From Solwaraspora sp. WMMD792 (lineage in GTDB: Bacteria > Actinomycetota > Actinomycetes > Mycobacteriales > Micromonosporaceae), in assembly GCF_029626105.1 (NCBI RefSeq), contig NZ_JARUBH010000009.1, positions 5,394,001 to 5,458,000 of the forward strand: 64,000 nucleotides of DNA. The letters are read 5' to 3'. The translations under genes and the position numbers were made by a program. Under the pieces are notes generated by a model, which ran no database searches, was not told the DNA's origin, and saw nothing but the letters and a program-made list of their open reading frames with translations. Shown here piece after piece: positions 1-64,000 of this stretch; position 1 is the first letter of the stretch; each line of letters opens with the position of its first letter.

Positions 1-138
1 CCGCTCATGACGCAGACCCGACGGGGCATACAACGCCTCGGTCGCCTCACCGACACCGACGTCGTTCCGACGAGCATTGGCCAGGCCCTCGTCGGTCCAC
101 ACATACTCGCGTTCCCCCACCCACCGACCGTAACACAT
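1..138 (-). CDS. 5' end of a small hypothetical protein, runs off the window
   Basis: An open minus-strand frame starts at an ATG at 136-138 and reaches the window edge after 46 codons without a stop. It begins MCYGRWVGEREYVW and continues with a charged segment (TDEGLANARRNDVG). Third codon positions are strongly GC-biased, as in real genes of this genome. The pattern recalls small toxin-like or DUF proteins of actinomycetes, but I do not recognise the family. There is no clear ribosome binding site, so an internal GTG start is possible. Confidence 0.4.
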   Translation of the reverse strand, partial: MCYGRWVGEREYVWTDEGLANARRNDVGVGEATEALYAPSGLRHER

Positions 139-649
139 CGTAATACGCGCTGTCGGCCGGACAGGCGACGACGCCCCACTCGTGCGTGCGAGGAACACCC
201 CCATACGACTACCACCCCTACCGATTCCCCCACCCGCATACCACCGGACCCGGCGAGACACGGTCAACCGCCCCGCGACACCCCGCCGAGAGGACCGTCG
301 CCGCGCACCTGCCCAACAGTCACAAGGAAGACCGGGAAGGACGACCCCGATGAGGCGGCAAGGGTGGGCGCAGTCCCGGCGGTCGAACCAGACATCGGCC
401 ACCAGCGGCGAACGCGGTGCTCCATGGGTGCTCGAACGTCGGGGAACCGGCACGGACGCACAGGGATCCAGCCGGAGCTCGCGGCTTCCCCGATCCGCCG
501 AGTTCGTTCACGCATGTCGATGGCGAGGCCCCGCATGGCCGGGACCTGGGCGGACACACCAAGATCGGGCCGGACTGAACTGGTTGCCGTCGGACCATTT
601 CAGGGCTAGAGTCGAAATAGGATAGCCTTGATTGTCTGCTTTGGACCAA
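139..649. other. Gene-poor stretch with a mobile-element scar
   Basis: No convincing gene is visible; the open frames are proline/arginine-rich and lack start signals. Positions 476-514 closely match 9377-9413 (shared core GCCGAGTTCGTTCAC). On the minus strand both copies encode VNELGGS-x-KPR, so this is probably the scar of an old insertion sequence. Confidence 0.45.
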
Positions 650-688
650 GGATCAGAAGGTTAGGGGTTCGAGTCCCTTCGGGCGCGC
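650..688 (+). other. 3' half of tRNA-Arg(ACG), probable attachment-site scar
   Basis: The sequence runs from the 3' side of the anticodon stem (GGATCAGAAGG) through a T arm (AGGGG-TTCGAGT-CCCTT) to the 3' acceptor strand CGGGCGCG. No 5' half is present, so this cannot be a working tRNA. A related copy lies at 28545-28586, and the similarity continues about 14 nt past the tRNA end (50 of 56 positions agree by eye). A recombinase remnant reads into this copy. This is how tRNA-targeting integrative elements leave their attachment sites. Confidence 0.7.
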
Positions 689-1030
689 GAGATCAACAGG
701 GGTCTGACCTGCCGAAACGGCAGTCAGGCCCTTCTTGCTGTCCGGCCGGTGTGGGTGCCACCCGGGGGTCATCACACTCCGTGACATCGCGTTCCGCTGT
801 GGGGTGTTGACCTGCGGCTTCTCCTGCTTCGCGGGTGCCTGTTGGACCGGAGTACCTGTTGCGGGTCGGGGTTGACGGCGGTTACGCCGGCCCTTGTCGC
901 GCATCTTGGCGCGGGTGCGGCGTGCGGCCGAGAGGACGAGGCGGGCGGTGGCGTCGGCACTTCGTCTCTGGGCGTAGGGCAGGACGCTGGTGTAGGTGTC
1001 GGCGGTGACCAGGATACTGGAGTGGCCTGT
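653..1030 (-). pseudogene. C-terminal remnant of a tyrosine recombinase (integrase)
   Basis: The minus-strand frame reads GHSSILVTADTYTSVLP, the conserved C-terminal block of actinomycete site-specific integrases with the catalytic tyrosine in TADTYTS. A basic tail follows, and the frame ends in ARPKGLEPLTF, which is the tRNA-Arg scar translated. The N-terminal core-binding domain and the catalytic R-H-R residues are missing because the upstream DNA switches at about 1030-1037 to transposase-like sequence. The integrase therefore belonged to an element whose attachment site is this tRNA-Arg, and it is inactive. Only the boundary of the frame is uncertain. Confidence 0.7.
699..732 (+). terminator. 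Hairpin terminator behind the tRNA-Arg scar
   Basis: GGGTCTGACCTGCCG and CGGCAGTCAGGCCC form a long near-perfect stem around AAA, followed by CTTCTT. The position just after a tRNA 3' end is typical of a native tRNA terminator. The second tRNA scar at 28.55 kb lacks this hairpin. Confidence 0.6.
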
Positions 1031-1036
1031 TTTCCC

Positions 1037-1175
1037 GCCGTGACCTGGCGTTTTGAAGATCGTGTCAGGCTGCTCGGCGGCGCTCGTTGTTGATCACCAT
1101 GTGGTCGGTGCCATCGTCGCGGAGGCTGCGTCCCCAGCGCTCGATGGAGCAGTTGGCCTGCGGGGTCGGGGGCGG
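1037..1175 (-). mobile_element. Transposase (integrase-core type) end fragment, left copy
   Basis: This stretch matches 8805-8870 and 9003-9110 with the same orientation. It starts with GTGACCTGG-x-GTTTTGAAGATC and runs into sequence whose minus strand encodes the ERWGRSLRDECTDHM-like block of integrase-core transposases (here degenerate). Compared with the right copy an internal block of about 130 bp is missing. It directly abuts the integrase remnant on one side and the 3' end of the pseudopeptide operon on the other. Confidence 0.6.
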
Positions 1176-1185
1176 GGACCGACGA

Positions 1186-2286
1186 CTACGGGAAGAGGTG
1201 GCGGTGGATGGGGTGGAGGCGGAACGTCCCACCGCGGTACGGGGAACGGTGACTGGCCGAGCGAGTACCGGCCGCCGCGGTGCGCAGCACTGCGGCGAGG
1301 TGGTAGTCCGGGTGTACCCCGTCCTCGCTCAGGGTCGACGTGACAGTCAGGTCGAGCACGTCGCCCGCTTCGACAACATGCTCCGAGTCGAACAGCGGAA
1401 AGTAGATGCACGCCCAGTTGCTCGCTACCCGCAGCGCGTCCAGTGGCTCCCCGTCGGGCAGGCCCCAGAGCCGCAGCCAGGTCAGCACCCCGTCCACCAT
1501 GCCCGGTCGTTCGATGGTGAGGCGGACCGACCGCCGCTGCTCCAGCGGCAGGTGGCCGTTGAGGTCGAGCACTTCCACGACCTGACCGTCGGCGAGCAAC
1601 GCGTCGCGGGCCGGGTGCTTGATGCGCAGGCGTACATCGAACGGGGCTCCGTGCCACTCGAAGATGGTCCTCAGGTAGCCGAGCGATTCCGCCGCGAAAG
1701 CCACGCGCCCGCCAGCGAAGAGCCGCCGGAAGGCAACCGGCGCGGCGAGTGTGACGCACCGGGCCGGCACGACCACAGCCTCCGCGGTGAGGTGCCGGCG
1801 CCGGGCATCGGTGAGCACCGCGGCGACACCCTCGGCCCCGGCCAGCGATCCGATGATCTCGGCGACGCAGACTTCCGCCTTCGGGGAGATGTCGAGCTCG
1901 GTGGAGACCCCACGCAGCAGAGTGATCCGCTCGCTGAGGCCCGGCTCCGCCAGCCACGCCCCAGCCCGCTGGAACGACTCCTCCATCGCTTCCATCGCGA
2001 AGACCTGGCGCGCGCCGTAGCGCACGCTCTCCCGCGCCCAGAGCAGGTCCGCGCCGGTGCCGATGTCGAGCACCACCCGGCCGGCGGCCAACCGGGCCAG
2101 CGCGGCACGGAACCGCTGGTTGCGCTCCTCGTCCTCGGTCATCCGCGCATACGACACCGCGTCGTAGCACGGGTACTCGCCGATACTGGGGCCGAGGGTG
2201 GGGACGCCGGGTGCCGTGGGATGTGCCGGGTCCACCAGGACCCGCACGGTCGACCCGGCCACCACCATTTCGACGGAGGTGGTCAT
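1186..2286 (-). CDS. Protein-arginine-methyltransferase-like SAM methyltransferase
   Basis: This 366-residue protein has a class I methyltransferase fold. The SAM motif VLDIGTGADLL is near residue 75. The segment AEIIGSLAGAEG is in the place of the glutamate-containing double-E loop of protein arginine methyltransferases, and a beta-barrel-like C-terminal half follows. It is the last gene of the leftward seven-gene operon, 31 bp after the amidinotransferase. Because the operon makes a guanidino compound, a guanidine or other N-methylation of the product is a reasonable inference; the true substrate is unknown. ATG start at 2286. The stop lies within about 20 bp of the left transposase scar, so the original 3' end could have been altered. 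Confidence 0.75.
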   Translation of the reverse strand: MTTSVEMVVAGSTVRVLVDPAHPTAPGVPTLGPSIGEYPCYDAVSYARMTEDEERNQRFRAALARLAAGRVVLDIGTGADLLWARESVRYGARQVFAMEAMEESFQRAGAWLAEPGLSERITLLRGVSTELDISPKAEVCVAEIIGSLAGAEGVAAVLTDARRRHLTAEAVVVPARCVTLAAPVAFRRLFAGGRVAFAAESLGYLRTIFEWHGAPFDVRLRIKHPARDALLADGQVVEVLDLNGHLPLEQRRSVRLTIERPGMVDGVLTWLRLWGLPDGEPLDALRVASNWACIYFPLFDSEHVVEAGDVLDLTVTSTLSEDGVHPDYHLAAVLRTAAAGTRSASHRSPYRGGTFRLHPIHRHLFP

Positions 2287-2317
2287 CGTGCTCCTCGATC
2301 AGGCCGGACGCGGCCGC

Positions 2318-3433
2318 TCAGTCCAGGTAGTTCTCCGGCCCGCCGGCGCGGACGGTGTCCAGCGTGACGCAGTGGAAGCCGCCGCCGAGCGCCCGGGCGT
2401 GGCGCAGCCGGTGCGGCAGCACGGTGATGCCGCGATCCTCCAACGCGCGGATCAGATCCGGCTGGTCGGCGTCGACGATCGCGTGCTCCTCGTCCACCAT
2501 CAGCAGGTTCATGCTGATCCACTGTTCGCTCAACGTGGGTTGCCAGATCGCGGGCTGGCGCAGCGGCGGACACCACAGCACGTCCCAGCCGCGCAGCGGT
2601 TCCGGAACCGCGTCCGGCTTGATCCGGCCCGGGTTGAGCAGCACCAAACCGGGACGCAGGAAGGATATGGTGCTGTCGATGTGGGTGTAGCCGTAGATTC
2701 CGCGCAGCGGATGGATCCGGATGTCCCCGAGCAGCCGAACGGTGGATTCCAGCCAGCGCAGCCCGAGCTCGTTGCCGCTGCGGGACACCTGGTAGAACAG
2801 GTCCCGCCCGACACGGAGCACGTTGGCGGCGTCGAAAACCGGCTCGGCCTCCCCCAGGTCGGGCAGGCCGTCCGCGTCGACCAGGTACAACTCGTCGGGC
2901 AGCTGCGGCCGGGGCGCGGCCAGCCAGGTGGCGCCGCGCAGCAGGTAGTCCTGGAAGAGCGGACGCAGCCCGAACAGCTCGAAGTAGCGGGACCGCGTCG
3001 GGCTGGGGGTCTCGATGATGGTGGAACCGACGACCAGGGTGAGGTCTCGGGGGCAGTACGACTTGAATCCGGCGCTGCGCCAACGGGGGGTGGCGAACTC
3101 CACGCTGTGGTCAACGACTGCGGGCTGGTGCACGGTCACACCCAGCCCACGCAAGGTGGCAACGAACAGGGCCAGGTCCTCGTTCGTCTCCTCGACGATA
3201 TGCGCCGGCACCTCACCCACCTCGAGTTTGCCCAGCTCCGCCCGGGTCAGTTTCGGGTAGCAGGTGAGCCACGCGGACGGGTCGTCCTGCTCGGGGATAC
3301 GGATGTGCGTGGCGTGCCCGACGACGATCTCGCGGAGGGTGGTGAACTCGTCCCAGGAGCTGACCGCCGGTGGACCGGAACGGTCGGGGTTGGTGGACGG
3401 GGCTGGCCTGGTGACCATCTGGTCAGCGGTCAC
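2318..3433 (-). CDS. Glycine-amidinotransferase-family enzyme (amidino transfer from arginine)
   Basis: The protein (366 residues from ATG 3418, 371 from GTG 3433) is full length for the arginine:glycine amidinotransferase family. Family signatures are YGYTHIDST with the catalytic His (H247 from the ATG), EPVFDAANV, and GGGFHCVTLD with the catalytic Cys350. Such enzymes form an amidino-enzyme from arginine and pass the amidine to an amine. Ketomemicins carry an N-amidino-arginine, which fits a role here. GTG 3433 is preferred because AGGA lies about 8 nt upstream and the gap to the MaoC stop is only 2 bp; ATG 3418 lacks a binding site. Confidence 0.88.
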   Translation of the reverse strand: MTADQMVTRPAPSTNPDRSGPPAVSSWDEFTTLREIVVGHATHIRIPEQDDPSAWLTCYPKLTRAELGKLEVGEVPAHIVEETNEDLALFVATLRGLGVTVHQPAVVDHSVEFATPRWRSAGFKSYCPRDLTLVVGSTIIETPSPTRSRYFELFGLRPLFQDYLLRGATWLAAPRPQLPDELYLVDADGLPDLGEAEPVFDAANVLRVGRDLFYQVSRSGNELGLRWLESTVRLLGDIRIHPLRGIYGYTHIDSTISFLRPGLVLLNPGRIKPDAVPEPLRGWDVLWCPPLRQPAIWQPTLSEQWISMNLLMVDEEHAIVDADQPDLIRALEDRGITVLPHRLRHARALGGGFHCVTLDTVRAGGPENYLD

Positions 3434-3435
3434 TG

Positions 3436-3996
3436 TCAGTATCCTGTTCTGTCGTCGATGCTGGATCCCTGAGTTGGCACCAGGAAACTGCGGTCGAAGG
3501 TGAGCACCACCTCGCCGGTGGCCTTGATCCCGGTGGTGCGGCAACTCACGATGCCCTCGCCTGGACGGCTGGTGGAGAGCCGCTTGCTGGTCACCTCGCT
3601 CTCGGCGTAGAGGGTGTCGCCGACGTAGACCGGGTGGGACAGGCGAATCCGGTCCCAGCCGAGGTTCGCGATCGCCCGGCCGCTCGTGCTGCGGGCGGTC
3701 ATCCCGCCGATGATGCTCAGCGTCACCAGGCTGGAGACGAGGGGTTTGCCCCACCGGCCCTGGGCTGCGTACGCGCCGTCGATGTGCAGCGGTGACGCAT
3801 TCATGCTCAACATGCTCATCAGCACGTTGTCCATCTCGGTCACGGTACGGCCGGGGCGATGCTCGAACACCGTGCCGACGACGATCTCGTCGTAGTAGAA
3901 GCCGACCTGTTCGCGGTACCGGTTCTCCCCCACCTTGCGATACCCGGTCGGATGGGGATGGTCAGCGATCGGCCTCCGTTCCTGTTCAAAGGGCAT
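3436..3996 (-). CDS. MaoC-family dehydratase
   Basis: The 186-residue protein is a single hot-dog domain of the MaoC dehydratase family (YYDEIVVGTVFEHRPGRTVTEMDNVLMSML, then YVGDTLYAESEVTSKR). Its close relatives act on beta-hydroxyacyl-CoA or mesaconyl-CoA-like substrates. It overlaps the end of the PLP gene by 11 bp. In the ketomemicin pathway a dehydratase removes water from the aldol adduct of an aryl pyruvate and malonyl-CoA before reduction; I infer the same role here from the operon. Confidence 0.85.
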   Translation of the reverse strand: MPFEQERRPIADHPHPTGYRKVGENRYREQVGFYYDEIVVGTVFEHRPGRTVTEMDNVLMSMLSMNASPLHIDGAYAAQGRWGKPLVSSLVTLSIIGGMTARSTSGRAIANLGWDRIRLSHPVYVGDTLYAESEVTSKRLSTSRPGEGIVSCRTTGIKATGEVVLTFDRSFLVPTQGSSIDDRTGY

Positions 3997-5227
3997 CGGT
4001 GAGCTCCCGCACATGGTCGACGAAGGTGGCCAGAACCTCCTGGTCGATGTCCGCACGGATCATGATCCGCAGCCCGGCCTGCCCCTGCGGCACGATCGGG
4101 AAGAACACGGCGGAGCTGTAGAAGCCCCGCCGGTACAACTCCGCGGAGAGCCGGACGGCCCGGTCGGCGTCGCCCACGGTGATCCGGCGTACCGGCAGAC
4201 CGTTGCCCGCGTACGACGTCGGCAGAAGCTCGTCGAAGTACGCCACGTTCTCGTGCAGCCGGCGCTGCAACTCGCGCAGCTCGGATGAGCGGTGGATAGC
4301 GGCGCTCGCCAACGAGGCGCCCACCAGAGGCACGGCCATGTTCTGCGACCAGCCCACCGGCCCGGCGTGCCGGGTCAGAAAGCCGTACGTCTCGGGGTCG
4401 CCGAGCATGGCCACACCGCCGCCGGTGCCGAAGCCCTTGCCAAGGCTGGTGACGATGATGGTGAGCGGGTTCATCGTCAGCCGGGAGCGGACAAAACCCT
4501 CGCCCCGCTCGCCGACGATCGACAGCGAATGCGAATCGTCGATGAACAGGAACAGCCCGTACCGGTCCTGGAGGTCCAGGAGGCCGTCCAGGGCCGCGGT
4601 ACCTCCCATCGAGTACGCGCCGTCGGCGACGTACGCCACGCTCGGATACCGCCGGCAGACGTCCTCCAGGTAGTCCAGGTCGTTGTGGCTGCAGGTGAGG
4701 ACCATGCTCTCCTCGGCACAGATGGGCTTCACGTACGACATGCAGAAGTGGCAGAACCGGTCGAAGACCATCACCCGGGGGCCGCCCGGGGCAAGGTGCC
4801 CGGAGGCGACCAGGGGGAGAATGCCGGCGGTGAGGGCGCTGCACGAGCTGCCTGGAAGCACCTGGGCGCCAAACAGGTCGGTCAGTTCCTCCTCAAGACG
4901 GGCCAGCAACTGGTGCCGGATACGGGTAGTGGAGGTGACCAGCGAGGTTGCGCCGGCCTCGCGCAACGCCGCCACGGCGCCCTCGATCACCGCCGGGTGG
5001 TGATTGAGGCCCAGGTACCCGCAGGAACACATGTTGACGAACTCGTGGCCGATCTCCCGGTCGACGAGCCGGTTGTTCGCGTCGCCCGAGGGTACGTCGA
5101 CTCTGATTCCGGTCAGGCCATGGTCGGCCGCTGCCTGCCACACCGGGTCGGCGGTCCGGATCATCTTCGCCGCGTTGCGGTACCGGTGCGGTCCGATGAT
5201 GTCTTGTTCCTTGTCTGTGCTCGTCAT
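3986..5227 (-). CDS. PLP-dependent alpha-oxoamine synthase (glycine C-acetyltransferase type)
   Basis: This 413-residue protein belongs to the KBL/AONS/ALAS fold-I family. The Schiff-base lysine is K264 in SLGKGFGTGGG. FIDDSHS (residues 228-234) holds the PLP-binding Asp and His, and the N-terminal CSCGYLGLNHHP block is typical of the family. These enzymes join an acyl-CoA to an amino acid with loss of CO2, giving an aminoketone. In ketomemicin-type pathways this step makes the ketomethylene pseudopeptide bond. The ATG at 5227 is preceded by a strong GGGGAGAGGGAG site. The AONS plus amidinotransferase pair also recalls the first saxitoxin steps, but the other genes do not. Confidence 0.88.
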   Translation of the reverse strand: MTSTDKEQDIIGPHRYRNAAKMIRTADPVWQAAADHGLTGIRVDVPSGDANNRLVDREIGHEFVNMCSCGYLGLNHHPAVIEGAVAALREAGATSLVTSTTRIRHQLLARLEEELTDLFGAQVLPGSSCSALTAGILPLVASGHLAPGGPRVMVFDRFCHFCMSYVKPICAEESMVLTCSHNDLDYLEDVCRRYPSVAYVADGAYSMGGTAALDGLLDLQDRYGLFLFIDDSHSLSIVGERGEGFVRSRLTMNPLTIIVTSLGKGFGTGGGVAMLGDPETYGFLTRHAGPVGWSQNMAVPLVGASLASAAIHRSSELRELQRRLHENVAYFDELLPTSYAGNGLPVRRITVGDADRAVRLSAELYRRGFYSSAVFFPIVPQGQAGLRIMIRADIDQEVLATFVDHVRELTDAL

Positions 5228-5272
5228 CTCCCTCTCCCCTGCCGATGGGCCGGACGGATGGTGTTCCGACGG

Positions 5273-6118
5273 TCAGCCAGGCGGATCGAACTCGTCGAGC
5301 AGCCGCTGGGACGCCTCGAAGAAGGGCCGACCCACCATCACCCCCTCGACGGTGGTGATGCCCTGGCTGCTGTGCTGCGCGGCAGCCACCACACGGCGGG
5401 CCGCCTCCAGCGATTGCGCATCCGGCGAGAAGGCCTTGTTGATGGTGGCCACTTGGCGGGGATGCAGGGCGATCTTGCCACTGAATCCAAGGTTCTGTGC
5501 CAGGATCGCCTCCCGCCGCAGCGTGGTCAGGTCCTGTAGGTGGAAGGTCGGTGAGTCGATCGCCTCGACCTCGGCCGCCCGGGCGGCGTTCACCACGCGG
5601 GTGCGGGCATGCACCAGCGGGTCCCAGCGCAGCTCGATGCCGAGGGCGGACGCGTAGTCCGCGGACCCGAAGATCAGCGCACGTGGTCGGGGCGAGGTCG
5701 CCGCGATCGCGGCAACGTTCTCCACCCCGCGTGGCGTCTCGATCACCGCGAACAGTTCCAGGTCCGGACGGACCGGCCGGAGCAGCCGCGCCACGATCTC
5801 GATGTCCCGGGGCGACTCCACCTTGGGCACCAGCACGATGGCCGGCTTGACCGGATACTCCCGTAGGGCGAGCAGGTCCCGCACGCCGTCCGGCTCGGTG
5901 ATCGCGTTGACCCGTACGGCGCACCGGCGACCAGCTGAGCTCTCACCGGTGAAGAAGGCTGTCGCCCGGACCCGGGCATCGGCCTTGGCCGGGGCCGGCA
6001 CCGAGTCCTCCAGGTCGACCAGGCAGATGTCGGCCCCGGAACGGTGACAGTTGGCGTACCGGTCGGACGCAGTCGCCGGGGTGCAGAGCACGGATCGGCA
6101 GTACCGGGTGAACATCAC
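5273..6118 (-). CDS. HpcH/HpaI-CitE family CoA-ester aldolase/lyase
   Basis: The roughly 280-residue TIM-barrel protein matches citrate lyase beta/malyl-CoA lyase enzymes: CRSVLCTPATASDRY at the start, VDLEDSVP, AVRVN, PKVES, VIETPRGV with the metal-binding Glu, FGSADYASALG with the metal-binding Asp, and GKIALHPRQV. It probably catalyses a Claisen or aldol-type condensation of an acyl-CoA with an oxo acid. In a ketomemicin-type pathway this joins phenylpyruvate or a similar acid to malonyl-CoA. The start overlaps the stop of the reductase gene; GTG 6118 and ATG 6115 are both possible, the ATG more likely. Confidence 0.85.
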   Translation of the reverse strand: MMFTRYCRSVLCTPATASDRYANCHRSGADICLVDLEDSVPAPAKADARVRATAFFTGESSAGRRCAVRVNAITEPDGVRDLLALREYPVKPAIVLVPKVESPRDIEIVARLLRPVRPDLELFAVIETPRGVENVAAIAATSPRPRALIFGSADYASALGIELRWDPLVHARTRVVNAARAAEVEAIDSPTFHLQDLTTLRREAILAQNLGFSGKIALHPRQVATINKAFSPDAQSLEAARRVVAAAQHSSQGITTVEGVMVGRPFFEASQRLLDEFDPPG

Positions 6119-7134
6119 ACCTCCCGGCGTACGTCAATGAGAACTTTGCCCGTGGTGGCTCGGGCGGCGACCGCCGCGTGCGCCGCGCCGGCCTCGGGCA
6201 GCGCCACCGTCCGGTTGACATGCACCGCGAGCCGGCCCTGTGCCGCCAGGTCGAACAGCCGGTCTGCGATGTCGCACAACAGCTCGCGGTGGTCGACCAC
6301 GTGCCGCATCCAGAACCCGGCGCAGCCGATTGAATCCCGCGTCAGTTGGGCGGTGGTCAGCGCGACGACGCCGGCGTCAGCATCAGCGCCGTTGGCGACG
6401 GCACTGGTGTCAGCGGCGGATCCGGTGCGCCAGCCAAGGCAGACCAGCCGCCCGAACGGCGCCAGGCCGGCCAGCCCTGCCTGGGCCGTTGCGCCGCCCA
6501 CCGAGTCGACGAACAGGTCCAACCCGGCGCCGCCGGCCGCCTCCCGCAGCCGGCCGGCCAGTTCCGGGTCCGCCGGGTCCAACGCCACGTCCGCACCGAG
6601 CCGTTTGACGAACTGTCGCTTGGCGGCGGTGGAGGCAAGCCCGATCACCGGGGAGGCGCCGAGCGCCACGGCGAGCTGCACCGCGAGGTGGCCCACCCCG
6701 CCGGCCGCCGCAGAGACCGCCACGCTCTCCCCTGCCCGCAGCCGTCCGGCCAGCAGCAGTGCACCGTAGGCGGTGCCGCCCTGTTCAAACAGGCCGACCG
6801 CCTGCGCATCGTCGATGCCCGCCGGAACTTCCACTGTGTACGCGTCTCGCGCCGCCGCCACCTCGGCGTACCCGCCGCCCTGACGCAGCAGCGCGACCAC
6901 CCGCCGGCCGTCGGTCCGCCGGCGGCCGGCCGCCTCCACTCCGAGCACCGCGGGTAGCCGCAGGTGGGCGTGGGCACCAGCCCGCTGCTCCAGGTCGTCG
7001 AAGTTGACCCCGGTCAGGGTCACATCGATCAGGCTCTCCCCTGGGCCGGGCAGCGGTTCGGGTATCCGTTCGACGCGTAGCACTTCCGGGCCTCCGACGC
7101 GGCGCAGGACCGCCGCCCGCATCTGCCTGCTCAC
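6115..7134 (-). CDS. Medium-chain NADPH-dependent reductase, quinone-oxidoreductase type
   Basis: This protein of about 340 residues starts RAAVLRRVGGPEVLRVERIPEP and carries the nucleotide-binding motif AAAGGVGHLAVQLA, as in zinc-free medium-chain reductases (QOR/enoyl reductase type). No structural zinc cysteines are seen. Between the ligase and the aldolase genes, its most likely job is reduction of the enoyl-CoA left by the MaoC dehydratase. GTG 7134 is annotated; ATG 7122 fits the usual family N-terminus equally well. Confidence 0.82.
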   Translation of the reverse strand: MSRQMRAAVLRRVGGPEVLRVERIPEPLPGPGESLIDVTLTGVNFDDLEQRAGAHAHLRLPAVLGVEAAGRRRTDGRRVVALLRQGGGYAEVAAARDAYTVEVPAGIDDAQAVGLFEQGGTAYGALLLAGRLRAGESVAVSAAAGGVGHLAVQLAVALGASPVIGLASTAAKRQFVKRLGADVALDPADPELAGRLREAAGGAGLDLFVDSVGGATAQAGLAGLAPFGRLVCLGWRTGSAADTSAVANGADADAGVVALTTAQLTRDSIGCAGFWMRHVVDHRELLCDIADRLFDLAAQGRLAVHVNRTVALPEAGAAHAAVAARATTGKVLIDVRREV

Positions 7135-7222
7135 CGCAGCCGCCGGGAACCGATGCCGTCCGACCCGGCCCGGTCGGGTCCGCCTCCGTGGCGGCGGGCA
7201 CGCCCCGGCGGCACGGTGCCGG

Positions 7223-8557
7223 TCACGGCGTGCCGTCCACGAAGAGGCGGCCCAGCCCGCGGTGCATCTCCTCTGCGGCGGCCAGGTCCTCGGCGATCGC
7301 GCAGCAGGCGACAGTGCCGCCCACGTCGACCTCGTTCGAGGTGATCACGACCCCGGTACGGCTGGTCGGGTCGTAGCTTAGATTCGCCACGGCGAGCCGG
7401 TCGACGGCCGCCCCGAACGACGGCACGACCCAGCCACCGCGTTCCAGGAAGACACGTTTCTCCTGGTAGCCGGCGTCCACCACGCGGCCGTCAAGCACCA
7501 GGTGCACGTGGGTGGAGCCGGTGAGGCGGCAGTTGGTCTCGGTGAAGAGCACCTGCCCGTCCTGGGTGTGGATGGCGTCGGCGCTGACCACCCCCCGGTA
7601 ACCGAGTACCCGCAGGGACTCGACCAGCCGCTGGGCGCCGTCAAGCAACTCCGCTCTGGTCTCCGGCTCGATCGTCTGCGCCGGCAGCACCGAACCGACC
7701 GCTACCGGCTCCATCAGCAGCTCACCCACGCCGATCAGCCGGGCACCTTCGTCTCCGACAAGGAACTCCGCGTAGACGGTGGTGGAGCCGGGAAAGAAAC
7801 GCTCCACCACCAGCCGGTGCGCACGCCCTGCGGTGAGCCACTCCCAGCGCCGCTCCAGATAGGAGAGCACGGCGGAACGGTCCGGCAGCACCACCACGCG
7901 GGGTGCACCCACCGGCACCACACCATCGGTACGGCTGAGGATCTCGTTGCCGAAACCACCGCCGCTGAACTCCAACTTCACCATCACGCTGTGGCCCCGG
8001 TCGAACAGACCGGTGATCGCCTCGATCGCCTGTTCTAGGCCGCTGACGACGGTGCCCGGGGCGATCGGTACGCCGGCTCCGGCGGCCAGCGCCCGAAACC
8101 CGGCCTTACTGTTCACCAGCGCGTCGCCGGCCTGGGCACTGAACGGGTACCCGGGCAGGGCCGCCTCGGCGGCCAACGCCCGGGCGAGCCCGGTGACGGA
8201 GAGATCCTTGTAGACGGCGAGGATCTCACCCGGCGGCCCGTCTCCGAGGGCGCGGCGGAGCGCCGCCAGGAAGCCGGGATCGGTGAGCCGGTCCGGGGTG
8301 AGGAGATCCGAGCCGAGGCCGCCAGGCGGGGGGACCATCAGGGTGAGCGAGGCGGCGTCGGTACCGGTCAGGCCGGTGACGTAACTCACGTACTCCGGCG
8401 GCGGGGCGAACGGCAGGACCAGCACGTCGCCGTCCCGGGCAAACCAGAGCATCCGCTGGGCGACACAGCCACCGGCCCGGAGCTGGGCCGGGGTCAGCGC
8501 CGCGAGATCACCGATCATCTCCGAAGTCCGGCTGTTGCCGATGATCAGCGTGGTCAT
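7223..8557 (-). CDS. ATP-grasp peptide ligase (PGM1/ketomemicin-ligase type)
   Basis: The 444-residue protein has ATP-grasp motifs: VMVKLEFSGGGFGNEIL (ATP-binding Lys and glycine-rich loop), VVERFFPGS, and FTETNCRLTGSTHVH with the metal-binding Glu and Asn. It is the first gene of the leftward operon, preceded by an AT-rich promoter region. Ligases of this type join an amino acid to a peptide-like acceptor through an acyl phosphate. Here it would couple the amidino amino acid to the ketomethylene unit. ATG 8557 starts at the conserved TTLIIGNSRT strand; the frame stays open upstream but looks non-coding there. It shares the E-x-N-x-R-L-x-x-S signature with the ligase at 35.2 kb. Confidence 0.85.
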   Translation of the reverse strand: MTTLIIGNSRTSEMIGDLAALTPAQLRAGGCVAQRMLWFARDGDVLVLPFAPPPEYVSYVTGLTGTDAASLTLMVPPPGGLGSDLLTPDRLTDPGFLAALRRALGDGPPGEILAVYKDLSVTGLARALAAEAALPGYPFSAQAGDALVNSKAGFRALAAGAGVPIAPGTVVSGLEQAIEAITGLFDRGHSVMVKLEFSGGGFGNEILSRTDGVVPVGAPRVVVLPDRSAVLSYLERRWEWLTAGRAHRLVVERFFPGSTTVYAEFLVGDEGARLIGVGELLMEPVAVGSVLPAQTIEPETRAELLDGAQRLVESLRVLGYRGVVSADAIHTQDGQVLFTETNCRLTGSTHVHLVLDGRVVDAGYQEKRVFLERGGWVVPSFGAAVDRLAVANLSYDPTSRTGVVITSNEVDVGGTVACCAIAEDLAAAEEMHRGLGRLFVDGTP

Positions 8558-8804
8558 GACCGCCCCATCGCCGTCGGCGGCGTGTCCGGCCACGGCTCCG
8601 CCGCTGACCGGAATCGACCGACGACCGAGCATGCGACAGGAGACAAGGCAGGTCACCGCCATAACCCAGAAGATCGATATATGGCAATTTTTCAAAGTTC
8701 CGGATGCCAGACTATCAATCATCGCCGCCAACAGCAATGAGTGACGCGACTTGCGCCACGAGTAGTTGAGCTGTCTGATCGTGAGCCGTGCCAAAATTCG
8801 TTTA
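8558..8804 (-). promoter_or_regulatory. Promoter region of the pseudopeptide operon
   Basis: No gene is present. An unusually AT-rich patch around 8670-8710 (GATATATGGCAATTTTTC) stands out from the surrounding GC-rich DNA. It is the only plausible promoter region for the seven-gene operon. I cannot assign exact -35 and -10 boxes. Confidence 0.45.
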
Positions 8805-9447
8805 CCGGCGGTGACCTGGTGTTTTGAAGATCAGTTCAGGCTGCTCGGTGGTACTCGTTGATCACTCCACCGAGGCGTCTTCGGCGGCGTGTGGGCTTGT
8901 CGATGGGGATGGCGACGGACGGATCATGGTTGGGTGGCCGCTGCTGGCGTCTTGGTGTGGTCGGTGGTTGTTGAAGTGGTCGACGTACTCAGCCGACTAC
9001 GGCGTGCGCGTGGCGCTCGTTGTAGATCAGCATGTGGTCGGTGCACTCGTCGCGGAGGCTGCGTCCCCAGCGTTCGATGAAGCAGTTGGCCTGTGGGGTC
9101 CGGGGTGGGGTCTTGACCACGGTGATGCCCTCGGTTGTCAAGAAATCATCGAAGGCGGTGGTGTACTTGGCGTCGCGGTCGCGGATGAGGAATCGGAGCC
9201 GGTTGGCGCGCTCGCCCAGGTCGAAGGCGAGGTTGCGCTGCGGATCAACAATCCCAGACCGTTGAACAGGCGGATCATCCCCAGGTACAGCAACCGCACG
9301 ACCATACCGACGATCATCGACCCAAGCCGAGAACTCCCAGCTCACAACATGTGCGACGAGTTTTGGCACGGTACACGGATTTCGCGGCTTCCACGAGCCG
9401 CCGAGTTCGTTCACAAGACCTGCGCCACTGTGACCCCAGCCGAACAC
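8805..9447 (-). pseudogene. Truncated integrase-core transposase, right copy
   Basis: The minus strand encodes LRFLIRDRDAKYTTAFDDFL, then TPPRTPQANCFIERWGRSLRDE and CTDHMLIYNERHA. This is the C-terminal part of a DDE integrase-core transposase of the IS3/IS481 kind, with the second Asp and the final Glu of the catalytic triad visible. The N-terminal helix-turn-helix and first Asp are replaced by unrelated sequence, and the C-terminus breaks at about 9000. The outer end (8805-8870) matches the left copy at 1037-1095 in the same orientation. Confidence 0.7.
9377..9413. repeat. Scar repeat shared with 476-514
   Basis: This stretch of about 37 bp matches 476-514, including GCCGAGTTCGTTCAC. With the two transposase ends it makes a second pair of repeats flanking the pseudopeptide operon. 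Confidence 0.5.
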
Positions 9448-9484
9448 CGTGTCCGAGCGGAAGTGTCGCCGTTATCGTTGACCG

Positions 9485-10438
9485 GTGATCGGCAACCTTG
9501 AGAAATTCCAGGGCGAGCTGGCCGCCAGCGGGTTTCCGCCGCTGGTCAACAAGCTGGCCGGGGCCGACTTCCGGGGCCGGATCGCCACCCGAGACCTCGG
9601 GCCGCTGCGACTGGTCTCCCTCGACACGCCCGAGAGCGCCTGCATCGGGCGGAAGCGCGACGCCTCCGACGGCGAGAACCTGGCGATCAAGGTGATGACC
9701 CGGGGCCAGACGCGGATCGAGCAGGGGCGCGGCGACGCCGAACTCGGGCCGGCCGACCTGGTGCTGCTCGATCCCACGCGTACGCTGCGGTTTGAGAGCA
9801 CCGCCTCGGCGCACGTCACCATACTGGTTCCGCGCCGGGAGCTTCGGATTCGGCCCGCGCAGATCGACCGGCTCATTGGCGTACGCATCGACGGCAGTCG
9901 CGGTCCGGGTGCTCTCGTCTCCGTGTTGGCCCGCGAATCCGTACGGTCGGCGACCGAGTTCCGCGAGGCGGAGGCGCTGCGGTCGGCGGCGGCCGTCATC
10001 GAGCTGATCGCGGTCGCACTGGAGGCCCGGCTGGGCGACGAACAACCGGCCCCGGACGAGCGGCTGCGTGACCGGATCGCCGGCTACATCGAGGCCCGGC
10101 TGGCCGATCCCGATCTGTCCCCGCCCGGCATCGCCGCCGCCCACCACATCTCCGTACGCCGGCTGCACAAGCTGTTCGAGGACCAGCCGCTCACCGTCGC
10201 GGCCCTGATCCGTCGCCGCCGCCTGGAGCGCTGCCGCGCCGAGCTGGCCGGGAGCGGACGTACGGTCACCGCCGTGGCCGCCCGGTGGGGATTCTCCGAT
10301 CCCACCCATTTCAGCAAGCTCTTCAAGACGACGTACGGCTACAACGCCCGCGCACTCGTAACCAACAACCGTGCACGCACGACCAGGACGGGCACGGCCG
10401 GTCCGGAACAGGATGGTGGTCACCAAGGCAGTCGATAG
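9485..10438 (+). CDS. AraC-family transcriptional regulator
   Basis: This 317-residue regulator has an N-terminal cupin-like sensing domain of the AraC-binding-like type and a C-terminal AraC helix-turn-helix pair: ISVRRLHKLFEDQPLTVAALI and VAARWGFSDPTHFSKLFKTTYG. A basic tail of about 25 residues follows. GTG start at 9485. The stop lies 2 bp before the cupin gene, so the regulator probably controls the cupin/oxidoreductase pair. It resembles the AraC protein at 44.7 kb in architecture. Confidence 0.85.
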   Translation: MIGNLEKFQGELAASGFPPLVNKLAGADFRGRIATRDLGPLRLVSLDTPESACIGRKRDASDGENLAIKVMTRGQTRIEQGRGDAELGPADLVLLDPTRTLRFESTASAHVTILVPRRELRIRPAQIDRLIGVRIDGSRGPGALVSVLARESVRSATEFREAEALRSAAAVIELIAVALEARLGDEQPAPDERLRDRIAGYIEARLADPDLSPPGIAAAHHISVRRLHKLFEDQPLTVAALIRRRRLERCRAELAGSGRTVTAVAARWGFSDPTHFSKLFKTTYGYNARALVTNNRARTTRTGTAGPEQDGGHQGSR

Positions 10439-10440
10439 CA

Positions 10441-10914
10441 ATGGAGAAAGTCGTGGCGAAGGTAAACATCGTCCGCCCCGGCGAGGGCGAGATCCTCGGC
10501 AGCGGGGCGCAGCAGATCCGCATCCTGGAGAACGGCGAGCACACCGACCACCGGCTGGGGTTCGCCGAGGTCACCATTGCGCCGGGCACCCCGAGCCCGT
10601 TGCAGCACCGCCACGCCCAGCACGACGAGGGCTTCTACGTGCTGGCGGGAACGTTCCGGTTCACCGTCGGCGAGGAGCAGTACGACGCCGGGCCGGGCAC
10701 CTGGGTCATCGTGCCGACCGGGGCGCCGCACACGTTCGCCAACGTCGGCGACGAAAACGCGGTCATGCTGAACACGTTCACGCCAGACCTGTACGTGCAG
10801 TACTTCCGCGACTTCAAGGCCATGATCGACTCCGGGCAGCCGGTCAACGCCGAGACCATGAAACCGCTGTGGGAGAACTACGCCACCGAGATCTCGGACG
10901 AGTACGCCTCGTGA
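10441..10914 (+). CDS. Small cupin-domain protein
   Basis: The 157-residue protein has one cupin barrel. Motif 1 is visible as HRHAQHDEGFYVLAGTFRF (metal-binding His, His and Glu) and motif 2 around GTWVIVPTGAPHTFANVG. Such quercetinase-like cupins bind a metal and may act as a dioxygenase or isomerase; the substrate is not evident. It is the middle gene of a three-gene operon, and its stop overlaps the GTG of the next gene (GTGA). Confidence 0.8.
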   Translation: MEKVVAKVNIVRPGEGEILGSGAQQIRILENGEHTDHRLGFAEVTIAPGTPSPLQHRHAQHDEGFYVLAGTFRFTVGEEQYDAGPGTWVIVPTGAPHTFANVGDENAVMLNTFTPDLYVQYFRDFKAMIDSGQPVNAETMKPLWENYATEISDEYAS

Positions 10915-11825
10915 AGCGCCTTCAGTACGACCGCTACGGCGGCCCGGAGGTGATGCGGCTCGCGGAGTTCGAGCCAGCGCGCCCGGGTCCGAATGAGATT
11001 CTCGTCCGCGTCCGGGCAGCGGCTTCCAACGCGCTGGACTGGAAGATGCGCAACGGCGAGATGAAGCTGATGACCGGTCGCTCGTTCCCCCGGGCGATGG
11101 GGCACGACTTCGCCGGAGTCGTCGAGGCGGTCGGCACCGACGTCACCCGCCTGAAGGTCGGCGACGCGGTACTCGGCGCGGCTCGGTTCCGGCAGGCGGG
11201 GGCGTTCGCCGAGATGGTGACGGTCCCGGAGAGCGCGGTCGTGCTCAAGCCGGTGGACCTTTCGTACGAGCAGGCCGCCGTGCTGCCGACCGTGGGCGTG
11301 ACCGCCTACCAGGCCACGGCGGAGGTCCGTCCCGGGCAGGCGGTCTTCGTCAACGGCTGCCTGGGCGGGGTGGGTCGGGCCGCCGTCCAGTTCGTTCGGG
11401 CGCGGGGAGCCTCAGTCTCCGGCAGCTGCCGCGACGCCGCGGCCGACGAGGCCCGCGAGCTGGGCGTCGACCCGGTCGTGGGTTTCGGCTTCGACCCGGC
11501 CGCCCTGGCCAATCGGTTCGATCTCGTCTTCGACACGCCCGGCCTGCTTCCCTTCGCCACGGCCCGAACGCTGCTGAAGCCCGGCGGAACCATCGTCGAC
11601 ATCGTCCCGACCTCGGCGAAAATGATCAGGAGCGTCCTGCCCGGCCCGTTCCGGGTCATGACAGGCCGGCTGGTGACCGCCCATTTGGAGGAGGTGGCCC
11701 GGACCCTGCGCCTGCCCATCGCCCGTACGGTCCCGTTGGTCGAGGCGATTCCCGCCCTGACCGAGCTGGAGCGCGACCAGCGCCCGAAGGGCGGCAAACT
11801 GGTCATCACCATGGCCGGAAGCTGA
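10911..11825 (+). CDS. NAD(P)-dependent alcohol dehydrogenase/quinone oxidoreductase
   Basis: This medium-chain reductase of about 304 residues starts KRLQYDRYGGPEVMRLAEFEPARPGPNEILVRV (first 20 shown in part by family logic) and has the catalytic-domain block SNALDWKMRNGEMK. The Rossmann glycine motif is VNGCLGGVGRAAVQ. It lacks the zinc-site residues of true alcohol dehydrogenases. GTG 10911 overlaps the cupin stop, which points to translational coupling. It probably detoxifies or reduces an enone or quinone handled with the cupin protein; no substrate is shown by the sequence. Confidence 0.82.
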   Translation: MKRLQYDRYGGPEVMRLAEFEPARPGPNEILVRVRAAASNALDWKMRNGEMKLMTGRSFPRAMGHDFAGVVEAVGTDVTRLKVGDAVLGAARFRQAGAFAEMVTVPESAVVLKPVDLSYEQAAVLPTVGVTAYQATAEVRPGQAVFVNGCLGGVGRAAVQFVRARGASVSGSCRDAAADEARELGVDPVVGFGFDPAALANRFDLVFDTPGLLPFATARTLLKPGGTIVDIVPTSAKMIRSVLPGPFRVMTGRLVTAHLEEVARTLRLPIARTVPLVEAIPALTELERDQRPKGGKLVITMAGS

Positions 11826-11983
11826 ACCGGGCCGAGCTACTTGCAGTCCGGGCCTGAGGTGGCGAGGCGCTACCGGAAGGCGGTCGTTGCAGGCACCAGC
11901 CTTGATACGTGGCCGGCCGGCCGAGGTCGAGAGGCTTGGGGCGAGTACCGACAATGTTCGCTGGCTGCTGTCGGCGTGGGTGG

Positions 11984-12487
11984 TCAGCCCTGGTGGCGGG
12001 GCCTGCCCTTGAGTCGACGGCTGAACTCCCGGGCGATCTCCCGGTCCGCCTCCCGTTCGGCGATGGCCTGCCGTTTGTCGAAACTGCGCCGGCCCTTCGC
12101 GAGGCCGAGTTCGACCTTCGCCCAACCGTTCTCGAAGTACAGCGACAGCGGTACGAGCGTCAGGCCGCCCTCTCGGAGGCGTTCCAGGATCCGATCGATC
12201 TCCACCCGACGCAGGAGCAGCTTCCGGGTACGCCGGGGCTGGTGGTTCGTCCAACTCCCGAAGCCGTACTCGGCGATGTGCAACCCGTGCAGCATGATTT
12301 CGCGGTCCCTTTGCTGCGCGAAGGCGTCCACCAGCGACACCCGACCGGCCCGCAACGACTTCACCTCGGTGCCCACCAGAACTATCCCCGCCTCGTAGGT
12401 GCGCAGGATCTGGTAATCGTGCCGCGCCCTCTTGTTGGTGGCCACCAGCAGGTGACCGCCCTCGCCGGACCTACCCATGGAAACCAT
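11984..12487 (-). CDS. smpB: SsrA-binding protein SmpB
   Basis: The 167-residue protein matches SmpB over its length: [52 protein letters not shown] and [20 protein letters not shown], then a basic tail that in the family inserts into the ribosomal mRNA path. SmpB delivers tmRNA to stalled ribosomes. Its usual neighbours (ftsE, ftsX, ssrA) are absent, and it lies among accessory genes, which suggests a second, mobile copy. I see no tmRNA around it. ATG 12487 is annotated; ATG 12478 is also possible. Confidence 0.9.
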
Positions 12488-12604
12488 CACCTCGCTGCGG
12501 CGCCTCCCCACAAGGGTATCGGGGCGCGGTATGAAGCAGGCTCGACGCAAGAATCCGGACCCAGGTACGCATCGAATGTCGTACCCGGCGGGCACCATGA
12601 CCCT

Positions 12605-13018
12605 ATGGCTGCCCCCGCCCTGGATCCGGAGCACGTCCGGCAACAGACCCTGTCGTTGCGTGAGGCCCGCACCCGGCTGGCCCAACTCGTCGCGCTCGCC
12701 GAGTTGACCGACACCGTCACGGTGATCGAGCACGACCGCGACGCCCGCCCCGTCGCCGCCATCGTGCCGGCGGCCGCCGCGCGCAGCGTCGCGCAGGCAC
12801 GCGCCGATGCGGGGCGGATCGCCGAGGTCACCGCTGGCTGGGCGCACCGGTTGGAGCAGACGCGACAGCGCAGCGCCCGCCAGCACGCCAACAACCTGCG
12901 GGTGCTGACCGACGCCCTCGCGGAGGTCTGGGCCGAGCTTGACCGGCGGATCCCGTCGGCCAGCGACCCGGCGCTGGCGCGGCTGCGGGCCGCGCACATG
13001 GACCTGCTGCGGCGATGA
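12605..13018 (+). CDS. Small hypothetical protein, antitoxin-like N-terminus
   Basis: This 137-residue protein begins with [16 protein letters not shown] followed by [19 protein letters not shown], which resembles the DNA-binding N-terminus of Phd/YefM-type antitoxins. The rest is helical and charged ([20 protein letters not shown]). It is divergent from smpB with a gap of 117 bp. No toxin gene follows; downstream is about 470 bp without a convincing gene. The antitoxin reading is a suggestion only. Confidence 0.6.
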
Positions 13019-13489
13019 AACGCGTTGGCGGGGTCGCTGGGCGGGCCAGTCCCTGCTACGGGAGAAGAAATGCGGCCACCCCCATTATCCGGACACGAGC
13101 CGCAGGGTCGTGGCGTTGAGTCTCGGGTCCAGCGGCGCAACACCAAGGCCTTCGCGCACGATTAGCTGATCCGGGCGCTGCGACACGCGGGGAACTTGAA
13201 GTCGCAGTGGGCTTGTGACCTGGTCGGTGGGCAGGTCGCTGACGAGGTAATCGCACTTTCCCACGACCGCCAGCAACCCCCCTTCCCGACCTCCGCTCCC
13301 GTCACCCTGGCCGCAGACCCACCCCGAGAGGCGTCGACCGTGTTGCCTGCCTGTTGGCCTATGCCTCAAGCAGCAACTTGATCCGGAAAGAGCCGACACG
13401 GCGCACCGTGCGCGGTGCCCTGCCTGGCAGCGCCGGACGACGAGGGATGGCTGCGTCTACTGGGCCTGCGCGGCGACGTTGGCGGGCGC
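13019..13489. other. Stretch without a supported gene
   Basis: Short frames on both strands show no family signature, no start signal and mixed codon bias. A fragment reading RALRHAGNLKSQWACDLVGG on the plus strand could be gene debris. No tmRNA ends and no clear hairpin are visible. Confidence 0.4.
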
Positions 13490-14119
13490 TCACGTCGGGT
13501 CACGGTGAGGTGAATCCTCCTGACCAGTGGCCGATCCAGCGGAACTACCTGGCCGGCGGGGTACGACCAAGGCGATGATCTGCTCGGCCGCGGCGTCGGT
13601 GCGGGCACGGTCACCGGTGAGGTACCGGTCGTGGGCGATCCCGCGCAGCCCGCTGACCAGGGCGGTGGCGCGGGCCTGGGCCTGGGCGGTGCTGAGGCCG
13701 GCCCGTCGCAGGGCGTGGGCCACCGGTTTGACCCATGCGTGGATGGCGGCGGCGGCCAGAGCGCCGTACTGGTCTGGTTGGGTCAGCGCCAGGCCCATCA
13801 CCTCGAGCAGCAGCCGCACCCGTGGCTCCTGCTCGCCGCCGCACATGTCCTGCCAGACCATGCGGGCAAGCGCAGTCAACGACTCTGCGCCTTCGCCCGC
13901 CGAATCCATCAGTGCCTCGATGTCCGGGCGCACGGCGGCCAGCGCCTGCGTGACGAGTTGCTCCTTGGTCCCGAAGTAGTGCACGAGCATGCGCGAGCTG
14001 GTGCTCAGCGCCGCCGCGAGCGGTCGCAGGGACAGGTCGGCGAGACCGTGTTCGACGAGGTAGTCGAAGGTCTGGCGCAGCAGTTCGGCGCGCTTGGCGG
14101 CATCGGCGGGTCGGGCCAC
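13490..14119 (-). CDS. TetR-family transcriptional regulator
   Basis: The protein of about 209 residues has a TetR N-terminal helix-turn-helix: AAKRAELLRQTFDYLVEHGLADLSLRPLA and TSSRMLVHYFGTKEQLV (shown in part). A helical ligand-binding domain of about 140 residues follows. GTG 14119 is chosen because an operator-like palindrome lies at 14127-14146, just upstream; the ATG at 14161 would put the operator inside the gene. It is divergent from the darcynin gene and probably represses it and itself. Confidence 0.82.
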   Translation of the reverse strand: MARPADAAKRAELLRQTFDYLVEHGLADLSLRPLAAALSTSSRMLVHYFGTKEQLVTQALAAVRPDIEALMDSAGEGAESLTALARMVWQDMCGGEQEPRVRLLLEVMGLALTQPDQYGALAAAAIHAWVKPVAHALRRAGLSTAQAQARATALVSGLRGIAHDRYLTGDRARTDAAAEQIIALVVPRRPGSSAGSATGQEDSPHRDPT

Positions 14120-14126
14120 GGGTTTG

Positions 14127-14146
14127 ACTGTACCACTCGCTACAGT
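14127..14146. promoter_or_regulatory. Probable TetR operator between divergent genes
   Basis: Perfect 6-bp arms ACTGTA and TACAGT are separated by 8 bp. The site is 7 bp from the proposed TetR start and 13 bp from the darcynin start, so a bound repressor could block both genes. Confidence 0.55.
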
Positions 14147-14159
14147 TATTGTCCCAGGC

Positions 14160-14504
14160 ATGCCTGAAGCACTTGCTACAAGAACCGCTCGGTGGGTAGT
14201 CGTCGTCGAGCTGACGGCACTGCCGGCCTGGCTGGCTCTCGACCGGCCCACGCGTGAGTCCACCGTGGAACGCGAGGTCCACCCGGTGCTCGCGTCGGCG
14301 CCGGAGGTCGACGTTCACTGGCTCGACGTGGAGTCCTTCACGGCCAGCTGCAGCGATGTCCTGCTCGCGCAGACACCCGATTTGCTGAGCTGGAACCGGC
14401 TGTGGGAGCGGATTCGCGACACGCCGATGTTCACGGTGCCGTACTTCCGGGTCGAGCGAATCCTGCCGGGCCTGGTCGAGGGGTACCGGGACGTGACCCG
14501 ATGA
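14160..14504 (+). CDS. Darcynin-family protein
   Basis: The 114-residue protein shows the hallmark block of darcynin proteins: LLAQTPDLLSWNRLWERIRDTPMFTVPYF, here with a preceding VVVVELTALPAWLAL strand (the family block spans residues about 73-101). The family is a small alpha/beta dimeric-barrel-like fold with no established activity. It is divergently transcribed from the TetR regulator and probably controlled by it. ATG at 14160; the leader is very short if the operator overlaps its promoter. Confidence 0.8.
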   Translation: MPEALATRTARWVVVVELTALPAWLALDRPTRESTVEREVHPVLASAPEVDVHWLDVESFTASCSDVLLAQTPDLLSWNRLWERIRDTPMFTVPYFRVERILPGLVEGYRDVTR

Positions 14505-14574
14505 GGCGATGGCCGCATCGGCGTTCGAGGTCGACACAAACCTGCTGCACGTCTGGCCGGTGCCCAGCGACTCG

Positions 14575-14602
14575 CTAATCCTGGTCTCAGGTTGGTCGGG
14601 GA
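14575..14602 (+). promoter_or_regulatory. Envelope-regulon motif, copy upstream of the response regulator
   Basis: CTAATCCTGGTCTCAGGTTGG and the following bases match the 28-bp motif found at 20.4, 22.1, 24.8 and 25.0 kb, most clearly in the core CTCAGGTT. It ends 38 bp before the response-regulator start, so autoregulation is likely. This is the most diverged of the five copies. Confidence 0.45.
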
Positions 14603-14639
14603 CAATGAGCGGCGAAAGCATCGGCTGGTAGGGGGCGAC

Positions 14640-15332
14640 GTGCGGATCATGATTGCGGATGATGACGTGGCTATCCGTGAATCGCTGGAGCGGGTGCTCC
14701 GGGTCGAGGGTTACGACACCAGCACGGTCGCCAACGGTCTTGCCGTGCTCGACGGGGTCGGTGGGGCCGGCGGTGAGACGCTGGATCTGCTCATCCTCGA
14801 CGTGATGATGCCCCGCCTCGGCGGGTTGGAGACCTGCCGGCGGTTGCGGGCGGCGGGTCGGGATCTGCCGGTGCTGATGTTGACCGCTCGGGATCAGGTC
14901 TCCGACCGGGTCGCGGGGCTGGACGCGGGTGCCGACGACTATCTGCCCAAGCCGTTCGCCACCGAGGAGTTGCTGGCCCGGGTGCGGGCCCTGTTGCGCC
15001 GGCGTACGCCGATCGACGGGGAGTCACAGGTCCTGTCGTTCGCCGACGTCCGGCTCGATCCCGACAGGTTTGAGGCGTGGCGTGGCGGGCGGGCGCTGCG
15101 CCTGACCCGGACCGAGTTCTCCCTCCTACAGGTCCTTGTACGCAACGCGACCCGAGTGTTGACCCGCGAAGCGCTGTTCGAGGCGATCTGGGGCTTCGAC
15201 ATGAGCGCCACCGCCAACAACCTCCAGGTATATGTGAGCTACCTGCGCCGCAAGATGGAGGCCGAGGGTGAGCCACGATTGATCTACACGCTGCGCGGCC
15301 TGGGATACACGTTGCGGGAGACTCCTCCGTGA
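14640..15332 (+). CDS. OmpR/PhoB-type response regulator
   Basis: This 230-residue regulator has a receiver domain with the acidic pair in IADDDV and phospho-acceptor D54 in LILDVMMP. A winged-helix domain with [15 protein letters not shown] and [14 protein letters not shown] follows. GTG 14640 is preceded by AGGGGG at 5-nt spacing. The stop overlaps the sensor-kinase start, so the two form one operon. By position and by the shared upstream motif, it probably controls the downstream envelope genes and itself. Confidence 0.9.
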
Positions 15333-16780
15333 GTAGGCACGCGGCCCGGGAACCGCGTCGGCTGACCCGATGGTGGCGCCGGCGGTCCCTGCGGACCAGG
15401 CTGACGGTGATCGCGGCGACGGCCATCGCCGTCAGCGTGTTCATGGCCTTCCAGGTAGCCAGCGAACTGCTGGACTGGCAGCTGCGGGACACCGCCGAGA
15501 ATCAGCTACGCTCCGATGCCCGCGTCGTGGCGACGAACGCGGAGCGCGCCGGTCTGGCGCAGGTACCGCTATCGCCGTACCCCGGATCCGGTCAGCTGGT
15601 GCGGGTCATCCTGCCCGACGGGTCGACCCGGACGCCGGCCGGCCAACCCGCGCTGCCCCCGGTCAGCGAGCACGCCGGGCTCGTAGCGCAGGGCGGCTTG
15701 GCCGACCTGATGGAGTCGGACGACAGCGACGAGGACGGCTACCTCGTCTACACGCTGCGGGCGGGCGACGGCGCGGTCCAGGTGGCCCGCGTCGTCGACG
15801 ACAGCCCGGTCAACCAGTTCGGGTTCGGTATGCTGCTGATCGGACTGCTCTGCGTGGTCGGCGGCGCCCTTGTCGGGCGGGCCGTGGCGCGGACCGGGTT
15901 GGCACCGATCGACCGGCTGACCGCCGCCGCGGAACGTGTCGCGCACACCCAGGATCTCGACGCCCACATTCCGGATGAAGGCGGTGGGGAGATCCGGCGG
16001 CTGATCCAGTCGATCAACGACATGCTCGCCGCGCTCCGGGACTCCAGGCAGGCCCAGCGGCTGCTCGCCGAGGACGCCGCCCACGAGCTCAAGACCCCGC
16101 TCACCAGCCTGCGCCTCAACGTCGAGCTGCTGATCCGGGTCGATCGGCGCGGCACCCTGGACAGCGCACTGCCGGCGGAGAGCCGGACCCGGCTGCTCAA
16201 CGATCTCGGCGCCCAGGTGGCCGAGTTGAGCACCCTCGCCGCCGAGTTGACCGACCTGGCGCGCGGCGACGTCAGCGACGAGAGCACCGAGCTGCTCGAT
16301 CTCGCCGACGTGGTGGTGGCCGCCGCGACCCGGGCGCGTTCCCGCATGCCCGACGTCGAGGTCGCGCTCGACGTGACCTCCGTGTGGGTGAGCGGCCGTC
16401 CCGCTGCGCTCCAGCGGGCGGTGCTCAACCTCATCGACAACGCCGGCAAGTGGTCCCCTGCGGACCAGCCGGTCCAGGTCCGGCTCCGGGCCGAGGGCGC
16501 GTCGGCGGTGCTCGAGGTCGACGACGCCGGGCCGGGCATCGACGCCGCCGACGTACCGCGGGTGTTCGACCGGTTCTACCGTGCCGACAGCGCCCGGGCG
16601 TTGCCGGGATCCGGTCTGGGGCTGTCGATCGTGCAGCGGGTCGTTGACGCCCATGGCGGCCGGGCCACCGTCGCCCGCTCCGCACGCGGTGGCGCGCTAC
16701 TTCGGGTCGACCTTCCGGTTGCAGCCCTGCCCGCCCCGATCGCGCGGCTCACCGCCGGGGAGGACACCGCGGTACGTTGA
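15329..16780 (+). CDS. Membrane sensor histidine kinase
   Basis: The 483-residue kinase has a first membrane segment at about residues 23-43, a periplasmic loop to about 163, and a second segment at about 165-185. A HAMP domain follows, then the phospho-acceptor H252 in [13 protein letters not shown]. The ATPase domain has N box [10 protein letters not shown]1 VDDAGPGID and G2 GSGLGLSIV. It is coupled to the response regulator by overlap (GTGA). The C-terminal residues border an MMPL-gene remnant on the other strand, but the kinase itself looks whole. Confidence 0.9.
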
Positions 16781-17230
16781 CCCGCCCACGGTCTCCTCCC
16801 GGGCGGCCCGGCTGGCCAGGAAGATGTTGTAGTCGACGCAAAGCGCCGTCAGGAACACCCGCTGCCGCCGAAGGAGAGCGAGCAGCAGCGGGATCACCAG
16901 CTACCCGTCGCGGCTGGGGTCACCTCGGTGTCGAGGTTCTCCGCATTCGGCCCGCCGACGCAGGAATTGGTCCTGTTCCCGCAGTGCGCCGGTGTTGCCG
17001 GCCAGCCCGATGGCGAGCACGCCGAGGATTCCGAGCGAGCTGAGCGTCGCCACCCACCGGCGGCGGCTGATGGCGGCGCTATGCCGTCCGCACAGCCCTG
17101 GCCTCTCCTCCACGGCCCTGCTGAACCGCAGGATGGCCGGCAGACTCCGCCTGCCAAGCACCACGAGCACCGCTGGGAACAGCGTCAGCATGGCCACCAG
17201 CGCGCATCGGATGCTGGCAGCGCCACACGT
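16760..17230 (-). pseudogene. Decayed MMPL-family transporter gene
   Basis: Scattered minus-strand frames match separate parts of an MMPL transporter in the right order. At about 17130-17197 is MLTLFPAVLVVLGRR, in the middle is GLAGNTGALREQDQF, and at about 16790-16890 is TALCVDYNIFLASRAREE-like sequence with a frame change. Large internal parts are missing and no frame spans the pieces. MMPL proteins export lipids or drugs, so this was probably once part of the envelope gene group. Confidence 0.6.
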
Positions 17231-17786
17231 AGCGGAACAGTTCGCCGAGCGCGGTGATGGACAGGGCGAGACCGAGGCCGAGGGCCAGGCCCAGCGTCGG
17301 GTTGGATTCGAAGGCGGCGCCGCCGAGGTAGCCGATCAGGCCGGAATAGCCGGCCCAGGTGACGGCGGCGATGGCGGTGAACAGGGTGAAGCGGGCAAGC
17401 GGGTAGCCGGTGGCACCGCTGGCGGTCACGATCGCGGTGCGACCGCCGGGGACGAACCGGCCCGCGATGATCAGGGCGCCGCCCCGGCGGTGCAGGTGCG
17501 GGGCGATCCTGTCGGCGGCGCGGATCAGGCGGCCGCCCGGACTGCGCTCGCGCAACAAGCGCCCGATGAGGTAGCCGATGTGATCACCGACAAAGGCGCC
17601 CAGCGCGGCGAACACGATGATCAGCGGAAGCGACGGGATGCCCGACACGGCGAAGACCGCCGCCGCGATGACGACCGACTCCGACGGCAGAAACGGCAGG
17701 AACGCGTCGAGGAGCGCCAGTGTGAGGATCGCCAGATAGATGACCGGAGAGGCCATCGCGTTCTCGATCATGGCCATCAGGTCCAT
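17079..17786 (-). CDS. DedA-family membrane protein (VTT domain)
   Basis: This protein of 235 residues carries the DedA/VTT pattern: ALLDAFLPFLPSESVVIAAA, GDHIGYLIGR and ARFVPGGRT-like RFVPGGRTAIVTASG, with about five membrane segments. DedA proteins flip undecaprenyl phosphate or other lipids. After ALGELFRYVWR the frame continues about 50 residues into the MMPL debris, so the original C-terminus is lost and replaced by read-through sequence. It overlaps DUF998 by 10 bp. Confidence 0.8.
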   Translation of the reverse strand: MDLMAMIENAMASPVIYLAILTLALLDAFLPFLPSESVVIAAAVFAVSGIPSLPLIIVFAALGAFVGDHIGYLIGRLLRERSPGGRLIRAADRIAPHLHRRGGALIIAGRFVPGGRTAIVTASGATGYPLARFTLFTAIAAVTWAGYSGLIGYLGGAAFESNPTLGLALGLGLALSITALGELFRYVWRCQHPMRAGGHADAVPSGARGAWQAESAGHPAVQQGRGGEARAVRTA

Positions 17787-18424
17787 CGGGGCCGCTCCTC
17801 GCCTTCGAGCACCCAGGCGCAGAGCCCGACTACGACGAACACGAGCGCCAGCAGAACCCGTTCGGCCAGGCCAGCGAACGGAAGATAGCCTTGGCCGAAC
17901 AGCACCGCCGGCCCGTTCACCGCCGCGAACGCGACGCACGCGGCGAGCGCGGACCACCCGGCCGCGCGTAGCCAGCGGACCCGGGCCGGGTCGGCCCCGT
18001 GCCCGGCCCGCTTGGCGATGAGCAGGGCGAAGAGCGGCGGCAGCGCCGCCATCAGCGCCGCACCGATGCGGTGCACCCCGGCGGTGACGCCCGGTTCGGT
18101 CCCCGGCAGGTTCGTGGGGAACACCACCACCGCGACCAGGGACACGCACCACACCGACAGCAGCACGGTGAGGGGCCAGGCCGGTGGCAGCACACGCCGG
18201 GCGCCGGCCAGGAGCCAGGCGCCGGCTGCCGCGAGCCCACACGCCGCCAAGGCCAGCAGAACGGCGCCTGGCACGGTCCGGATCGATTCGCTGACCATCT
18301 CGTCCACCGGGTCGACATCGCCGACCATCAGCAGGCCCGTCCCGGCCGCCGTGCCCACGCCCAGGCTCAGCTGGACGTTGCGGTACCAGCGGGAGGTGCC
18401 CGCCCGGACGATCGTCGCTGTCAT
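17777..18424 (-). CDS. DUF998-family membrane protein
   Basis: The 215-residue protein has about six membrane segments and the DUF998 look: an acidic loop VDEMVSESIRT after the first segment, then VVVFPTNLPG and GVHRIGAALMAALPPL. The function of the family is unknown. It overlaps the stop of the DedA-GT4 gene (ATGA) and the start of the DedA gene, so the three are co-transcribed leftward. Confidence 0.8.
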   Translation of the reverse strand: MTATIVRAGTSRWYRNVQLSLGVGTAAGTGLLMVGDVDPVDEMVSESIRTVPGAVLLALAACGLAAAGAWLLAGARRVLPPAWPLTVLLSVWCVSLVAVVVFPTNLPGTEPGVTAGVHRIGAALMAALPPLFALLIAKRAGHGADPARVRWLRAAGWSALAACVAFAAVNGPAVLFGQGYLPFAGLAERVLLALVFVVVGLCAWVLEGEERPRWT

Positions 18425-20232
18425 GCGGCGACCTCGACGGGCGCGGGCGCCTCACGGGCCGAACGGAGCTGGTAGAGCTGCTCGAACGCGGACACCGTGC
18501 GGGCCTGGTCGTGCTGCTCGGCCACGGCACGGGCCCGGCGCCCCAGCTCTTCCGCGTGCTTCGGATCGCAGAGTACCCTCAGCAGTCGCTCGGCGAGCGC
18601 GACAACGTCGCCGGGCGGGAACAGGTAGCCGGTCTCCTCGTCCCGTACGAGGTGGGGCAGGGCTGCGGCATCGGCACCGATCACAGGCCTTCCACTGGCC
18701 ATCGCCTCGAGCGTGACCAGGCTCTGCAGCTCGGCGGTGCCCGCGTTGACGAACACCGCCGACGCCGCGTAGGCGGAGGGAAGGTCCTCGTCAGGAACGA
18801 AACCGGTGAACGTGACATGCTCGGCGACGCCCAGTTCCCCGGCGAGCGACCGCAGCGTCCGGTCCTCGGACCCGGTGCCGACCAGGAGCAACTGGACGTC
18901 GAGGGAGCCCCGCACCAGCGCGAACGCCCGCATCACGACGTCGAGGTTCTTCTCGGCGTCGAGCCGGCCCACGTACGTGATGGTGGGCTTGTGCGCAAGG
19001 CTGTAGGCCCATCGGAACTCGGCCGCGGGCGCCTGCTCGCGGAAGCGGGTGAGGTCGATGCCGCACGAAATGGGCAGGACCGGCCCGGAGACACCGGAGA
19101 ACTCGGCGAGCGCCGCGGCGTACGGGGTCGGTGCCGTGACGATTTCTGCCTTGGCGAACACCCGGGCGGCGTCGCGCCATGCCCACTCGTGCGCCCTCGT
19201 CCGGCCGGCGTTGCCGATGGGCAGGTAGTGGATCAGGTTCTCGGGCATGAAGTGGTTGGTGGCGATGACGAACAGGCCGCGCTCGTGCGCCGCGTCGACC
19301 AGCGCTCGGCACAGCGGGAAGTGGCTCTGCACGTGCACCACGTCGGGCTGGACCTCGTCCAGGACCCGGCGGGCTGCCGCGCGCAGTCCCAGTGGCGGGC
19401 AGAACCGGAAAGGTGCGTGGCCCGGCACCGGCAAGGAACGCACGCGGTGCTCGACGACGCCGTCGCTGGACATGCCGGCATGGCTGCGGGTGTCCGTCGA
19501 CGGCGCGGCCACGTGCACCTCGTGCCGGGCGGTCAGTGCCACGGCCAGGCGCTGGGCGAAGTAGGCCGCCCCGTTGACGTGCGGTGCGTAGGTGTCGGCA
19601 CCGATGAGGATGCGCATGGGACAACTACCTTTCGTAGACGGTGGCGCTACCTTTCGTAGGTGGTAGCGCTTCATGACGAGGTGGAAGACAGCGACCGGCA
19701 CGGCGACGGCCGCAGTGAGCAGGAGAATGCCGCCGGGCAGTGCGAGCAGGCCGGACAGCTGGCTACCGAGCAGAGCGCCGAGACCGATCAGCACCAGGCC
19801 GCGTACGGCGGCGGTGGCACCCACCCAGGCGACGAATCTCCGGTACGGAAGCCCGGCGAGCCCTGCCGACACGAACGCCGGGAGGGCGAAGACGTCGACG
19901 AGCTTGGCGGTGATCACCAGCCGAGGCAGTGACATCCCGGCCAGCCGGTCGAGCAGCGCCGTCGCCTTGAGCCTGTTCAGCAGGGACGCCACCCAGGGCC
20001 GCCGGGCCGACCGGCCGACGAGGTAGAGCAGGCTGTCGCCCACCACCTCGGCCAGCGCGACGATCACCCAGATCGGCCAGAACGCTGCTGCGCCGGCGCC
20101 GACCAGGGTGCCCGCAGTGATCGTCGCGGCCGGCCCTTCGATCAGCACGAAGAAACCGAGCAGCAGGTAGGGGTGATCGAGCACGGCCTGTGTCACTGCC
20201 ATGCCGAGAAGCTCTGGCCGAGGGTTCCACAT
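18421..20232 (-). CDS. DedA-like domain fused in frame to a GT4 glycosyltransferase
   Basis: One uninterrupted 603-residue frame joins two proteins. Residues 1-205 are a DedA/VTT membrane domain (FFVLIEGPAATITAGTLVGAG, VALAEVVGDSLLYLVGR). Residues 206-603 are a GT-B family 4 glycosyltransferase (RILIGADTYAPHVNGAAYF, GRLDAEKNLDVVMRAF, EAMASGRPVIGADA), as in mannosyl- and lipid glycosyltransferases. Near the junction there is an internal ATG at 19617 and a repeated hairpin element (19625-19669), so the two halves may also be made separately. It probably glycosylates and moves a membrane lipid. Confidence 0.8.
   Translation of the reverse strand: MWNPRPELLGMAVTQAVLDHPYLLLGFFVLIEGPAATITAGTLVGAGAAAFWPIWVIVALAEVVGDSLLYLVGRSARRPWVASLLNRLKATALLDRLAGMSLPRLVITAKLVDVFALPAFVSAGLAGLPYRRFVAWVGATAAVRGLVLIGLGALLGSQLSGLLALPGGILLLTAAVAVPVAVFHLVMKRYHLRKVAPPSTKGSCPMRILIGADTYAPHVNGAAYFAQRLAVALTARHEVHVAAPSTDTRSHAGMSSDGVVEHRVRSLPVPGHAPFRFCPPLGLRAAARRVLDEVQPDVVHVQSHFPLCRALVDAAHERGLFVIATNHFMPENLIHYLPIGNAGRTRAHEWAWRDAARVFAKAEIVTAPTPYAAALAEFSGVSGPVLPISCGIDLTRFREQAPAAEFRWAYSLAHKPTITYVGRLDAEKNLDVVMRAFALVRGSLDVQLLLVGTGSEDRTLRSLAGELGVAEHVTFTGFVPDEDLPSAYAASAVFVNAGTAELQSLVTLEAMASGRPVIGADAAALPHLVRDEETGYLFPPGDVVALAERLLRVLCDPKHAEELGRRARAVAEQHDQARTVSAFEQLYQLRSAREAPAPVEVAA
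19625..19669. repeat. Duplicated CTACCTTTCGTAG with an inverted repeat
   Basis: CTACCTTTCGTAG occurs at 19625-19637 and again at 19647-19659. GCGCTACC (19644-19651) and GGTAGCGC (19662-19669) form an 8-bp stem. It lies just upstream of the internal start of the glycosyltransferase half. It looks like an operator or attenuator that is now inside a longer reading frame. Confidence 0.5.
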
Positions 20233-20360
20233 CGGTCGTCCCTACGCCGGGCCGACCGATGTAGCTCCGTGGTACTGAGTCCTGTCGCCAACCACGGCAC
20301 CGACCAGCCGGCCAACCGACCAGCCGGTGCCTCCCCGGGCTGCGCTGCGTTGACTGCCAT
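20196..20360 (-). pseudogene. N-terminal remnant of a PAP2 phosphatase gene
   Basis: A 54-codon frame begins MAVNAAQPGEAPAGRLAG, which matches the start of the PAP2 protein at 22.04 kb (MAVDAAPSGEVPPGRSAG). The match fades after about 30 codons and the frame stops inside the start of the DedA-GT4 gene. It keeps its own AGGGGG binding site and the 28-bp motif 51 bp upstream. The DedA-GT4 gene therefore seems to have taken over a PAP2 promoter. Confidence 0.55.
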
Positions 20361-20410
20361 CACTAGCCCCCTACATACGGGTCACATCGCTTTGTCTGAC
20401 GCCTAACTCC

Positions 20411-20438
20411 TACCGAGCGAACCTGAGGCAACCGTTAA
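20411..20438 (-). promoter_or_regulatory. Envelope-regulon motif, copy A
   Basis: This 28-bp element starts TACCGAGCGAACC and ends in GTTAA. Copies lie at 22087-22114, 24804-24831 and, inverted, 25027-25054, with a weaker one at 14575-14602. Here it is 51 bp upstream of the PAP2 remnant and serves the DedA-GT4/DUF998/DedA operon. Confidence 0.6.
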
Positions 20439-20449
20439 TGCGCTGCTCA

Positions 20450-20595
20450 GATCGGGTGGCCGAGCCAGGTGCCCAGCGCACGCACCAGCCCGGTGACGTC
20501 GAGGTCCTGCCCGGCAGACAAGGCCCAGGCGACACAGCCGTCCGGCCGGATGAGCAACGCGTCGACGTCGACCTGGTCCGTACGGACGGTGACGG
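20450..20595 (-). pseudogene. C-terminal remnant of a flavin-dependent aromatic hydroxylase
   Basis: The minus strand encodes DALLIRPDGCVAWALSAG, then LVRALGTWLGHPI and a stop. This is the C-terminal thioredoxin-like end of PHBH-family FAD monooxygenases (RPDG-x-VAW motif). Nothing of the FAD domain is present. A decayed copy in the opposite orientation lies at 24910-25020. Confidence 0.6.
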
Positions 20596-20605
20596 TGCAC
20601 GTGCA

Positions 20606-21352
20606 TCAACAGGCTGCGGGGGGCTCGTAAAGAGGGGTTGAGGTGGGCCACAGCACCCACCACAGCAGGCCGACCCAGAGCGCGGTCAGGATCGCGGCGC
20701 CGAGCAGGTCGGTCGGTTGGTGCATGCCACGGTACATCCGGGACAGCGCGACGCCGGCCGGCATGACCACCGCGAGCACCACGGCGAGCCAGCGCCACCG
20801 GCTGCGCACCCGGCCCATGACCAGAACCGCGATCGTCACCCAGATGCACATCGTGGCGGCGATGTGCCCGGCCGGGAACGACGACGTGGGCATCGGGTCG
20901 TCGAGCTGCGTCACCGGCGGGCGGTCCCGCTGGACAGCGGCCGCAGTGCACAGGAACAAGGTCAGCTCGCCGACCATGGTAAGCGCCACGAACACCATTG
21001 GTCGCCACTGCCGCCACACGGCCAGCGCGATGGGGCAGAAGACCAGCGAGATGGCCAGAATGGCGTGGGTGTCGCCGGCCTTGCTCCACACCCAGCTCAC
21101 GTCGTCCAGGGCGGGCGTACGGAACGCCTGCAGCCACCGGACCACGCCGTCGTCGAAACGCCCCAGCCAGGTGCTCTCGGTGTAGTTCTTCAGCAGGTAG
21201 CCGACGACGTACAGGATGCCGAATGTGAACACCCAGCCGGTCAGGATCTCGGCCGCCTTGACCCACCAGTGCGGGACCGGGCGGCTGGAGTCAGGCGCCG
21301 GCTTGATCGCCTCGGCGGCCGTGGGCTCCGGGCCCTCGTCGAGCGGCACCAC
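20606..21352 (-). CDS. PAP2-family membrane phosphatase (second gene)
   Basis: The protein of about 248 residues has six membrane segments and PAP2 catalytic motifs: AVQRDRPPV (motif 1), TSSFPAGHIA (motif 2, with PAGH instead of PSGH) and SRMYRGMHQPTDLLGA (motif 3). These enzymes dephosphorylate lipid phosphates such as undecaprenyl pyrophosphate or phosphatidic acid. The start is uncertain. GTG 21352 is used here, which overlaps the preceding PAP2 gene by about 110 bp. The overlap suggests one of the two termini has been altered. Confidence 0.78.
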   Translation of the reverse strand: MVPLDEGPEPTAAEAIKPAPDSSRPVPHWWVKAAEILTGWVFTFGILYVVGYLLKNYTESTWLGRFDDGVVRWLQAFRTPALDDVSWVWSKAGDTHAILAISLVFCPIALAVWRQWRPMVFVALTMVGELTLFLCTAAAVQRDRPPVTQLDDPMPTSSFPAGHIAATMCIWVTIAVLVMGRVRSRWRWLAVVLAVVMPAGVALSRMYRGMHQPTDLLGAAILTALWVGLLWWVLWPTSTPLYEPPAAC

Positions 21353-22038
21353 CGGGTGTCCCGTCCCGCCTCCCGCCGCCACAACCGGAACGCGTACGCC
21401 GTGACAATCAGCCACAGTGCGCCGAGCAGCCAGCCGGCCAGCACGTCGGTCAGGTAGTGCACGCCGAGCGCGATCCGGGTGACGCCGATGGCGAACACGA
21501 TCAGCCCGACCGCCGAGATGAACAGCCTGCGGTAGCGCACTGCGGGCAGGAACACCAGCAGCACGGCGCCGTAGACGACCATCGAGCCGAGCGCGTGCCC
21601 GCTCGGGAAGCTGTTGCCGGACGCGGCCGCCACCGGCACCTCCACCACCGGGCGCAGCCGGCCGACCAGCGACTTCACCGACGGGACGAGCAGCAGCGCG
21701 CCGGTGGCGGTGGCCAGCAGGTAGACCGCGAGGTGAAACCGTCGGCGCACCACCAGCAGCACCGCGGCGACGCCAACCAACCAGAGCATGACCGGCCACC
21801 CGCCCAGCCGGGTTATCCCGGTGAGCGCGTTCACCAGATACAACCGGGGCGACACGACCTCGTTGAGCTCCCGGACGACACCGCGGTCCACGCTCATCAC
21901 CGGTTCGAGGTGCAGCCGGACGAGGAGCACCAGCAGCCCGAACCCGAACCCGACCGCGCCGACCACCAGCAGCGGCACCCACCGGCCGGCCGACCGACCG
22001 GGCGGCACTTCCCCGGACGGCGCCGCGTCGACTGCCAT
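21241..22038 (-). CDS. PAP2-family membrane phosphatase (first gene)
   Basis: This 265-residue protein has six membrane segments and complete PAP2 motifs: KSLVGRLRP, NSFPSGHA and TRIALGVHYLTDVLAG. It is a probable undecaprenyl-pyrophosphate or phosphatidate phosphatase acting at the outer face of the membrane. ATG 22038 follows GGGAGG at 6-nt spacing. The 28-bp motif ends 48 bp upstream. The last 50 residues are arginine/serine-rich and overlap the second PAP2 gene in another frame, so the natural C-terminus is probably lost. Confidence 0.82.
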   Translation of the reverse strand: MAVDAAPSGEVPPGRSAGRWVPLLVVGAVGFGFGLLVLLVRLHLEPVMSVDRGVVRELNEVVSPRLYLVNALTGITRLGGWPVMLWLVGVAAVLLVVRRRFHLAVYLLATATGALLLVPSVKSLVGRLRPVVEVPVAAASGNSFPSGHALGSMVVYGAVLLVFLPAVRYRRLFISAVGLIVFAIGVTRIALGVHYLTDVLAGWLLGALWLIVTAYAFRLWRREAGRDTRWCRSTRARSPRPPRRSSRRLTPAARSRTGGSRRPRS

Positions 22039-22086
22039 CAACAGCCTCCCAGGTACGAACTACATCGCTTTCCGATGCCGACTTCG

Positions 22087-22114
22087 TACCGAGCGAATCT
22101 GAGACCACGATTAA
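22087..22114 (-). promoter_or_regulatory. Envelope-regulon motif, copy B
   Basis: This copy (TACCGAGCGAATCTGAG then CCACGATTAA) lies 48 bp upstream of the first PAP2 gene, the same spacing as copy A to its PAP2 remnant. Sequence similarity to copy C continues downstream (GAAGTCGGCATCG), so promoter segments rather than isolated sites were duplicated. Confidence 0.6.
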
Positions 22115-22189
22115 TTGACATGCGGGCGGCGAAGGGGCCAGAGTCACCGCTGTTGAACAAGCGGAATACCTCAACCAGACCCCGATGCG

Positions 22190-23353
22190 TTAGACCTTGA
22201 TGCCGAACAGATTCTCGGCATTTCGGAATGCGATCTTTTCCTTGTCCTCACGCGGAAGATTGACTGCCCGAAACCAGTCGGTCCCTTCCTTGATGCCCGC
22301 GAAGGGATAGTCGGTTGCGAACATCACTCGATCTACGCTGATGTATTTCAGCAAGAGATGGAGCAGATTATCTTGGAAGAACGCGCTGGTTGTGAACCAG
22401 AAGTTGTCCTGGAAGTATTGCCCGAAGGGCTTCTCGAGTGAGTCTTCGGTCGGCTCGCCCATGTCCCCGACGATCCGCTCGTAGTAGAAGGGAAGGCCCT
22501 CGCCCATATGGCCGATGATGACTTTCAGTTTGGGGAATCTGTCGAAAACCCCGTACGCGATCATCCGAATGCACTGGGTTAACACCTCCTGGTGCCAGCC
22601 ATATCCAGACCCACTGAAAATGTAGTCCTGGTACTCTTCCGTGTATTTGGACCGTGTGGTGCTGTAGTAGATCTGGAAGATCTCGTCAGCTGGGTAGCCG
22701 GGATGCAGGTAGATCGGCACATCGAGAGCTTCGGCACGTGCCAGCACAGGCTCAAAATCGGGATGATCGAGATACTTCTTCGCGATGTGTCCGTTGGTCA
22801 GTGCGCCCAAGAAGCCGTCTTGCTTAACCGAGCGTTCCAGTTCGTCCGCCGCCGCCTCCGGGCTCTGCAGGGGCAAGGTGGCGAAAGCCTGGAAGCGGCC
22901 CGGATAACTGGCGATTGGACCGTCCACAAGTTGCCGGTTAAGACTATAGGCAAGGTCGATGCCCCTTTGCCCAGGGACGTTTTGTACGGACGGCGTATGA
23001 GCAGAGAGGATTTGAACATCAAGCCCCCCCTCGTCCATATCGCCGATACGGCGCTCGCCTAGATCCGAAAGACCAATTTCCTCAAGGAACGCTATGTGAT
23101 CCTTATTGATGGAGTTCAGCTGCAACAACGTGGGAGTCGAAAAGGTCTCCTCCGTGCCGATGAACTTCAGATCTTGGTCACGAAGCGCGATGTCTTTCTC
23201 GCTGAGCGAGGTTTCCGAGTCTTCCTTGTCGTCGGTGCATGACGCGAGCGCCGTCCCGGACAATCCAACGCCAGCGCCGATTGCAGCCGCGCGAGTGATA
23301 AATCCGCGGCGCCCCATCAACGGTTTCGCTACGCCTTCTTTGATCGACCTCAT
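22190..23353 (-). CDS. Exported amidohydrolase (ACMSD/decarboxylase-like), Tat-lipoprotein
   Basis: This 387-residue protein starts with a twin-arginine signal (MGRRGFITRAAAIGAGVG) and a lipobox-like ALASC, so it is exported and probably lipid-anchored. The mature part is an amidohydrolase-2 TIM barrel: PIYLHPGYP, VIIGHMGEGLPFYYER and FATDYPF hold the metal-binding His and Asp. The usual N-terminal EEHF is EETF, so one metal ligand is changed. The base composition is clearly lower in GC than the neighbours. ATG 23353 follows AAAGGAG. Confidence 0.82.
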   Translation of the reverse strand: MRSIKEGVAKPLMGRRGFITRAAAIGAGVGLSGTALASCTDDKEDSETSLSEKDIALRDQDLKFIGTEETFSTPTLLQLNSINKDHIAFLEEIGLSDLGERRIGDMDEGGLDVQILSAHTPSVQNVPGQRGIDLAYSLNRQLVDGPIASYPGRFQAFATLPLQSPEAAADELERSVKQDGFLGALTNGHIAKKYLDHPDFEPVLARAEALDVPIYLHPGYPADEIFQIYYSTTRSKYTEEYQDYIFSGSGYGWHQEVLTQCIRMIAYGVFDRFPKLKVIIGHMGEGLPFYYERIVGDMGEPTEDSLEKPFGQYFQDNFWFTTSAFFQDNLLHLLLKYISVDRVMFATDYPFAGIKEGTDWFRAVNLPREDKEKIAFRNAENLFGIKV

Positions 23354-23904
23354 GCCATGTGCTCCTTTGCTGTTTCGGTAGTGCGGGTCGGTGAGTTCGT
23401 GGAACAGGCCGAGGAGTTCGCCCTCAAGGGTCAGGACAGCTCCGCGCGGAGTTTGACGGTGCGCGGGCGTGGCGCCACATGGCCGGCCCGTTGCTGACCA
23501 GAGGTCAGGTGGTGGCGAGTGCTTCAGTACATGTCCCTTTAGTTAGGAGATGCCTTTCGGCTGTGAACGAGAACGCACGGATCGCCATCCGCCAGCGGTA
23601 GGCAGTCGGTACTCCTCCGGGAATATCTGGGCCGAACCGAACCTGGTCTCTTCGTATCCTGAACTCTAGGACCTGTTCCGTCGTATCTCGTCGTACCACG
23701 GTCGTCAATCTCGGGAGGGAGGCGGTACCGCGGTACTACCTTCACCGCGCGTACGTCCAATAGCCTCGATTCGCGCTTGACGCTGCCTCCTTTGCCTGGC
23801 GGAGCGGTTCATAGTTGATTGATGTGGCCTGGTTCCGGGCAGGGTGACGGGCCGTCTGTCGCGGCGGTGGCGGCTGCCCGCGGACCCGGCAGCGGAGCGA
23901 TCGA
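23354..23904. other. Stretch without a supported gene
   Basis: About 550 bp between the amidohydrolase start and the NarL-type regulator hold only short frames without family signatures. The part next to 23353 must contain the amidohydrolase promoter. I see no RNA gene, array or strong hairpin. Confidence 0.4.
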
Positions 23905-24657
23905 TCACGCAGAGCGGACCCGCCCGGAGCGGTGCGGTGCGGTGCGGCTGGGAACTACGGCCGTGCCCTCGACGGACGCGCGAGATGAAGCGCTATTCGG
24001 CCGGGCGATTCTCAGGTCGTAGGCGAGGGTGACGGCCTGGATCCGGTCCCGTGCGCCGATCTTGGCGAGGACCCGCCCGACGTGGGTCTTCACCGTCGAC
24101 TCCGACAGCGTGAACCGTCGCGCGATCTCGCCGTTGGTGAGGCCGTGGCCGATGGCGACGAGGATCTCGCGCTCCCGGTCGGTCAGCGAGTCCAGCCGGG
24201 GATCTTCCCACGTGGGCCCGCAGAGGTCATCGTCGAGCCGGTCGGCGAACGCGTCGAGCAGCCGCCGCGTCAGCGCCGGCGCGATCACCGCGTCCCCGGC
24301 GGCGACGGCCCGGATGCCGGCGAGCAGCTCCTCCGGGCGGGTGTCCTTGAGCAGGAAACCGCTCGCCCCGGCCCGCAACGCGGCGAACGCGTACCGGTCC
24401 ACGTCGAATGTCGTGAGGATCAGGATCCGCGAACGTCCACCGGCGGCGACGATGCGCCGGGTGGCCTCGATCCCGTCGACGCCCGGCATGCGGATGTCCA
24501 TCAACACCACGTCGGGATGCAGCTCAGTGGCTCGCCGAACGGCGTCGGCGCCGTTCTCGGCCTCGCCGACGACCTCGGTGTCGGGAGTGCTCTCCAGCAG
24601 CATGCGGAACCCGAAGCGCTGGAGCGGCTGGTCCTCCACCACGAGCACAGTGATCAT
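23905..24657 (-). CDS. NarL/LuxR-type response regulator
   Basis: The 250-residue regulator has a receiver domain with D54 in VLMDIRMPG and a LuxR helix-turn-helix (SLTDREREILVAIGHGL and TLSESTVKTHVGRVLAKIGA). These regulators pair with NarX/DesK-type kinases. Only a frameshifted end of such a kinase survives upstream, so this is now an orphan. The last 30 residues (after YDLRIARP) look foreign, suggesting the native stop was lost. Confidence 0.85.
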   Translation of the reverse strand: MITVLVVEDQPLQRFGFRMLLESTPDTEVVGEAENGADAVRRATELHPDVVLMDIRMPGVDGIEATRRIVAAGGRSRILILTTFDVDRYAFAALRAGASGFLLKDTRPEELLAGIRAVAAGDAVIAPALTRRLLDAFADRLDDDLCGPTWEDPRLDSLTDREREILVAIGHGLTNGEIARRFTLSESTVKTHVGRVLAKIGARDRIQAVTLAYDLRIARPNSASSRASVEGTAVVPSRTAPHRSGRVRSA

Positions 24658-24659
24658 GA

Positions 24660-24800
24660 ATGGCTGCCTTTCCGGGTCGCGTGCACGATCCAGCCGCCGT
24701 CCGGTGCGGGGCCGGGGCCGGGGCTGACCGTGCCGCCGGAGAGCAGCGCCTTCGGCCATGCCGCCGAGGCCGAGACCCGCGTCGCCCGGCGATGTCCACT
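24660..24800 (-). pseudogene. C-terminal remnant of a NarX/DesK-type histidine kinase
   Basis: Read with one frame change, the minus strand gives GLGLGGMAEGAALL, then SGGTVSPGPGPAPDGGWIVHA and a stop. This is the G2-box and last strand of the kinase ATPase domain. Everything upstream is replaced by promoter-motif copy C. The stop is 2 bp before the response-regulator ATG, as expected for the original operon. Confidence 0.65.
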
Positions 24801-24803
24801 TCA

Positions 24804-24831
24804 TACCGAGCGAACCTGAGACGACTGTTAA
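24804..24831 (-). promoter_or_regulatory. Envelope-regulon motif, copy C
   Basis: TACCGAGCGAACCTGAG followed by ACGACTGTTAA is almost identical to copies A and B. It points leftward into the kinase remnant and the orphan NarL-type regulator, which may now be expressed from it. Confidence 0.58.
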
Positions 24832-24909
24832 AGCCAGTGACGTACGGTTCGCCTGCTCGACGTCGTACTCCCACACGTCTGGGTGACCGGAGCAATCTTT
24901 ACCTCCACC

Positions 24910-25020
24910 ACCAGCAGGACCTGGTGCTCTGTCGCCTGGGCCTTGCCCCCACCGGGCAGTCACCCGACGCCACCACGCTGATGAATGCGCTGGGCACCTG
25001 GTTCGGCCACCGGCCTGAGC
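24910..25020 (+). pseudogene. Decayed flavin-monooxygenase C-terminus, inverted copy
   Basis: The plus strand reads CRLGLAPTGQSPD and LMNALGTWFGHRP. It matches the remnant at 20450-20595 on the other strand (shared GTCGCCTGGGCCTTG and GCGCTGGGCACCTGG). In both places the monooxygenase end is followed within about 20 bp by the 28-bp motif. Confidence 0.55.
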
Positions 25021-25026
25021 TGCGCA

Positions 25027-25054
25027 TTAACGGTCGCCTCAGGTTCGCTCGGTA
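25027..25054 (+). promoter_or_regulatory. Envelope-regulon motif, copy D
   Basis: The motif is here in the plus orientation (TTAACGGTCGCC then CAGGTTCGCTCGGTA), 99 bp upstream of the MacB-type ATPase gene. It makes an inverted pair with copy C about 200 bp away. Confidence 0.58.
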
Positions 25055-25153
25055 TGAATGAAGCAGGGCGTCTCGCCGGCACTGTGAACAGGGACAGCAC
25101 GCGCCGGCTACCAACCCAGATCGCTCGCCGTATCCGGTTCCACGGAGCACCGT

Positions 25154-25978
25154 GTGAACCCTGACCAATCACTCATCGGAGATCTCGTGTCCTCACGTCC
25201 AGATTCCACGGTCGTCGACCGGCAGTCCGCGAGCGCGCTGTCAGCCAGTGTTGATGACGCTGCGGCTACGCTCGTCGGTGCCGTCAAGCGGTACGGCTCC
25301 GGCCGGTCGGCCGTCGTCGCGCTCGACGACGTCACCATCGCGTTCCCCACCGGGAAGTTCACGGCTGTGATGGGCCCGTCGGGTTCGGGAAAGTCGACGA
25401 TGATGCACTGCGCCGCCGGGCTGGATCAACTGACGTCGGGCCGCGCATTCGTCGGCAGCACCGATTTGTCGACCCTTCACGATCGCGAGTTGACCAGGCT
25501 TCGCCGAGAACGGATCGGGTTCGTGTTCCAGGCGTTCAATCTCGTGGCTACGCTCACGGCCGAGGAGAACATCTGCCTGCCGATGACGTTGTCCGGGCGC
25601 CGGCCGAGTGCCGCGGTGCTCGATCAGGTCGTGTCGCTGCTGCGCCTCGGTGATCGCATGCGTCATCGGCCGACGGAGCTCTCGGGTGGGCAGCAACAAC
25701 GAGTCGCCGTCGCCCGAGCGCTGGTCGCCCAGCCTCAGGTGATTTTCGCCGACGAGCCCACCGGCAATCTCGACACCCGGTCCGGCCAGGAGATCCTCGG
25801 ATTCCTGCGATCAGCAGTAGACCTGCATCACCAGTCGATCGTGATGGTCACGCACGATCCCAACGCCGCTGCCTGGGCGGACCACGTCGTGTTCGTCGTC
25901 GACGGCCGAGTGCACGACGTGATGGATCACCCGTCGGCCGATTCGGTGATCGACGTGATGAAGGGTCTGGCGCGATGA
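25154..25978 (+). CDS. MacB/LolD-type ABC transporter ATPase
   Basis: The 274-residue ATPase has Walker A GPSGSGKS, a Q-loop FVFQAFNLV, the signature LSGGQQQR, Walker B VIFADEP and the H-loop VTHD. The sequence is most like the ATPases that work with FtsX-domain permeases to expel peptides, antibiotics or lipids. About 40 residues precede the ATPase domain, so the true start may be downstream. It overlaps the permease start by 4 bp (ATGA). It probably belongs to the envelope-stress group because copy D lies upstream. Confidence 0.88.
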   Translation: MNPDQSLIGDLVSSRPDSTVVDRQSASALSASVDDAAATLVGAVKRYGSGRSAVVALDDVTIAFPTGKFTAVMGPSGSGKSTMMHCAAGLDQLTSGRAFVGSTDLSTLHDRELTRLRRERIGFVFQAFNLVATLTAEENICLPMTLSGRRPSAAVLDQVVSLLRLGDRMRHRPTELSGGQQQRVAVARALVAQPQVIFADEPTGNLDTRSGQEILGFLRSAVDLHHQSIVMVTHDPNAAAWADHVVFVVDGRVHDVMDHPSADSVIDVMKGLAR

Positions 25979-28512
25979 GCCAGATGATGATACGGAGTGC
26001 GGCTCGAAGCGTGCTCGCGAGTCGAGGTCGCTTCGTGCTGACGGGCACGGCGATCACGCTGTCGGTGGCGTTCCTCGTCGCGACGCTGGTGCTGTCCGAC
26101 TCGATGCGTGGCCGAGCGGCCGATGACATCGCCGAAGCGTTGGCCGGGACGGACGCCGTGGTGCAGGGCGTCGTCCTCGGCGAGCCCGGCGGAGGGCCCG
26201 GAGATCCGGAAAGGTCGGTTCAGCGATCACTGGATCCCGACATCACCGAGCGCGTGGCTACGGTCGATGGCGTCGACGGGGCAGCCTCGCAATGGGTCGG
26301 CTTCGCGAAGCTGGTCGTCGACGGATCGTCAGTCGGAACCGGTACGGCGAGCGACGTCGGTCGCAACTGGGTCGCCGACCCGGCGCTCAATCCCTTCCGG
26401 CTCACGAGCGGGCGAGAGCCGATCGAGGCCGGCGAGATCGTGATCGATCGGTCCCTCGCCGGTGACGCAGACCTGGCTCCGGGCGACGTCGTACAGGTCC
26501 TGACCACGACGGGGATACACGACGCGACGATCACCGGTGTCGCGACGTTCGCGTCGGCGGACGCGGCGCCGCTGCAGCGAACGGTGCTGTTGCCCGACGC
26601 AGCGGTGTCCGCCTGGCTCGACGCCGCAGCGCCGACGGAGGTGCTCGTCAACGTCGCGGAGGGCGCTGACCACGCCGAAGTGCTCGACCGATTGTCAGCG
26701 CTGACTGATGCCGAGGTCATCGACGGGCCCGACCACATCCGGACGATGCAGGACGCCGCGACGTCACCGCTGCAGTTCCTGACCGTGTTCCTTCTGGCCT
26801 TCGCCGTGGTCGCGGTGTTGATCGGTGTGACGATCATCTTCAACACGTTCACGCTCACCGTCGCCCGCCGCAGGCGGGAATCGGGGCTGCTGCGGGCGAT
26901 CGGTGCGCAACGACGCCAACTGCTCGGCGCAGTGGTGATCGAGGCGGCGCTCGTCGGGACGATCGCCACGCTCGTTGGCCTCGTGTGCGGGGTCGCGGGA
27001 GTGGGCGCGCTGCGCTGGCTCGTCGGACTCTCCGGGATCACGTTGCTCACTGGGCCGTCGATCGTGAGCACCACCTCGATCGCGGTCGCCGCGACCGTCG
27101 GTATCGGCGCGACGATCCTTTCGGCATGGATCCCGGCTCGCCGCGCGGCGGCGACGCCGCCGATCGAGGCGCTGCGCGAGAGCGCGGCGGAACCCCGGCT
27201 CGTGAGCCCGGCGCGAACCGCGAGCGGGCTCGTGTTCGCCGCAGTGGCGATCGCTGGAGGAGTTGTCGCTGTGGTGCGCTCGAACGCGACGTGGGTCATG
27301 CTCGTCGCGTTCATCGTCCCGGCGCTCGTGCTGTGCGGCCCGGCGATCGTGACCGCCGCAGCGCGTGGGAGCGCTCGGGTGGCCCGCCGCGTCGCCGGTG
27401 TGGGTGGCTCGATCGCAGCGGGCAACCTGGCTGCGAGCCCTCGTCGATCGGCGTCGACGGCGCTCGCGCTCATGCTCGGCACCGCGATGGTGACGATGTT
27501 CGCGGTCTTCGCGAGCTCACTGACGAGCGCGGTCGGGACGGACGTTCGGGACGGACTGCAGGCGGACGTGGTGGTCACGTCGGCGACCGCCGACTTCGCG
27601 ACGATCGACCCCACCCTGGCCGGCCGGATCGCAGAGCTGCCCGACGTCGACGCAGTCGCTGCGCTGTCCGTCACCGAAGGAATCGTGGCAGGCAAAGCCG
27701 AGGCGATCGGCGGCATCGACCCGACGACACTGCCCACCACGTTCGACCTCGACCCGATCGCCGGCGACCTCGCCGACCTGAGCGAGGGGGGCGTGGCCGT
27801 GGTCGGCGACGACCCGACGCTGCTCGGCGGCACCCTCGTGATCGAGTTCGAACGCTCGACACTCGAGGCGCCGATCGTCGCCGTGGTCGCGAGGAGCACC
27901 GGCGGTTTCGAGGCCCCTCTGTACTTCGTCGACCGTCGGACACTCGACACCCTGGTCGGTCGCCTGCTCGACGCTCGGTTGTTCGTCGACCTCGCCGACG
28001 GAGTAGGCGCAGACGCCGACGAGGACGTGCGGGCGCTGGTCCGAGCCACGCCCGGGTCGTTCTTCGAAACTCGGTCGGAACACGTCGTCAGCAGCGGGAG
28101 CGGAATCGCCGCGTTCCGGAACTTCATCGACGGGATGCTCCTCCTCGCGGGCTTCATCGCGCTGCTCGGGGTCGCCAACACCACGGCGCTCGCGATCCAT
28201 GAACGCTCCGGGGAGCTCGGGCTGCTACGAGCGGTCGGCACGACTCGCCGCGAGTTGCGTCGGATCGTGCGGCTCGAGGTGGCGCTCCTGTCGTTCGTGG
28301 CAGCATCGATCGGCATCGCCGTCGCAGTCGGTCTCGGCTGGGCGCTGATCGACGTCGCCGGTGGCGCGGAGATCCCATCCGTCGTCGTACCGTGGCCCCG
28401 CCTCGCGGCAACGCTCGTCGTCGCGGTCGCAGCCGGCGTCGCAGCCGCGGCGTGGCCCGCGTTCCGGGTATCCCGGGTACCCGTGCTCAGCTGGCCGGCC
28501 GGGACCGCTGAT
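25975..28512 (+). CDS. FtsX-domain ABC permease, 3' end truncated at the tRNA scar
   Basis: Starts MSQMMIRSAARSVLASRGRF and has the duplicated layout of MacB-like permeases: an N-terminal membrane segment and extracytoplasmic domain, three segments near residues 260-390, a second pair of this set, and a final FtsX block ending FRVSRVPVLSWPAG. Family proteins end a few residues after this point. Here the frame instead stays open through the tRNA-Arg scar and antisense through the next ABC gene to 29475, which is surely not native. The protein may work with an altered tail or be dead. Confidence 0.8.
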
Positions 28513-28544
28513 GCCGCAGGTCCTGCGCCTGGACCGGGCGACCC

Positions 28545-28586
28545 TACGGATCAGAAGGTCAGGGGTTCGGGTCCCTGTGGGCGCGC
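28545..28586 (+). other. Second 3' half of tRNA-Arg(ACG), attachment-site scar
   Basis: CTACGGATCAGAAGG includes the anticodon ACG (28546-28548) and is followed by a T arm with TTCGGGT and the acceptor strand GGGCGCGC. The match to 650-688 extends past the tRNA end into GAGATCA-x-x-AGGGGTCTG. Several T-arm positions are mutated and no 5' half exists, so it is not functional. It marks the probable right end of the element that starts at 650. Confidence 0.65.
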
Positions 28587-28635
28587 GAGATCAGTAGGGG
28601 TCTGGGATCTGGAACCGCCGACTTTCAGGACCGGA

Positions 28636-29397
28636 TCAGGCACCCAGCCGCAAATAGGTCCGTACGCCGAGCAGCACCGACAGGACGCTGATCGCCAGGG
28701 CGACCAGGACCGTCGAGAGTACGGTCAGGCTGAGCACCTCGCCCTGAAACGCGCTGCGCATCCCGTCCACGATGTACCGGAACGGGGTGAGCCGGGAGAC
28801 GAGGTCCAGCCAGCGGGGGGCGAACGACATCGGCAGCAGCACCCCGGACAGCAGCAACAGCGGCATCAGGCCGGTGTTGAGCGTAGGCCCCAGCGTGTCC
28901 TCGCTCCTCACGGTCAGCGCGAGAGCGCAGGACAAGCAGGCCAGGCCCAGCGACAGCAGCGTGACCACGCCGAGAGCCACCAGTACCCCCGGTACCGACG
29001 CGCGCAGACCCAGCGGCAGCGCCACCACGATCAGCAGGACCGCCTGGACCACCAGCAGCGCGACGTCCCGCAGCACCCGGCCGAGCAGCAACGCCGCCCG
29101 GCTCACCGGAGTGACCCGCAATCGCTCGATCACCCCACCGCGCCACTCGGCGATCACACCGAATCCGACGAAGGCGGAGCCGAAGAGGCAGAGCTGCACG
29201 AGCACCCCCGGCACGTACGTCTGCCAGGCGCGCTCCGGAGCGACGCCGGTGATCGACAGGGTGCTGGTCATCAACGGGCCGTAGAGCACCAGAAAGGCTA
29301 TCGGTTGGGAGAGCCCGATGGCGATCCACAGCGGGTTGCGCAGGGAGATGCGCAGGTGGCGCTGGAACACCAGGATGATGTCAACGAGCAGGGACAT
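28636..29397 (-). CDS. ABC-2 type exporter permease
   Basis: The 253-residue protein has six membrane segments and the ABC-2/DrrB pattern: a loop EWRGGVIERLRVTPVSR and PLLLLSGVLLPM followed by LTPFRYIVDGMR. It overlaps the ATPase gene by 17 bp. DrrAB-type pairs give self-resistance by exporting a product, so this pair is probably the exporter of the adjacent biosynthetic locus. The stop is about 50 bp from the tRNA scar. Confidence 0.88.
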   Translation of the reverse strand: MSLLVDIILVFQRHLRISLRNPLWIAIGLSQPIAFLVLYGPLMTSTLSITGVAPERAWQTYVPGVLVQLCLFGSAFVGFGVIAEWRGGVIERLRVTPVSRAALLLGRVLRDVALLVVQAVLLIVVALPLGLRASVPGVLVALGVVTLLSLGLACLSCALALTVRSEDTLGPTLNTGLMPLLLLSGVLLPMSFAPRWLDLVSRLTPFRYIVDGMRSAFQGEVLSLTVLSTVLVALAISVLSVLLGVRTYLRLGA

Positions 29398-30394
29398 GAT
29401 CCGCCCCCTCGGCGGTCGGGATGGGTGAAGGCCGGCCCTGCGGGTCGTCGCGCAGTTCCCGGCCGGTCAGGCTGAGGAAAACGTCGTCCAGGCTGGGACG
29501 TGCCAGTTGCAGGGCACGGACGTTGAAGCCAGCGCCGGACAGGGTGGTGATCACGTCGGTGATCCCGTGCTCGCCGTCGGCCAGGATGATCTGGATATCG
29601 CCCGCGCTCGTCACCGCTGCCTGTCGGACGCCCGGCAACCCGGCCAGGAGCCGCTGGCCGGCGTCCGGATCACCGGTCACCTCCACGGTCAGCATGTCCG
29701 CGGCCAACTGACGCTTGAGGTTCGCGGGGGTGTCCTCGGCGACGATCCGCCCGTGGTCGATCACGAGGATCCGGTCGCAGAGCGCGTCGGCCTCGTCGAG
29801 GTAGTGGGTGGTCAGGAAGACGGTGGTGCCGTTGTCGTCGCGTAGCCGGCGGGTGTGCTCCCACAGGTTGTTGCGGCTGTGCGGATCCAGGCCGGCGGTG
29901 GGTTCGTCGAGGAAGACGAGCTGCGGATCGTGGACCAGGCCCAGCGCGATGTCCAGGCGGCGGCGTTGTCCGCCGGACAGCGAGCCGACCGACCGGGCAC
30001 CCAGCCCGCCGAGGTCCAACTGTTCGAGCAGGGCGGCCACCCGGCGTCGCGCCGGTGCGGCGGCGATCCGGTAGAGGCGCGCCTGTAGGAACAGTTCCTC
30101 CTTCACCAGGGCGTTGGGGTCGGTACCGCCGTACTGGGCCACGTACCCGATCCGGCGGCGTACTTCGCGGGGGGCTGTGGCCAGATCCGCGCCGACGATG
30201 CGGGCCGTGCCGCTGGTTGGGCGCAGCAGCGTGGTGAGCATCCGCAGGGTGGTGGTCTTGCCGGCACCGTTGGGCCCGAGGAATCCGACGATCTCGCCGG
30301 GCTCGACCCGCAGGTCGACCCCTCGGACCGCCGCGACGCTCTGCCGGCCGGCCCGGAACGTACGGGTAAGCCCGTTCGCCTCGATGATGGTCAT
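29381..30394 (-). CDS. DrrA-type ABC exporter ATPase
   Basis: The 337-residue ATPase has Walker A GPNGAGKTT, signature LSGGQRRRLD, Walker B LVFLDEPTAGLD and a C-terminal domain of about 90 residues as in DrrA. ATG 30394 overlaps the stop of the condensation-like gene (ATGA), so exporter and enzymes are made from one transcript. That coupling is the best evidence that the exporter serves this locus. Confidence 0.9.
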   Translation of the reverse strand: MTIIEANGLTRTFRAGRQSVAAVRGVDLRVEPGEIVGFLGPNGAGKTTTLRMLTTLLRPTSGTARIVGADLATAPREVRRRIGYVAQYGGTDPNALVKEELFLQARLYRIAAAPARRRVAALLEQLDLGGLGARSVGSLSGGQRRRLDIALGLVHDPQLVFLDEPTAGLDPHSRNNLWEHTRRLRDDNGTTVFLTTHYLDEADALCDRILVIDHGRIVAEDTPANLKRQLAADMLTVEVTGDPDAGQRLLAGLPGVRQAAVTSAGDIQIILADGEHGITDVITTLSGAGFNVRALQLARPSLDDVFLSLTGRELRDDPQGRPSPIPTAEGADHVPAR

Positions 30395-32151
30395 GTCCCT
30401 GCCTCGCTTCCCGCCGCCGCGGACCGGCCGTTGCCCTCGGCCAGCACTGGCAGCTCCCGCCACGCCTGCGGATCGGCCGGATCGGCGGGGGCGCCCGGGT
30501 GCAGGACGTAGTGGTGTGGAGTGATCGCCGTGTATGAGTCGGCGAGCCGTCGCAGGCAGGCCAGGTGTGCCTGCGCGGGGTCGGTGATCCCGTCCGCAGC
30601 CGCCAGGTGGGCGATGATCGTCGCGCCGTCGGGCTCGTCCCCGCCGACCACGAAGGCCCGGGCAGGTCCGGTTAGCGCCGCCCGCAGCACCCGGTTGACC
30701 TCGCTGAGCTGGATCCAGCTGTGGTCGACGAAGTGCCAGTCGCCGTCGCGGGCGAACGGCTCGATGCCCGCGATGTCGCCGACGTCGTCCAGCGGGACGT
30801 TGCCGGTGGCCGCCGTGGCGAGTACCCGCTCGGTGCCGAGCAGCAGCGCCTCCATTTCCGCGTCGGGGAGGTGTCTGTTGTCACCGGTGATGAGTTCCAG
30901 GATCAGCGCCTGCTCGGTCCGTACCAGGTGAAACAGGAGCAGATTGGTGAAACCGGCCGGTGTCCACCAGTCGATGAAGGTCTCTGCTGTGGATACCTTC
31001 GGCAGGTCCGGCGGGGCGTTGCCGGAGATGTTGTTGAAAACGCCGTCACGGATCATCGGCATGCCCCGCTCGTGTGCGATGTGGTCATGCTCCCGCTGCA
31101 GCGCGTCGGCGTCGAAGACGCTGTTCCGGTTGGCCCGCAACAGCGCGGTTCCGGTGTGCCGCACCAGCGCGTCGTAGTCCGGCTGGTCGACCTCAACGCT
31201 GATCAGACCGTCCTGCGCCACGGTGCCGACATAGTCTCGGGGTCGCATGCCGAGCCGGTTGGCGGCGGGGGAATAGAGCACGACGTGCCGCTGGCCGCAC
31301 CGGGTGGCGAGCACTGCGGCGAGCGCGGCGATCACCGCCATGGCCCGGCTTGCACCGGTACGTGCCGTGATCCGGTCCAGCGCTGCGGCTGCCCGTGGCG
31401 AGTAGAGGTCCGCGCTGCGCGGTGCGAGCGTCGTCGCGCCGCCGTCCTGCGCCGACGACTCGGCACCTGCGGCGCGCAGGGGCAGCACGCAGCGGGGGCG
31501 GCGCCACAGGATGCTCGACCAGTACCGCAGCGCCGCGTCGGCCTGCCGCAGGCCCTGCGGCGACCGTTCCCGCGCGGCCCGGTCCAGCGGCTGGTGGGGC
31601 GGCTCGTCCTCGTCGGTCGCGGACCCGGCGAGCAGCTCGGTGAAGCGCTCGCCCAGCACGGTCAAGCTCACGTAGTCGGCGGCCATGTGCGAGTAGACCG
31701 CGACCGCCGCGTGCACCAGATCCCCCTCGACCGCCACGGCGAACCGCAGTGGAAGATCCCTGGACAGGTCGAACGGGCGCTCGCGCAGCCGACTGATCAA
31801 CTCCCGGGGCAGCGCCGTCCTGTCGGGTTGTGCCGGCCGCTGGTGTACCTCGATTGACAGTTCGACGGTGCCCGCCACACGCTGCACCGCACCGTCCGGC
31901 CCGTCGTGGTACGTAGTTCGCAGCGACTCGTACCGCCGAACCAGCGCGGCAAGGGCGGCGCAGGCACGCTCCAGTGAGGTCCCCGCCGGCACGGTGAAGA
32001 TCCACTGAACCAGGCTGAGGAAATGGTCGTCGGAGAGGGCGGAGATCCATTGCAACGTGTTGGCCTGGCCCAGAGTCAGCGGGCCCTGAGCCTCGCGGTT
32101 GCCGTCGACCCGCAGGTGGACGGTCCGGACGGTCTCGCTCGGGGCGGTCAT
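30391..32151 (-). CDS. Stand-alone condensation-domain-like protein 1
   Basis: This 586-residue protein has the chloramphenicol-acetyltransferase-like fold of NRPS condensation domains over about 450 residues. The HHxxxDG core is changed to SHMAADY (residues 154-160): the catalytic second His155 and Asp159 are kept, the first His and the Gly are not. DYVGTVAQDG (about 290) and GVFNNISGN (about 350) are further shared blocks. A C-terminal unit of about 110 residues (AHLAAADGITDPAQAH onward) is shared with its neighbour. It probably makes an amide or ester bond on the carrier protein. It overlaps the next gene by 4 bp. Confidence 0.75.
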   Translation of the reverse strand: MTAPSETVRTVHLRVDGNREAQGPLTLGQANTLQWISALSDDHFLSLVQWIFTVPAGTSLERACAALAALVRRYESLRTTYHDGPDGAVQRVAGTVELSIEVHQRPAQPDRTALPRELISRLRERPFDLSRDLPLRFAVAVEGDLVHAAVAVYSHMAADYVSLTVLGERFTELLAGSATDEDEPPHQPLDRAARERSPQGLRQADAALRYWSSILWRRPRCVLPLRAAGAESSAQDGGATTLAPRSADLYSPRAAAALDRITARTGASRAMAVIAALAAVLATRCGQRHVVLYSPAANRLGMRPRDYVGTVAQDGLISVEVDQPDYDALVRHTGTALLRANRNSVFDADALQREHDHIAHERGMPMIRDGVFNNISGNAPPDLPKVSTAETFIDWWTPAGFTNLLLFHLVRTEQALILELITGDNRHLPDAEMEALLLGTERVLATAATGNVPLDDVGDIAGIEPFARDGDWHFVDHSWIQLSEVNRVLRAALTGPARAFVVGGDEPDGATIIAHLAAADGITDPAQAHLACLRRLADSYTAITPHHYVLHPGAPADPADPQAWRELPVLAEGNGRSAAAGSEAGT

Positions 32152-33920
32152 TGGTCAACCTCCGTGGATGCGCGGCCGTCACCGCTGGCCAGCACCGGCC
32201 GGGTACGCCAGGCCGCCAGGTCGGTGAGGTCGGCCGGAGCCGAGTCGTGCAGGACGTAGCGGTGCGGGGCGACCACGGCGTACCGGCCGCCGAGGCGAGC
32301 CATGCACGCCGCATGCGCCTGGCGCGGGGTCCGAACCCCGTTGGCGGCGACGAGGTGGGCGGTGAGCAAGTGCCCGTCACCGTCCGGTTCGGCGCTCGCG
32401 TAGGCCGGGGTTTCCAGTGCCTCGCGTAGCAGTGCCTGGACTCCGCTGAGCTGCACCCAACTGACTCCCACCCGGACCCAGTCGCTGTCGCGGGGCACCG
32501 GGGTCAGCCCACTGAGCTCGGGTACGTCCGCCAGACACACCTGCCCGGCACCGGCGGCGACGAGGACACGTTCCATCCCCCGCAGCAGTCCGGCGATTTC
32601 GGACCGGGGTACGTGTCGGGCGTCGCCTGTGCTGAGACCGAGCACGACGGCCGGCTGGACGCTGATCAGTTGGAGCACGAGGCGGTTGGGAAAGGGCGGC
32701 GTCGGCGTCCAGGTGAGGCTGCTTTCGCCGGCCCCGGACATGGGCGACCAGCGCAGGTCGGGGGGATCCAACGCCGGCAACTGGACATTGGCCGCCTCGC
32801 CGGCACCCGGGGGCAGGTGGGCGCTGATGTTGTTGAAGACGCAGTCCCGGCTGAAGTCCATGCCCTGTTCCTTGTTGATCTTGACGGCCTGTGTCACCAG
32901 ATCGGCCACGTCGAAAATGCTGTTGCGGTTGGCTCGCAGCATGGCCGCACCGGTCCGCCGGACCAGGTCGTCGAAGTTCGGTCCGGCCACGTCCACCACC
33001 ACGAGGCCGTCCTGGGCCAGCGTGCCGACGTAGTCGCGCAGACGGGCGGTGAACCGGTTGCTCGACAGCGAGGCAAACACGCAGCGGGACTGGTCGACTC
33101 GCACCGAGACCACGGCCGAGAACGCGGCCAGCACGGCGGCCACGGGTCCGGCCTGGGTCCGCGCGGCGATCCGGTCGAGGGCGGCAGCGGCAGAGGGAGA
33201 GCGCAGGGCTGCACTGGCTGGGCCGTCCTCCCTGCCGCCGGTCGGCGGCAACGCCATCAGACACTGGGGCGCCTGGCGCAGGTGCCCGGTCCAGTACCGC
33301 AGGGCCGCGTCGGCCCGGCGCCGCCCGCGCGGCGAGGCCTCCTCAGCCGCCTGGTCGAGCGGCTGGTGTCGGGCTGCCCCGACCGAGCGGTTGCCGACGG
33401 TGCCGATCAGCTCGGCGAACTCCCGGCCCAGAATGGCCATACTTCCATAATCGACTGCCATGTGGGAATAGATCGCAACAACCGAAACCACCTTATCTCC
33501 GGACAGTGCCATCGCCAAACGTACGGGCAGTTCGTTGGCCAAGTCGAAGGGCTTCTCGCGGAGCCGATCAATCATCCCCTGAGATACCACATTCGGGTCG
33601 ACAGAGGTATTGACCTGGTAGATTTCGGCCGCGAGCACCCCGCTGAGCAGGACGCGTTGACGCATCTCCCCGTCGACTTCGTGGAACGTCGTACGCAGCG
33701 ACTCGTGCCGGGCGAGGAGGATGGCGAAGGCATCCACAACGTCCGCTGCGGGGGTGCCGGATGGCAGCGGTAGCTTCCACTGAAGCGTGGCCATCGGGTT
33801 GGACACGTCTGCCCGCATCCACTGCCAGGTGTTTCTCTGACCGCAGGTGAGAGGCCCTTCACCGGCTCGGAGGCCGGCATACGCGATCTCCATCCGGTCG
33901 GCCAGCGTGGGACTGGACAT
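32148..33920 (-). CDS. Stand-alone condensation-domain-like protein 2
   Basis: This 590-residue paralogue of the downstream gene has the same plan: LTCGQRNTWQWM near the start, a core SHMAVDYGS (residues 152-160), DYVGTLAQDGLVVVDVAG, CVFNNISAHLPPG and the shared C-terminal unit. The catalytic His153 and Asp157 are kept. The two are clearly related but diverged, so they probably use different donors or acceptors. ATG 33920 follows a strong GGGAGG at 4-5 nt. It opens the leftward operon, divergent from the KASIII gene. Confidence 0.75.
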   Translation of the reverse strand: MSSPTLADRMEIAYAGLRAGEGPLTCGQRNTWQWMRADVSNPMATLQWKLPLPSGTPAADVVDAFAILLARHESLRTTFHEVDGEMRQRVLLSGVLAAEIYQVNTSVDPNVVSQGMIDRLREKPFDLANELPVRLAMALSGDKVVSVVAIYSHMAVDYGSMAILGREFAELIGTVGNRSVGAARHQPLDQAAEEASPRGRRRADAALRYWTGHLRQAPQCLMALPPTGGREDGPASAALRSPSAAAALDRIAARTQAGPVAAVLAAFSAVVSVRVDQSRCVFASLSSNRFTARLRDYVGTLAQDGLVVVDVAGPNFDDLVRRTGAAMLRANRNSIFDVADLVTQAVKINKEQGMDFSRDCVFNNISAHLPPGAGEAANVQLPALDPPDLRWSPMSGAGESSLTWTPTPPFPNRLVLQLISVQPAVVLGLSTGDARHVPRSEIAGLLRGMERVLVAAGAGQVCLADVPELSGLTPVPRDSDWVRVGVSWVQLSGVQALLREALETPAYASAEPDGDGHLLTAHLVAANGVRTPRQAHAACMARLGGRYAVVAPHRYVLHDSAPADLTDLAAWRTRPVLASGDGRASTEVDQ

Positions 33921-34251
33921 CGTGCCTCCCGTGCGTCGGCGGTCCACGTCACTGCCGCCCCACCCTCGCCCGCACGGCACCGTTGTCGGTAGTCGGGAAA
34001 ACCCCATTGTTATCCGCCCCCGGGAGTCAACCCGGCCCGTACGTCCCGTTCGGTATGGATTCCCGAGGGTTTGGCGACGAATTGCCGGCAAGCTCTTATA
34101 TTGTCTGTCATGAATGACTATCGAACGCTTCAATCTTTTCTTCTTGCCTTTTCCCAGCCCTCGGGATCCTGGGGATTACCCCATTGCTAGCGCCATGATC
34201 GGCTTTTAACGTAGTGACGTCTGACGATCAGAAAGATCGGGGAGATGCTCT
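33921..34251. promoter_or_regulatory. Divergent promoter region of the GABA-ACP-like locus
   Basis: These 331 bp separate the leftward and rightward operons. The part around 34080-34230 is much richer in A and T than the flanks (GCTCTTATATTGTCTG, TCAATCTTTTCTTCTTGCC), which fits promoters. GGGGAG at 34239-34244 is the binding site for the gene at 34252. I cannot place -35 and -10 boxes with certainty. Confidence 0.5.
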
Positions 34252-35220
34252 ATGACCTCGCTGGCACCGATCCGGTCCGATGTCGTACTGCGTCGGATGG
34301 AGGCATACGCGCCGGAGCGCTCGGTCACCGTGGAGGAGATCGCGACAGGGCTGGGGCTCAACCGCTACCAGACCCGGCTGTTTCGCCGAATCCGCGGGCT
34401 GGACCGATTGCGCATCGACCCCGACCTCGGGCTCTTCGACCTGGTCCGCCCGCCCGCCGAGGCGCTGCTGGCTAGCGTCGACGAACGCGACCGCATCCGC
34501 TACCTGATCTTCGCGCACACCGCGCAGGACCTCACCCCGACCAATCTGATCGCGGCCGACGGGCTGCGTGAACGCCTCGGCCTCACCAACGCCGAGGCGT
34601 TCGCGGTGACCCAGCACGCCTGCGCCAGCGGCTTGCTCGCCGTCGAGGTCGCCGGCGAGCTGCTGCGCGCCGACGGTGAGCCGGACGCGCTCGCGCTGGT
34701 GCTCACCGGCGAACAGCCGTTCACCAGGGCGATCCAGGTGCTCTGGAACACCTCGATCATCGGCGAGGCATCCTCCGCCTGCCTGATCGGCCTTGGCGGT
34801 GCGGGCACCCGGGTGCTGTCGTACACCTCACGCACCGTGGGTGAGTTCTTCGACGGGTACCAACTCGCCGGGAAGGCACTGCACCGCTTCGGCAGCACCT
34901 ACCACACCTACCTGGCAGAGGTGATCCGGGAGGCGCTGGACGCCGCCGCGCTGGAGCTGGACGACATCACAATGGTCATCCCCCACAACGTCAACGTCTC
35001 CTCCTGGGTCACCATCTGCGCCACGCTCGGGTTGGATCGGGACCGTGTCTTCCTGGACAACGTCGGCGAATACTCGCACTGCTCCTGTTCGGACCCTTTT
35101 CTCAACCTCGCGACGCTCGCCGACCGTGGCGCACTGGTCGAGGGAGGCCGCTACCTGGTGACCGCCGTCGGCCTGGGCGCCACCTACTCCGCCATGGTCG
35201 TCGAATGCGCAGGGAGTTGA
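34252..35220 (+). CDS. KASIII-like ketosynthase/acyltransferase
   Basis: The 322-residue thiolase-fold protein has Cys124 in VTQHACASG and His245 in VIPHNVN, the first two members of the FabH triad. The usual GN-T-S-A-A block is GEYSHCSCS (272-280), so the third residue appears to be Glu273 instead of Asn. This could change decarboxylative condensation into acyl transfer or another Claisen-type reaction. It is the first rightward gene. The carrier-protein gene downstream suggests it uses an ACP-bound substrate. Confidence 0.82.
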   Translation: MTSLAPIRSDVVLRRMEAYAPERSVTVEEIATGLGLNRYQTRLFRRIRGLDRLRIDPDLGLFDLVRPPAEALLASVDERDRIRYLIFAHTAQDLTPTNLIAADGLRERLGLTNAEAFAVTQHACASGLLAVEVAGELLRADGEPDALALVLTGEQPFTRAIQVLWNTSIIGEASSACLIGLGGAGTRVLSYTSRTVGEFFDGYQLAGKALHRFGSTYHTYLAEVIREALDAAALELDDITMVIPHNVNVSSWVTICATLGLDRDRVFLDNVGEYSHCSCSDPFLNLATLADRGALVEGGRYLVTAVGLGATYSAMVVECAGS

Positions 35221-35222
35221 GC

Positions 35223-36617
35223 ATGTCCACCCGATACCTGCGTACGCTGAAGCGGGCCCTGACCGACTCGGCGGACACGCCGCTGGTGCTGTTGTGCAAT
35301 TTCGAGGCCGAGGCGCAGTGGGCCCGAGGCCACGTGGGGCTGCCGGCGCCGCCAGCGGGTGCCACCCGTCCGCTGGTCGCCGCGATGGAGGAGTTGGGCG
35401 TACTGCTCGCCGGGACGGGCGATGCGATCGTGCTCAGCCGTCCACTCGACCCCGACTACCGGGACTACCTGACGCAACAGGGCCTGGCGTTGCCAGACGT
35501 GCTGGTGCCCGAGAACAGCCGACCCGAGCGCTCCACCACCGCAAACGCGCTCGACTCGCCGGTCTTGCTCGATCGTCTGCGCCGGCTCGGTGCGGCCGGC
35601 GCCCGTGTCCTACCCATGGGAACCACCGCGGACGAGGAAGAGCTGGCCCGCCGCTGCGGTCTCCGCCTGGCCACACCGGACTCCACTGTGGTAGAGCAGG
35701 TGAACAGCAAGATCTACGGTCGACGACTGGTTGAGGCGGCCGGCCTGCGGCCGGTGCCCGGAGCATGCTGCGAAACCCGGCAGGAACTGGCCGACGTGCT
35801 GGCCCAATACCGGCTCCGGTTGGAGTCGGGGGAGCCGCTGGTCGTCAAGGATGCCTACGGCGTCTCCGGCAAGGGACTGCTGGTGCTGGAGAACCCCGGG
35901 CGGGCGGCGCAGTTGTTGCGCATGGTGGACCGTCGGGCCGCCCGCACCGGCGACGACCGGATCCACGTGGTCGTCGAGGAGTGGTTACCCAAGCGGTGCG
36001 ACCTCAACTACCAGGTCACCATCGCGCGGGACGGGCGGGCCGGGCTCGACTTCGTCAAGCAGGCGCTCACCGCGCAGGGTGTGCACCAGGGCCACCTGAT
36101 GCCGGCCGAGTTGAGCGCCGAACAGTACCGGCAGATCGAGTACGCCGCCGGTGAGGTCGCGTCCCGGCTGCACGCCGATGGTTACCACGGCGTGGTGGGT
36201 GTGGACGCCATCGTTGGCGCCGACGAGACGGTCTACCCGGTGCTGGAGATCAACGCACGGCTGAACATGTCCACTTACCAGGGCGGGGTCACCGAGTTGT
36301 GCCAGCCACCCGGGGCGGTCGCGCTAGCCCGGCACTACCCTCTGCGGCTCGCCGCGTCCCTGGAGTTCGACGCCGTACGTCAGGCACTGACCACGGTGAG
36401 CGCCGCCCGGGACACGGAGCAGGTGCTGGTCACCTGCTTCGCCACCGCCAACGCCAACGCGCTGCTGCCTGTCGGCGCCGGCAGCCCGGCGGATCCGTTC
36501 GACGGCCGACTGTACGCCCTGCTGGTGGCCGCTGACCGCGACCGGCTCAGCCACCTCGACCGCGCGGTGCGCGCCGCCGTCGCCACCCTGTCCGTTCCGG
36601 AGGAGAGCCATGACTGA
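35223..36617 (+). CDS. ATP-grasp ligase, BtrJ-like (loads an amino acid on an ACP)
   Basis: The 464-residue protein has ATP-grasp motifs LVVKDAYGVSGKGLLVL, VVEEWLPKR and PVLEINARLNMSTYQGG. With the BtrK-like and BtrI-like genes that follow, it matches the butirosin module in which BtrJ ligates glutamate to the carrier protein BtrI. The substrate here is not proven; glutamate is the simplest reading. ATG 35223 is chosen for AGGGAG at 7 nt. It lies 2 bp after the KASIII stop and overlaps the decarboxylase start by 8 bp. Confidence 0.82.
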   Translation: MSTRYLRTLKRALTDSADTPLVLLCNFEAEAQWARGHVGLPAPPAGATRPLVAAMEELGVLLAGTGDAIVLSRPLDPDYRDYLTQQGLALPDVLVPENSRPERSTTANALDSPVLLDRLRRLGAAGARVLPMGTTADEEELARRCGLRLATPDSTVVEQVNSKIYGRRLVEAAGLRPVPGACCETRQELADVLAQYRLRLESGEPLVVKDAYGVSGKGLLVLENPGRAAQLLRMVDRRAARTGDDRIHVVVEEWLPKRCDLNYQVTIARDGRAGLDFVKQALTAQGVHQGHLMPAELSAEQYRQIEYAAGEVASRLHADGYHGVVGVDAIVGADETVYPVLEINARLNMSTYQGGVTELCQPPGAVALARHYPLRLAASLEFDAVRQALTTVSAARDTEQVLVTCFATANANALLPVGAGSPADPFDGRLYALLVAADRDRLSHLDRAVRAAVATLSVPEESHD

Positions 36618-38010
36618 GCCGGCCATCGAAGGCCACACCGTCCAGGGCGTGCCCGTCGCCGAACTGGCCGACCGGTACGGCACCCCGCTGTACCTCTACG
36701 ACGGTGAGGTCATCCGCGAGACGTACCGGCAGCTTCGCGGACTGCTCGACACGTCGGTCGAGATCTACTACTCGCTCAAGGCCAACCCCAACATCAGCAT
36801 CTGTTCGTTGCTGCATTCCCTGGGCGCTGGCGCCGAGGTCTCGTCCCTGGCCGAACTGGTGACCGCCCGCCGGGCCGGGGTGCCGGCGAGGGAAATCATC
36901 TTCCTCGGCCCGGGCAAGTCGGCGGCGGAGCTGGCCGCCTGTATCGAGCAGGGCATCGGTGCGATCGTGTGCGAATCGATCGAGGAGGTCCACGCCGTCG
37001 ACGCGATGGCGGGTGCGCTGCCCCGCAACGCAGGCGAGGCGGTACGGGTCATGTTGCGGGTCAACCCGGCGTTCGTCACCAAGGGATCGCGGCTGGCCAT
37101 GGGGGGCAAACCGCGGCAGTTCGGCATCGATCAGGAACTGGTCGCCGAGGCCGGCCCGGCCCTGCGGGCGCTGCGCCACGTACGGATGATCGGCCTGCAT
37201 GCCTACATGGGCACGCGCATCCTCGACGCCGCTGACATCGCGCACAACACCCGCAGCGTGCTCACCGCGGCGGCGGACCTCGCCACCGCGCTGGACCTGC
37301 GGCTGGACGTCGTCGACGTCGGTGGCGGCTTCGGCGTCCCCTACTTCGACAACGAGTCCCCCCTCGACATCGAGGCGGTGGCCGACGGCGTCAATTCCGC
37401 CGTGGCGCGGTTCCACGACGAGCACCCCCACACCCGGATCATCACCGAGCTGGGCCGCTACCTGGTCGGCGGGTCGGGGACCTACGTGGTCCGCGCGCGC
37501 TACGTGAAAGCGTCGCGAGGCGAGTGGTTCGTCGTCGCCGACGGCGGCACCAACCACCACATGGCGGCGGTCGGTATCGGCAGTTTCGTCAAACGGAACT
37601 TTCCCATCCGGTCGCTGAGCCGACCCACCGACCCGCCCGCGCGGGACTACACGGTCACCGGACCGCTCTGCACGCCCAACGACGTCGTCGGCAAGAAAGT
37701 GCCGCTGCCCGAGGTCCGCCCGGGCGACCTGATCGGCGTCGAACGCTCCGGCGCGTACGGACCCAGCGCCTCGCCGGTGCACTTTCTCAGTCACGGCCAT
37801 CCGTCGGAGGTGCTCGTGCTCGACGGCCTAGCGCACCTGGTCCGCCGGGCGGACACCGTGGAGGACCTGCTCCGGCCGCAGAATCTCGTCGTTCCCGCCG
37901 CGCCGGTCCCGGGCACGCCGGCGCTGCCGGACCGACCGTCGGCTGCTGCCGTGCCGACGGTGCCGGACCCGCCGTCCATCCCGGTGCCCGCCGGACCGGC
38001 GGCCACCTGA
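36610..38010 (+). CDS. PLP-dependent acyl-ACP amino acid decarboxylase, BtrK-like
   Basis: The 466-residue fold-III enzyme is of the diaminopimelate/ornithine decarboxylase family: K57 in YYSLKANPN binds PLP, GGGFGVPYF binds phosphate, and GPLCTPNDV holds the active-site Cys. BtrK decarboxylates gamma-glutamyl-ACP to GABA-ACP; this is the closest functional parallel. The last 55 residues are almost only Ala, Pro and Val, a tail not usual for the family. The gap to the ACP gene is 96 bp. Confidence 0.83.
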   Translation: MTEPAIEGHTVQGVPVAELADRYGTPLYLYDGEVIRETYRQLRGLLDTSVEIYYSLKANPNISICSLLHSLGAGAEVSSLAELVTARRAGVPAREIIFLGPGKSAAELAACIEQGIGAIVCESIEEVHAVDAMAGALPRNAGEAVRVMLRVNPAFVTKGSRLAMGGKPRQFGIDQELVAEAGPALRALRHVRMIGLHAYMGTRILDAADIAHNTRSVLTAAADLATALDLRLDVVDVGGGFGVPYFDNESPLDIEAVADGVNSAVARFHDEHPHTRIITELGRYLVGGSGTYVVRARYVKASRGEWFVVADGGTNHHMAAVGIGSFVKRNFPIRSLSRPTDPPARDYTVTGPLCTPNDVVGKKVPLPEVRPGDLIGVERSGAYGPSASPVHFLSHGHPSEVLVLDGLAHLVRRADTVEDLLRPQNLVVPAAPVPGTPALPDRPSAAAVPTVPDPPSIPVPAGPAAT

Positions 38011-38106
38011 CCCGTCCAGTAGCCGTCGATGTGACCGCCGCCGGCTCAAGCAGTCCACGCCGTGTCACCCCGGTCTGCGGACCGGGTATCCCGAGAGGAA
38101 GAACCC

Positions 38107-38364
38107 ATGGAACGTAACGAGATCGTCGAGAGCATCCAGGCCGCGCTGACCGAGGTGCTGATGCGTGACTCCGGCCCGCTGTCCGAGGGCACCCGGCTCT
38201 TCGAGGACATGCACCTCGACTCCACCGCCATCCTCGAACTACTCATGGCACTGGAGGACAACATCGGCATCGAGGTGGACCCGGAAAACCTGAACATGGA
38301 CGACTTCCGCACAGTGGGCACCCTGACCGACTTCCTGGAGCGTGCCCGCAAGGTGAGTTCCTGA
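38107..38364 (+). CDS. Acyl carrier protein, BtrI-like
   Basis: This 85-residue, acidic carrier protein has the phosphopantetheine serine S39 in EDMHLDSTAILELLMAL. It is the only carrier protein in the locus and probably holds the amino-acyl chain for the ligase, decarboxylase, KAS-like and dehydrogenase proteins. A holo-ACP synthase gene of the same operon (41.1 kb) could activate it. ATG 38107 follows GAGAGGAAG. Confidence 0.88.
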   Translation: MERNEIVESIQAALTEVLMRDSGPLSEGTRLFEDMHLDSTAILELLMALEDNIGIEVDPENLNMDDFRTVGTLTDFLERARKVSS

Positions 38365-38400
38365 CCGCCACGCCCACCGCCCACCATGGAGGACGTGGCG

Positions 38401-39261
38401 ATGTCTCTGACCCTGCGCGGCGCGGCAGCCCTCGTACGTCCCGACGGCAACCCGTACGAACGTGACCAGGCGCTGTTGGCCTACCAACGGGATCTGCTCG
38501 CGCCGTACGGAATCGAGGTCGACGAGGACCTGATGAAGCAGTCCCGCAACATCGGGTTCCGCGAGATGGCCGAGGAGTTGATGGAGCGCTGCCCCAGCCC
38601 GTTCGGAACTCCCGACCTGTTGATCCTGGCCTACGGCCTGCCCGACCGCTATCCCCTCAAGACCGTCACCACCCGGCTGAACGCTCTGTTCGGCGGGCGC
38701 AGCCGCAGTTTCGCGCTCTCCGAGCAGGGCCTGCGGGCACCGTTCACCGCGTTGCGGGTCGCCGACGCATACGCCCGGTCCGGCAAGGCAGCCAGCCTGG
38801 CCCTGTTCGTCTGCGAGCAGACCACGCTGCCGTATCGGGATCCGCTGGTGCACGACACTCCCCTGCTGGACAGCGCCGTCTTGCTCTACTTCGACACCGA
38901 CAACGACACCGGCGCGAGGTCCGGTTTCCGCTTCCGCACCGCCCGGGCGGCCGGCGTTGACGTACCGCTAAGTGATCTGCTGGCCGATCAACGTCCCGGC
39001 CTGCCGCCCGGGCTGGCGCTGCTGGTCGCCGGTCCGTGGCCGCCGGACGATCAGCTCGGCGGGGTCGGCCTGCCAGTGCACCGCTGCCAGCCCGGCGGCT
39101 ACTCCACCAGCGTCTGGCTGGACCTGGCCCGTCACCACGACGAATGGGTCGACCGTTACGCCAGCCTGGTTCTGTGTGACACCGATCCGCGAACCGGCCG
39201 CAGCCAACTCGCCGTACTTACCAACACCTGCGCACCCGAGCTCAGGGAGGCTCGACTGTGA
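38401..39261 (+). CDS. Half-size thiolase-fold protein without a catalytic cysteine
   Basis: The 286-residue protein resembles the N-terminal half of ketosynthases: YGLPDRYPLKTVTTRLNALF, then FALSEQGLRAPFTALRVADAY and SLALFVCEQTT. In the place of the nucleophilic Cys stands SEQG, and there is no HPN or GN block, so it cannot act as a normal ketosynthase. It may pair with the KASIII-like protein as a chain-length-factor-like partner. It overlaps the next gene by 4 bp. The family is not certain. Confidence 0.65.
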   Translation: MSLTLRGAAALVRPDGNPYERDQALLAYQRDLLAPYGIEVDEDLMKQSRNIGFREMAEELMERCPSPFGTPDLLILAYGLPDRYPLKTVTTRLNALFGGRSRSFALSEQGLRAPFTALRVADAYARSGKAASLALFVCEQTTLPYRDPLVHDTPLLDSAVLLYFDTDNDTGARSGFRFRTARAAGVDVPLSDLLADQRPGLPPGLALLVAGPWPPDDQLGGVGLPVHRCQPGGYSTSVWLDLARHHDEWVDRYASLVLCDTDPRTGRSQLAVLTNTCAPELREARL

Positions 39262-39860
39262 ACCCCGCACCCCCGGCGTCGCCGAACCCGGCGGGCACGC
39301 CGTACCCGCTTGTTCTGGACGCGCTGCACCGTCGAGCGGCAGCCGGCCGGCTGGTCGCGTCTCCCACCGGCCATGTTCTCGCCTCCACTGTGGCTCTGCC
39401 CGACGCGCCGCCCGGGCCGCTGACCCGTTTCGGCCTCGCCGTCGCCGAGGCCACCCCCGAGTCCGCCTTCGGTGAGGGGCCTGCCGCCGACCGCTTCGCG
39501 TCAGCCCTGCTGCCGGCGCACCGCGAGCTGCTGGACACCACCCTCGGCCACGCACTGCGTCACCTCGAAGGCCGCACCTCAGGGGACACCACGCTGCTGG
39601 CCAAGCAGCTCGTCGTCGGCCAGCTGGCCGACATCGCGCTGCGGCTGGCCGAGGACGCGTTCGTTCCCGAGGTACGCCGGCACGCCGACCGGTACGCCCG
39701 GTGGCGCTGTCACCTGCGCCTGGTCGATATCGGCCGGGACCTGCTGCGGTTGCTGGGCGCCAGCGGCTTCCTCGCCGACGGACCTGCCGGTGACCTGCAC
39801 CTCGCCGAGGTGGTCGGCAACGTCTACCTGCACCCCGATACGGAGAACGCCGATGACTGA
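39258..39860 (+). CDS. Hypothetical protein, acyl-CoA dehydrogenase C-domain-like
   Basis: The last 110 of 200 residues resemble the helical C-terminal domain of acyl-CoA dehydrogenases (TTLLAKQLVVGQLADIALRL, then DLLRLLGASGFLADGPAGDL). The N-terminal and beta-barrel domains are absent, so it cannot bind FAD alone. It lies between the half thiolase-fold gene and a full-length dehydrogenase, overlapping both. It may be a non-catalytic partner of the dehydrogenase. GTG start at 39258. Confidence 0.6.
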   Translation: MNPAPPASPNPAGTPYPLVLDALHRRAAAGRLVASPTGHVLASTVALPDAPPGPLTRFGLAVAEATPESAFGEGPAADRFASALLPAHRELLDTTLGHALRHLEGRTSGDTTLLAKQLVVGQLADIALRLAEDAFVPEVRRHADRYARWRCHLRLVDIGRDLLRLLGASGFLADGPAGDLHLAEVVGNVYLHPDTENADD

Positions 39861-41085
39861 GCTTCGCGAGGCCGCCCCGTCAGCGGGAACGGACCTACTC
39901 GACGAACGCACGCGAGAGCTGGCCGGCTACTGCGCGTCAATGATTGGTCGGCTGCGCGCGATCGGGCAGCGGCTGGACCGGGATCCGGACGCCATCACCG
40001 AGTTCCTCGACGAGCCGGAGGTGCGCTTTCCCGTTCAGGGGATGCTGCCGCCGCCGTACCGCTCGACGGGAGAGTTCCCAGCGCCGCTGGTGGAAGCGAG
40101 CAGCACCGTCCTCGGCCAGGTGGTCGCCACGGAGCAGGTGGCCTACGGCGATCCCAACGTGATCCTGGCCTCCCCCGGGCCGTCGCTGTCCGGCGGGGTC
40201 GTCCAGGCGCTGGCCGACGAGCAGCAGCGGCAGCGCTACTTCGGCCGGCTGACTGCCGCTCCCACCCACACGTTCTTCGCCCTGACCGAACCGGCCAAAG
40301 GCTCGGCTGCAGCGGAACTGGAAACAACGCTGGCCCCGGCACCGGATGGCGGCTGGCTGCTCAACGGGGTGAAGTGCTACATCGGCAACGGCGCACGCGC
40401 CCAGATCGGTGTGGTGTTCTGCCGGCGAGCACCCGGGCCATGGGGAATCGAGGCCGTGCTGCTGGACACCAGCGCGCCAGGGTTCAGCGGCGAACTGCTG
40501 CCCACCGTCGGCCTGCGCGGCGCGCGGATCAGCCGGTTGCGTTTCCAGGACGTCGTGGTGGCCCCGGAGGACCTGCTCGGCGCGCATCGGTCCCCCAGCC
40601 GGCGAGGGCTCTACGGCGCTACGTACATCCTCTACCGGTTCCGCCCTGGCATCGCGGCGATGGCGATCGGCTGTGCCCAGGCCGCCTGCGACTATCTGCG
40701 CACGCACCGCTCGACGCTGGCGCGGTGGGACCGGCACCGACTCGACGGCATTCTGGACCGCGTCGCCGCGGTCCGGCATCGGACGTACGCGGTGGCCGCC
40801 GGCATCGACGCCGGCGTGGTCGACGTGGCCGGCATCGGCGCGGTCAAGGCGCGCGCGGCGCGGATCGCCGAGGACGCCACCCGGCTGGTGGCCGAACTGT
40901 TGGGCCCCGCCTGCCTGATTGAGCATCCCTGGGTCGAGAAGACCTACCGCGACGTGCGGGCGTTCGAACTGATGGAGGGCACGACGAACCTACACGCCAT
41001 GGCGGTCTTCCAGAGCCTGCTGCGGGGTCAGGCGGCCTCGCAGCCGGTGGCACAGCGGGCGGTCGACGGTGCGGCTCGGCATTGA
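39853..41085 (+). CDS. Acyl-CoA/acyl-ACP dehydrogenase
   Basis: This 410-residue protein keeps the dehydrogenase plan: FFALTEPAKGSAAAELETTL (FAD and substrate contacts), DVVVAPEDLLGA and ELMEGTTNLHAMAV near the usual catalytic-base region. It probably introduces a double bond into the carrier-bound chain, or works in the reverse direction. ATG 39853 lies in the end of the preceding gene. The stop overlaps the phosphopantetheinyl transferase gene by 17 bp. Confidence 0.83.
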   Translation: MTELREAAPSAGTDLLDERTRELAGYCASMIGRLRAIGQRLDRDPDAITEFLDEPEVRFPVQGMLPPPYRSTGEFPAPLVEASSTVLGQVVATEQVAYGDPNVILASPGPSLSGGVVQALADEQQRQRYFGRLTAAPTHTFFALTEPAKGSAAAELETTLAPAPDGGWLLNGVKCYIGNGARAQIGVVFCRRAPGPWGIEAVLLDTSAPGFSGELLPTVGLRGARISRLRFQDVVVAPEDLLGAHRSPSRRGLYGATYILYRFRPGIAAMAIGCAQAACDYLRTHRSTLARWDRHRLDGILDRVAAVRHRTYAVAAGIDAGVVDVAGIGAVKARAARIAEDATRLVAELLGPACLIEHPWVEKTYRDVRAFELMEGTTNLHAMAVFQSLLRGQAASQPVAQRAVDGAARH

Positions 41086-41437
41086 TCTGGTCGCCGTAAA
41101 CGAACTGGACCGGCTCCTGCGCCGGGGCTGGTTCGTGCGGTACGTCTTCGCTGCCGAGGAACTGGCCCAGGCGGAGACGCTCGGCGACAGCCGACGCCGG
41201 GAGTACCTGGCGGGACGGTTCGCTGCGAAGGAAGCGGTGCTCAAGGTCCTGGGCACCGGCCTGTTCGAGGGGGTCGCTCCCCGGGACATCGCGTTGCTGC
41301 GCCGCCCCGGCGGGGCACCCCACGTCACGTTGCGGGGCAGCGCCGCCCAGGCAGCACGGTCGGCCTCGATCACCCACGTGACCGTCTCCGTCACCCACAA
41401 GCGGGACCTGGTCGCCGTGGTCGCTGCCGGATGGTGA
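41069..41437 (+). CDS. Holo-ACP synthase (AcpS-type phosphopantetheinyl transferase)
   Basis: The 122-residue protein has the two AcpS signatures: GIDLVAVNELDRL with the Mg-binding Asp, and LAGRFAAKEAVLKVLG with the Glu and Lys. It transfers phosphopantetheine from CoA to a carrier-protein serine. Its place at the end of the biosynthetic operon makes the 38.1-kb ACP its likely target. GTG 41069 starts at the conserved RLGIDL strand. It overlaps the regulator start (ATGGTGA). Confidence 0.87.
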   Translation: MRLGIDLVAVNELDRLLRRGWFVRYVFAAEELAQAETLGDSRRREYLAGRFAAKEAVLKVLGTGLFEGVAPRDIALLRRPGGAPHVTLRGSAAQAARSASITHVTVSVTHKRDLVAVVAAGW

Positions 41438-44412
41438 CTCGGCAGCGCCCGCTGGGCGATCAAGGTGACCAGCAGCGGAATCCAGGGTGGGCGTTGCTGT
41501 CCCGCCCGCCCGGCCGGTCAGCCGCAGCCGATGGCCACCGCCGGCCACTGGTGGGCCGGGAACGGGAGACCGAGGTGCTGGCGGCGGCCGTGACCGCTCT
41601 GCTCGACGGCGAAGGGCGGATCGTCGAAGTGGCGGGCGAGCCGGGGATTGGCAAGACCAGGCTGCTCGACCAGGTCGCCGTGGTGGCGCGAGGACACGGG
41701 GTGCAGGTGCTCGCCGGCCGAGCTCCGGTGCCCGGCTCGGACGTGCCGATGGCGGCGATGGTGGATGCGCTGGAGCCGTACCTGCCCCGGGTGTCACCGG
41801 CACGCCTGGCCGAGCTCCGGTCCGATCACGCGCAGTTGCTCAACGCCATCTTTCCGTCGCTGCGCTTGGCTGGCGCCCGTTCGCTGGCCCCGGCCGGCGT
41901 ACCAGTGGGCGCCCGGCAAGTACGCGCCGTGCGGCTGTTGCTGGAGACGCTGGCAGCCGAACGGCCGCTGCTGATCATGTTGGACGACCTGCACAACAGC
42001 GACCGGGCCACCGTCGACCTGCTCTGCCACCTGCTCGACGCGCCCCCGCGTACACCGCTGCTTCTGGTCATGGCGCACCGCCGTCGCCAGTCACCGGCCC
42101 GGCTGCGCCTGGCACTGGACACCGCCAGGCAGGTGACCCGGATCGAGGTCGCGCCGCTCACCCGGGGCCATCTCGACGCGCTGACCGACGTGCCGCTCTC
42201 GGCCAACCAGCGTGCGATGCTGCATGAATTGTCGGGGGGCAACCCGCAGTACCTGTCGGCATTGTTGGCCGCGGTGCCACTACCTGGCACAGCGAGCGAA
42301 CTGCCAGAACTGGGGACACTCCCAGCCGACGTGGATGCCGCGTTGGCCACCGAACTCGAACTGCTGTCCCGGCCGGCCGGCCTGGTGGCCTCGGCCGCCG
42401 CGGTGCTCGGGCCCGAGCCGGTCGACACCGGCCTGCTGACCGAGGTGGCCGGGATCGCCACCGAACAGGTGCCTGCGGCCATCGACGAACTCGTCGCCGC
42501 AGATCTGCTGCGCCCGGTAACCGGCAGCGGGTGTTTCGCCTTCCGGCACCGCGTGGTCCAGCACGCGGCGTACCTCACCACCGACGCCGGCTGGCGCCTG
42601 ACCGCGCACGCCCGCGCGTTGGCGGAGTTGCGGCGTCGCCGGAGCCACCCCGAAGTTCAGGCACCGCACCTGCTGCGGCTGGCAGTGCCCGGTGACGTCG
42701 TAGCCGTCGAGGTGCTCAGCGAGGCGGCCGCCGCGGTGGTCGACCGGGCCCCTCACACGGCCGTCCGGTGGCTCGGCACCGCCATCCGGCTACTCCCGGG
42801 CACCGCAGAGCCCGCCGGACAGCGGGTAGCGCTCGCCGTGCAGCTCGGCCGGGCGCTGGGCGCGATCGGCCATCCGAGGGCCGGGCGAGCCGTACTGCAC
42901 GACGCCCTGCGGCTGCTCGACGAGCACCCGTCCACGCATCGCACCTCGGCGACCCTGCTCTGCGCCCAGCTCGAACGTCAGCTCGGCCGCCACGGGGAGG
43001 CCGCGGCGTTGCTGCGCACCGCTTTGCCGCCACCCGCCGATGCCCGGCCGGCGGATCATGCGGCCCTGGCACTCGCGCTCAGCGCGGTGGAACTGACCAG
43101 CGGCCGGGCCGGGCAGGCGCGTCGGTGGGCGGCAGCCGCGCTGGGCGCCGCCCGCCGCGCTTCCGGAGTGCCGGGTGCGGTACAGGCGCACGCGTTGGGT
43201 CTGCTCGCGGCCGCGAACCATCTGCGGGGCAACCGTACCGCCGGAGGCGAGACCATCCGAGCGGCAGCGCTGCTCGACGCCACCCTGGACGCGGAACTCG
43301 GCGCGGAGCCGGAGAGCGCCCTGTGGGTGGGCTGGAGCGAGATCCTGCTGGACCGCTTCGACGACGCCGCACACCACCTCAGTCGTGCCATCGATGTCTC
43401 GCCCGGAGCCGCGAGCTACTTTCCCCTGTTGCACCTGTTGTGTACCCGGACCCTGGCCCACCGGTACGCCGGGCGGTTGACGGAGGCAGCCGACGACTGC
43501 GCCGAGGCGCTCCGGCTGGCGTCCGGCACACAGTTCCGCGAACTGCACGTTGCGGCCGAGGCGATGAGCCGGCTGCTGGCCGTTTGGACCGGAGCCGAGC
43601 AGGTCGGGCCGGCTGCGGATCCCGGCACCGTCGACGTGCCCGTCTCCGGTTGGCCGGGCAGGCTGGCGCTGAGCGCGTACGCCGAGACCCGGCTCGCGCT
43701 GGGGGACGCCGCCGGTTGCCTGGCCGTGGCAGCAACCGCCGGGCTGCCGGACCTCGAACCCTGGGCACAGGTCGGCTGGTACGAGATGTTGACCCGGGCC
43801 ACGCTGGCCGAGGGCGACCCGGACGCGGCGGACGAGTGGGCGCAGCGCGCGTACGAGGTGGCCGAGCGACTCGGACGGCCGGGCCGCAGAGCGCTGGCTG
43901 CCTCCGCGGGCGCTCGGGTCTTGGCGCTACGGGATCCCACCGCCGCAGCGGTGGCGGCCAGGGCTGCCGCGGATGTGCTCACCCAGGTCGGAATGCCGCT
44001 GGAGGCCGCGCACGCCCACACAGTAGCCGCGAGAGCGCTGGTGGCCGACGGCGACCGAGATCGGGCCGGTGCGACGTTACGGGTTGCCGAGAAGTTCTTC
44101 GACCGTTGCGGAGCGGGGTTGTTCGCCCGCCAGGTACACACCGAACGACGGCGGCTGGCCGGTGCCTCGGGCGGCGCCCGGCGGGCCCGCCGCCAAGGCG
44201 GGTCCTCGGCCCTGACCCGGCGGGAGACCCAGGTGGCGACGTTGGTCAGCGAAGGGCTGACCAACCGGCAGGTGGCGGCCCGGCTGTTCGTCACCCAGAA
44301 GACGGTGGAGATGCATCTGTCCCACGTGTTCACCAAGCTGGGCGTCACCAACCGGGCCGCCCTGGTGCGCTGCTTCCACCTCAACGGGCTGGCCCCGGCG
44401 CAGTCCTTCTGA
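41431..44412 (+). CDS. LAL-type LuxR-family regulator with AAA ATPase domain
   Basis: The 993-residue regulator has Walker A GEPGIGKT (residues 69-76), Walker B LLIMLDDLH, a long helical TPR-like middle and a C-terminal LuxR helix-turn-helix (LTRRETQVATLVSEGLTNRQ and TQKTVEMHLSHVFTKLGV). Large ATP-binding LuxR regulators usually activate the gene cluster they sit in. It overlaps the AcpS stop, so it is co-transcribed and may act in a positive loop. The first 35 residues are outside the ATPase domain; a downstream start is possible. Confidence 0.88.
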   Translation: MVTRQRPLGDQGDQQRNPGWALLSRPPGRSAAADGHRRPLVGRERETEVLAAAVTALLDGEGRIVEVAGEPGIGKTRLLDQVAVVARGHGVQVLAGRAPVPGSDVPMAAMVDALEPYLPRVSPARLAELRSDHAQLLNAIFPSLRLAGARSLAPAGVPVGARQVRAVRLLLETLAAERPLLIMLDDLHNSDRATVDLLCHLLDAPPRTPLLLVMAHRRRQSPARLRLALDTARQVTRIEVAPLTRGHLDALTDVPLSANQRAMLHELSGGNPQYLSALLAAVPLPGTASELPELGTLPADVDAALATELELLSRPAGLVASAAAVLGPEPVDTGLLTEVAGIATEQVPAAIDELVAADLLRPVTGSGCFAFRHRVVQHAAYLTTDAGWRLTAHARALAELRRRRSHPEVQAPHLLRLAVPGDVVAVEVLSEAAAAVVDRAPHTAVRWLGTAIRLLPGTAEPAGQRVALAVQLGRALGAIGHPRAGRAVLHDALRLLDEHPSTHRTSATLLCAQLERQLGRHGEAAALLRTALPPPADARPADHAALALALSAVELTSGRAGQARRWAAAALGAARRASGVPGAVQAHALGLLAAANHLRGNRTAGGETIRAAALLDATLDAELGAEPESALWVGWSEILLDRFDDAAHHLSRAIDVSPGAASYFPLLHLLCTRTLAHRYAGRLTEAADDCAEALRLASGTQFRELHVAAEAMSRLLAVWTGAEQVGPAADPGTVDVPVSGWPGRLALSAYAETRLALGDAAGCLAVAATAGLPDLEPWAQVGWYEMLTRATLAEGDPDAADEWAQRAYEVAERLGRPGRRALAASAGARVLALRDPTAAAVAARAAADVLTQVGMPLEAAHAHTVAARALVADGDRDRAGATLRVAEKFFDRCGAGLFARQVHTERRRLAGASGGARRARRQGGSSALTRRETQVATLVSEGLTNRQVAARLFVTQKTVEMHLSHVFTKLGVTNRAALVRCFHLNGLAPAQSF

Positions 44413-44499
44413 CCTCGTCGACGCCACGGCGGCCAACGTGCGGCTTTGCCCAATCCGACGCCCATACCTACCTATTCGGGCAAGTCGAGATCGTAGGCG

Positions 44500-44592
44500 G
44501 CGAGCATGGCCCGGCCTGGCCTGGCAGCCGGTGTCTTCGAGGTCCCTGACCAGGTTCCGGACTACCTGGGTCGCCCAGGCTGAGGTCACGCT
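44500..44592 (-). pseudogene. Small transposase fragment after the regulator
   Basis: The minus strand encodes TSAWATQVVRNLVRDLEDTG, which resembles the segment just before FLIRDRD in integrase-core transposases. Nothing else of the gene is seen. It borders the right end of the GABA-ACP-like locus. The call rests on one short block. Confidence 0.4.
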
Positions 44593-44672
44593 GTGAGCCG
44601 CCTTTGATCTCGGTAGGCGGCCTGCGGATTTCTCGAATTAGCATCAGGCTAACTGTGGGCTATGGTCTATTG

Positions 44673-45653
44673 ATGGACGTTGTCAGTACTGCCGACGTCT
44701 CGCCGGGCGACCGGTTCGCCTTCTGGCGCGAGGTCAGCGCGAAACTCTGGGTGCCGTACGACCTGGCCCGGGAACGGCAGTCCGAGGCCGGGTTCGAGGC
44801 ACGGGTCGTCATCTGCGAGTTCGGCCCGGTACAGGCGACCTTGATGACGACAAGGCCGCACTCGGTGCGCCGCACGCCCCGGCTGATCCGGCAGGCAGAC
44901 CCGGAAGTGTTCAAAGTGAGCTGCATGGTCAGTGGCAGCGGCATGCTGACGCAGGACGGTAGACGCGCGGAGTTCGGCACCGGGGATCTGGTGCTCTACG
45001 ACACCTCGCGGCCGTACCTGGCCGAACTCCGGCCGGACGATTCGACGAGCCGGATGCTACTCCTGCGTTTTCCACGGGCCCTGTTGCCGTTTCCTCCCCA
45101 GGAGGTGCGTGAGCTGAGTGCTGTGTGCATTACCGGCACCAGCGGCATCGGCGCATTGTCGTCGCGTTTCCTGCTGCAGCTTGCCGACCAGATGGACGAA
45201 CTGACCCCGGCCGAGACCGCGCGTCTGGCCACCCTGACGCTCGATGTGCTGATCACGGCATTGGCCGATGCGCTGGACACCCAGAAGCTCGTCCCCGAAG
45301 ACACGCGCCGGCAGGCACTGACCGCCCGCATCCACGCCTTCATCCGCGACAATCTCGCTGACCCGGACCTGACTCCGAACGTGATCGCCGCAGCGCACCA
45401 CATTTCCGTTCGCTACCTCCACAAGCTGTTCCAGCAGGAGGAGCACACTGTCGCCGGCTGGATCCGCGAACAGCGCCTCGCAGGATGCCGACGCGACCTC
45501 GCCGAGCCCCGGCTCGCCCCCTACACGATCAACGCGATCGCCCGGCGGTGGGGATTCACCAGCAGCGCGCATTTCAGCCAGGCGTTCCGCGCCCGTTACC
45601 GCCAGTCGCCCACTGAGTTCCGCAATCAGCTCCCGACCGTACACGGAGACTAA
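44673..45653 (+). CDS. AraC-family transcriptional regulator
   Basis: The 326-residue regulator has an AraC-binding-like N-terminal domain (DRFAFWREVSAKLWVPYDL, then FGTGDLVLYDTSRPY) and an AraC helix-turn-helix pair (ISVRYLHKLFQQEEHTVAGW and IARRWGFTSSAHFSQAFRAR). ATG 44673 starts at the domain; the frame is open upstream without coding character. It is a paralogue of the 9.5-kb AraC protein. No obvious target is adjacent, although the small secreted gene 100 bp downstream is a candidate. Confidence 0.85.
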   Translation: MDVVSTADVSPGDRFAFWREVSAKLWVPYDLARERQSEAGFEARVVICEFGPVQATLMTTRPHSVRRTPRLIRQADPEVFKVSCMVSGSGMLTQDGRRAEFGTGDLVLYDTSRPYLAELRPDDSTSRMLLLRFPRALLPFPPQEVRELSAVCITGTSGIGALSSRFLLQLADQMDELTPAETARLATLTLDVLITALADALDTQKLVPEDTRRQALTARIHAFIRDNLADPDLTPNVIAAAHHISVRYLHKLFQQEEHTVAGWIREQRLAGCRRDLAEPRLAPYTINAIARRWGFTSSAHFSQAFRARYRQSPTEFRNQLPTVHGD

Positions 45654-45756
45654 ACACCTGTGCGTCCAGGTACAACGACAGTCGTCGCCGCGGCAGGCAG
45701 TCTCGTCTCAGGAATGTCACCTCGTTCGAAGCGACAGCACTGAGAAAGGGAAGATC

Positions 45757-46191
45757 GTGCGCTCGTGGGCAAAGAGACTCTACCGGGCCACCGCGGTGGC
45801 TCTGGTACTCGTCATGATGCCGATCATGTCCGGACCGGCGCAGGCCGCCGACGTGGCCTACAACCAGAAGACCCAGCACCTGACTGCCATGCCCTACAGC
45901 GGGATGCCGATCGCGCTGGTGAGCCGCGAGATCAAGCTCGACGACGGCAGCTACGGCTGGTGGACCTTCCCCACATCGGCACCATGCCAGACCTACACCG
46001 GCCGCATCCTGCCCGGCACGTACACCTGGACGGATCAACTGTGGCCCGGGGTTCCCAGCGCCGGAACCTACCGGCACCACAGCTACCTCACCGAGAAGAA
46101 CAACGGATGGTCATACCACATCCAGTGTGACTTCCAACTGTCCAGCACGGGTTCGTACACCTGGGGCAGCGGGCTCGATCCCCACTTCTGA
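45757..46191 (+). CDS. Small secreted protein of unknown function
   Basis: This 144-residue protein has a Sec signal (basic MRSWAKRLYR, hydrophobic ATAVALVLVMMPIM, cleavage after GPAQAA). The mature part of about 113 residues is rich in Tyr, Trp, Thr and Gly and has two cysteines (SAPCQTYTGR and YHIQCDFQL), which may form a disulphide. It looks like a beta-rich exported domain, family unknown. GTG 45757 follows GAAAGGGAAG. Confidence 0.75.
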   Translation: MRSWAKRLYRATAVALVLVMMPIMSGPAQAADVAYNQKTQHLTAMPYSGMPIALVSREIKLDDGSYGWWTFPTSAPCQTYTGRILPGTYTWTDQLWPGVPSAGTYRHHSYLTEKNNGWSYHIQCDFQLSSTGSYTWGSGLDPHF

Positions 46192-46251
46192 TCCCGCACC
46201 CACCGGCACGGCTTCAGTACATGTTCGGCCACATCGTCAAGGGAGATCCAG

Positions 46252-46599
46252 ATGAGACTCGCAAGAATCACGATCGCCGCTGTCATGGTGGGCGGTGCCG
46301 CCGTGCTGGCGGTCGCCGCTCCGGCCCAAGCGTCCTGCCCGCAGGGGATCGCCAGCTTTGAGCCGCAGGTCAACGGCACGTTCGCCGGGACCGGCATCAA
46401 CATCCGCACCGGACCCGGCACCGACTGCACCTCACTCGGCCACGGCCAGCCCGGTCAGACCGCGACGTTCCGCTGCTGGCGGACCGGGCACGATGGTGCC
46501 CGCTGGACCTACCTGCACAACCGCGCGACCGGCGTGTCGGGCTGGTCCCGAAACGACCTGCTCTCCGGCGGAGGTGCCACGGTCTCCTGCGGCATCTGA
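46252..46599 (+). CDS. Small secreted SH3-like domain protein
   Basis: This 115-residue protein has a Sec signal ending APAQAS. The mature domain has GINIRTGPGTDCTSLGHG and WTYLHNRATGVSGWSRNDLL, typical of bacterial SH3 (SH3b) domains that bind cell-wall peptides. Four cysteines in the mature part may form two disulphides. It lies 60 bp after the other small secreted gene, with a good GGGAG site, and the two may be co-expressed. Confidence 0.82.
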   Translation: MRLARITIAAVMVGGAAVLAVAAPAQASCPQGIASFEPQVNGTFAGTGINIRTGPGTDCTSLGHGQPGQTATFRCWRTGHDGARWTYLHNRATGVSGWSRNDLLSGGGATVSCGI

Positions 46600-46695
46600 T
46601 CCGCAGGACTCTGGTGTAGCTGCCGGCGGTGACCAGGATCGGTCCCACGGCGGTCGTCGACCGTCGACCTGGCGAGAATTCTGGCAGACAGCAGT

Positions 46696-46723
46696 GGGCC
46701 GGATCCCTGTCGAGATCCGGCCC
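46696..46723. terminator. Perfect inverted repeat behind the SH3 gene
   Basis: GGGCCGGATC (46696-46705) and GATCCGGCCC (46714-46723) form a perfect 10-bp stem with an 8-nt loop. It is about 97 bp after the SH3 gene, between convergent genes. No T-run follows, as is common for terminators of GC-rich actinomycetes. Confidence 0.55.
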
Positions 46724-46882
46724 GCCGCTTGTCCGTAGTCAACTGGTCCGGCGTGCGGCGACCAGGTCAGCAGCCCGACTGCTCCCACTTGCCCGACGAC
46801 GGGCCGGCCTCAGGTCCGGCGCGGTCCGGTCCGGTACCGTTGTGCCACCGAGCTGGATGGGCGCGATTGCGGCACCCCACGG

Positions 46883-48169
46883 TCACGTCACGGTGCAGGA
46901 CGCGCCGTTGAGGCTGAAGGATGTCGGCTTGGCCGTGTTGCCGGTGTGCGTGGCCTGGAAGCCGATGCTGACTGACGCGTTGGGTGCGATGGTGCCGTTG
47001 TAGGAGACGTTTCTGGCCGTCACCTGCCCGGAGCTGGGCGAGTAGCTGGCGTTCCACCCGTTGGTGATGTTCTGCCCGCCGGGCAGGGTGAAGGTCAGCG
47101 ACCAGCCGTTGATCGTGGCCGTACCGGTGTTGGTGACGGTGATGTCCTCGGTGAGGCCGGTGTTCCATGCGTTGACGTTCGCGGTGACCCGGCAGGCTCC
47201 GCTGCCCGGCGGCGCAGTGGTCGGGCCAGGGGTCGTCGGACCGGGAGTGGTCGGACCAGGGGTCGTCGGGCCAGGGGTCGTCGGGCCAGGGGTGGCGCCT
47301 TGGAACTGGGCGAAGAACTGCCACGTCGCCTGCGGGAGCCAGGACCCCGGGGTGGGGGTGTGTCCGCCGTCGAACGCATGCCAGACGACCGGGTGGTCCG
47401 CCGTACAGCCGGTGTAGGTGGTGGTGATGTACCTGCCGCTGCCCGGTGACGGTTCCGGAGCGTTCTGCGGGGTGCAACCGTTGTTCCTGACGAACCTGTC
47501 CCGCATGGAACGCCCGCCGGCGATACTCAGAACGTTGTCACTGATGCCGTGGGCGTGCAGGTAGCCGATCGGGTCGTTACCGCCGCTGCATCCGCTGATG
47601 ACGCCACCGGCGTAGACCGCCACGGCACGGAAGACGTTCGCCCGGGCGCACGCGAGCGCGTAGCTCATGCCCCCGCCGTAGCTGAAGCCCAACGAGAAGC
47701 GCTGCGAGGTGTCGACGCAGAGATCATTCTCGATCAACTGGATCATGTCGTCGGTGAAGGTCACGTCCCGGCCGCCGGAGTTGGCCCAGCCGGCGTTGAG
47801 GCCGTGGGGGGCAACGAAGATGGCACTGTTGTTCGAAAGCGGCAGCAGTCCGTAGTAGTTGCCGTTGACGACGTCTCCGGCGGAGCCGTTGAGCCAGTGG
47901 AAGCCAAAGATCAGCCGGTACTGGCGGTTCCTGTCGTACCCGTCGGGTAGCCGCAGGGTGAAGGTCCGCGTCTGGCCGCCGCTCTGAATGTTCCGCGTGC
48001 CGCTGGTCAGCGTCGGATTCTTACCGCAACCAGCACTCGCGGCGAACGCGCCGACATCGGTGGCCGAGGCGGTGGCGCCGAGGCCGCCGCCGACCATCAC
48101 TGCACTCAACGCGAGGGCGATGGCCGCCACCGTCGCGACAGATCCGGCAACGGATCTCCGTTTGGACAT
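46883..48169 (-). CDS. Secreted CE1-type esterase with a C-terminal CBM2
   Basis: The 428-residue protein has a signal peptide (cleavage near ASATD) and an alpha/beta-hydrolase domain of the feruloyl-esterase/PHB-depolymerase type: nucleophile in LGFSYGGGMS and catalytic His in HAFDGGHTP. A linker of repeated PGPTT units follows, then a family-2 carbohydrate-binding module (CRVTANVNAWNTGLTEDITV to the end). It probably removes acyl groups from plant cell-wall xylan. ATG 48169 starts the MSKRRS signal sequence. Confidence 0.88.
   Translation of the reverse strand: MSKRRSVAGSVATVAAIALALSAVMVGGGLGATASATDVGAFAASAGCGKNPTLTSGTRNIQSGGQTRTFTLRLPDGYDRNRQYRLIFGFHWLNGSAGDVVNGNYYGLLPLSNNSAIFVAPHGLNAGWANSGGRDVTFTDDMIQLIENDLCVDTSQRFSLGFSYGGGMSYALACARANVFRAVAVYAGGVISGCSGGNDPIGYLHAHGISDNVLSIAGGRSMRDRFVRNNGCTPQNAPEPSPGSGRYITTTYTGCTADHPVVWHAFDGGHTPTPGSWLPQATWQFFAQFQGATPGPTTPGPTTPGPTTPGPTTPGPTTAPPGSGACRVTANVNAWNTGLTEDITVTNTGTATINGWSLTFTLPGGQNITNGWNASYSPSSGQVTARNVSYNGTIAPNASVSIGFQATHTGNTAKPTSFSLNGASCTVT
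47217..47292 (-). repeat. 15-bp tandem repeats in the esterase linker
   Basis: About five near-identical 15-bp units encode PGPTT repeats between the catalytic domain and the CBM2. Such repeats change number easily by slippage. Confidence 0.75.
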
Positions 48170-48322
48170 GATCACTCCGATCCGTCGTTCGACGTGGCCG
48201 GCGAGCCCGCCACAGCCGTGAAACACAAGACACCAAGAGACTAAATAGTCAGAGACAAATAGTCAAGATCATCAATATATTCTTCCCAAAGAACCGCTGC
48301 ACGACGACGTCTCAGGCGGACG

Positions 48323-48811
48323 CTACGCGGTGTCGCCGCTGCGGAGGCGGTCCAGCTCGGCGTGGTAAATCGCCTGTATCCGGTCGTAGTGCCGGACCAG
48401 CAGCCGGATCTCTTCGACGGTGTAGCCCTCGATGAGCCGCTGCGTCTGCTGGGCGAACCGCTCGTACGGCCGCTCCAGGTCGGCCATCCGCTCTGGCCTC
48501 AGGCTGACGATGACCCGACGCCGGTCGGCCGGATCGCGCTCGGCGCTGACGTAGCCGGCCTGCTGAAGCCGGCGGAGCATGCTGGTCACCGCCCCGGTGG
48601 TGAGGTTGGTGCGGTCGGCGATCTGCCCCGCGGTGACAGGTCCGCTGTCCGCCAGGTAGTCCAGGCATTCCAGGTCGCTCACGGTGAGGTCCAGCTGCTC
48701 GGCGATGGCGTACCGGAACACCATGGACAGCCGCGACGTCTCCCGCCCGGCGCGCATCAGGTCGGCGGTCGCGGCCGCACGGGCCGGCTCGTGGGACATG
48801 CCGGCAATCAT
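48323..48811 (-). CDS. MarR-family transcriptional regulator
   Basis: The 162-residue regulator shows the MarR winged helix: QLDLTVSDLECLDYLADSGP, TAGQIADRTNLTTGAVTSML, and the wing SAERDPADRRRVIVSL. The start overlaps the stop of the flavin monooxygenase (ATGA), so the two are co-transcribed and translationally coupled. By analogy it probably represses the monooxygenase operon until an aromatic ligand is present. Confidence 0.88.
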   Translation of the reverse strand: MIAGMSHEPARAAATADLMRAGRETSRLSMVFRYAIAEQLDLTVSDLECLDYLADSGPVTAGQIADRTNLTTGAVTSMLRRLQQAGYVSAERDPADRRRVIVSLRPERMADLERPYERFAQQTQRLIEGYTVEEIRLLVRHYDRIQAIYHAELDRLRSGDTA

Positions 48812-50055
48812 GCCTCCGGCACGGTGACCCGGTGCAGCCGAGGTAGCACGCGGGTCAGCACCCAGTGCGGTGCGGCCGCGCCCCCGGTGAGGCGGCGCAT
48901 CAGCCCGGCGGCGGTGTCGACGGCACGGAAGGCGTACGGCACCATCTCGTCCTGGTAGGCGGCGATCGCCTCCTCCACCGGGGTGCCGTCCGTCCGGGCG
49001 TCGACCAGTTTGCGGCCGAGCAGGGCGGCGTCGCGCAGCGCGGTGTTGCCGCCCTGGGCCCCGAACGGCGGCATGACGTGCACGGCGTCGCCCATCATCG
49101 TCGCCCGGGGCACCGCCCACCGGCGTGGGCGTCGGCCGGCGGCGAAGACGTTGAGCACCGTGGCGTCCAGTTCGGCCGTGTCGACCAGCCGCCGGATGAG
49201 CGGGTGGAAGTCGGTACTCGTCCGGGTGGCCAGGTCCCGCAGTGCCCGCAGGTCTCCGCGGACGACGGTGGGCACCTCCTCCTGCCGCAGCAGCACCCCC
49301 CACATGACGTAGTCGTCGCCGGTGGGCGCGTAACTGCCGGGTGCCAGGCGGGCGAACGCCTCCGGCGGGCGTTCGCCGAACCGCATGGAGGTGAAGAAGA
49401 ACGCGCGGCCCGGCCGGTCGGCGATGGCCAGAACCCCGCTGGTACGCAGCGCGTCCGGGATGACGCTCTCGCCGCCCTGCCACAGTGGTGACCGGCCGTA
49501 GATGCCCACCATCGGGGTGGTCGCCGGGTCCGCGTACGGGATGAGCTGTTTGCGCAGCGCCGAGCCGACGCCGTCGGCGCCCACGACGACGGACGCCGGG
49601 GCGGACCCGCCGTCGGAGAACCGTAGCCGCAGCCCGGCCGGATCACCGTTGTCGACCGCGACGGCGGTCTTGCCGTAGTGGATGCGCCCGTCCAGCCCGT
49701 ACTGCAGGATCGACCGCAGGGTCAGCCGGTCGACCTGGCGGGTCGCGTGCGGCTCGTCCTTGAAGGTGATGGTGAACGCGTCCCGCAGCCGGCGGTCGGT
49801 GAAGCGCAGGCGTCCGCCGGGCTCGTCACCGGTGGCCAGCGCCAGGCGGTACAGCGGGCGGGGCAGGCTCTCCCGCAGCGCCGCCAGCCCGTGCCGGTCG
49901 AGGATGATCCGGTAGCCCTGCCGCCTGACGTAGGGGCCCGAGTCCCGCTCGTAGACGTGCACGTCGATGCCGGCGCGCGCCAGGTACTGGGCGAGGCAGA
50001 GCCCGGCGAGCCCGGCGCCGGCGATCGCCACCGTGAAGTCAGTCGATACGCTCAT
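48808..50055 (-). CDS. FAD-dependent monooxygenase (PHBH/TetX-like)
   Basis: The 415-residue flavoprotein has the FAD motif AGAGLAGLCLAQYLARAG, the DG motif VVGADGVGSALR and the second FAD motif GDAVHVMPPFGAQGGN. It lacks the C-terminal thioredoxin-like domain, so it is of the short TetX/salicylate-hydroxylase kind. It hydroxylates an aromatic or polyketide-like substrate with NAD(P)H and O2. It leads the operon with the MarR regulator. An AT-rich palindromic patch just upstream (50058-50078) could be the MarR operator. Confidence 0.87.
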   Translation of the reverse strand: MSVSTDFTVAIAGAGLAGLCLAQYLARAGIDVHVYERDSGPYVRRQGYRIILDRHGLAALRESLPRPLYRLALATGDEPGGRLRFTDRRLRDAFTITFKDEPHATRQVDRLTLRSILQYGLDGRIHYGKTAVAVDNGDPAGLRLRFSDGGSAPASVVVGADGVGSALRKQLIPYADPATTPMVGIYGRSPLWQGGESVIPDALRTSGVLAIADRPGRAFFFTSMRFGERPPEAFARLAPGSYAPTGDDYVMWGVLLRQEEVPTVVRGDLRALRDLATRTSTDFHPLIRRLVDTAELDATVLNVFAAGRRPRRWAVPRATMMGDAVHVMPPFGAQGGNTALRDAALLGRKLVDARTDGTPVEEAIAAYQDEMVPYAFRAVDTAAGLMRRLTGGAAAPHWVLTRVLPRLHRVTVPEA

Positions 50056-50057
50056 CC

Positions 50058-50078
50058 AATTATCTTAATGACTAAGGC
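50058..50078. promoter_or_regulatory. Possible MarR operator
   Basis: An AT-rich patch (AATTATCTTAATGACTAAGG) lies directly upstream of the monooxygenase start, with rough dyad symmetry around TTAATGA. Its position and composition fit a MarR site; the symmetry is imperfect. Confidence 0.35.
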
Positions 50079-50102
50079 AATCTGGGCAAGGCCGTAGCAC
50101 CG

Positions 50103-50143
50103 GTACGGGCCGCGCCGCTCAGGTTGAGCGGCGCGGCCCGTAC
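50103..50143 (-). terminator. Very strong hairpin terminator
   Basis: Positions 50103-50121 and 50125-50143 are exact reverse complements: a perfect 19-bp GC-rich stem with loop GGT. It lies 40 bp after the stop of the RCC1-repeat gene and before the monooxygenase promoter, and should end transcription from the former. Confidence 0.85.
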
Positions 50144-50183
50144 GGCGGTTTCTGACTGCGGCTCGGCGCGGAACCGGCGGTGC

Positions 50184-51416
50184 TCAGCCCGGCATTGCCA
50201 CCTGTGCCGGGGTCGACCGGTGGGTGGTGGTGCCGTCACCGAGCTGCCCGAACGTGTTGTCACCCCAGCACCACAGGCTGCCGTCGGTGCGTGCCACGCA
50301 GGCGTGGTAGGTGACGGAGAAGCCGTCCGTCCAGGTGGTCGCGGTGCCGACCTGTGCCGGGGTCGACCGGTGGGTGGTGGTGCCATCGCCGAGCTGCCCG
50401 GACGAATTCTTGCCCCAGCACCACAGGCTGCCATCGGTACGGGTCGCGCACGACGAGTCGAGGCTCGCGTCCACGCTTGCCCAGTTGCTGGCGGCGCCGA
50501 TCCGCAGCGGGGTGGTCTGGGAGCCGACGCCCCCGCCGACCTGGCCGTACCCGTCCTCGCCCCAGCACCACAGCGTCCCGTCGACGCGGACCGCGCAGGT
50601 GTGTACGTAGCCGGCCGTCACCTCGGCCCACGTCGTCGCGGTGCCCACCTGCGTCGGTGTCGCCCGGTAGCTCAGGATGCCGAGACCGAGCTGGCCGTCC
50701 GAGCTACTGCCCCAGCACCACAGGGTCCCGTCGGTCCGCACCGCGCAGGTGTGGGCGTAGCCGGTCGTGACGCTCGCCCAGGTGGTCGCCGTGCCCACCT
50801 GAAGCGGGGTCGTCGCCTTGTAGGGAGACAAGCCGACGCCGAGCTGTGCGTGACGGTTCAGGCCCCAGCACCACAGGGTGCCGTCGGTCCGCACGGCGCA
50901 GGTGTGGTTGCTGCCGATGCTGACGCTCGCCCAGGTGGTGGCGGTGCCTACCTGCACCGGGCTGGTCCGTTTGGTGGTCGAGCCGTCGCCGACCTGCCCG
51001 CTGGAGTTGTTGCCCCAGCACCAGAGCGTTCCATCCGTGCGTACCCCGCAGGTGTTGCCGCTGCCGGCGTCGATACCCGCCCACGTGGTGGCGCTGCCGA
51101 TCTGAACCGGACCGGTCCGGTTCGTGGTGGTCCCGTCGCCGAGCTGGCCGTAGAAGTTGTTGCCCCAGCACCACAGGGTTCCATCGGTCTGGGTCACACA
51201 GGTGTGCAGATTGCCGGCGGCGACCTGGGATACCGGCGCGGCGGCGATCGCCACCTCCCGCGCGTTCCGGTCGGCGGAGCCGACACCTGCCGTTGCTGCG
51301 CCCGCCGTGAACCCGATAGCCAATACGGTGATCCCGACGGAGGCCGCCACCGCGACGGCGGTTCGGGCTGTCCGCCGCCATCGCATCCGCAGCCAACTCT
51401 CCTTGTGTTCGTTCAT
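50184..51416 (-). CDS. Secreted RCC1-repeat beta-propeller protein
   Basis: The 410-residue protein has a signal region (basic [11 protein letters not shown], hydrophobic [20 protein letters not shown]). After it come seven repeats of about 50 residues with the pattern [21 protein letters not shown], as in RCC1/BNR propellers. Each blade has two regular cysteines, suggesting disulphides in an exported protein. Seven blades close a full propeller. The ligand is unknown; such proteins bind proteins or sugars outside the cell. ATG 51416. Confidence 0.85.
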
Positions 51417-51885
51417 GTCCTGTTCTCCCAGACATCGTCGGTTCCGGTGAGGCGGCGTTGCCCCGGCAGGTCACCAGCGACCCGCAACTACATGCCAGTG
51501 AACTATACATCGATGTACATCGAATCTTACCGAGGCCATGGGACACCGTTGCCAATGACGGGAACGCCCCGCATGAGAGCACTGTAGGAATACGTCTTAT
51601 TAACGCGCTTTCCTGATGATGTACGGTCAGCCGCATCACCAGGATCACGGCGTAGTGCTGGCGGACCTGCCACTTCCACCAGTGCCTACGTGGACAGTGG
51701 CAGGCTGGTGGAGGACTGCACGACGGCACCGTCTGCCTGCCGTACGCTGAAAAATGCGACCTTGTCGGGGCACCGCGCTACGGTTTCTCCAGACACTCCC
51801 CGGACATCGACCGAATGGTCGTTGCCTGACAGGTTGGCCACTCCGTCCGGGTAACTGCGACGGCGGCGATGGTGGGCCGTGCCGG
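51417..51885. other. Gene-free stretch with a palindrome
   Basis: No supported gene is visible. TACATCGATGTA (51506-51517) is a perfect 12-bp palindrome about 90 bp upstream of the RCC1-repeat gene and may be an operator in its promoter region. The rest, up to the aminotransferase stop, shows only short frames. Confidence 0.5.
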
Positions 51886-53190
51886 CTACCGCGCGCCGAG
51901 ATGCTCGGCGGCGTACGCGGTGATCGTCTTGCCGAGGATCACGGCGAGTTCGGCGCACTCGTCGGTGCTGATGGTCAACGGCGGCAGCAGCGGCATCACG
52001 CCGTCGGAGTAGCTGGTCAGCAGCCCGTTGTCCCGGCAGGCCAGCCGGAGCCGGTAGACGTCGCGCACCGTCCACGGCGTACCGTCGTCGCGGTAGCGCA
52101 GCTCCAGGCCGAGCAGCATCCCCTCACCGCGTACGTCACCGACGTGCGGATCGTCGGCCAGCGTGTCACGCAGGATCTCGCACAGCTGCCGGCCACGGTC
52201 GCGGACGCCGTCGAGAAACCCGTCGGCGGTGAGGATCTCCAGGACGGCGAGGCCGGCGGCGGCACCGAGCGGGTGCCCGTCGGTGGTACTGCCGTTCGGG
52301 AAGCCGAGCCGGAACGGCGGCTCGGCGAGCGCGTCGAAGATCGGATCGGCGACCGCGAGCGCGGCGAGCGGGAAGTAGCCGGCGCTGAGCCCCTTGCCGA
52401 GCACGATCATGTCGGGCGGGCTGGGCAGCCGCTCGCTGACCGACATGGCCGCGACCCGGCCGGCGCCGGTGGTCACCTCGTCGGCGACGACATGGATGTC
52501 CCGGGCCCGGCAGTAGTCGATCAGCGCCGCCAACTGCTCGACGCTGGCGGCGTGCAGATAGTTGCCCATCACCGGTTCGACGATGACGGCGGTCACCTGC
52601 GACGCGCCGAGCCGGTCGACGACACCGGCGACGGCGTCGAGCAGTTCGTCGCCGCCGGCGACGTGCACCACGCGGTCGTCCAGCGGCGCCGACCACTCGT
52701 GCAGGATCTGCTCACCGGTGAGCGCGGTGGCCAACGGCCCGGTGCCGTGGTAGCTGCCGTGCACCGCGATGATCCGATCCCGGCCGGTCTCGCCGGTCAT
52801 TCTGCGGTGGAAGCGGGACAGCATGCCGGCTGCCTCGGTCATCTGGCTGCCGGTGTTGCCGAACCGGATGTGCCGCAGGGTCGGCGGCAGCGTCGCGGCG
52901 AGGGCGGCGGCGTACCGCACGGTGACCCGGGGCGGATGCTCGTAGCGCATGACCGTGCCGGACGGCAGCTCGTCGAGCTGGCGGCGCATCGCCGCCTTGA
53001 CCGGCTCGCACGAATAGCCGAGGGTGACGTTCCACATCGACGAGCGGGCGTCGAGGTAACGTCGGCCGGCCTGGTCGACGGCGTAGCTGCCGTCGCCGCC
53101 GACGAGGAACATGTCCGGGTCGGACTCGGCGAGGAACTCGCCCATCGGGGTGATGCCGTGCCAGGCGTGGTAGGTGGACCGGTCGATCAT
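51886..53190 (-). CDS. Class III PLP-dependent aminotransferase
   Basis: The 434-residue enzyme has the class III signature: PLP lysine in MIVLGKGLSAGYFPLAAL, phosphate contacts FGNTGSQMTEAAG and the active-site strand VIVEPVMGNYL with DEVTTGAGR. It moves an amino group between an amine or amino acid and a carbonyl. It is the last gene of a leftward operon after a thiamine-dependent E1 pair, with 4-bp overlaps. Together they could make and aminate an acyloin or aldehyde; that is inference. Confidence 0.87.
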   Translation of the reverse strand: MIDRSTYHAWHGITPMGEFLAESDPDMFLVGGDGSYAVDQAGRRYLDARSSMWNVTLGYSCEPVKAAMRRQLDELPSGTVMRYEHPPRVTVRYAAALAATLPPTLRHIRFGNTGSQMTEAAGMLSRFHRRMTGETGRDRIIAVHGSYHGTGPLATALTGEQILHEWSAPLDDRVVHVAGGDELLDAVAGVVDRLGASQVTAVIVEPVMGNYLHAASVEQLAALIDYCRARDIHVVADEVTTGAGRVAAMSVSERLPSPPDMIVLGKGLSAGYFPLAALAVADPIFDALAEPPFRLGFPNGSTTDGHPLGAAAGLAVLEILTADGFLDGVRDRGRQLCEILRDTLADDPHVGDVRGEGMLLGLELRYRDDGTPWTVRDVYRLRLACRDNGLLTSYSDGVMPLLPPLTISTDECAELAVILGKTITAYAAEHLGAR

Positions 53191-54140
53191 CGGGTGGCTC
53201 CTCGGCGGGCGGTGGACACGACGTGTTCCTCGTCCGGCAGCAGGGCGGCGCTCAGTGGCGGGCTCACCGGCGCCGGGACCGGCGCACCGGCGAGCAGGTC
53301 GAGCCGGTGCGGCGCGACCGCGCCGGCCCGCACCAGATGCAGGCCGAGCGCGGACATGACGCTGACGCCGGCCGGGGCCTCGTCGACCAGGATCACCTGA
53401 CCACCGGCGGCCCGGACCATGGCGGTGACGCCGTCGAGGTCCAGCGGTGCGGCGGTACGCAGGTCGATCACCTGGGCGTGCAGCCCGTCCCGGTCAAGGA
53501 CGGCGGCGGCCCGCAGGCAGGTGGCGACGGTGTTGCCGATGCCGACGAGGGTGAGGTCGCGGCCGGGGCGGGCGCGGCCGGCGACGCCGAACGGCAGTGC
53601 GGCGTCGGTCGGCTCCGGCTCGGGCAGCGACGCCCAGTCAGCGGCGTACAGCCGGGGCGATTCCAGCACCACCACCGGATCCGGGTGCACCAGCGCGGTG
53701 CGCAACAGCCCGGCGGCGGCGTTCGGTGACCCGGGCACCGCGACGACCAGCCCGGGAATCTGGCTGAGCAGGCCGTGCGCGGCGTGTTCGTGCTGCGCGC
53801 CGAGCTGCTCGCCGCCCTGGGTCAATCCGCGCACCACCACCGGTACGGTGAACTGCCCGTCGGACATGTACCGCCACTTGGTGGCCTCGTTGACCAGCTG
53901 GTCGAAGGCGGTGAACAGGAAGGCGGCGCGGGCGATGCTGACCAGCACCCGGCGGCCGAGCAGCGCCATCCCGACCGCCATGCCGAGCATGGTGTTCTCG
54001 GCGATCGGCAGCCGGACCATCCGCTCGGCGCCGAACAGCTCGATGAGGTCGGGCTGCTGGTAGGTGCAGAACATGCTCATCGTGGGCTGGTCGGCCAGGG
54101 CGCCGCGGACCGCCCCGACGGACGGGTGCCGGCGGGTCAT
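53187..54140 (-). CDS. 2-oxoacid dehydrogenase E1 beta subunit (transketolase-like)
   Basis: The 317-residue protein matches PdhB/AcoB-type subunits: FGAERMVRLPIAENTMLGMAVG (cofactor-side Glu), FTAFDQLVNEATKWRYMSDG and a C-terminal transketolase domain with VIDLRTAAPLDLDGVTAMV. It forms the thiamine diphosphate site with the alpha subunit. No E2 or E3 gene is nearby, so it is probably not a normal dehydrogenase complex. It overlaps both neighbours by 4 bp. Confidence 0.87.
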   Translation of the reverse strand: MTRRHPSVGAVRGALADQPTMSMFCTYQQPDLIELFGAERMVRLPIAENTMLGMAVGMALLGRRVLVSIARAAFLFTAFDQLVNEATKWRYMSDGQFTVPVVVRGLTQGGEQLGAQHEHAAHGLLSQIPGLVVAVPGSPNAAAGLLRTALVHPDPVVVLESPRLYAADWASLPEPEPTDAALPFGVAGRARPGRDLTLVGIGNTVATCLRAAAVLDRDGLHAQVIDLRTAAPLDLDGVTAMVRAAGGQVILVDEAPAGVSVMSALGLHLVRAGAVAPHRLDLLAGAPVPAPVSPPLSAALLPDEEHVVSTARRGATR

Positions 54141-55261
54141 GCCACCGGCTCCCGCACCGTGACGGCCTCCGGCCAGGTGGCACCGGGCGGCCAGGCCGCT
54201 GCGGTGACCGCGGTGACCGCGCTGGCCGGATCCGGTCGGTCGGCGGCCAGCGCGTCGGCGAAGACCTCGGCCAGCTCCGCGGTGACCTGCTCGCGGATCT
54301 CGGCGGCCCGCTGCCGGCTGGCAGCGGACGGGCTGGCGAGGGCCGGGCTGGCTGCGGACGGTCCGGCGAGGGCCGGGCTGGCGAGGGCCGCCTCGACGCG
54401 GGTCAGCGGATCCTGGGCCAGCCAGCGCTCCCGCTCGGCGGCCGGACGGTACTCACCCGGCGGCTGCGGCCCGAGCTGGGCGTGGAAATGCCGCAGGTAG
54501 GTGTGGGCGACGAGGACCTGCGGGCGGCCGGCCCGGCAGTGGGCCAGGGCCGCCGCCGCGGCCCGGTGCACCGCGGTCACGTCGTTGCCGTCCACCTCGT
54601 CGCAGTCCAGCCCCAGGCCGCGGGCGATCTCACCGGGGGTACGGTGCCGCACCAGGTCGCTCGGGGTGTGGTCCTGCCAGCCGTTCTCCTCGCAGACCAG
54701 CAGCAGCGGCAACCCGAGCACGGCGGCGACGGTGAGCGTCTCGTAGGCGGCACCGGCACCGAACGCGCCGTCCCCGCAGAACGCGACGACCGCCCGGCCG
54801 CTGCCGGCGGTCTTCTCGGCCAGCGCTGCTCCGGCCGCGATCGGCAGCTGCGCGGCCACAATAGAGCTGGCACCGAGCAGGTAGCGGGACCGGTCGGCGA
54901 TGTGCATCGACCCGGCCTTGCCGCCGCAGACCCCGCCGACCCGGCCGAGGATCTCCCGGGCCAGCCCGGCGGCGGGCACCCCGGCGGCCAGCGCGTGCCC
55001 GTGGCACCGGTAGAAGCTCACCACCCACTCATCGGGCTGCCGGGCGGCCAGCACCCCGACCGCGACAGCTTCCTGCCCGGTGTACGGGTGGACCGATCCG
55101 GGCACCTGGCCGGCGGCGGCGCACCGCAGAACCTGCTCCTCGAAGACCCTGATCCGAACCATCTCGCGGTACGCGTCCGACAGGTCCATCGTCTGGGCGT
55201 TCCCCGTCCCTGCGCCGGTGGAGAACCATTCACCGGCCGCATCGGAAGCAATCATGATCAC
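54137..55261 (-). CDS. 2-oxoacid dehydrogenase E1 alpha subunit
   Basis: The 374-residue protein has the thiamine-diphosphate motif GDGAFGAGAAYETLTVAAVL ending in the Asn of CEENGWQ, and YTGQEAVAVGVLAA and RCHGHALAAG near the start. With the beta subunit it decarboxylates a 2-oxo acid and may transfer the acyl unit. Residues about 290-315 are a low-complexity Ala-Ser-Pro-Leu segment encoded by near-repeats (54320-54400). ATG 55189 (MDLSDAYREM) is an alternative start. Confidence 0.87.
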   Translation of the reverse strand: MIMIASDAAGEWFSTGAGTGNAQTMDLSDAYREMVRIRVFEEQVLRCAAAGQVPGSVHPYTGQEAVAVGVLAARQPDEWVVSFYRCHGHALAAGVPAAGLAREILGRVGGVCGGKAGSMHIADRSRYLLGASSIVAAQLPIAAGAALAEKTAGSGRAVVAFCGDGAFGAGAAYETLTVAAVLGLPLLLVCEENGWQDHTPSDLVRHRTPGEIARGLGLDCDEVDGNDVTAVHRAAAAALAHCRAGRPQVLVAHTYLRHFHAQLGPQPPGEYRPAAERERWLAQDPLTRVEAALASPALAGPSAASPALASPSAASRQRAAEIREQVTAELAEVFADALAADRPDPASAVTAVTAAAWPPGATWPEAVTVREPVA

Positions 55262-55331
55262 CTGCTGAATGTCGCCAATTATAGGTGAACGATCGACGCT
55301 GGTCGCAATACTGGAATTGGTCGGGGTCCGG

Positions 55332-56576
55332 TCAGGATGTGGTCAGGTTGTGGGTGGCCACCCGCCGGGAAACGACGGTGACGGTGCCGAGAAAAGCTAT
55401 GGCAGCGAAGCAGATCAGGGTGGGCAGCACCCCCCAGAGTTGCGCCGCGACGCCAGCGAGCAGCGATCCGACCGGCACCGCCAGCACCGCGAGCGCCCGG
55501 CTCAACGCGAGCACCCGGCCCAGCAGCGGGCCGGGGACCACGGACTGCTGCAGCGACACCGAGGCGATCAGCCAGACCGTGGCGCAGTACCCGAAGATCG
55601 TCTCGTAGACGATCAGGGTCAGCACCGACGGCGTGACGGCGGCCAGCGGGATCAGCATCAGAGCGGCCCCGGCGAGCGGGGCGAACACCGGGACCACCCG
55701 GGGATGGCCGAGCCGGGCGATCACCCGTCGCGCGGTGGCCACGCCGACGACGGCGGCGACGCTGTTCACCGCGAAGGTCAACCCGAGCACCCACGGCGAC
55801 AGGTCGAGGACCCGGTAGGCGTACAGCACGTAGAGGCCGCCGATCGCGGATCCGCCGAGGTTCAGCGCGGCGGCGGTGACCGCGATCCGGACCAGCTCCG
55901 GACGGCCGCGTAGCGCCGCCACCCCGTCGCGCAACGCCCGTAGTGGATGTTCCGGCACCGGCGGCGTCCCGCCCGGCCGGGGCCGCAGCGCGGCGAAACC
56001 GGCGGCGGCCAGCGCCTGCGCCGCGGCGTTCGCCGACATCGCCAGCGCCCCGCCGAGGGTCTGCACCAGCCAGCCGGCCAGCGCCGGCCCGGCGATCTGG
56101 CCGGCCGACTGGGCACCGGCCAGCGCGGCGTTCGCCGGCACCAGCCGGTCCGGTTCGACCAGTTGCGGCACGGTGGCCTGCAGGCCGATGGTGACCAGCC
56201 CACCGAGGATGCCGGACAGGCCGGCCACGGCGTACAGCAGCGGCAGCGAGAGCACTCCGGCCAGCGCGGCGACCGGTACGGCCAGCACCACGGCGGCGGT
56301 GCCGGCGCTGGCGGCCATGAGCAGCCGGCGCCGGTCGACGACCCGGTCGACGACCACCCCGAGCAGCGGTGCGGCGAGCGCCTGGGCGCCGTACTCGAGG
56401 GCGAACAGGGTGGCCGCCGCCACCGGCGAGGCGTGCAGCGCCACCACCGCGACGGTCGGCAGGGCCAGCGCGGCGACGTGGGTGCCGACGACGCTGGCGG
56501 CCTGAGCGGCGACGGCCGGGCGCAGCGGTCGATCCACCGCGATCGACGTGGCGAGACGGCCGGGCATGGGCACCAC
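55332..56576 (-). CDS. Major facilitator superfamily exporter
   Basis: This 414-residue protein has about twelve membrane segments and the pattern of EntS/DHA3-type drug exporters (GVVVDRVVDRRRLLMAAS loop between segments 2 and 3). It is the first gene of the leftward operon, 70 bp before the E1 alpha start, and divergent from the RiPP operon. It is a likely exporter of the locus product. ATG 56576 follows GGAG. Confidence 0.85.
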   Translation of the reverse strand: MVPMPGRLATSIAVDRPLRPAVAAQAASVVGTHVAALALPTVAVVALHASPVAAATLFALEYGAQALAAPLLGVVVDRVVDRRRLLMAASAGTAAVVLAVPVAALAGVLSLPLLYAVAGLSGILGGLVTIGLQATVPQLVEPDRLVPANAALAGAQSAGQIAGPALAGWLVQTLGGALAMSANAAAQALAAAGFAALRPRPGGTPPVPEHPLRALRDGVAALRGRPELVRIAVTAAALNLGGSAIGGLYVLYAYRVLDLSPWVLGLTFAVNSVAAVVGVATARRVIARLGHPRVVPVFAPLAGAALMLIPLAAVTPSVLTLIVYETIFGYCATVWLIASVSLQQSVVPGPLLGRVLALSRALAVLAVPVGSLLAGVAAQLWGVLPTLICFAAIAFLGTVTVVSRRVATHNLTTS

Positions 56577-56860
56577 TCCTCGGCTCGGTCGGTCGAGTCA
56601 CCTTCCCACAGCCGCGGCCACCATCGGAAGTCACGGTGATCAAGGTAAATACCCTTCGCCCGTTTCCCTGGTCGCGAACCGACCACCGGCCGGCACGGTA
56701 ATGCTTGCCGTTCCGACGCTAGGTCATTTATGCTCATCACATCGTGCGCCGCAGACGGCGCGCATCCTCGCCGACGCACACGAATCAGCGCACCGAGAAT
56801 CTCCTGCTTGTCGTAATCCCGTGACCGACGCTGGGCGGCAAGCCTGTTGGGGAGTTGCCA
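56577..56860. promoter_or_regulatory. Divergent promoter region of the RiPP-like locus
   Basis: These 284 bp separate the exporter operon from the diiron/peptide operon and must hold both promoters. The middle is relatively AT-rich (GTGATCAAGGTAAATACCC, GTCATTTATGCTCATC). GGGGAG at 56849-56854 is the binding site for ATG 56861. Confidence 0.5.
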
Positions 56861-57619
56861 ATGGCACTCATCGATGCCGATGATCTTGATCGCAACGAGT
56901 TGGCGTACCGCGTCTTCGGCGTGACCCGCGACAAGACGCCGTGGCGCGCCGCGGACATCATCGCCGACGGGCCGGCGGACCCCAGCTGGGAGCGGGCCGA
57001 GCTGGCCTGGCGGATGTCCTCGCGCGGCTACTACGCCGAGCAGGCCGGGCTGGTCGCCGCCGCGACGCTGGCCGCGCAGACCGAGGACGCGCCGCTGCGG
57101 TTCAGCCTCGCCCTGGCCACCGCCGACGAGGCCCGACACGCGGACGCCTTCTACCAGTACGCGAAGCTGGTCGGCGGCGGTGAGCCGGAGCCGGAGGCGC
57201 CCGAGCTGATGGAGCCGCTGGACACGGCGCTGACCCGGCTGCCGTACATGGGCCGGGCGCTGGTGCACACCATGCTGGAGGGGTTCGCCGCCGACGAGTT
57301 CATCCTGCTGCGCGAGGTGTTCGCCGGTGACCCGCTCGGCCTGCTCTACCACCACGTACGCCGCGACGAGATCCAGCACGTCGCGATCGGCCTGAACTAC
57401 CTGGCCCGCGAGTCCGCCACGGGCGAGGGACGCGAGCTGTGGCGCGAGTACGGGTCGCAGTGGCATGAGATCGGCATGCGACTGACCTACCTGGACAAGA
57501 TCTCGGTGTCCCTCGCCGATTTGACCGGCCGCGAGCCCGACCGGCTGCGGCACTGGTTTCTCCGCCGGCACCGGGCCCGCCTGAGCGCCGGTGGAGTCGA
57601 CATGGACGGAGGGAGGTGA
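56861..57619 (+). CDS. Ferritin-like diiron protein (R2-type oxidase)
   Basis: The 252-residue helical protein has two EXXH pairs in order: E60 (YYAEQAG), E90-x-x-H93 (ADEARHADAF), E140/E146 (LEGFAADEF) and E170-x-x-H173 (RRDEIQHVAIG). This is the diiron four-helix-bundle pattern of ribonucleotide-reductase R2-like and fatty-acid-desaturase-like oxidases. It probably activates O2 to oxidise the peptide or another pathway intermediate. The stop overlaps the ribosome binding site of the precursor peptide. ATG 56861 is preferred over TTG 56855. Confidence 0.83.
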   Translation: MALIDADDLDRNELAYRVFGVTRDKTPWRAADIIADGPADPSWERAELAWRMSSRGYYAEQAGLVAAATLAAQTEDAPLRFSLALATADEARHADAFYQYAKLVGGGEPEPEAPELMEPLDTALTRLPYMGRALVHTMLEGFAADEFILLREVFAGDPLGLLYHHVRRDEIQHVAIGLNYLARESATGEGRELWREYGSQWHEIGMRLTYLDKISVSLADLTGREPDRLRHWFLRRHRARLSAGGVDMDGGR

Positions 57620-57624
57620 AGATC

Positions 57625-57708
57625 TTGACCATCAAGAAGGTCACCATCAAGACGCCGGCTCACGGCACCTGCAAGTACCTGGTCCCGACTCGGAAGGCCG
57701 AGAAGTGA
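57625..57708 (+). CDS. Candidate RiPP precursor peptide, 27 residues
   Basis: A TTG at 57625 is preceded by a near-perfect GGGAGGTGA (57611-57619) at 5-nt spacing. It opens a 27-codon frame. The peptide starts MTIKKVTIKTPAHG, has one cysteine (residue 15), one tyrosine (residue 17), LVP after it, and a basic end with KAEK. It contains six lysines. The frame sits between the diiron gene and a radical SAM maturase of the RiPP type, the usual place for a precursor. A GTG at 57616 would give 30 residues but leaves the binding site inside the frame. The peptide would be easily missed because of its length. Confidence 0.7.
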   Translation: MTIKKVTIKTPAHGTCKYLVPTRKAEK

Positions 57709-57762
57709 CCGCGGCCGGCGAAGCGCGGGTAAGACCGCGTGGAGGGCCGAAGACGTGATCGG

Positions 57763-57790
57763 CCGGATGGGGCGGTCCCGCCCCATCCGG
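57763..57790 (+). terminator. Hairpin between precursor peptide and maturase
   Basis: Positions 57763-57775 and 57778-57790 are exact reverse complements: a 13-bp stem with a 2-nt loop. It lies 54 bp after the peptide stop and 42 bp before the maturase start. In RiPP operons such hairpins stop most transcripts after the precursor, so more peptide than enzyme is made. Confidence 0.75.
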
Positions 57791-57832
57791 CGCACCTCGG
57801 TACGACGCGCTCACCAACTGGAGGCCCGGCCG

Positions 57833-59725
57833 ATGTCCGTATGTCTGGTCGCCATGCCCTGGCAGGCCATCGAATCACCATCACTGCCGATCGGGTTGCT
57901 CAAGGCGGTGACCGTCGCCAGCGGGCGGCCCGCCCCGACGGCGTACCACGGCAGCCTGCGCTGGGCCGAGTTCCTGATGGAACGCAGCGACGGCGAGCTG
58001 AGCCCGGCCGACTACACCGAGGTCGCCGAGGTGGGCCTGTTCGACGGCCTCGGTGACTGGGTCTTCGCCGGGGTGCTGCATGACGACCCCGAGTTCGGCG
58101 TGGAGACGTTGCGCCGCTACGCGGCCGAGTACGGCACCGGCATCGCCGGCCCGACCGCGATGCGCCAGTACGCCGCCGACTTCGTCGAGCTGGCCGCCGC
58201 CGAGATCCTCGCCAACGATCCCCGGCTGGTCGGCTTCACCACCACGTTCATGCAGAACGTGCCGAGCCTCGCGGTCGCCCGGCGGATCCGCCAGCTCGAC
58301 CCGGGCGTACGGATCGCGTTCGGAGGTGGCAACTGCGACGGCGCGATGGGGATCGCCCTGCACCGCAACTTCCCGTTCGTCGACTTCGTGGTACGCGGCG
58401 AAGGCGAGGTCGCGTTCCCGATGCTGCTCGACGCGCTCGACGCTGGCGACGACAGCCTCGACGCCAGCGACAACCTCGGTGCCGACGACAGCCTCGACGC
58501 CCGGCTCGCCCGGATACCCGGGCTGTCCTGGCGCCGGGCCGACGGCACCGCGCGGCACAACCCGCAGGGCACGCTGCTGCCCCCGGCACGCATCCCCACC
58601 CCGGACTTCGACGACTGGTTCGACCAGCTCGCCGCCTCGCCGGTCGGCGAGTACATCGAACCCAAGCTGGTCCTGGAGGGCGCCCGGGGCTGCTGGTGGG
58701 GCGAGAAGCACCACTGCACCTTCTGCGGGCTCAACGGCACCGCGATGACGTTCCGGGCCAAGCCCGCCGAACGCATGATCGCCGAGATGACCGAGCTGGT
58801 CGGCCGGCACCAGACCCTAGACGTGATCATGGTCGACAACATCATCGACAACCACTACTACGCCGATTTCCTCCCCCGCGTCGCCGCGCTCGGCTGGGAC
58901 CTGCGGCTGCACTACGAGGTCAAGTCCAACCTGCGCCCGACCGAGATCGACGCGCTGCGCGCCGCCGGCGTGGCCCACGTACAGCCCGGCATCGAATCGC
59001 TGGTCAGCCCGGTACTCAAGCTGATGGACAAGGGCGTCTCCGGCGTCCACAACGTACGGACCCTGCGCGACTGCGAGTCCGCCGGCCTCACCGTGTCGTG
59101 GAACTGGCTGTACGGGTTCCCCGGCGAACGCCGCGCCGACTACGACTCGGTGCTGCGTCAGCTCCCCCGGCTGATGCATCTGCAGCCGCCGGCCGGTTCG
59201 TCGCGGATCCTGCTCGAACGCTTCAGCCCGTACTTCGAGAACCCGGTGCTCGGCTTCCCGACCCGCCGGGCCGCCCGGCTCTACCAGCACGTCTACGACC
59301 TGCCCGAGAACGAGCTGGCCGACCTGGTCTACCTGTTCGACACCGAACCCGCCGGCCTGTCCGAGCAGGATGCCGAGCCGTTGAACGAGCTCCTCAAACG
59401 CTGGACCGACGGCTATCCGGCCAGCGCGCTGCAGCTGCTCACCGGCCTGGACGCCGATGAGATCGTGATCGCCGACCGACGCGTCGGCTGGCCGGACCGC
59501 GAACACCGCATCGCCGACCCCCGGCTGCGCCGCGCCTACGCCGAGCTGGAACACGGCCGTACCGTCCCGGCCCTGGCCGGGCGGCTCGCCGCCGCCGGGC
59601 TGCCGGTGGAGACCGACCGGCTGGCGCGGTGGCTGGCCGAACTCGACGACGCCGGGTTGGTCTTCGATGAGAACGGCCGCTGGATCACCCTGGCGACCGC
59701 CGTCGAGCCGGTCAAGGTGGCTTGA
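57833..59725 (+). CDS. B12-binding radical SAM RiPP maturase
   Basis: The 630-residue protein has an N-terminal cobalamin-binding-like domain (LVGFTTTFMQNVPSLAVARR, IAFGGGNCDGAMG) and a radical SAM domain whose cluster cysteines are C287, C295 and C298 in GCWWGEKHHCTFCGLNG. That spaced motif is typical of the RiPP (bacteriocin) maturation radical SAM protein 1 family. A C-terminal helical part of about 150 residues follows. Such enzymes methylate or otherwise alter unactivated carbons in a peptide. ATG 57833 follows GGAGG. Residues about 205-225 carry an Asp-rich near-repeat. Confidence 0.87.
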   Translation: MSVCLVAMPWQAIESPSLPIGLLKAVTVASGRPAPTAYHGSLRWAEFLMERSDGELSPADYTEVAEVGLFDGLGDWVFAGVLHDDPEFGVETLRRYAAEYGTGIAGPTAMRQYAADFVELAAAEILANDPRLVGFTTTFMQNVPSLAVARRIRQLDPGVRIAFGGGNCDGAMGIALHRNFPFVDFVVRGEGEVAFPMLLDALDAGDDSLDASDNLGADDSLDARLARIPGLSWRRADGTARHNPQGTLLPPARIPTPDFDDWFDQLAASPVGEYIEPKLVLEGARGCWWGEKHHCTFCGLNGTAMTFRAKPAERMIAEMTELVGRHQTLDVIMVDNIIDNHYYADFLPRVAALGWDLRLHYEVKSNLRPTEIDALRAAGVAHVQPGIESLVSPVLKLMDKGVSGVHNVRTLRDCESAGLTVSWNWLYGFPGERRADYDSVLRQLPRLMHLQPPAGSSRILLERFSPYFENPVLGFPTRRAARLYQHVYDLPENELADLVYLFDTEPAGLSEQDAEPLNELLKRWTDGYPASALQLLTGLDADEIVIADRRVGWPDREHRIADPRLRRAYAELEHGRTVPALAGRLAAAGLPVETDRLARWLAELDDAGLVFDENGRWITLATAVEPVKVA

Positions 59726-59726
59726 G

Positions 59727-60275
59727 ATGGGTACGGCGACGCTGCTCACCGACCGTACTGAACTGGCCGCCTGGTCGCTGCGGACGGTGACCCTGCCGGA
59801 GCCGCTGGACTTCGGCCACTCTCCCGAGCAGGACCTGGCCCAGTTGCGGTTCCTGCGCGCGGTGACCAGCCACGCGGTACGGCTGCGCTGGACCCTGCGC
59901 GGGCGGCCGTCGTTCCCGCTGGACACCCACGTGCACCTGGTCGCGCCGTCGGCCGGCACCGATCAGGCCAGCCGGGCCTACGCCGGCGAATGGGGCCTGG
60001 CCTACCGGTACGGCAGCTGCTACTACCGTCGCGGGCCGGGAATGGTGGTGGTCAAGGACGTCCGGCCCGGGGTCGATGCCAGCCGGATGGTGATCACCGA
60101 CGGCGCGGACGCGTTCCTGCGGCTGGCTGAGGACCCGTCCGGGGTGCCGGCGCCGGGCGACGTCGACGCGGCGGCCGTCGCCGTCGAAGCCGGGCTGGCC
60201 TGCGCCGCCGGCGACACGGTGCTGATCCTGCCCTACCGGATGCGGCACTGGCCGGTGCCGCACGTGGCAGTGTGA
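59727..60275 (+). CDS. DUF5825-like protein next to the maturase
   Basis: This 182-residue protein has LRTVTLPEPLDFGHSPEQDL, FLRAVTSHAVRLRW and YRYGSCYYRRGPGMVVVKDV. I recognise it as the kind of protein (DUF5825) that is often found beside RiPP radical SAM maturases. Its function is unknown; it may bind the leader or help the maturase. It starts 1 bp after the maturase stop. The cysteine in GSCYYRRGPG is the only striking residue. Confidence 0.65.
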   Translation: MGTATLLTDRTELAAWSLRTVTLPEPLDFGHSPEQDLAQLRFLRAVTSHAVRLRWTLRGRPSFPLDTHVHLVAPSAGTDQASRAYAGEWGLAYRYGSCYYRRGPGMVVVKDVRPGVDASRMVITDGADAFLRLAEDPSGVPAPGDVDAAAVAVEAGLACAAGDTVLILPYRMRHWPVPHVAV

Positions 60276-60287
60276 GGCGGCCCGACC

Positions 60288-61601
60288 GTGACCGCCTCCG
60301 CGCCGCACGACCCGCAGCCAACCGACCCGCAGCCGCACGACCCGCAGCCAACCGACCCGCAGCCGCACGAGCCGCCGCTGTACCCGTTCCGCGACTACGA
60401 CGAGCTGGGGCTGGACCCGCGGCTGGCCCGGCTGCGCGCCGAGTGCCCGGTGTCCCGGATCCGGCTGCCGTACGGCGGTGACGCCTGGCTCGCCACCCGC
60501 TACTCCGACGTGACGACGGTGCTCGCCGACCCCAGGTTCAGCCGGGCCGCCGCCTGCGGCCCGGACGTGCCCCGGCAGACCGAGGCGCCGCCGGTGGCCA
60601 CCACCATCCTGGACCTGGACCGGCCCGAACATGGCCGGCTGAGACGCATCGCGGCCAGCGCGTTCGCCCAGTGGCGCATCGAGCGACTACGCCCGTACGT
60701 CCGGCAGGTCGCCGCCGAACGGATCGACGCGCTGCTGGCCGGCCCGGCACCGGGCGACCTGTACGCCGCGGTCGCGTTGCCGGTGCCGCTGGCCGTGCTG
60801 TGCCACGTCCTCGGCGTACCGCTGGCCGACCGGGACCGGTTCCGCGCCTGGACGCACGCGCTGCTGATGCCCGGGCCGATGCCGGCCGACGAGTTCCGGT
60901 CGGTCGCCGCCGCGCTGGAGGACTATCTGCGGGAGCTGATCGCACACCGCCGTGAGTCGGCCACCGGCGACCTGCTGAGCATGCTGGTCCGGGCGACCGA
61001 CAACGGCGACCGGATGACCGAGCAGGAGCTGGTGTCGTTCGGCGTGACCCTGCTCGCCGCCGGGTTCGAGACCACGGCCAGCCAGCTGGCCAGTTCGGCG
61101 TACCTGCTGCTGCGCCACCGCCACCTCTGGGAATTGCTTGGCCGGGAGCCGGACCGGGTGCCGGCGGTGGTCGACGAGCTGCTCCGGTTCGTGCCCCTCA
61201 ACGGCGGCAGCGGGCTGCCCCGGGTGGCGACCGAGGACGTCGAGCTGGGTGGGGTGACGGTCCGGGCCGGGGAGGCGGTGTTCGCCTCGACCATCTCCGC
61301 CAACCGTGATGACGCGGTGTTCCCGGACGCGGACACCTTCGACCCGGACCGGCGCCCGACGGCCCGGCATGTCACCTTCGGCTACGGTCCGCACCGCTGC
61401 CTCGGGGCCTGGCTGGCGACGATGGAGATCCAGGAGGTGGTCGGCGCGCTGGTCGCGGCGGCGCCGGGTCTGCGGCTGGCCGACCCGGACGGGGTACGGT
61501 GGCGCGCCGGAACCATCGTGCGCGGCCCGCTCGCGCTGCCGGTCGACTGGCCGACGGGCCGGACGTCCACCGGTCAGTCCGGCGGCGCACCGCCGGCCTG
61601 A
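60288..61601 (+). CDS. Cytochrome P450
   Basis: The 437-residue P450 has the I-helix AAGFETTAS, the ExxR in VDELLRF and the heme loop FGYGPHRCLG with Cys371 as iron ligand. Residues 6-27 are two copies of a His-Asp-Pro-Gln repeat not seen in the family. It is the last gene of the RiPP-like operon and may oxidise or cross-link the tyrosine of the peptide, as P450s do in other very short RiPPs. GTG 60288. It ends 7 bp from the convergent SulP gene. Confidence 0.88.
   Translation: MTASAPHDPQPTDPQPHDPQPTDPQPHEPPLYPFRDYDELGLDPRLARLRAECPVSRIRLPYGGDAWLATRYSDVTTVLADPRFSRAAACGPDVPRQTEAPPVATTILDLDRPEHGRLRRIAASAFAQWRIERLRPYVRQVAAERIDALLAGPAPGDLYAAVALPVPLAVLCHVLGVPLADRDRFRAWTHALLMPGPMPADEFRSVAAALEDYLRELIAHRRESATGDLLSMLVRATDNGDRMTEQELVSFGVTLLAAGFETTASQLASSAYLLLRHRHLWELLGREPDRVPAVVDELLRFVPLNGGSGLPRVATEDVELGGVTVRAGEAVFASTISANRDDAVFPDADTFDPDRRPTARHVTFGYGPHRCLGAWLATMEIQEVVGALVAAAPGLRLADPDGVRWRAGTIVRGPLALPVDWPTGRTSTGQSGGAPPA
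60306..60365 (+). repeat. Two exact 30-bp repeats in the P450 N-terminus
   Basis: The 30-bp unit beginning CACGACCCGCAGCC occurs at 60306-60335 and 60336-60365, with part of a third copy. It adds a proline-rich lead to the enzyme and could vary in number by slippage. Confidence 0.8.
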
Positions 61602-61607
61602 CCGGTG

Positions 61608-63107
61608 TCAGTGGCCGACTCTGAGCTGCCCGGCGAGGGTGCCGTGGATCCGGGCGCTGGGCTGGTTCAGCTCGATGATCTCGGCGGTCTTGCCGCGACT
61701 GGCGTACTTGGTGGTGATGGCGTCGAGCGCGGCCACCGACGAGGCGTCCCAGATGTGCGCGTGCGTCATGTCGATGATCACCCGGTCCGGGTCGCCGGCG
61801 TAGTCGAACTGGTAGACGAGGTCGTTGCTGGAGGCAAAGAAGAGTTCGCCGTGCACCGAGTAGATCCGGGTGCTGCCGTCGGGGTCGAGCACGCTGGTGA
61901 CCTCGACCATGTGGGCCACCCGGCGGGCGAAGATCACCATCGCGACGAGAACACCGATGATGACCCCGATCGCGAGGTTGTGGGTGACCAGCACCGCGGC
62001 GACGGTGGAGGTCATCACCGCGAGTTCCCCCCACGGCATTCGTTTGAGGGTGGCGGGGGCGACGCTGTGCCAGTCGAACGTCGACACCGCGACGATGATC
62101 ATCACGGCGACCAGGGCGGCCATCGGGATCCGGGCGACGATGTCGCCCAGGGAGACGACCAGGATCAGCAGGAACACCCCGGCCAGGAAGGTCGACAGCC
62201 GGGTCCGGGCACCGGCCACCTTGACGTTGATCATCGTCTGGCCGATCATCGCGCAGCCACCCATGCCGCCGAAGAAGCCGGTGACGATGTTCGCCACCCC
62301 CTGCCCCCACGACTCGCGGGTCTTGTTCGAGTGGGTGTCGGTGATGTCGTCGACCAGCTTGGCGGTCATCAGCGACTCCATCAGCCCGACCAGCGCGATC
62401 CCGACCGCGTACGGGGCGATCACCTGCAGGGTCGCCCAGGTGTACGGGATCTGCGGCAGGACGAGCATCGGCAGGCTGTCCGGCAGGGCGCCCTGGTCAC
62501 CGACGGTCGGCACGGCGAAGCCGGCGACGACCGTGACGACGGTCAGCACGACGATCGCGAACAGCGGCGCCGGCACCGCCCTCGTCAGCCGGGGCAGCCC
62601 GACAATGATCACCAACGCGACGGCGACCATCGGATAGACCAGCCACGGCACCCCGATCAGGTAGGGCATCTGCGCTGCGAAGATCAGGATCGCCAGGGCG
62701 TTGACGAAGCCGACCATCACGCTGCGCGGGACGAACCGCATCAGCCGGGCGACGCCGAGCACGGCGAGCAGCACCTGCAGCACCCCGCCGAGGATCACCG
62801 CCGCCAGCAGATAGCCGAGCCCGTGGTCGCGGGCCAACGGGGCGACGATCAACGCGATCGCGCCGGTCGCCGCAGAGATCATCGCCGGCCGGCCACCGCA
62901 GATCGCGATGGTCACCGCCATGGTGAACGACGCGAACAGCCCGACCCGTGGGTCGACCCCGGCGAGGATGGAGAACGAGATCGCCTCCGGGATCAACGCG
63001 AGCGCGACCACCAGGCCAGCGAGGACCTCGGTACGGAACACCTTCGGGGACAACCACGACGGGCGGGACAGACGCGGCCGGAACGCCGCAGGAGAGAACG
63101 CAGACAT
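61608..63107 (-). CDS. SulP-family anion transporter with STAS domain
   Basis: The 499-residue protein has about ten to twelve membrane segments with SulP signatures: [21 protein letters not shown] near residue 30-50 and [22 protein letters not shown]-terminal STAS domain ([20 protein letters not shown]) follows. SulP proteins carry sulphate, bicarbonate or other anions. ATG 63107 starts [16 protein letters not shown]. It is convergent with the P450 and has no clear link to the RiPP-like locus. Confidence 0.87.
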
Positions 63108-63520
63108 ACAGCCTTTTCCGATCAGGGCGCGCGGCAGCGCGCGGGGTCTCGTGTCGGGATTCGCGGACCAGCACCGATCCCGGTGGTCGCGGCGGCACGA
63201 TCCGTCACGATCACGGTGACCCGAGAAGATGACCTGGTTGTTTCCTGGCGTCGTCGCCTCGGAAACCATCCCCCGCCGTGCAGGTCGAACAGCACGGACG
63301 GCTGGGGGCAATCTACCGTCGCGGAGGGGTAGGGATGGTGCGGAGGTGGCAATCGTCACCACCTCTACGTGGTGCCGCAGCCACCCGAGCCGTGGTCGCC
63401 GCTGCGGCACTGCGCACCCTGGCCGCTCCCGGCGGGCCCGAAGCCGTCGATATTCATCTATAGTTGTCGATGTGTTCACGCGCGCGTCCCGTCCCATCCA
63501 TCCGAGTCAGGACTAGACCG
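63108..63520. other. Divergent intergenic region
   Basis: These 413 bp lie between the SulP and carbohydrate-binding genes and hold no supported gene. Two sections are GC-alternating (GGGCGCGCGGCAGCGCGC at 63126-63143). The region should carry the promoters of both neighbours; TATTCATCTATAGTTG at 63451-63466 is the most AT-rich patch. Confidence 0.4.
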
Positions 63521-64000
63521 ATGAAACGCATCCCCCTGAGAGCCATCGTCCCCGCCGGGCTCGCGGTCGCACTGATCACCGGTCCGCTGCCGGCACCGGC
63601 CGCCGCGCAGGCGACCGTCCCGATCACGCTGACCGGCACCAGCGCCACCAGCCCCAGTGCCGACGTCACGATCGCCGGGCGGGCCGTGACGATCACCGCA
63701 CCGGGCACCTACGAGGTCACCGGCACCCTCAACGACGGCTACCTCGACGTCGACGCCTCGGGCACCGTCAACCTGATCCTCAACGGCGCCGCCATCACCA
63801 ACTCCAGCAACGCACCGCTGCAGGTCACCGATGCCGACCAGGTCGTGATCACGCTCGCCGCCGGCACCACCAGCCGGCTCACCGACGCGACCAACTACGT
63901 CTATCCCGACCCGGACACCGACGAGCCGAACGCCGCCCTGTTCAGCCGCGCCGACCTGCGGATCACCGGCACCGGGGCGTTGACCGTACGCGGCAACGCG
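63521..64000 (+). CDS. Secreted carbohydrate-binding-domain protein, 5' part
   Basis: An ATG at 63521 opens a frame that runs off the window after 160 codons. A Sec signal (MKRIPLRAIVPAGLAVALIT, cleavage after APAAAQA) is followed by repeated beta-strand units (GTYEVTGTLNDGYLDVDA, NLILNGAAITNSSNAPLQV, DLRITGTGALTVRGNA). This is the right-handed beta-helix pattern of the Cthe_2159/DUF4353 carbohydrate-binding family. It is therefore probably a cell-surface or secreted polysaccharide-binding protein. Confidence 0.8.
   Translation, partial: MKRIPLRAIVPAGLAVALITGPLPAPAAAQATVPITLTGTSATSPSADVTIAGRAVTITAPGTYEVTGTLNDGYLDVDASGTVNLILNGAAITNSSNAPLQVTDADQVVITLAAGTTSRLTDATNYVYPDPDTDEPNAALFSRADLRITGTGALTVRGNA

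Follow-up and report, generated by a model that had tools for sequence, protein, structure and literature searches.

The genes described here probably, though by no means certainly, form a biosynthetic cluster whose product is a RiPP of undescribed type, in which a radical SAM (rSAM) enzyme with its DUF5825 partner, an R2-like oxidase, and thiamine-dependent and aminotransferase steps would act on a 27-aa precursor whose product is exported by an MFS protein. The cluster lies in a window of 64,000 nt, the whole stretch of DNA that was analysed, from Solwaraspora sp. WMMD792 (NZ_JARUBH010000009.1, 5,394,001 to 5,458,000), and all positions follow the numbering of this window. A preliminary description had placed a RiPP-like unit at 56861..61601, in which a single short peptide is surrounded by oxidative or radical enzymes of several kinds. 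Its five features (diiron protein, peptide, B12-rSAM enzyme, DUF5825 protein and P450) are all recovered by profile searches, open reading frame analysis and alignment, and the RiPP-like character of the unit is supported. The span holds the correct features but is too narrow, as four more conserved genes lie at 51886-56573; the MFS, E1-alpha, E1-beta and aminotransferase genes had been missed, and these are kept more strictly within the family than the P450.

Orthologues of the diiron protein (67-100% identity) and of the rSAM enzyme (64-100%) occur in the same 14 of 354 genomes sampled from the window's family, Micromonosporaceae, and these genomes are spread over 4 of 44 genera. Full-length E1-beta at an identity of at least 66% (66-100%) is found in exactly those 14 genomes, with a partial match in G168, and the aminotransferase at an identity of at least 64% is found in 13 of the 354, all within the 14; it is absent from L051/G272. 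The genes for E1-alpha, E1-beta, MFS, diiron protein, peptide, rSAM and DUF5825 lie within about 10 kb of each other in all 13 fetched family loci. The diiron gene accompanies the maturase and the peptide in 14/14 family loci and in two loci outside the family, as the proposal of the preliminary description requires; one rSAM of the same clade (L087/L111) is found without a diiron gene. Diiron matches were obtained in 53 family genomes, of which 37 were weak (partial, E above 1e-12) and were left out. The matches at 37% identity in L053 and L054 stand beside NRPS genes with no filtered rSAM match and were not counted as systems. No diiron match other than the window's own was found at E 1e-25 among 394 genomes of the class, and no plasmid match was found for the gene.

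The precursor peptide gene (MTIKKVTIKTPAHGTCKYLVPTRKAEK; 57625..57708, + strand) begins with TTG at 57625 and sits between the diiron gene and the TIGR03975 rSAM gene. The start is preceded by GGAGGTGA, and the ribosome-binding site is retained in 18 of 19 peptide copies. A longer GTG frame from 57616, which overlaps the diiron stop codon, was rejected as the peptide start because, in relatives, the position equivalent to 57625 carries the start codon, ATG or GTG. Pooled pN/pS values of 0.26, 0.42 and 0.40 in three peptide groups indicate purifying selection, and DNA identity between one set of loci (the window, L040 and L041) and another (L042 and L043) is 85-86% in the reading frame and 46-53% in the spacer 3' of it. 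Selection, the ribosome-binding site and an HGxCKY core together establish the peptide as a real gene, beyond chance. An encoded precursor under selection beside a maturase, one of the features that mark a RiPP, is present.

Primary peptide copies of 22-31 aa are present in the window and in 13/13 fetched family loci. M1, I3, V6 and Y18 are invariant in 17/17 primary copies, C16, G14 and K17 are kept in 16/17 and H13 in 15/17, and the L039 peptide has a core without Cys and His. Two natural copies stop at residue 22 or 23, just beyond the core. The second copies of L048 and L050 carry SQH or SKH in place of CKY. The N-terminal recognition part of the precursor would be approximately MTIKKVTIKTPA, with MKIKKVxIKKVT as its form in relatives, and the HGxCKY motif would stand at the centre of a small core.

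It is improbable that the peptide acts instead as a small regulator or docking subunit of a cluster enzyme and is no product precursor. The peptide is indeed very short, its N-terminal half is as conserved as its core, and no protease appears among the Pfam and NCBIfam matches listed for the nine cluster proteins, but it lies in front of a TIGR03975 enzyme, where RiPP precursors are found. In addition, different candidate short peptides, identified with a ribosome-site filter only, occupy this place in the rSAM loci L111, L115 and L117, and three loci (L047, L048 and L050) each carry two mutually differing peptide copies. The same filter gave no candidate, or no convincing one, in the rSAM loci L112, L113, L116 and L118.

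PQQ and mycofactocin are examples of peptides cut down to very small cofactor-like molecules. A similar fate for the present peptide, namely trimming to a tiny cofactor- or siderophore-like molecule that retains Cys16/Lys17/Tyr18, is likewise given a low probability. Such trimming would suit a peptide of 22-31 aa in the family with near-invariant C-K-Y, a tail that is variable or lost after residue 22 and an MFS transporter in the cluster. It fits less well with the lack of a protease among the listed matches already mentioned, and no PQQ or mycofactocin family appears among the Pfam and NCBIfam matches listed for the cluster proteins. The patchy presence of the cluster, in 14/354 genomes and 4/44 genera, better fits a specialised metabolite. 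A PEARL-type scaffold peptide was also considered and was set aside, with no LanB-like family among the Pfam and NCBIfam matches listed for the cluster proteins.

The presumed maturase of this RiPP precursor is a B12-binding rSAM RiPP C-methyltransferase (57833..59725, + strand). Its TIGR03975 score, computed on the frame from 57755, is 571 bits (cut-off 281.85), and this family is named as a RiPP C-methyltransferase family. In Pfam searches, the protein has a Radical SAM domain at 36.9 bits (cut-off 29.5) and a B12-binding domain at 30.9 bits, slightly under the cut-off of 32.1. The adjoining gene (59727..60275, + strand) encodes a DUF5825 protein (PF19142, 81.9 bits against a cut-off of 25), a probable radical SAM partner that is also present in 13/13 fetched family loci and in the outside loci L037 and L039. 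Together, the two proteins would most likely C-methylate the core. The rSAM of L087/L111 falls inside the diiron clade of the rSAM tree and stands beside a different peptide, and the diiron label needs three changes on this tree, on which L037, L039 and L087 are flagged as long branches of unsure placement. rSAM matches at 25-31% from a search without a low-complexity filter were dropped, and repeat searches used the filter.

A homologous rSAM/DUF5825 pair is reported as C-methylating in clavusporins (PMC12257519), a type of system described in two later papers (PMC12257519; PMC12951456). The window cluster shares with it the pair itself, a TIGR03975 enzyme adjoining DUF5825, and a short precursor. 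Clavusporin-type RiPPs, as described there, have the prolyl oligopeptidase MpcP, whereas no prolyl oligopeptidase turned up in Pfam searches of the nine cluster proteins and of six neighbours in the window, and the core is different. To the clavusporin set, as far as those accounts describe it, the window cluster adds the R2-like oxidase, the E1 pair, the aminotransferase, the MFS protein and sometimes the P450. Two clavusporin-type loci elsewhere in the window's genome (L002 and L003) carry Peptidase_S9 (PF00326) beside rSAM and DUF5825, and their rSAMs fall in another clade of the tree.

The diiron gene (56861..57619, + strand) encodes a protein of 252 aa with no Pfam or NCBIfam family above cut-off. 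E60, E90, H93, E140, E170 and H173 are invariant in 18 aligned diiron proteins, including those of L053, L054, L037 and L039. A pair of ExxH motifs and two additional carboxylate ligands occur in the order of R2-like dimetal oxidases. The diiron profile matches R2-like oxidase structures (7qbk, E 8.1e-4; 6i90, E 2.2e-3). The protein is a probable R2-like dimetal-carboxylate oxidase, an identity predicted from the arrangement of its ligands and from profile E-values that are weak. In R2lox, the ligands are E69, E102, H105, E167, E202 and H205, and Val72 and Tyr162 form an ether cross-link (PMC6060897). All six ligands have an invariant Glu or His counterpart in the diiron protein, the first one place off in the alignment, whereas Val72 and Tyr162 correspond to Ala62 or Gly63 and to Val135 when counted along the alignment. 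The similarity is only remote, and the R2lox chains are longer, at 316 residues. The invariant Tyr18, or a core residue beside it, would most likely be the site that the oxidase oxygenates. No PADLOC match that would indicate an anti-phage role was found for the diiron protein, the DUF5825 protein or the rSAM.

Two pathways that combine an iron oxidase with a B12-rSAM are close precedents, and the claim in the preliminary description that no characterised RiPP has this set is literally fair but has to be read beside them. In aminopyruvatides, a P450, a B12-rSAM C-methylase and an MNIO act on a short peptide, and an alpha-keto group is made on it (PMC10635010). Common to both systems are a short peptide, a non-heme iron oxidase, a P450 and a B12-rSAM of the C-methylase kind. 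The aminopyruvatide oxidase, however, is an MNIO instead of an R2-like protein, the place of the E1 and aminotransferase genes is taken by those for an RRE protein and a methyltransferase, and the core is Tyr-Leu-Tyr with C-terminal Asp, unlike the window peptide. No MNIO (DUF692) family appears among the Pfam and NCBIfam matches listed for the nine cluster proteins, and against the NCBIfam models the window rSAM scores 76.3 bits for ApyD (cut-off 750) and the window P450 75 bits for ApyO (cut-off 525). The biphenomycin-like pbs pathway uses an MNIO and a B12-rSAM with an arginase, a cupin hydroxylase and a TldD-type protease, and its sister clusters are described as adding a second B12-rSAM with DUF5825 (PMC12257519). 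As described there, it resembles the window cluster in directing an iron oxidase and a B12-rSAM to a short motif, but the pbs motif is different.

On the opposite (-) strand, upstream of the diiron gene, are four genes. One encodes a probable MFS exporter (55332..56573; PF07690, 82 bits), and two encode the E1-alpha-like (54137..55261; PF00676, 163.9 bits) and E1-beta-like (53187..54140; PF02779 and PF02780, both above cut-off) subunits of a 2-oxoacid enzyme that depends on thiamine diphosphate. The fourth encodes a PLP aminotransferase of class III, omega-type (51886..53190; PF00202, 197.7 bits). The E1-alpha coordinates are those of the reading frame as listed, with the true start possibly internal; the protein aligns with human PDH E1-alpha through the GDG stretch. 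Presence of E1-alpha was judged in the fetched loci, and it and the MFS gene are found in the window and in 13/13 family loci. The gene adjoining E1-beta was first read as an E2 acyltransferase, and the profile search identified it as the aminotransferase. No E2 acyltransferase match (PF00198) was found in the window, so that the E1 genes lack the E2 gene of a 2-oxoacid dehydrogenase complex at this locus; six stretches match elsewhere in the genome, the nearest more than 320 kb away. The aminotransferase matches in G156, G221 and G225 contain one internal stop, yet uninterrupted frames of 427-437 aa are called there. An L039 aminotransferase belongs to biotin synthesis (bioA adjoining bioD) and was left out of the counts.

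Among the NCBIfam matches listed for the aminotransferase, the best is daptide_amino, at 239.2 bits and below the cut-off of 450. Daptide biosynthesis includes a class III aminotransferase whose target is a ketone on a ribosomal peptide (PMC10036551). Compared with daptides, the conserved window genes are without a daptide-type oxidative decarboxylase or methyltransferase, and the peptide is without the conserved C-terminal Thr, the C-terminal residue of its 19 copies being K, L, S or R.

The E1 and aminotransferase genes may be mere neighbours that make a separate small molecule or building block, which would leave a clavusporin-like C-methylated RiPP for which only the diiron, peptide, rSAM, DUF5825 and MFS genes matter; this reading is considered rather unlikely. 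In its favour, diiron, peptide, rSAM and DUF5825 genes occur in L037 and L039, with an MFS gene of lower similarity 3' of DUF5825. Both loci are without E1-alpha, E1-beta and the cluster aminotransferase, which are therefore dispensable for some diiron-peptide-rSAM systems. The E1 and aminotransferase genes also lie on the strand opposite to the peptide, diiron, rSAM and DUF5825 genes, and one locus (L051) has no aminotransferase. Against this stands the distribution given above, in which E1-beta marks exactly the 14 diiron genomes and the aminotransferase, at an identity of at least 64%, occurs in 13 of these and nowhere else. The blocks also remain adjacent after rearrangement: in ten loci (the window, L040-L047 and L049), the MFS gene and the E1/aminotransferase block are upstream of the diiron gene on the opposite strand, and in four (L048, L050-L052), the MFS gene comes after DUF5825 or the P450 and shares their strand, with the E1 genes beyond it on the other strand. 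Finally, G168 retains broken remains of aminotransferase, E1-beta, rSAM and DUF5825 genes side by side.

With all of these genes taken as one pathway, we infer that the peptide is the substrate and that, after C-methylation and oxygenation, the E1 pair and the aminotransferase would use a carbonyl carried either by the modified peptide or by a fragment excised from it. In one option, the oxidase would yield a 2-oxo acid, which the E1 pair would decarboxylate to an aldehyde and the aminotransferase would convert to an amine. In another, an aldehyde, for example one made from the conserved Lys17, would receive two carbons of pyruvate from the E1 pair and then be transaminated. The MFS protein would then export the product. 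More tentatively, the cluster may represent a RiPP class of its own, not described before, whose ribosomal peptide would have a terminus or side chain rebuilt by an R2-like oxidase and a thiamine E1 and then by an aminotransferase. The literature searched, which covers a minority of subscription papers, yielded no RiPP cluster with an R2-like oxidase, a thiamine E1 or an E1 pair joined to an aminotransferase. If correct, the proposal would extend RiPP chemistry to R2-like oxidases and thiamine E1 enzymes, bringing thiamine C-C bond chemistry and ribonucleotide-reductase-type oxidation to a genetically encoded peptide. The set is compact and testable: it comprises eight genes and a presumed substrate of 27 aa, and its presence in 14/354 genomes is clear-cut. 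It also places the rSAM/DUF5825 pair in a second context that is clearly unlike that of clavusporins.

The cytochrome P450 (60288..61601, + strand; PF00067, 103 bits against a cut-off of 22.8) is an accessory of the cluster. Its conservation with the maturase and the peptide, on which the preliminary description had staked its proposal, is weak, as the gene occurs in 7/14 family loci and in neither L037 nor L039, and no close copy was found elsewhere in the genomes of the other seven. It would contribute a further oxidation in some species only. Among solved sequences, those nearest to it belong to P450s of the macrolide type, for example 2y46 and 5uhu.

All five genes named in the preliminary description are present on the plus strand of the window: the R2-like dimetal-carboxylate (diiron) protein of 252 amino acids (56861-57619), a short peptide ORF between the diiron and maturase genes with its best-read start at TTG 57625, the TIGR03975 B12-radical SAM (rSAM) enzyme (57833-59725), the DUF5825 protein (59727-60275) and the P450 (60288-61601). 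The extent given there was too small, as comparison with 13 fetched Micromonosporaceae loci (L040-L052), each containing a close relative of the diiron gene, adds an MFS transporter, both subunits of a thiamine-dependent 2-oxoacid enzyme (E1-alpha and E1-beta) and an aminotransferase. The MFS, E1-alpha, E1-beta, diiron, peptide, rSAM and DUF5825 genes are found in the window and in all 13 fetched loci, and the class III aminotransferase in 13 of these 14 family loci, being absent from L051. Gene order follows two arrangements, one in ten loci and the other in four. The proposed grouping of the maturase with both the diiron protein and the P450 holds for the former (14/14 family loci) and is weak for the latter, which is kept in seven (window, L040, L041, L042, L048, L050 and L051). 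P450s elsewhere were sought in nine genomes, namely the seven without a locus P450, G272 (source of L051, with a locus P450) and G168; among the seven, the best P450 elsewhere is 43-49% identical in five, and none passes E 1e-60 in the other two. An RCC1-repeat protein (50184-51416, minus strand) adjoins the aminotransferase gene and has a relative at the same place in L041. An AAA/LuxR-type regulator gene (1006-1175 aa; profile searches for L048 and L052) adjoins the diiron gene divergently in L048, L050, L051 and L052, and a regulator of the same type lies at 41431-44412 in the window, about 7.5 kb from the aminotransferase.

Translation from TTG 57625 yields MTIKKVTIKTPAHGTCKYLVPTRKAEK. This start is preferred because GGAGGTGA lies just upstream and because relatives have start codons at the same place, either ATG or GTG, with TTG in L040 and L041; GGAGGTGA is found just 5' of the start in 18 of 19 copies, the exception being the non-family locus L039. 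The ORF occupies the same intergenic position in all 13 fetched family loci, where primary copies are 22-31 aa long, and L047, L048 and L050 hold two copies each. The most divergent, 34-aa first copies of L048 (THGVSQHC) and L050 (THGVSKHC) were treated as secondary and excluded, leaving 17 primary copies: one per family locus (two for L047) plus those of L037 and L039, outside the family. Across these, M1, I3, V6 and Y18 are invariant, G14, C16 and K17 are each kept in 16 and H13 in 15. Three groups, of 5, 5 and 4 copies, give pooled pN/pS values of 0.26, 0.42 and 0.40 respectively. When the window, L040 and L041 are compared with L042 and L043, identity is 85-86% in the ORF and 46-53% in the downstream spacer; nearer pairs such as the window and L040 are uninformative because both regions hardly differ. 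Judged by sequence comparison, the short ORF is a real gene. Since the copies of L049 and L045 stop at residues 22 and 23, its needed part may be HGxCKY plus about four residues.

Joint occurrence was evaluated in 354 family genomes, the window's own included. Diiron matches at E 1e-3 occur in 53, comprising 14 at 67-100% identity, two at 37% and 37 weaker ones. The same 14 genomes are recovered with the rSAM at 64% identity or above (next best 59%, in G039; 48 genomes match at E 1e-100) and with full-length E1-beta at 66% or above, G168 giving a partial match at 64%. The aminotransferase at 64% or above is found in 13 genomes, all within this set; four further genomes, including G272, reach only 42-48%, and a second gene in G269 falls in the same range. 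Four of the seven genomes of the window's genus carry the full set; the other three lack matches to the diiron, E1-beta and aminotransferase genes at those thresholds, and each carries an rSAM at 46-47%. No probability is attached to this pattern, since the genomes are related and therefore not independent. In G168 (L114, G168:C1:1448000-1466000, about 7642-10207), broken pieces of the aminotransferase, E1-beta, rSAM and DUF5825 genes adjoin one another as a decayed remnant of the cluster.

TIGR03975 is named as a RiPP C-methyltransferase family, and C-methylation by a homologous rSAM/DUF5825 pair is reported for clavusporins (PMC12257519). No named family reaches its cut-off with the diiron protein; a profile built from 18 relatives retrieves chains of R2-like oxidases and small subunits, including ten with E-values of 8e-4 to 0.018. 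E60, E90, H93, E140, E170 and H173 are invariant in the 18 aligned proteins and align with the six ligands of R2-like ligand-binding oxidase (R2lox; PMC6060897), the first offset by one. The cross-linking Val72 and Tyr162 of R2lox, counted along the same alignment, are replaced. Diiron relatives at 37% identity lie beside NRPS genes in L053 and L054, the former also with ornithine cyclodeaminase-like and lysine/ornithine N-monooxygenase-like genes; R2-like oxidases are perhaps used in non-ribosomal pathways there.

The alignment of E1-alpha with its human pyruvate dehydrogenase counterpart extends through the GDG stretch, and both transketolase-type domains are matched in E1-beta. Because the window holds no gene for E2, the acyltransferase of dehydrogenase complexes, the pair would better suit a decarboxylase or carboligase than a dehydrogenase complex. 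The aminotransferase resembles omega-type enzymes, its top-scoring family among the matches listed being the daptide enzyme, though below cut-off; in daptides, the aminotransferase acts on a peptide ketone (PMC10036551). Searches of the cluster proteins gave no protease. In the best reading, the HGxCKY core would be oxidised and C-methylated, thiamine and PLP chemistry would follow on the carbonyl thereby made, and export would come last. Aminopyruvatides, in which an iron enzyme makes an alpha-keto group on a peptide, offer a precedent (PMC10635010).

A scan of genome contigs returned four loci, two from Micromonospora qiuiae and M. phaseoli and two outside the family, from Actinopolyspora xinjiangensis (L037) and Streptomyces sp. 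S.PNR 29 (L039). Both outside loci hold diiron, peptide, rSAM, DUF5825 and MFS genes, with no E1 genes, P450 match or matching aminotransferase within about 20 kb. In place of HGxCKY, their peptides have RGVCRY (L037) and KAANKY (L039). A role for Lys17 in E1 and aminotransferase chemistry would fit the Arg of L037, which has neither enzyme, only as a hint, because L039 keeps the Lys while also lacking both.

The cluster is rated as belonging to a known kind, RiPPs of the rSAM/DUF5825 type. The cluster itself was undescribed in the full-text literature searched (R2lox, diiron, E1, DUF5825 and TIGR03975 contexts), which is not proof of novelty because most subscription papers and preprints lie outside its reach. 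The same full-text search found nothing linking R2lox with biosynthetic gene clusters or combining a ferritin-like or diiron protein with a RiPP precursor, and the core motif matched once, in an unrelated plant peptide.

Of the 16 diiron-linked enzymes in a tree of 35 rSAM sequences, 15 fall in one clade (support 100/98) and that of L039 lies outside; the clade also includes one rSAM, L087/L111, with no diiron gene and with a candidate peptide of a different core. The diiron label requires three changes on this tree, where shuffling gives a mean of 11.9; the branches of L037, L039 and L087 are flagged as long. The own-genome paralogues L002 (G000:C9 near 5856338) and L003 (near 502321) lie in a separate clade. 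Each combines a TIGR03975-type rSAM with a Peptidase_S9 gene and, judged by eye, a DUF5825-like gene, and they resemble clavusporin clusters; their candidate short precursors differ. Another TIGR03975-type rSAM, in L117, is preceded (about 8091-8273) by a candidate peptide of 60 aa that contains repeated RSYKI/RGYKV-like units and is possibly a multi-core precursor. A further rSAM-P450 neighbourhood lies at G353:C1:3565961-3569781, where about 850 bases separate a second TIGR03975-type rSAM (50%) from a P450 gene (42%).
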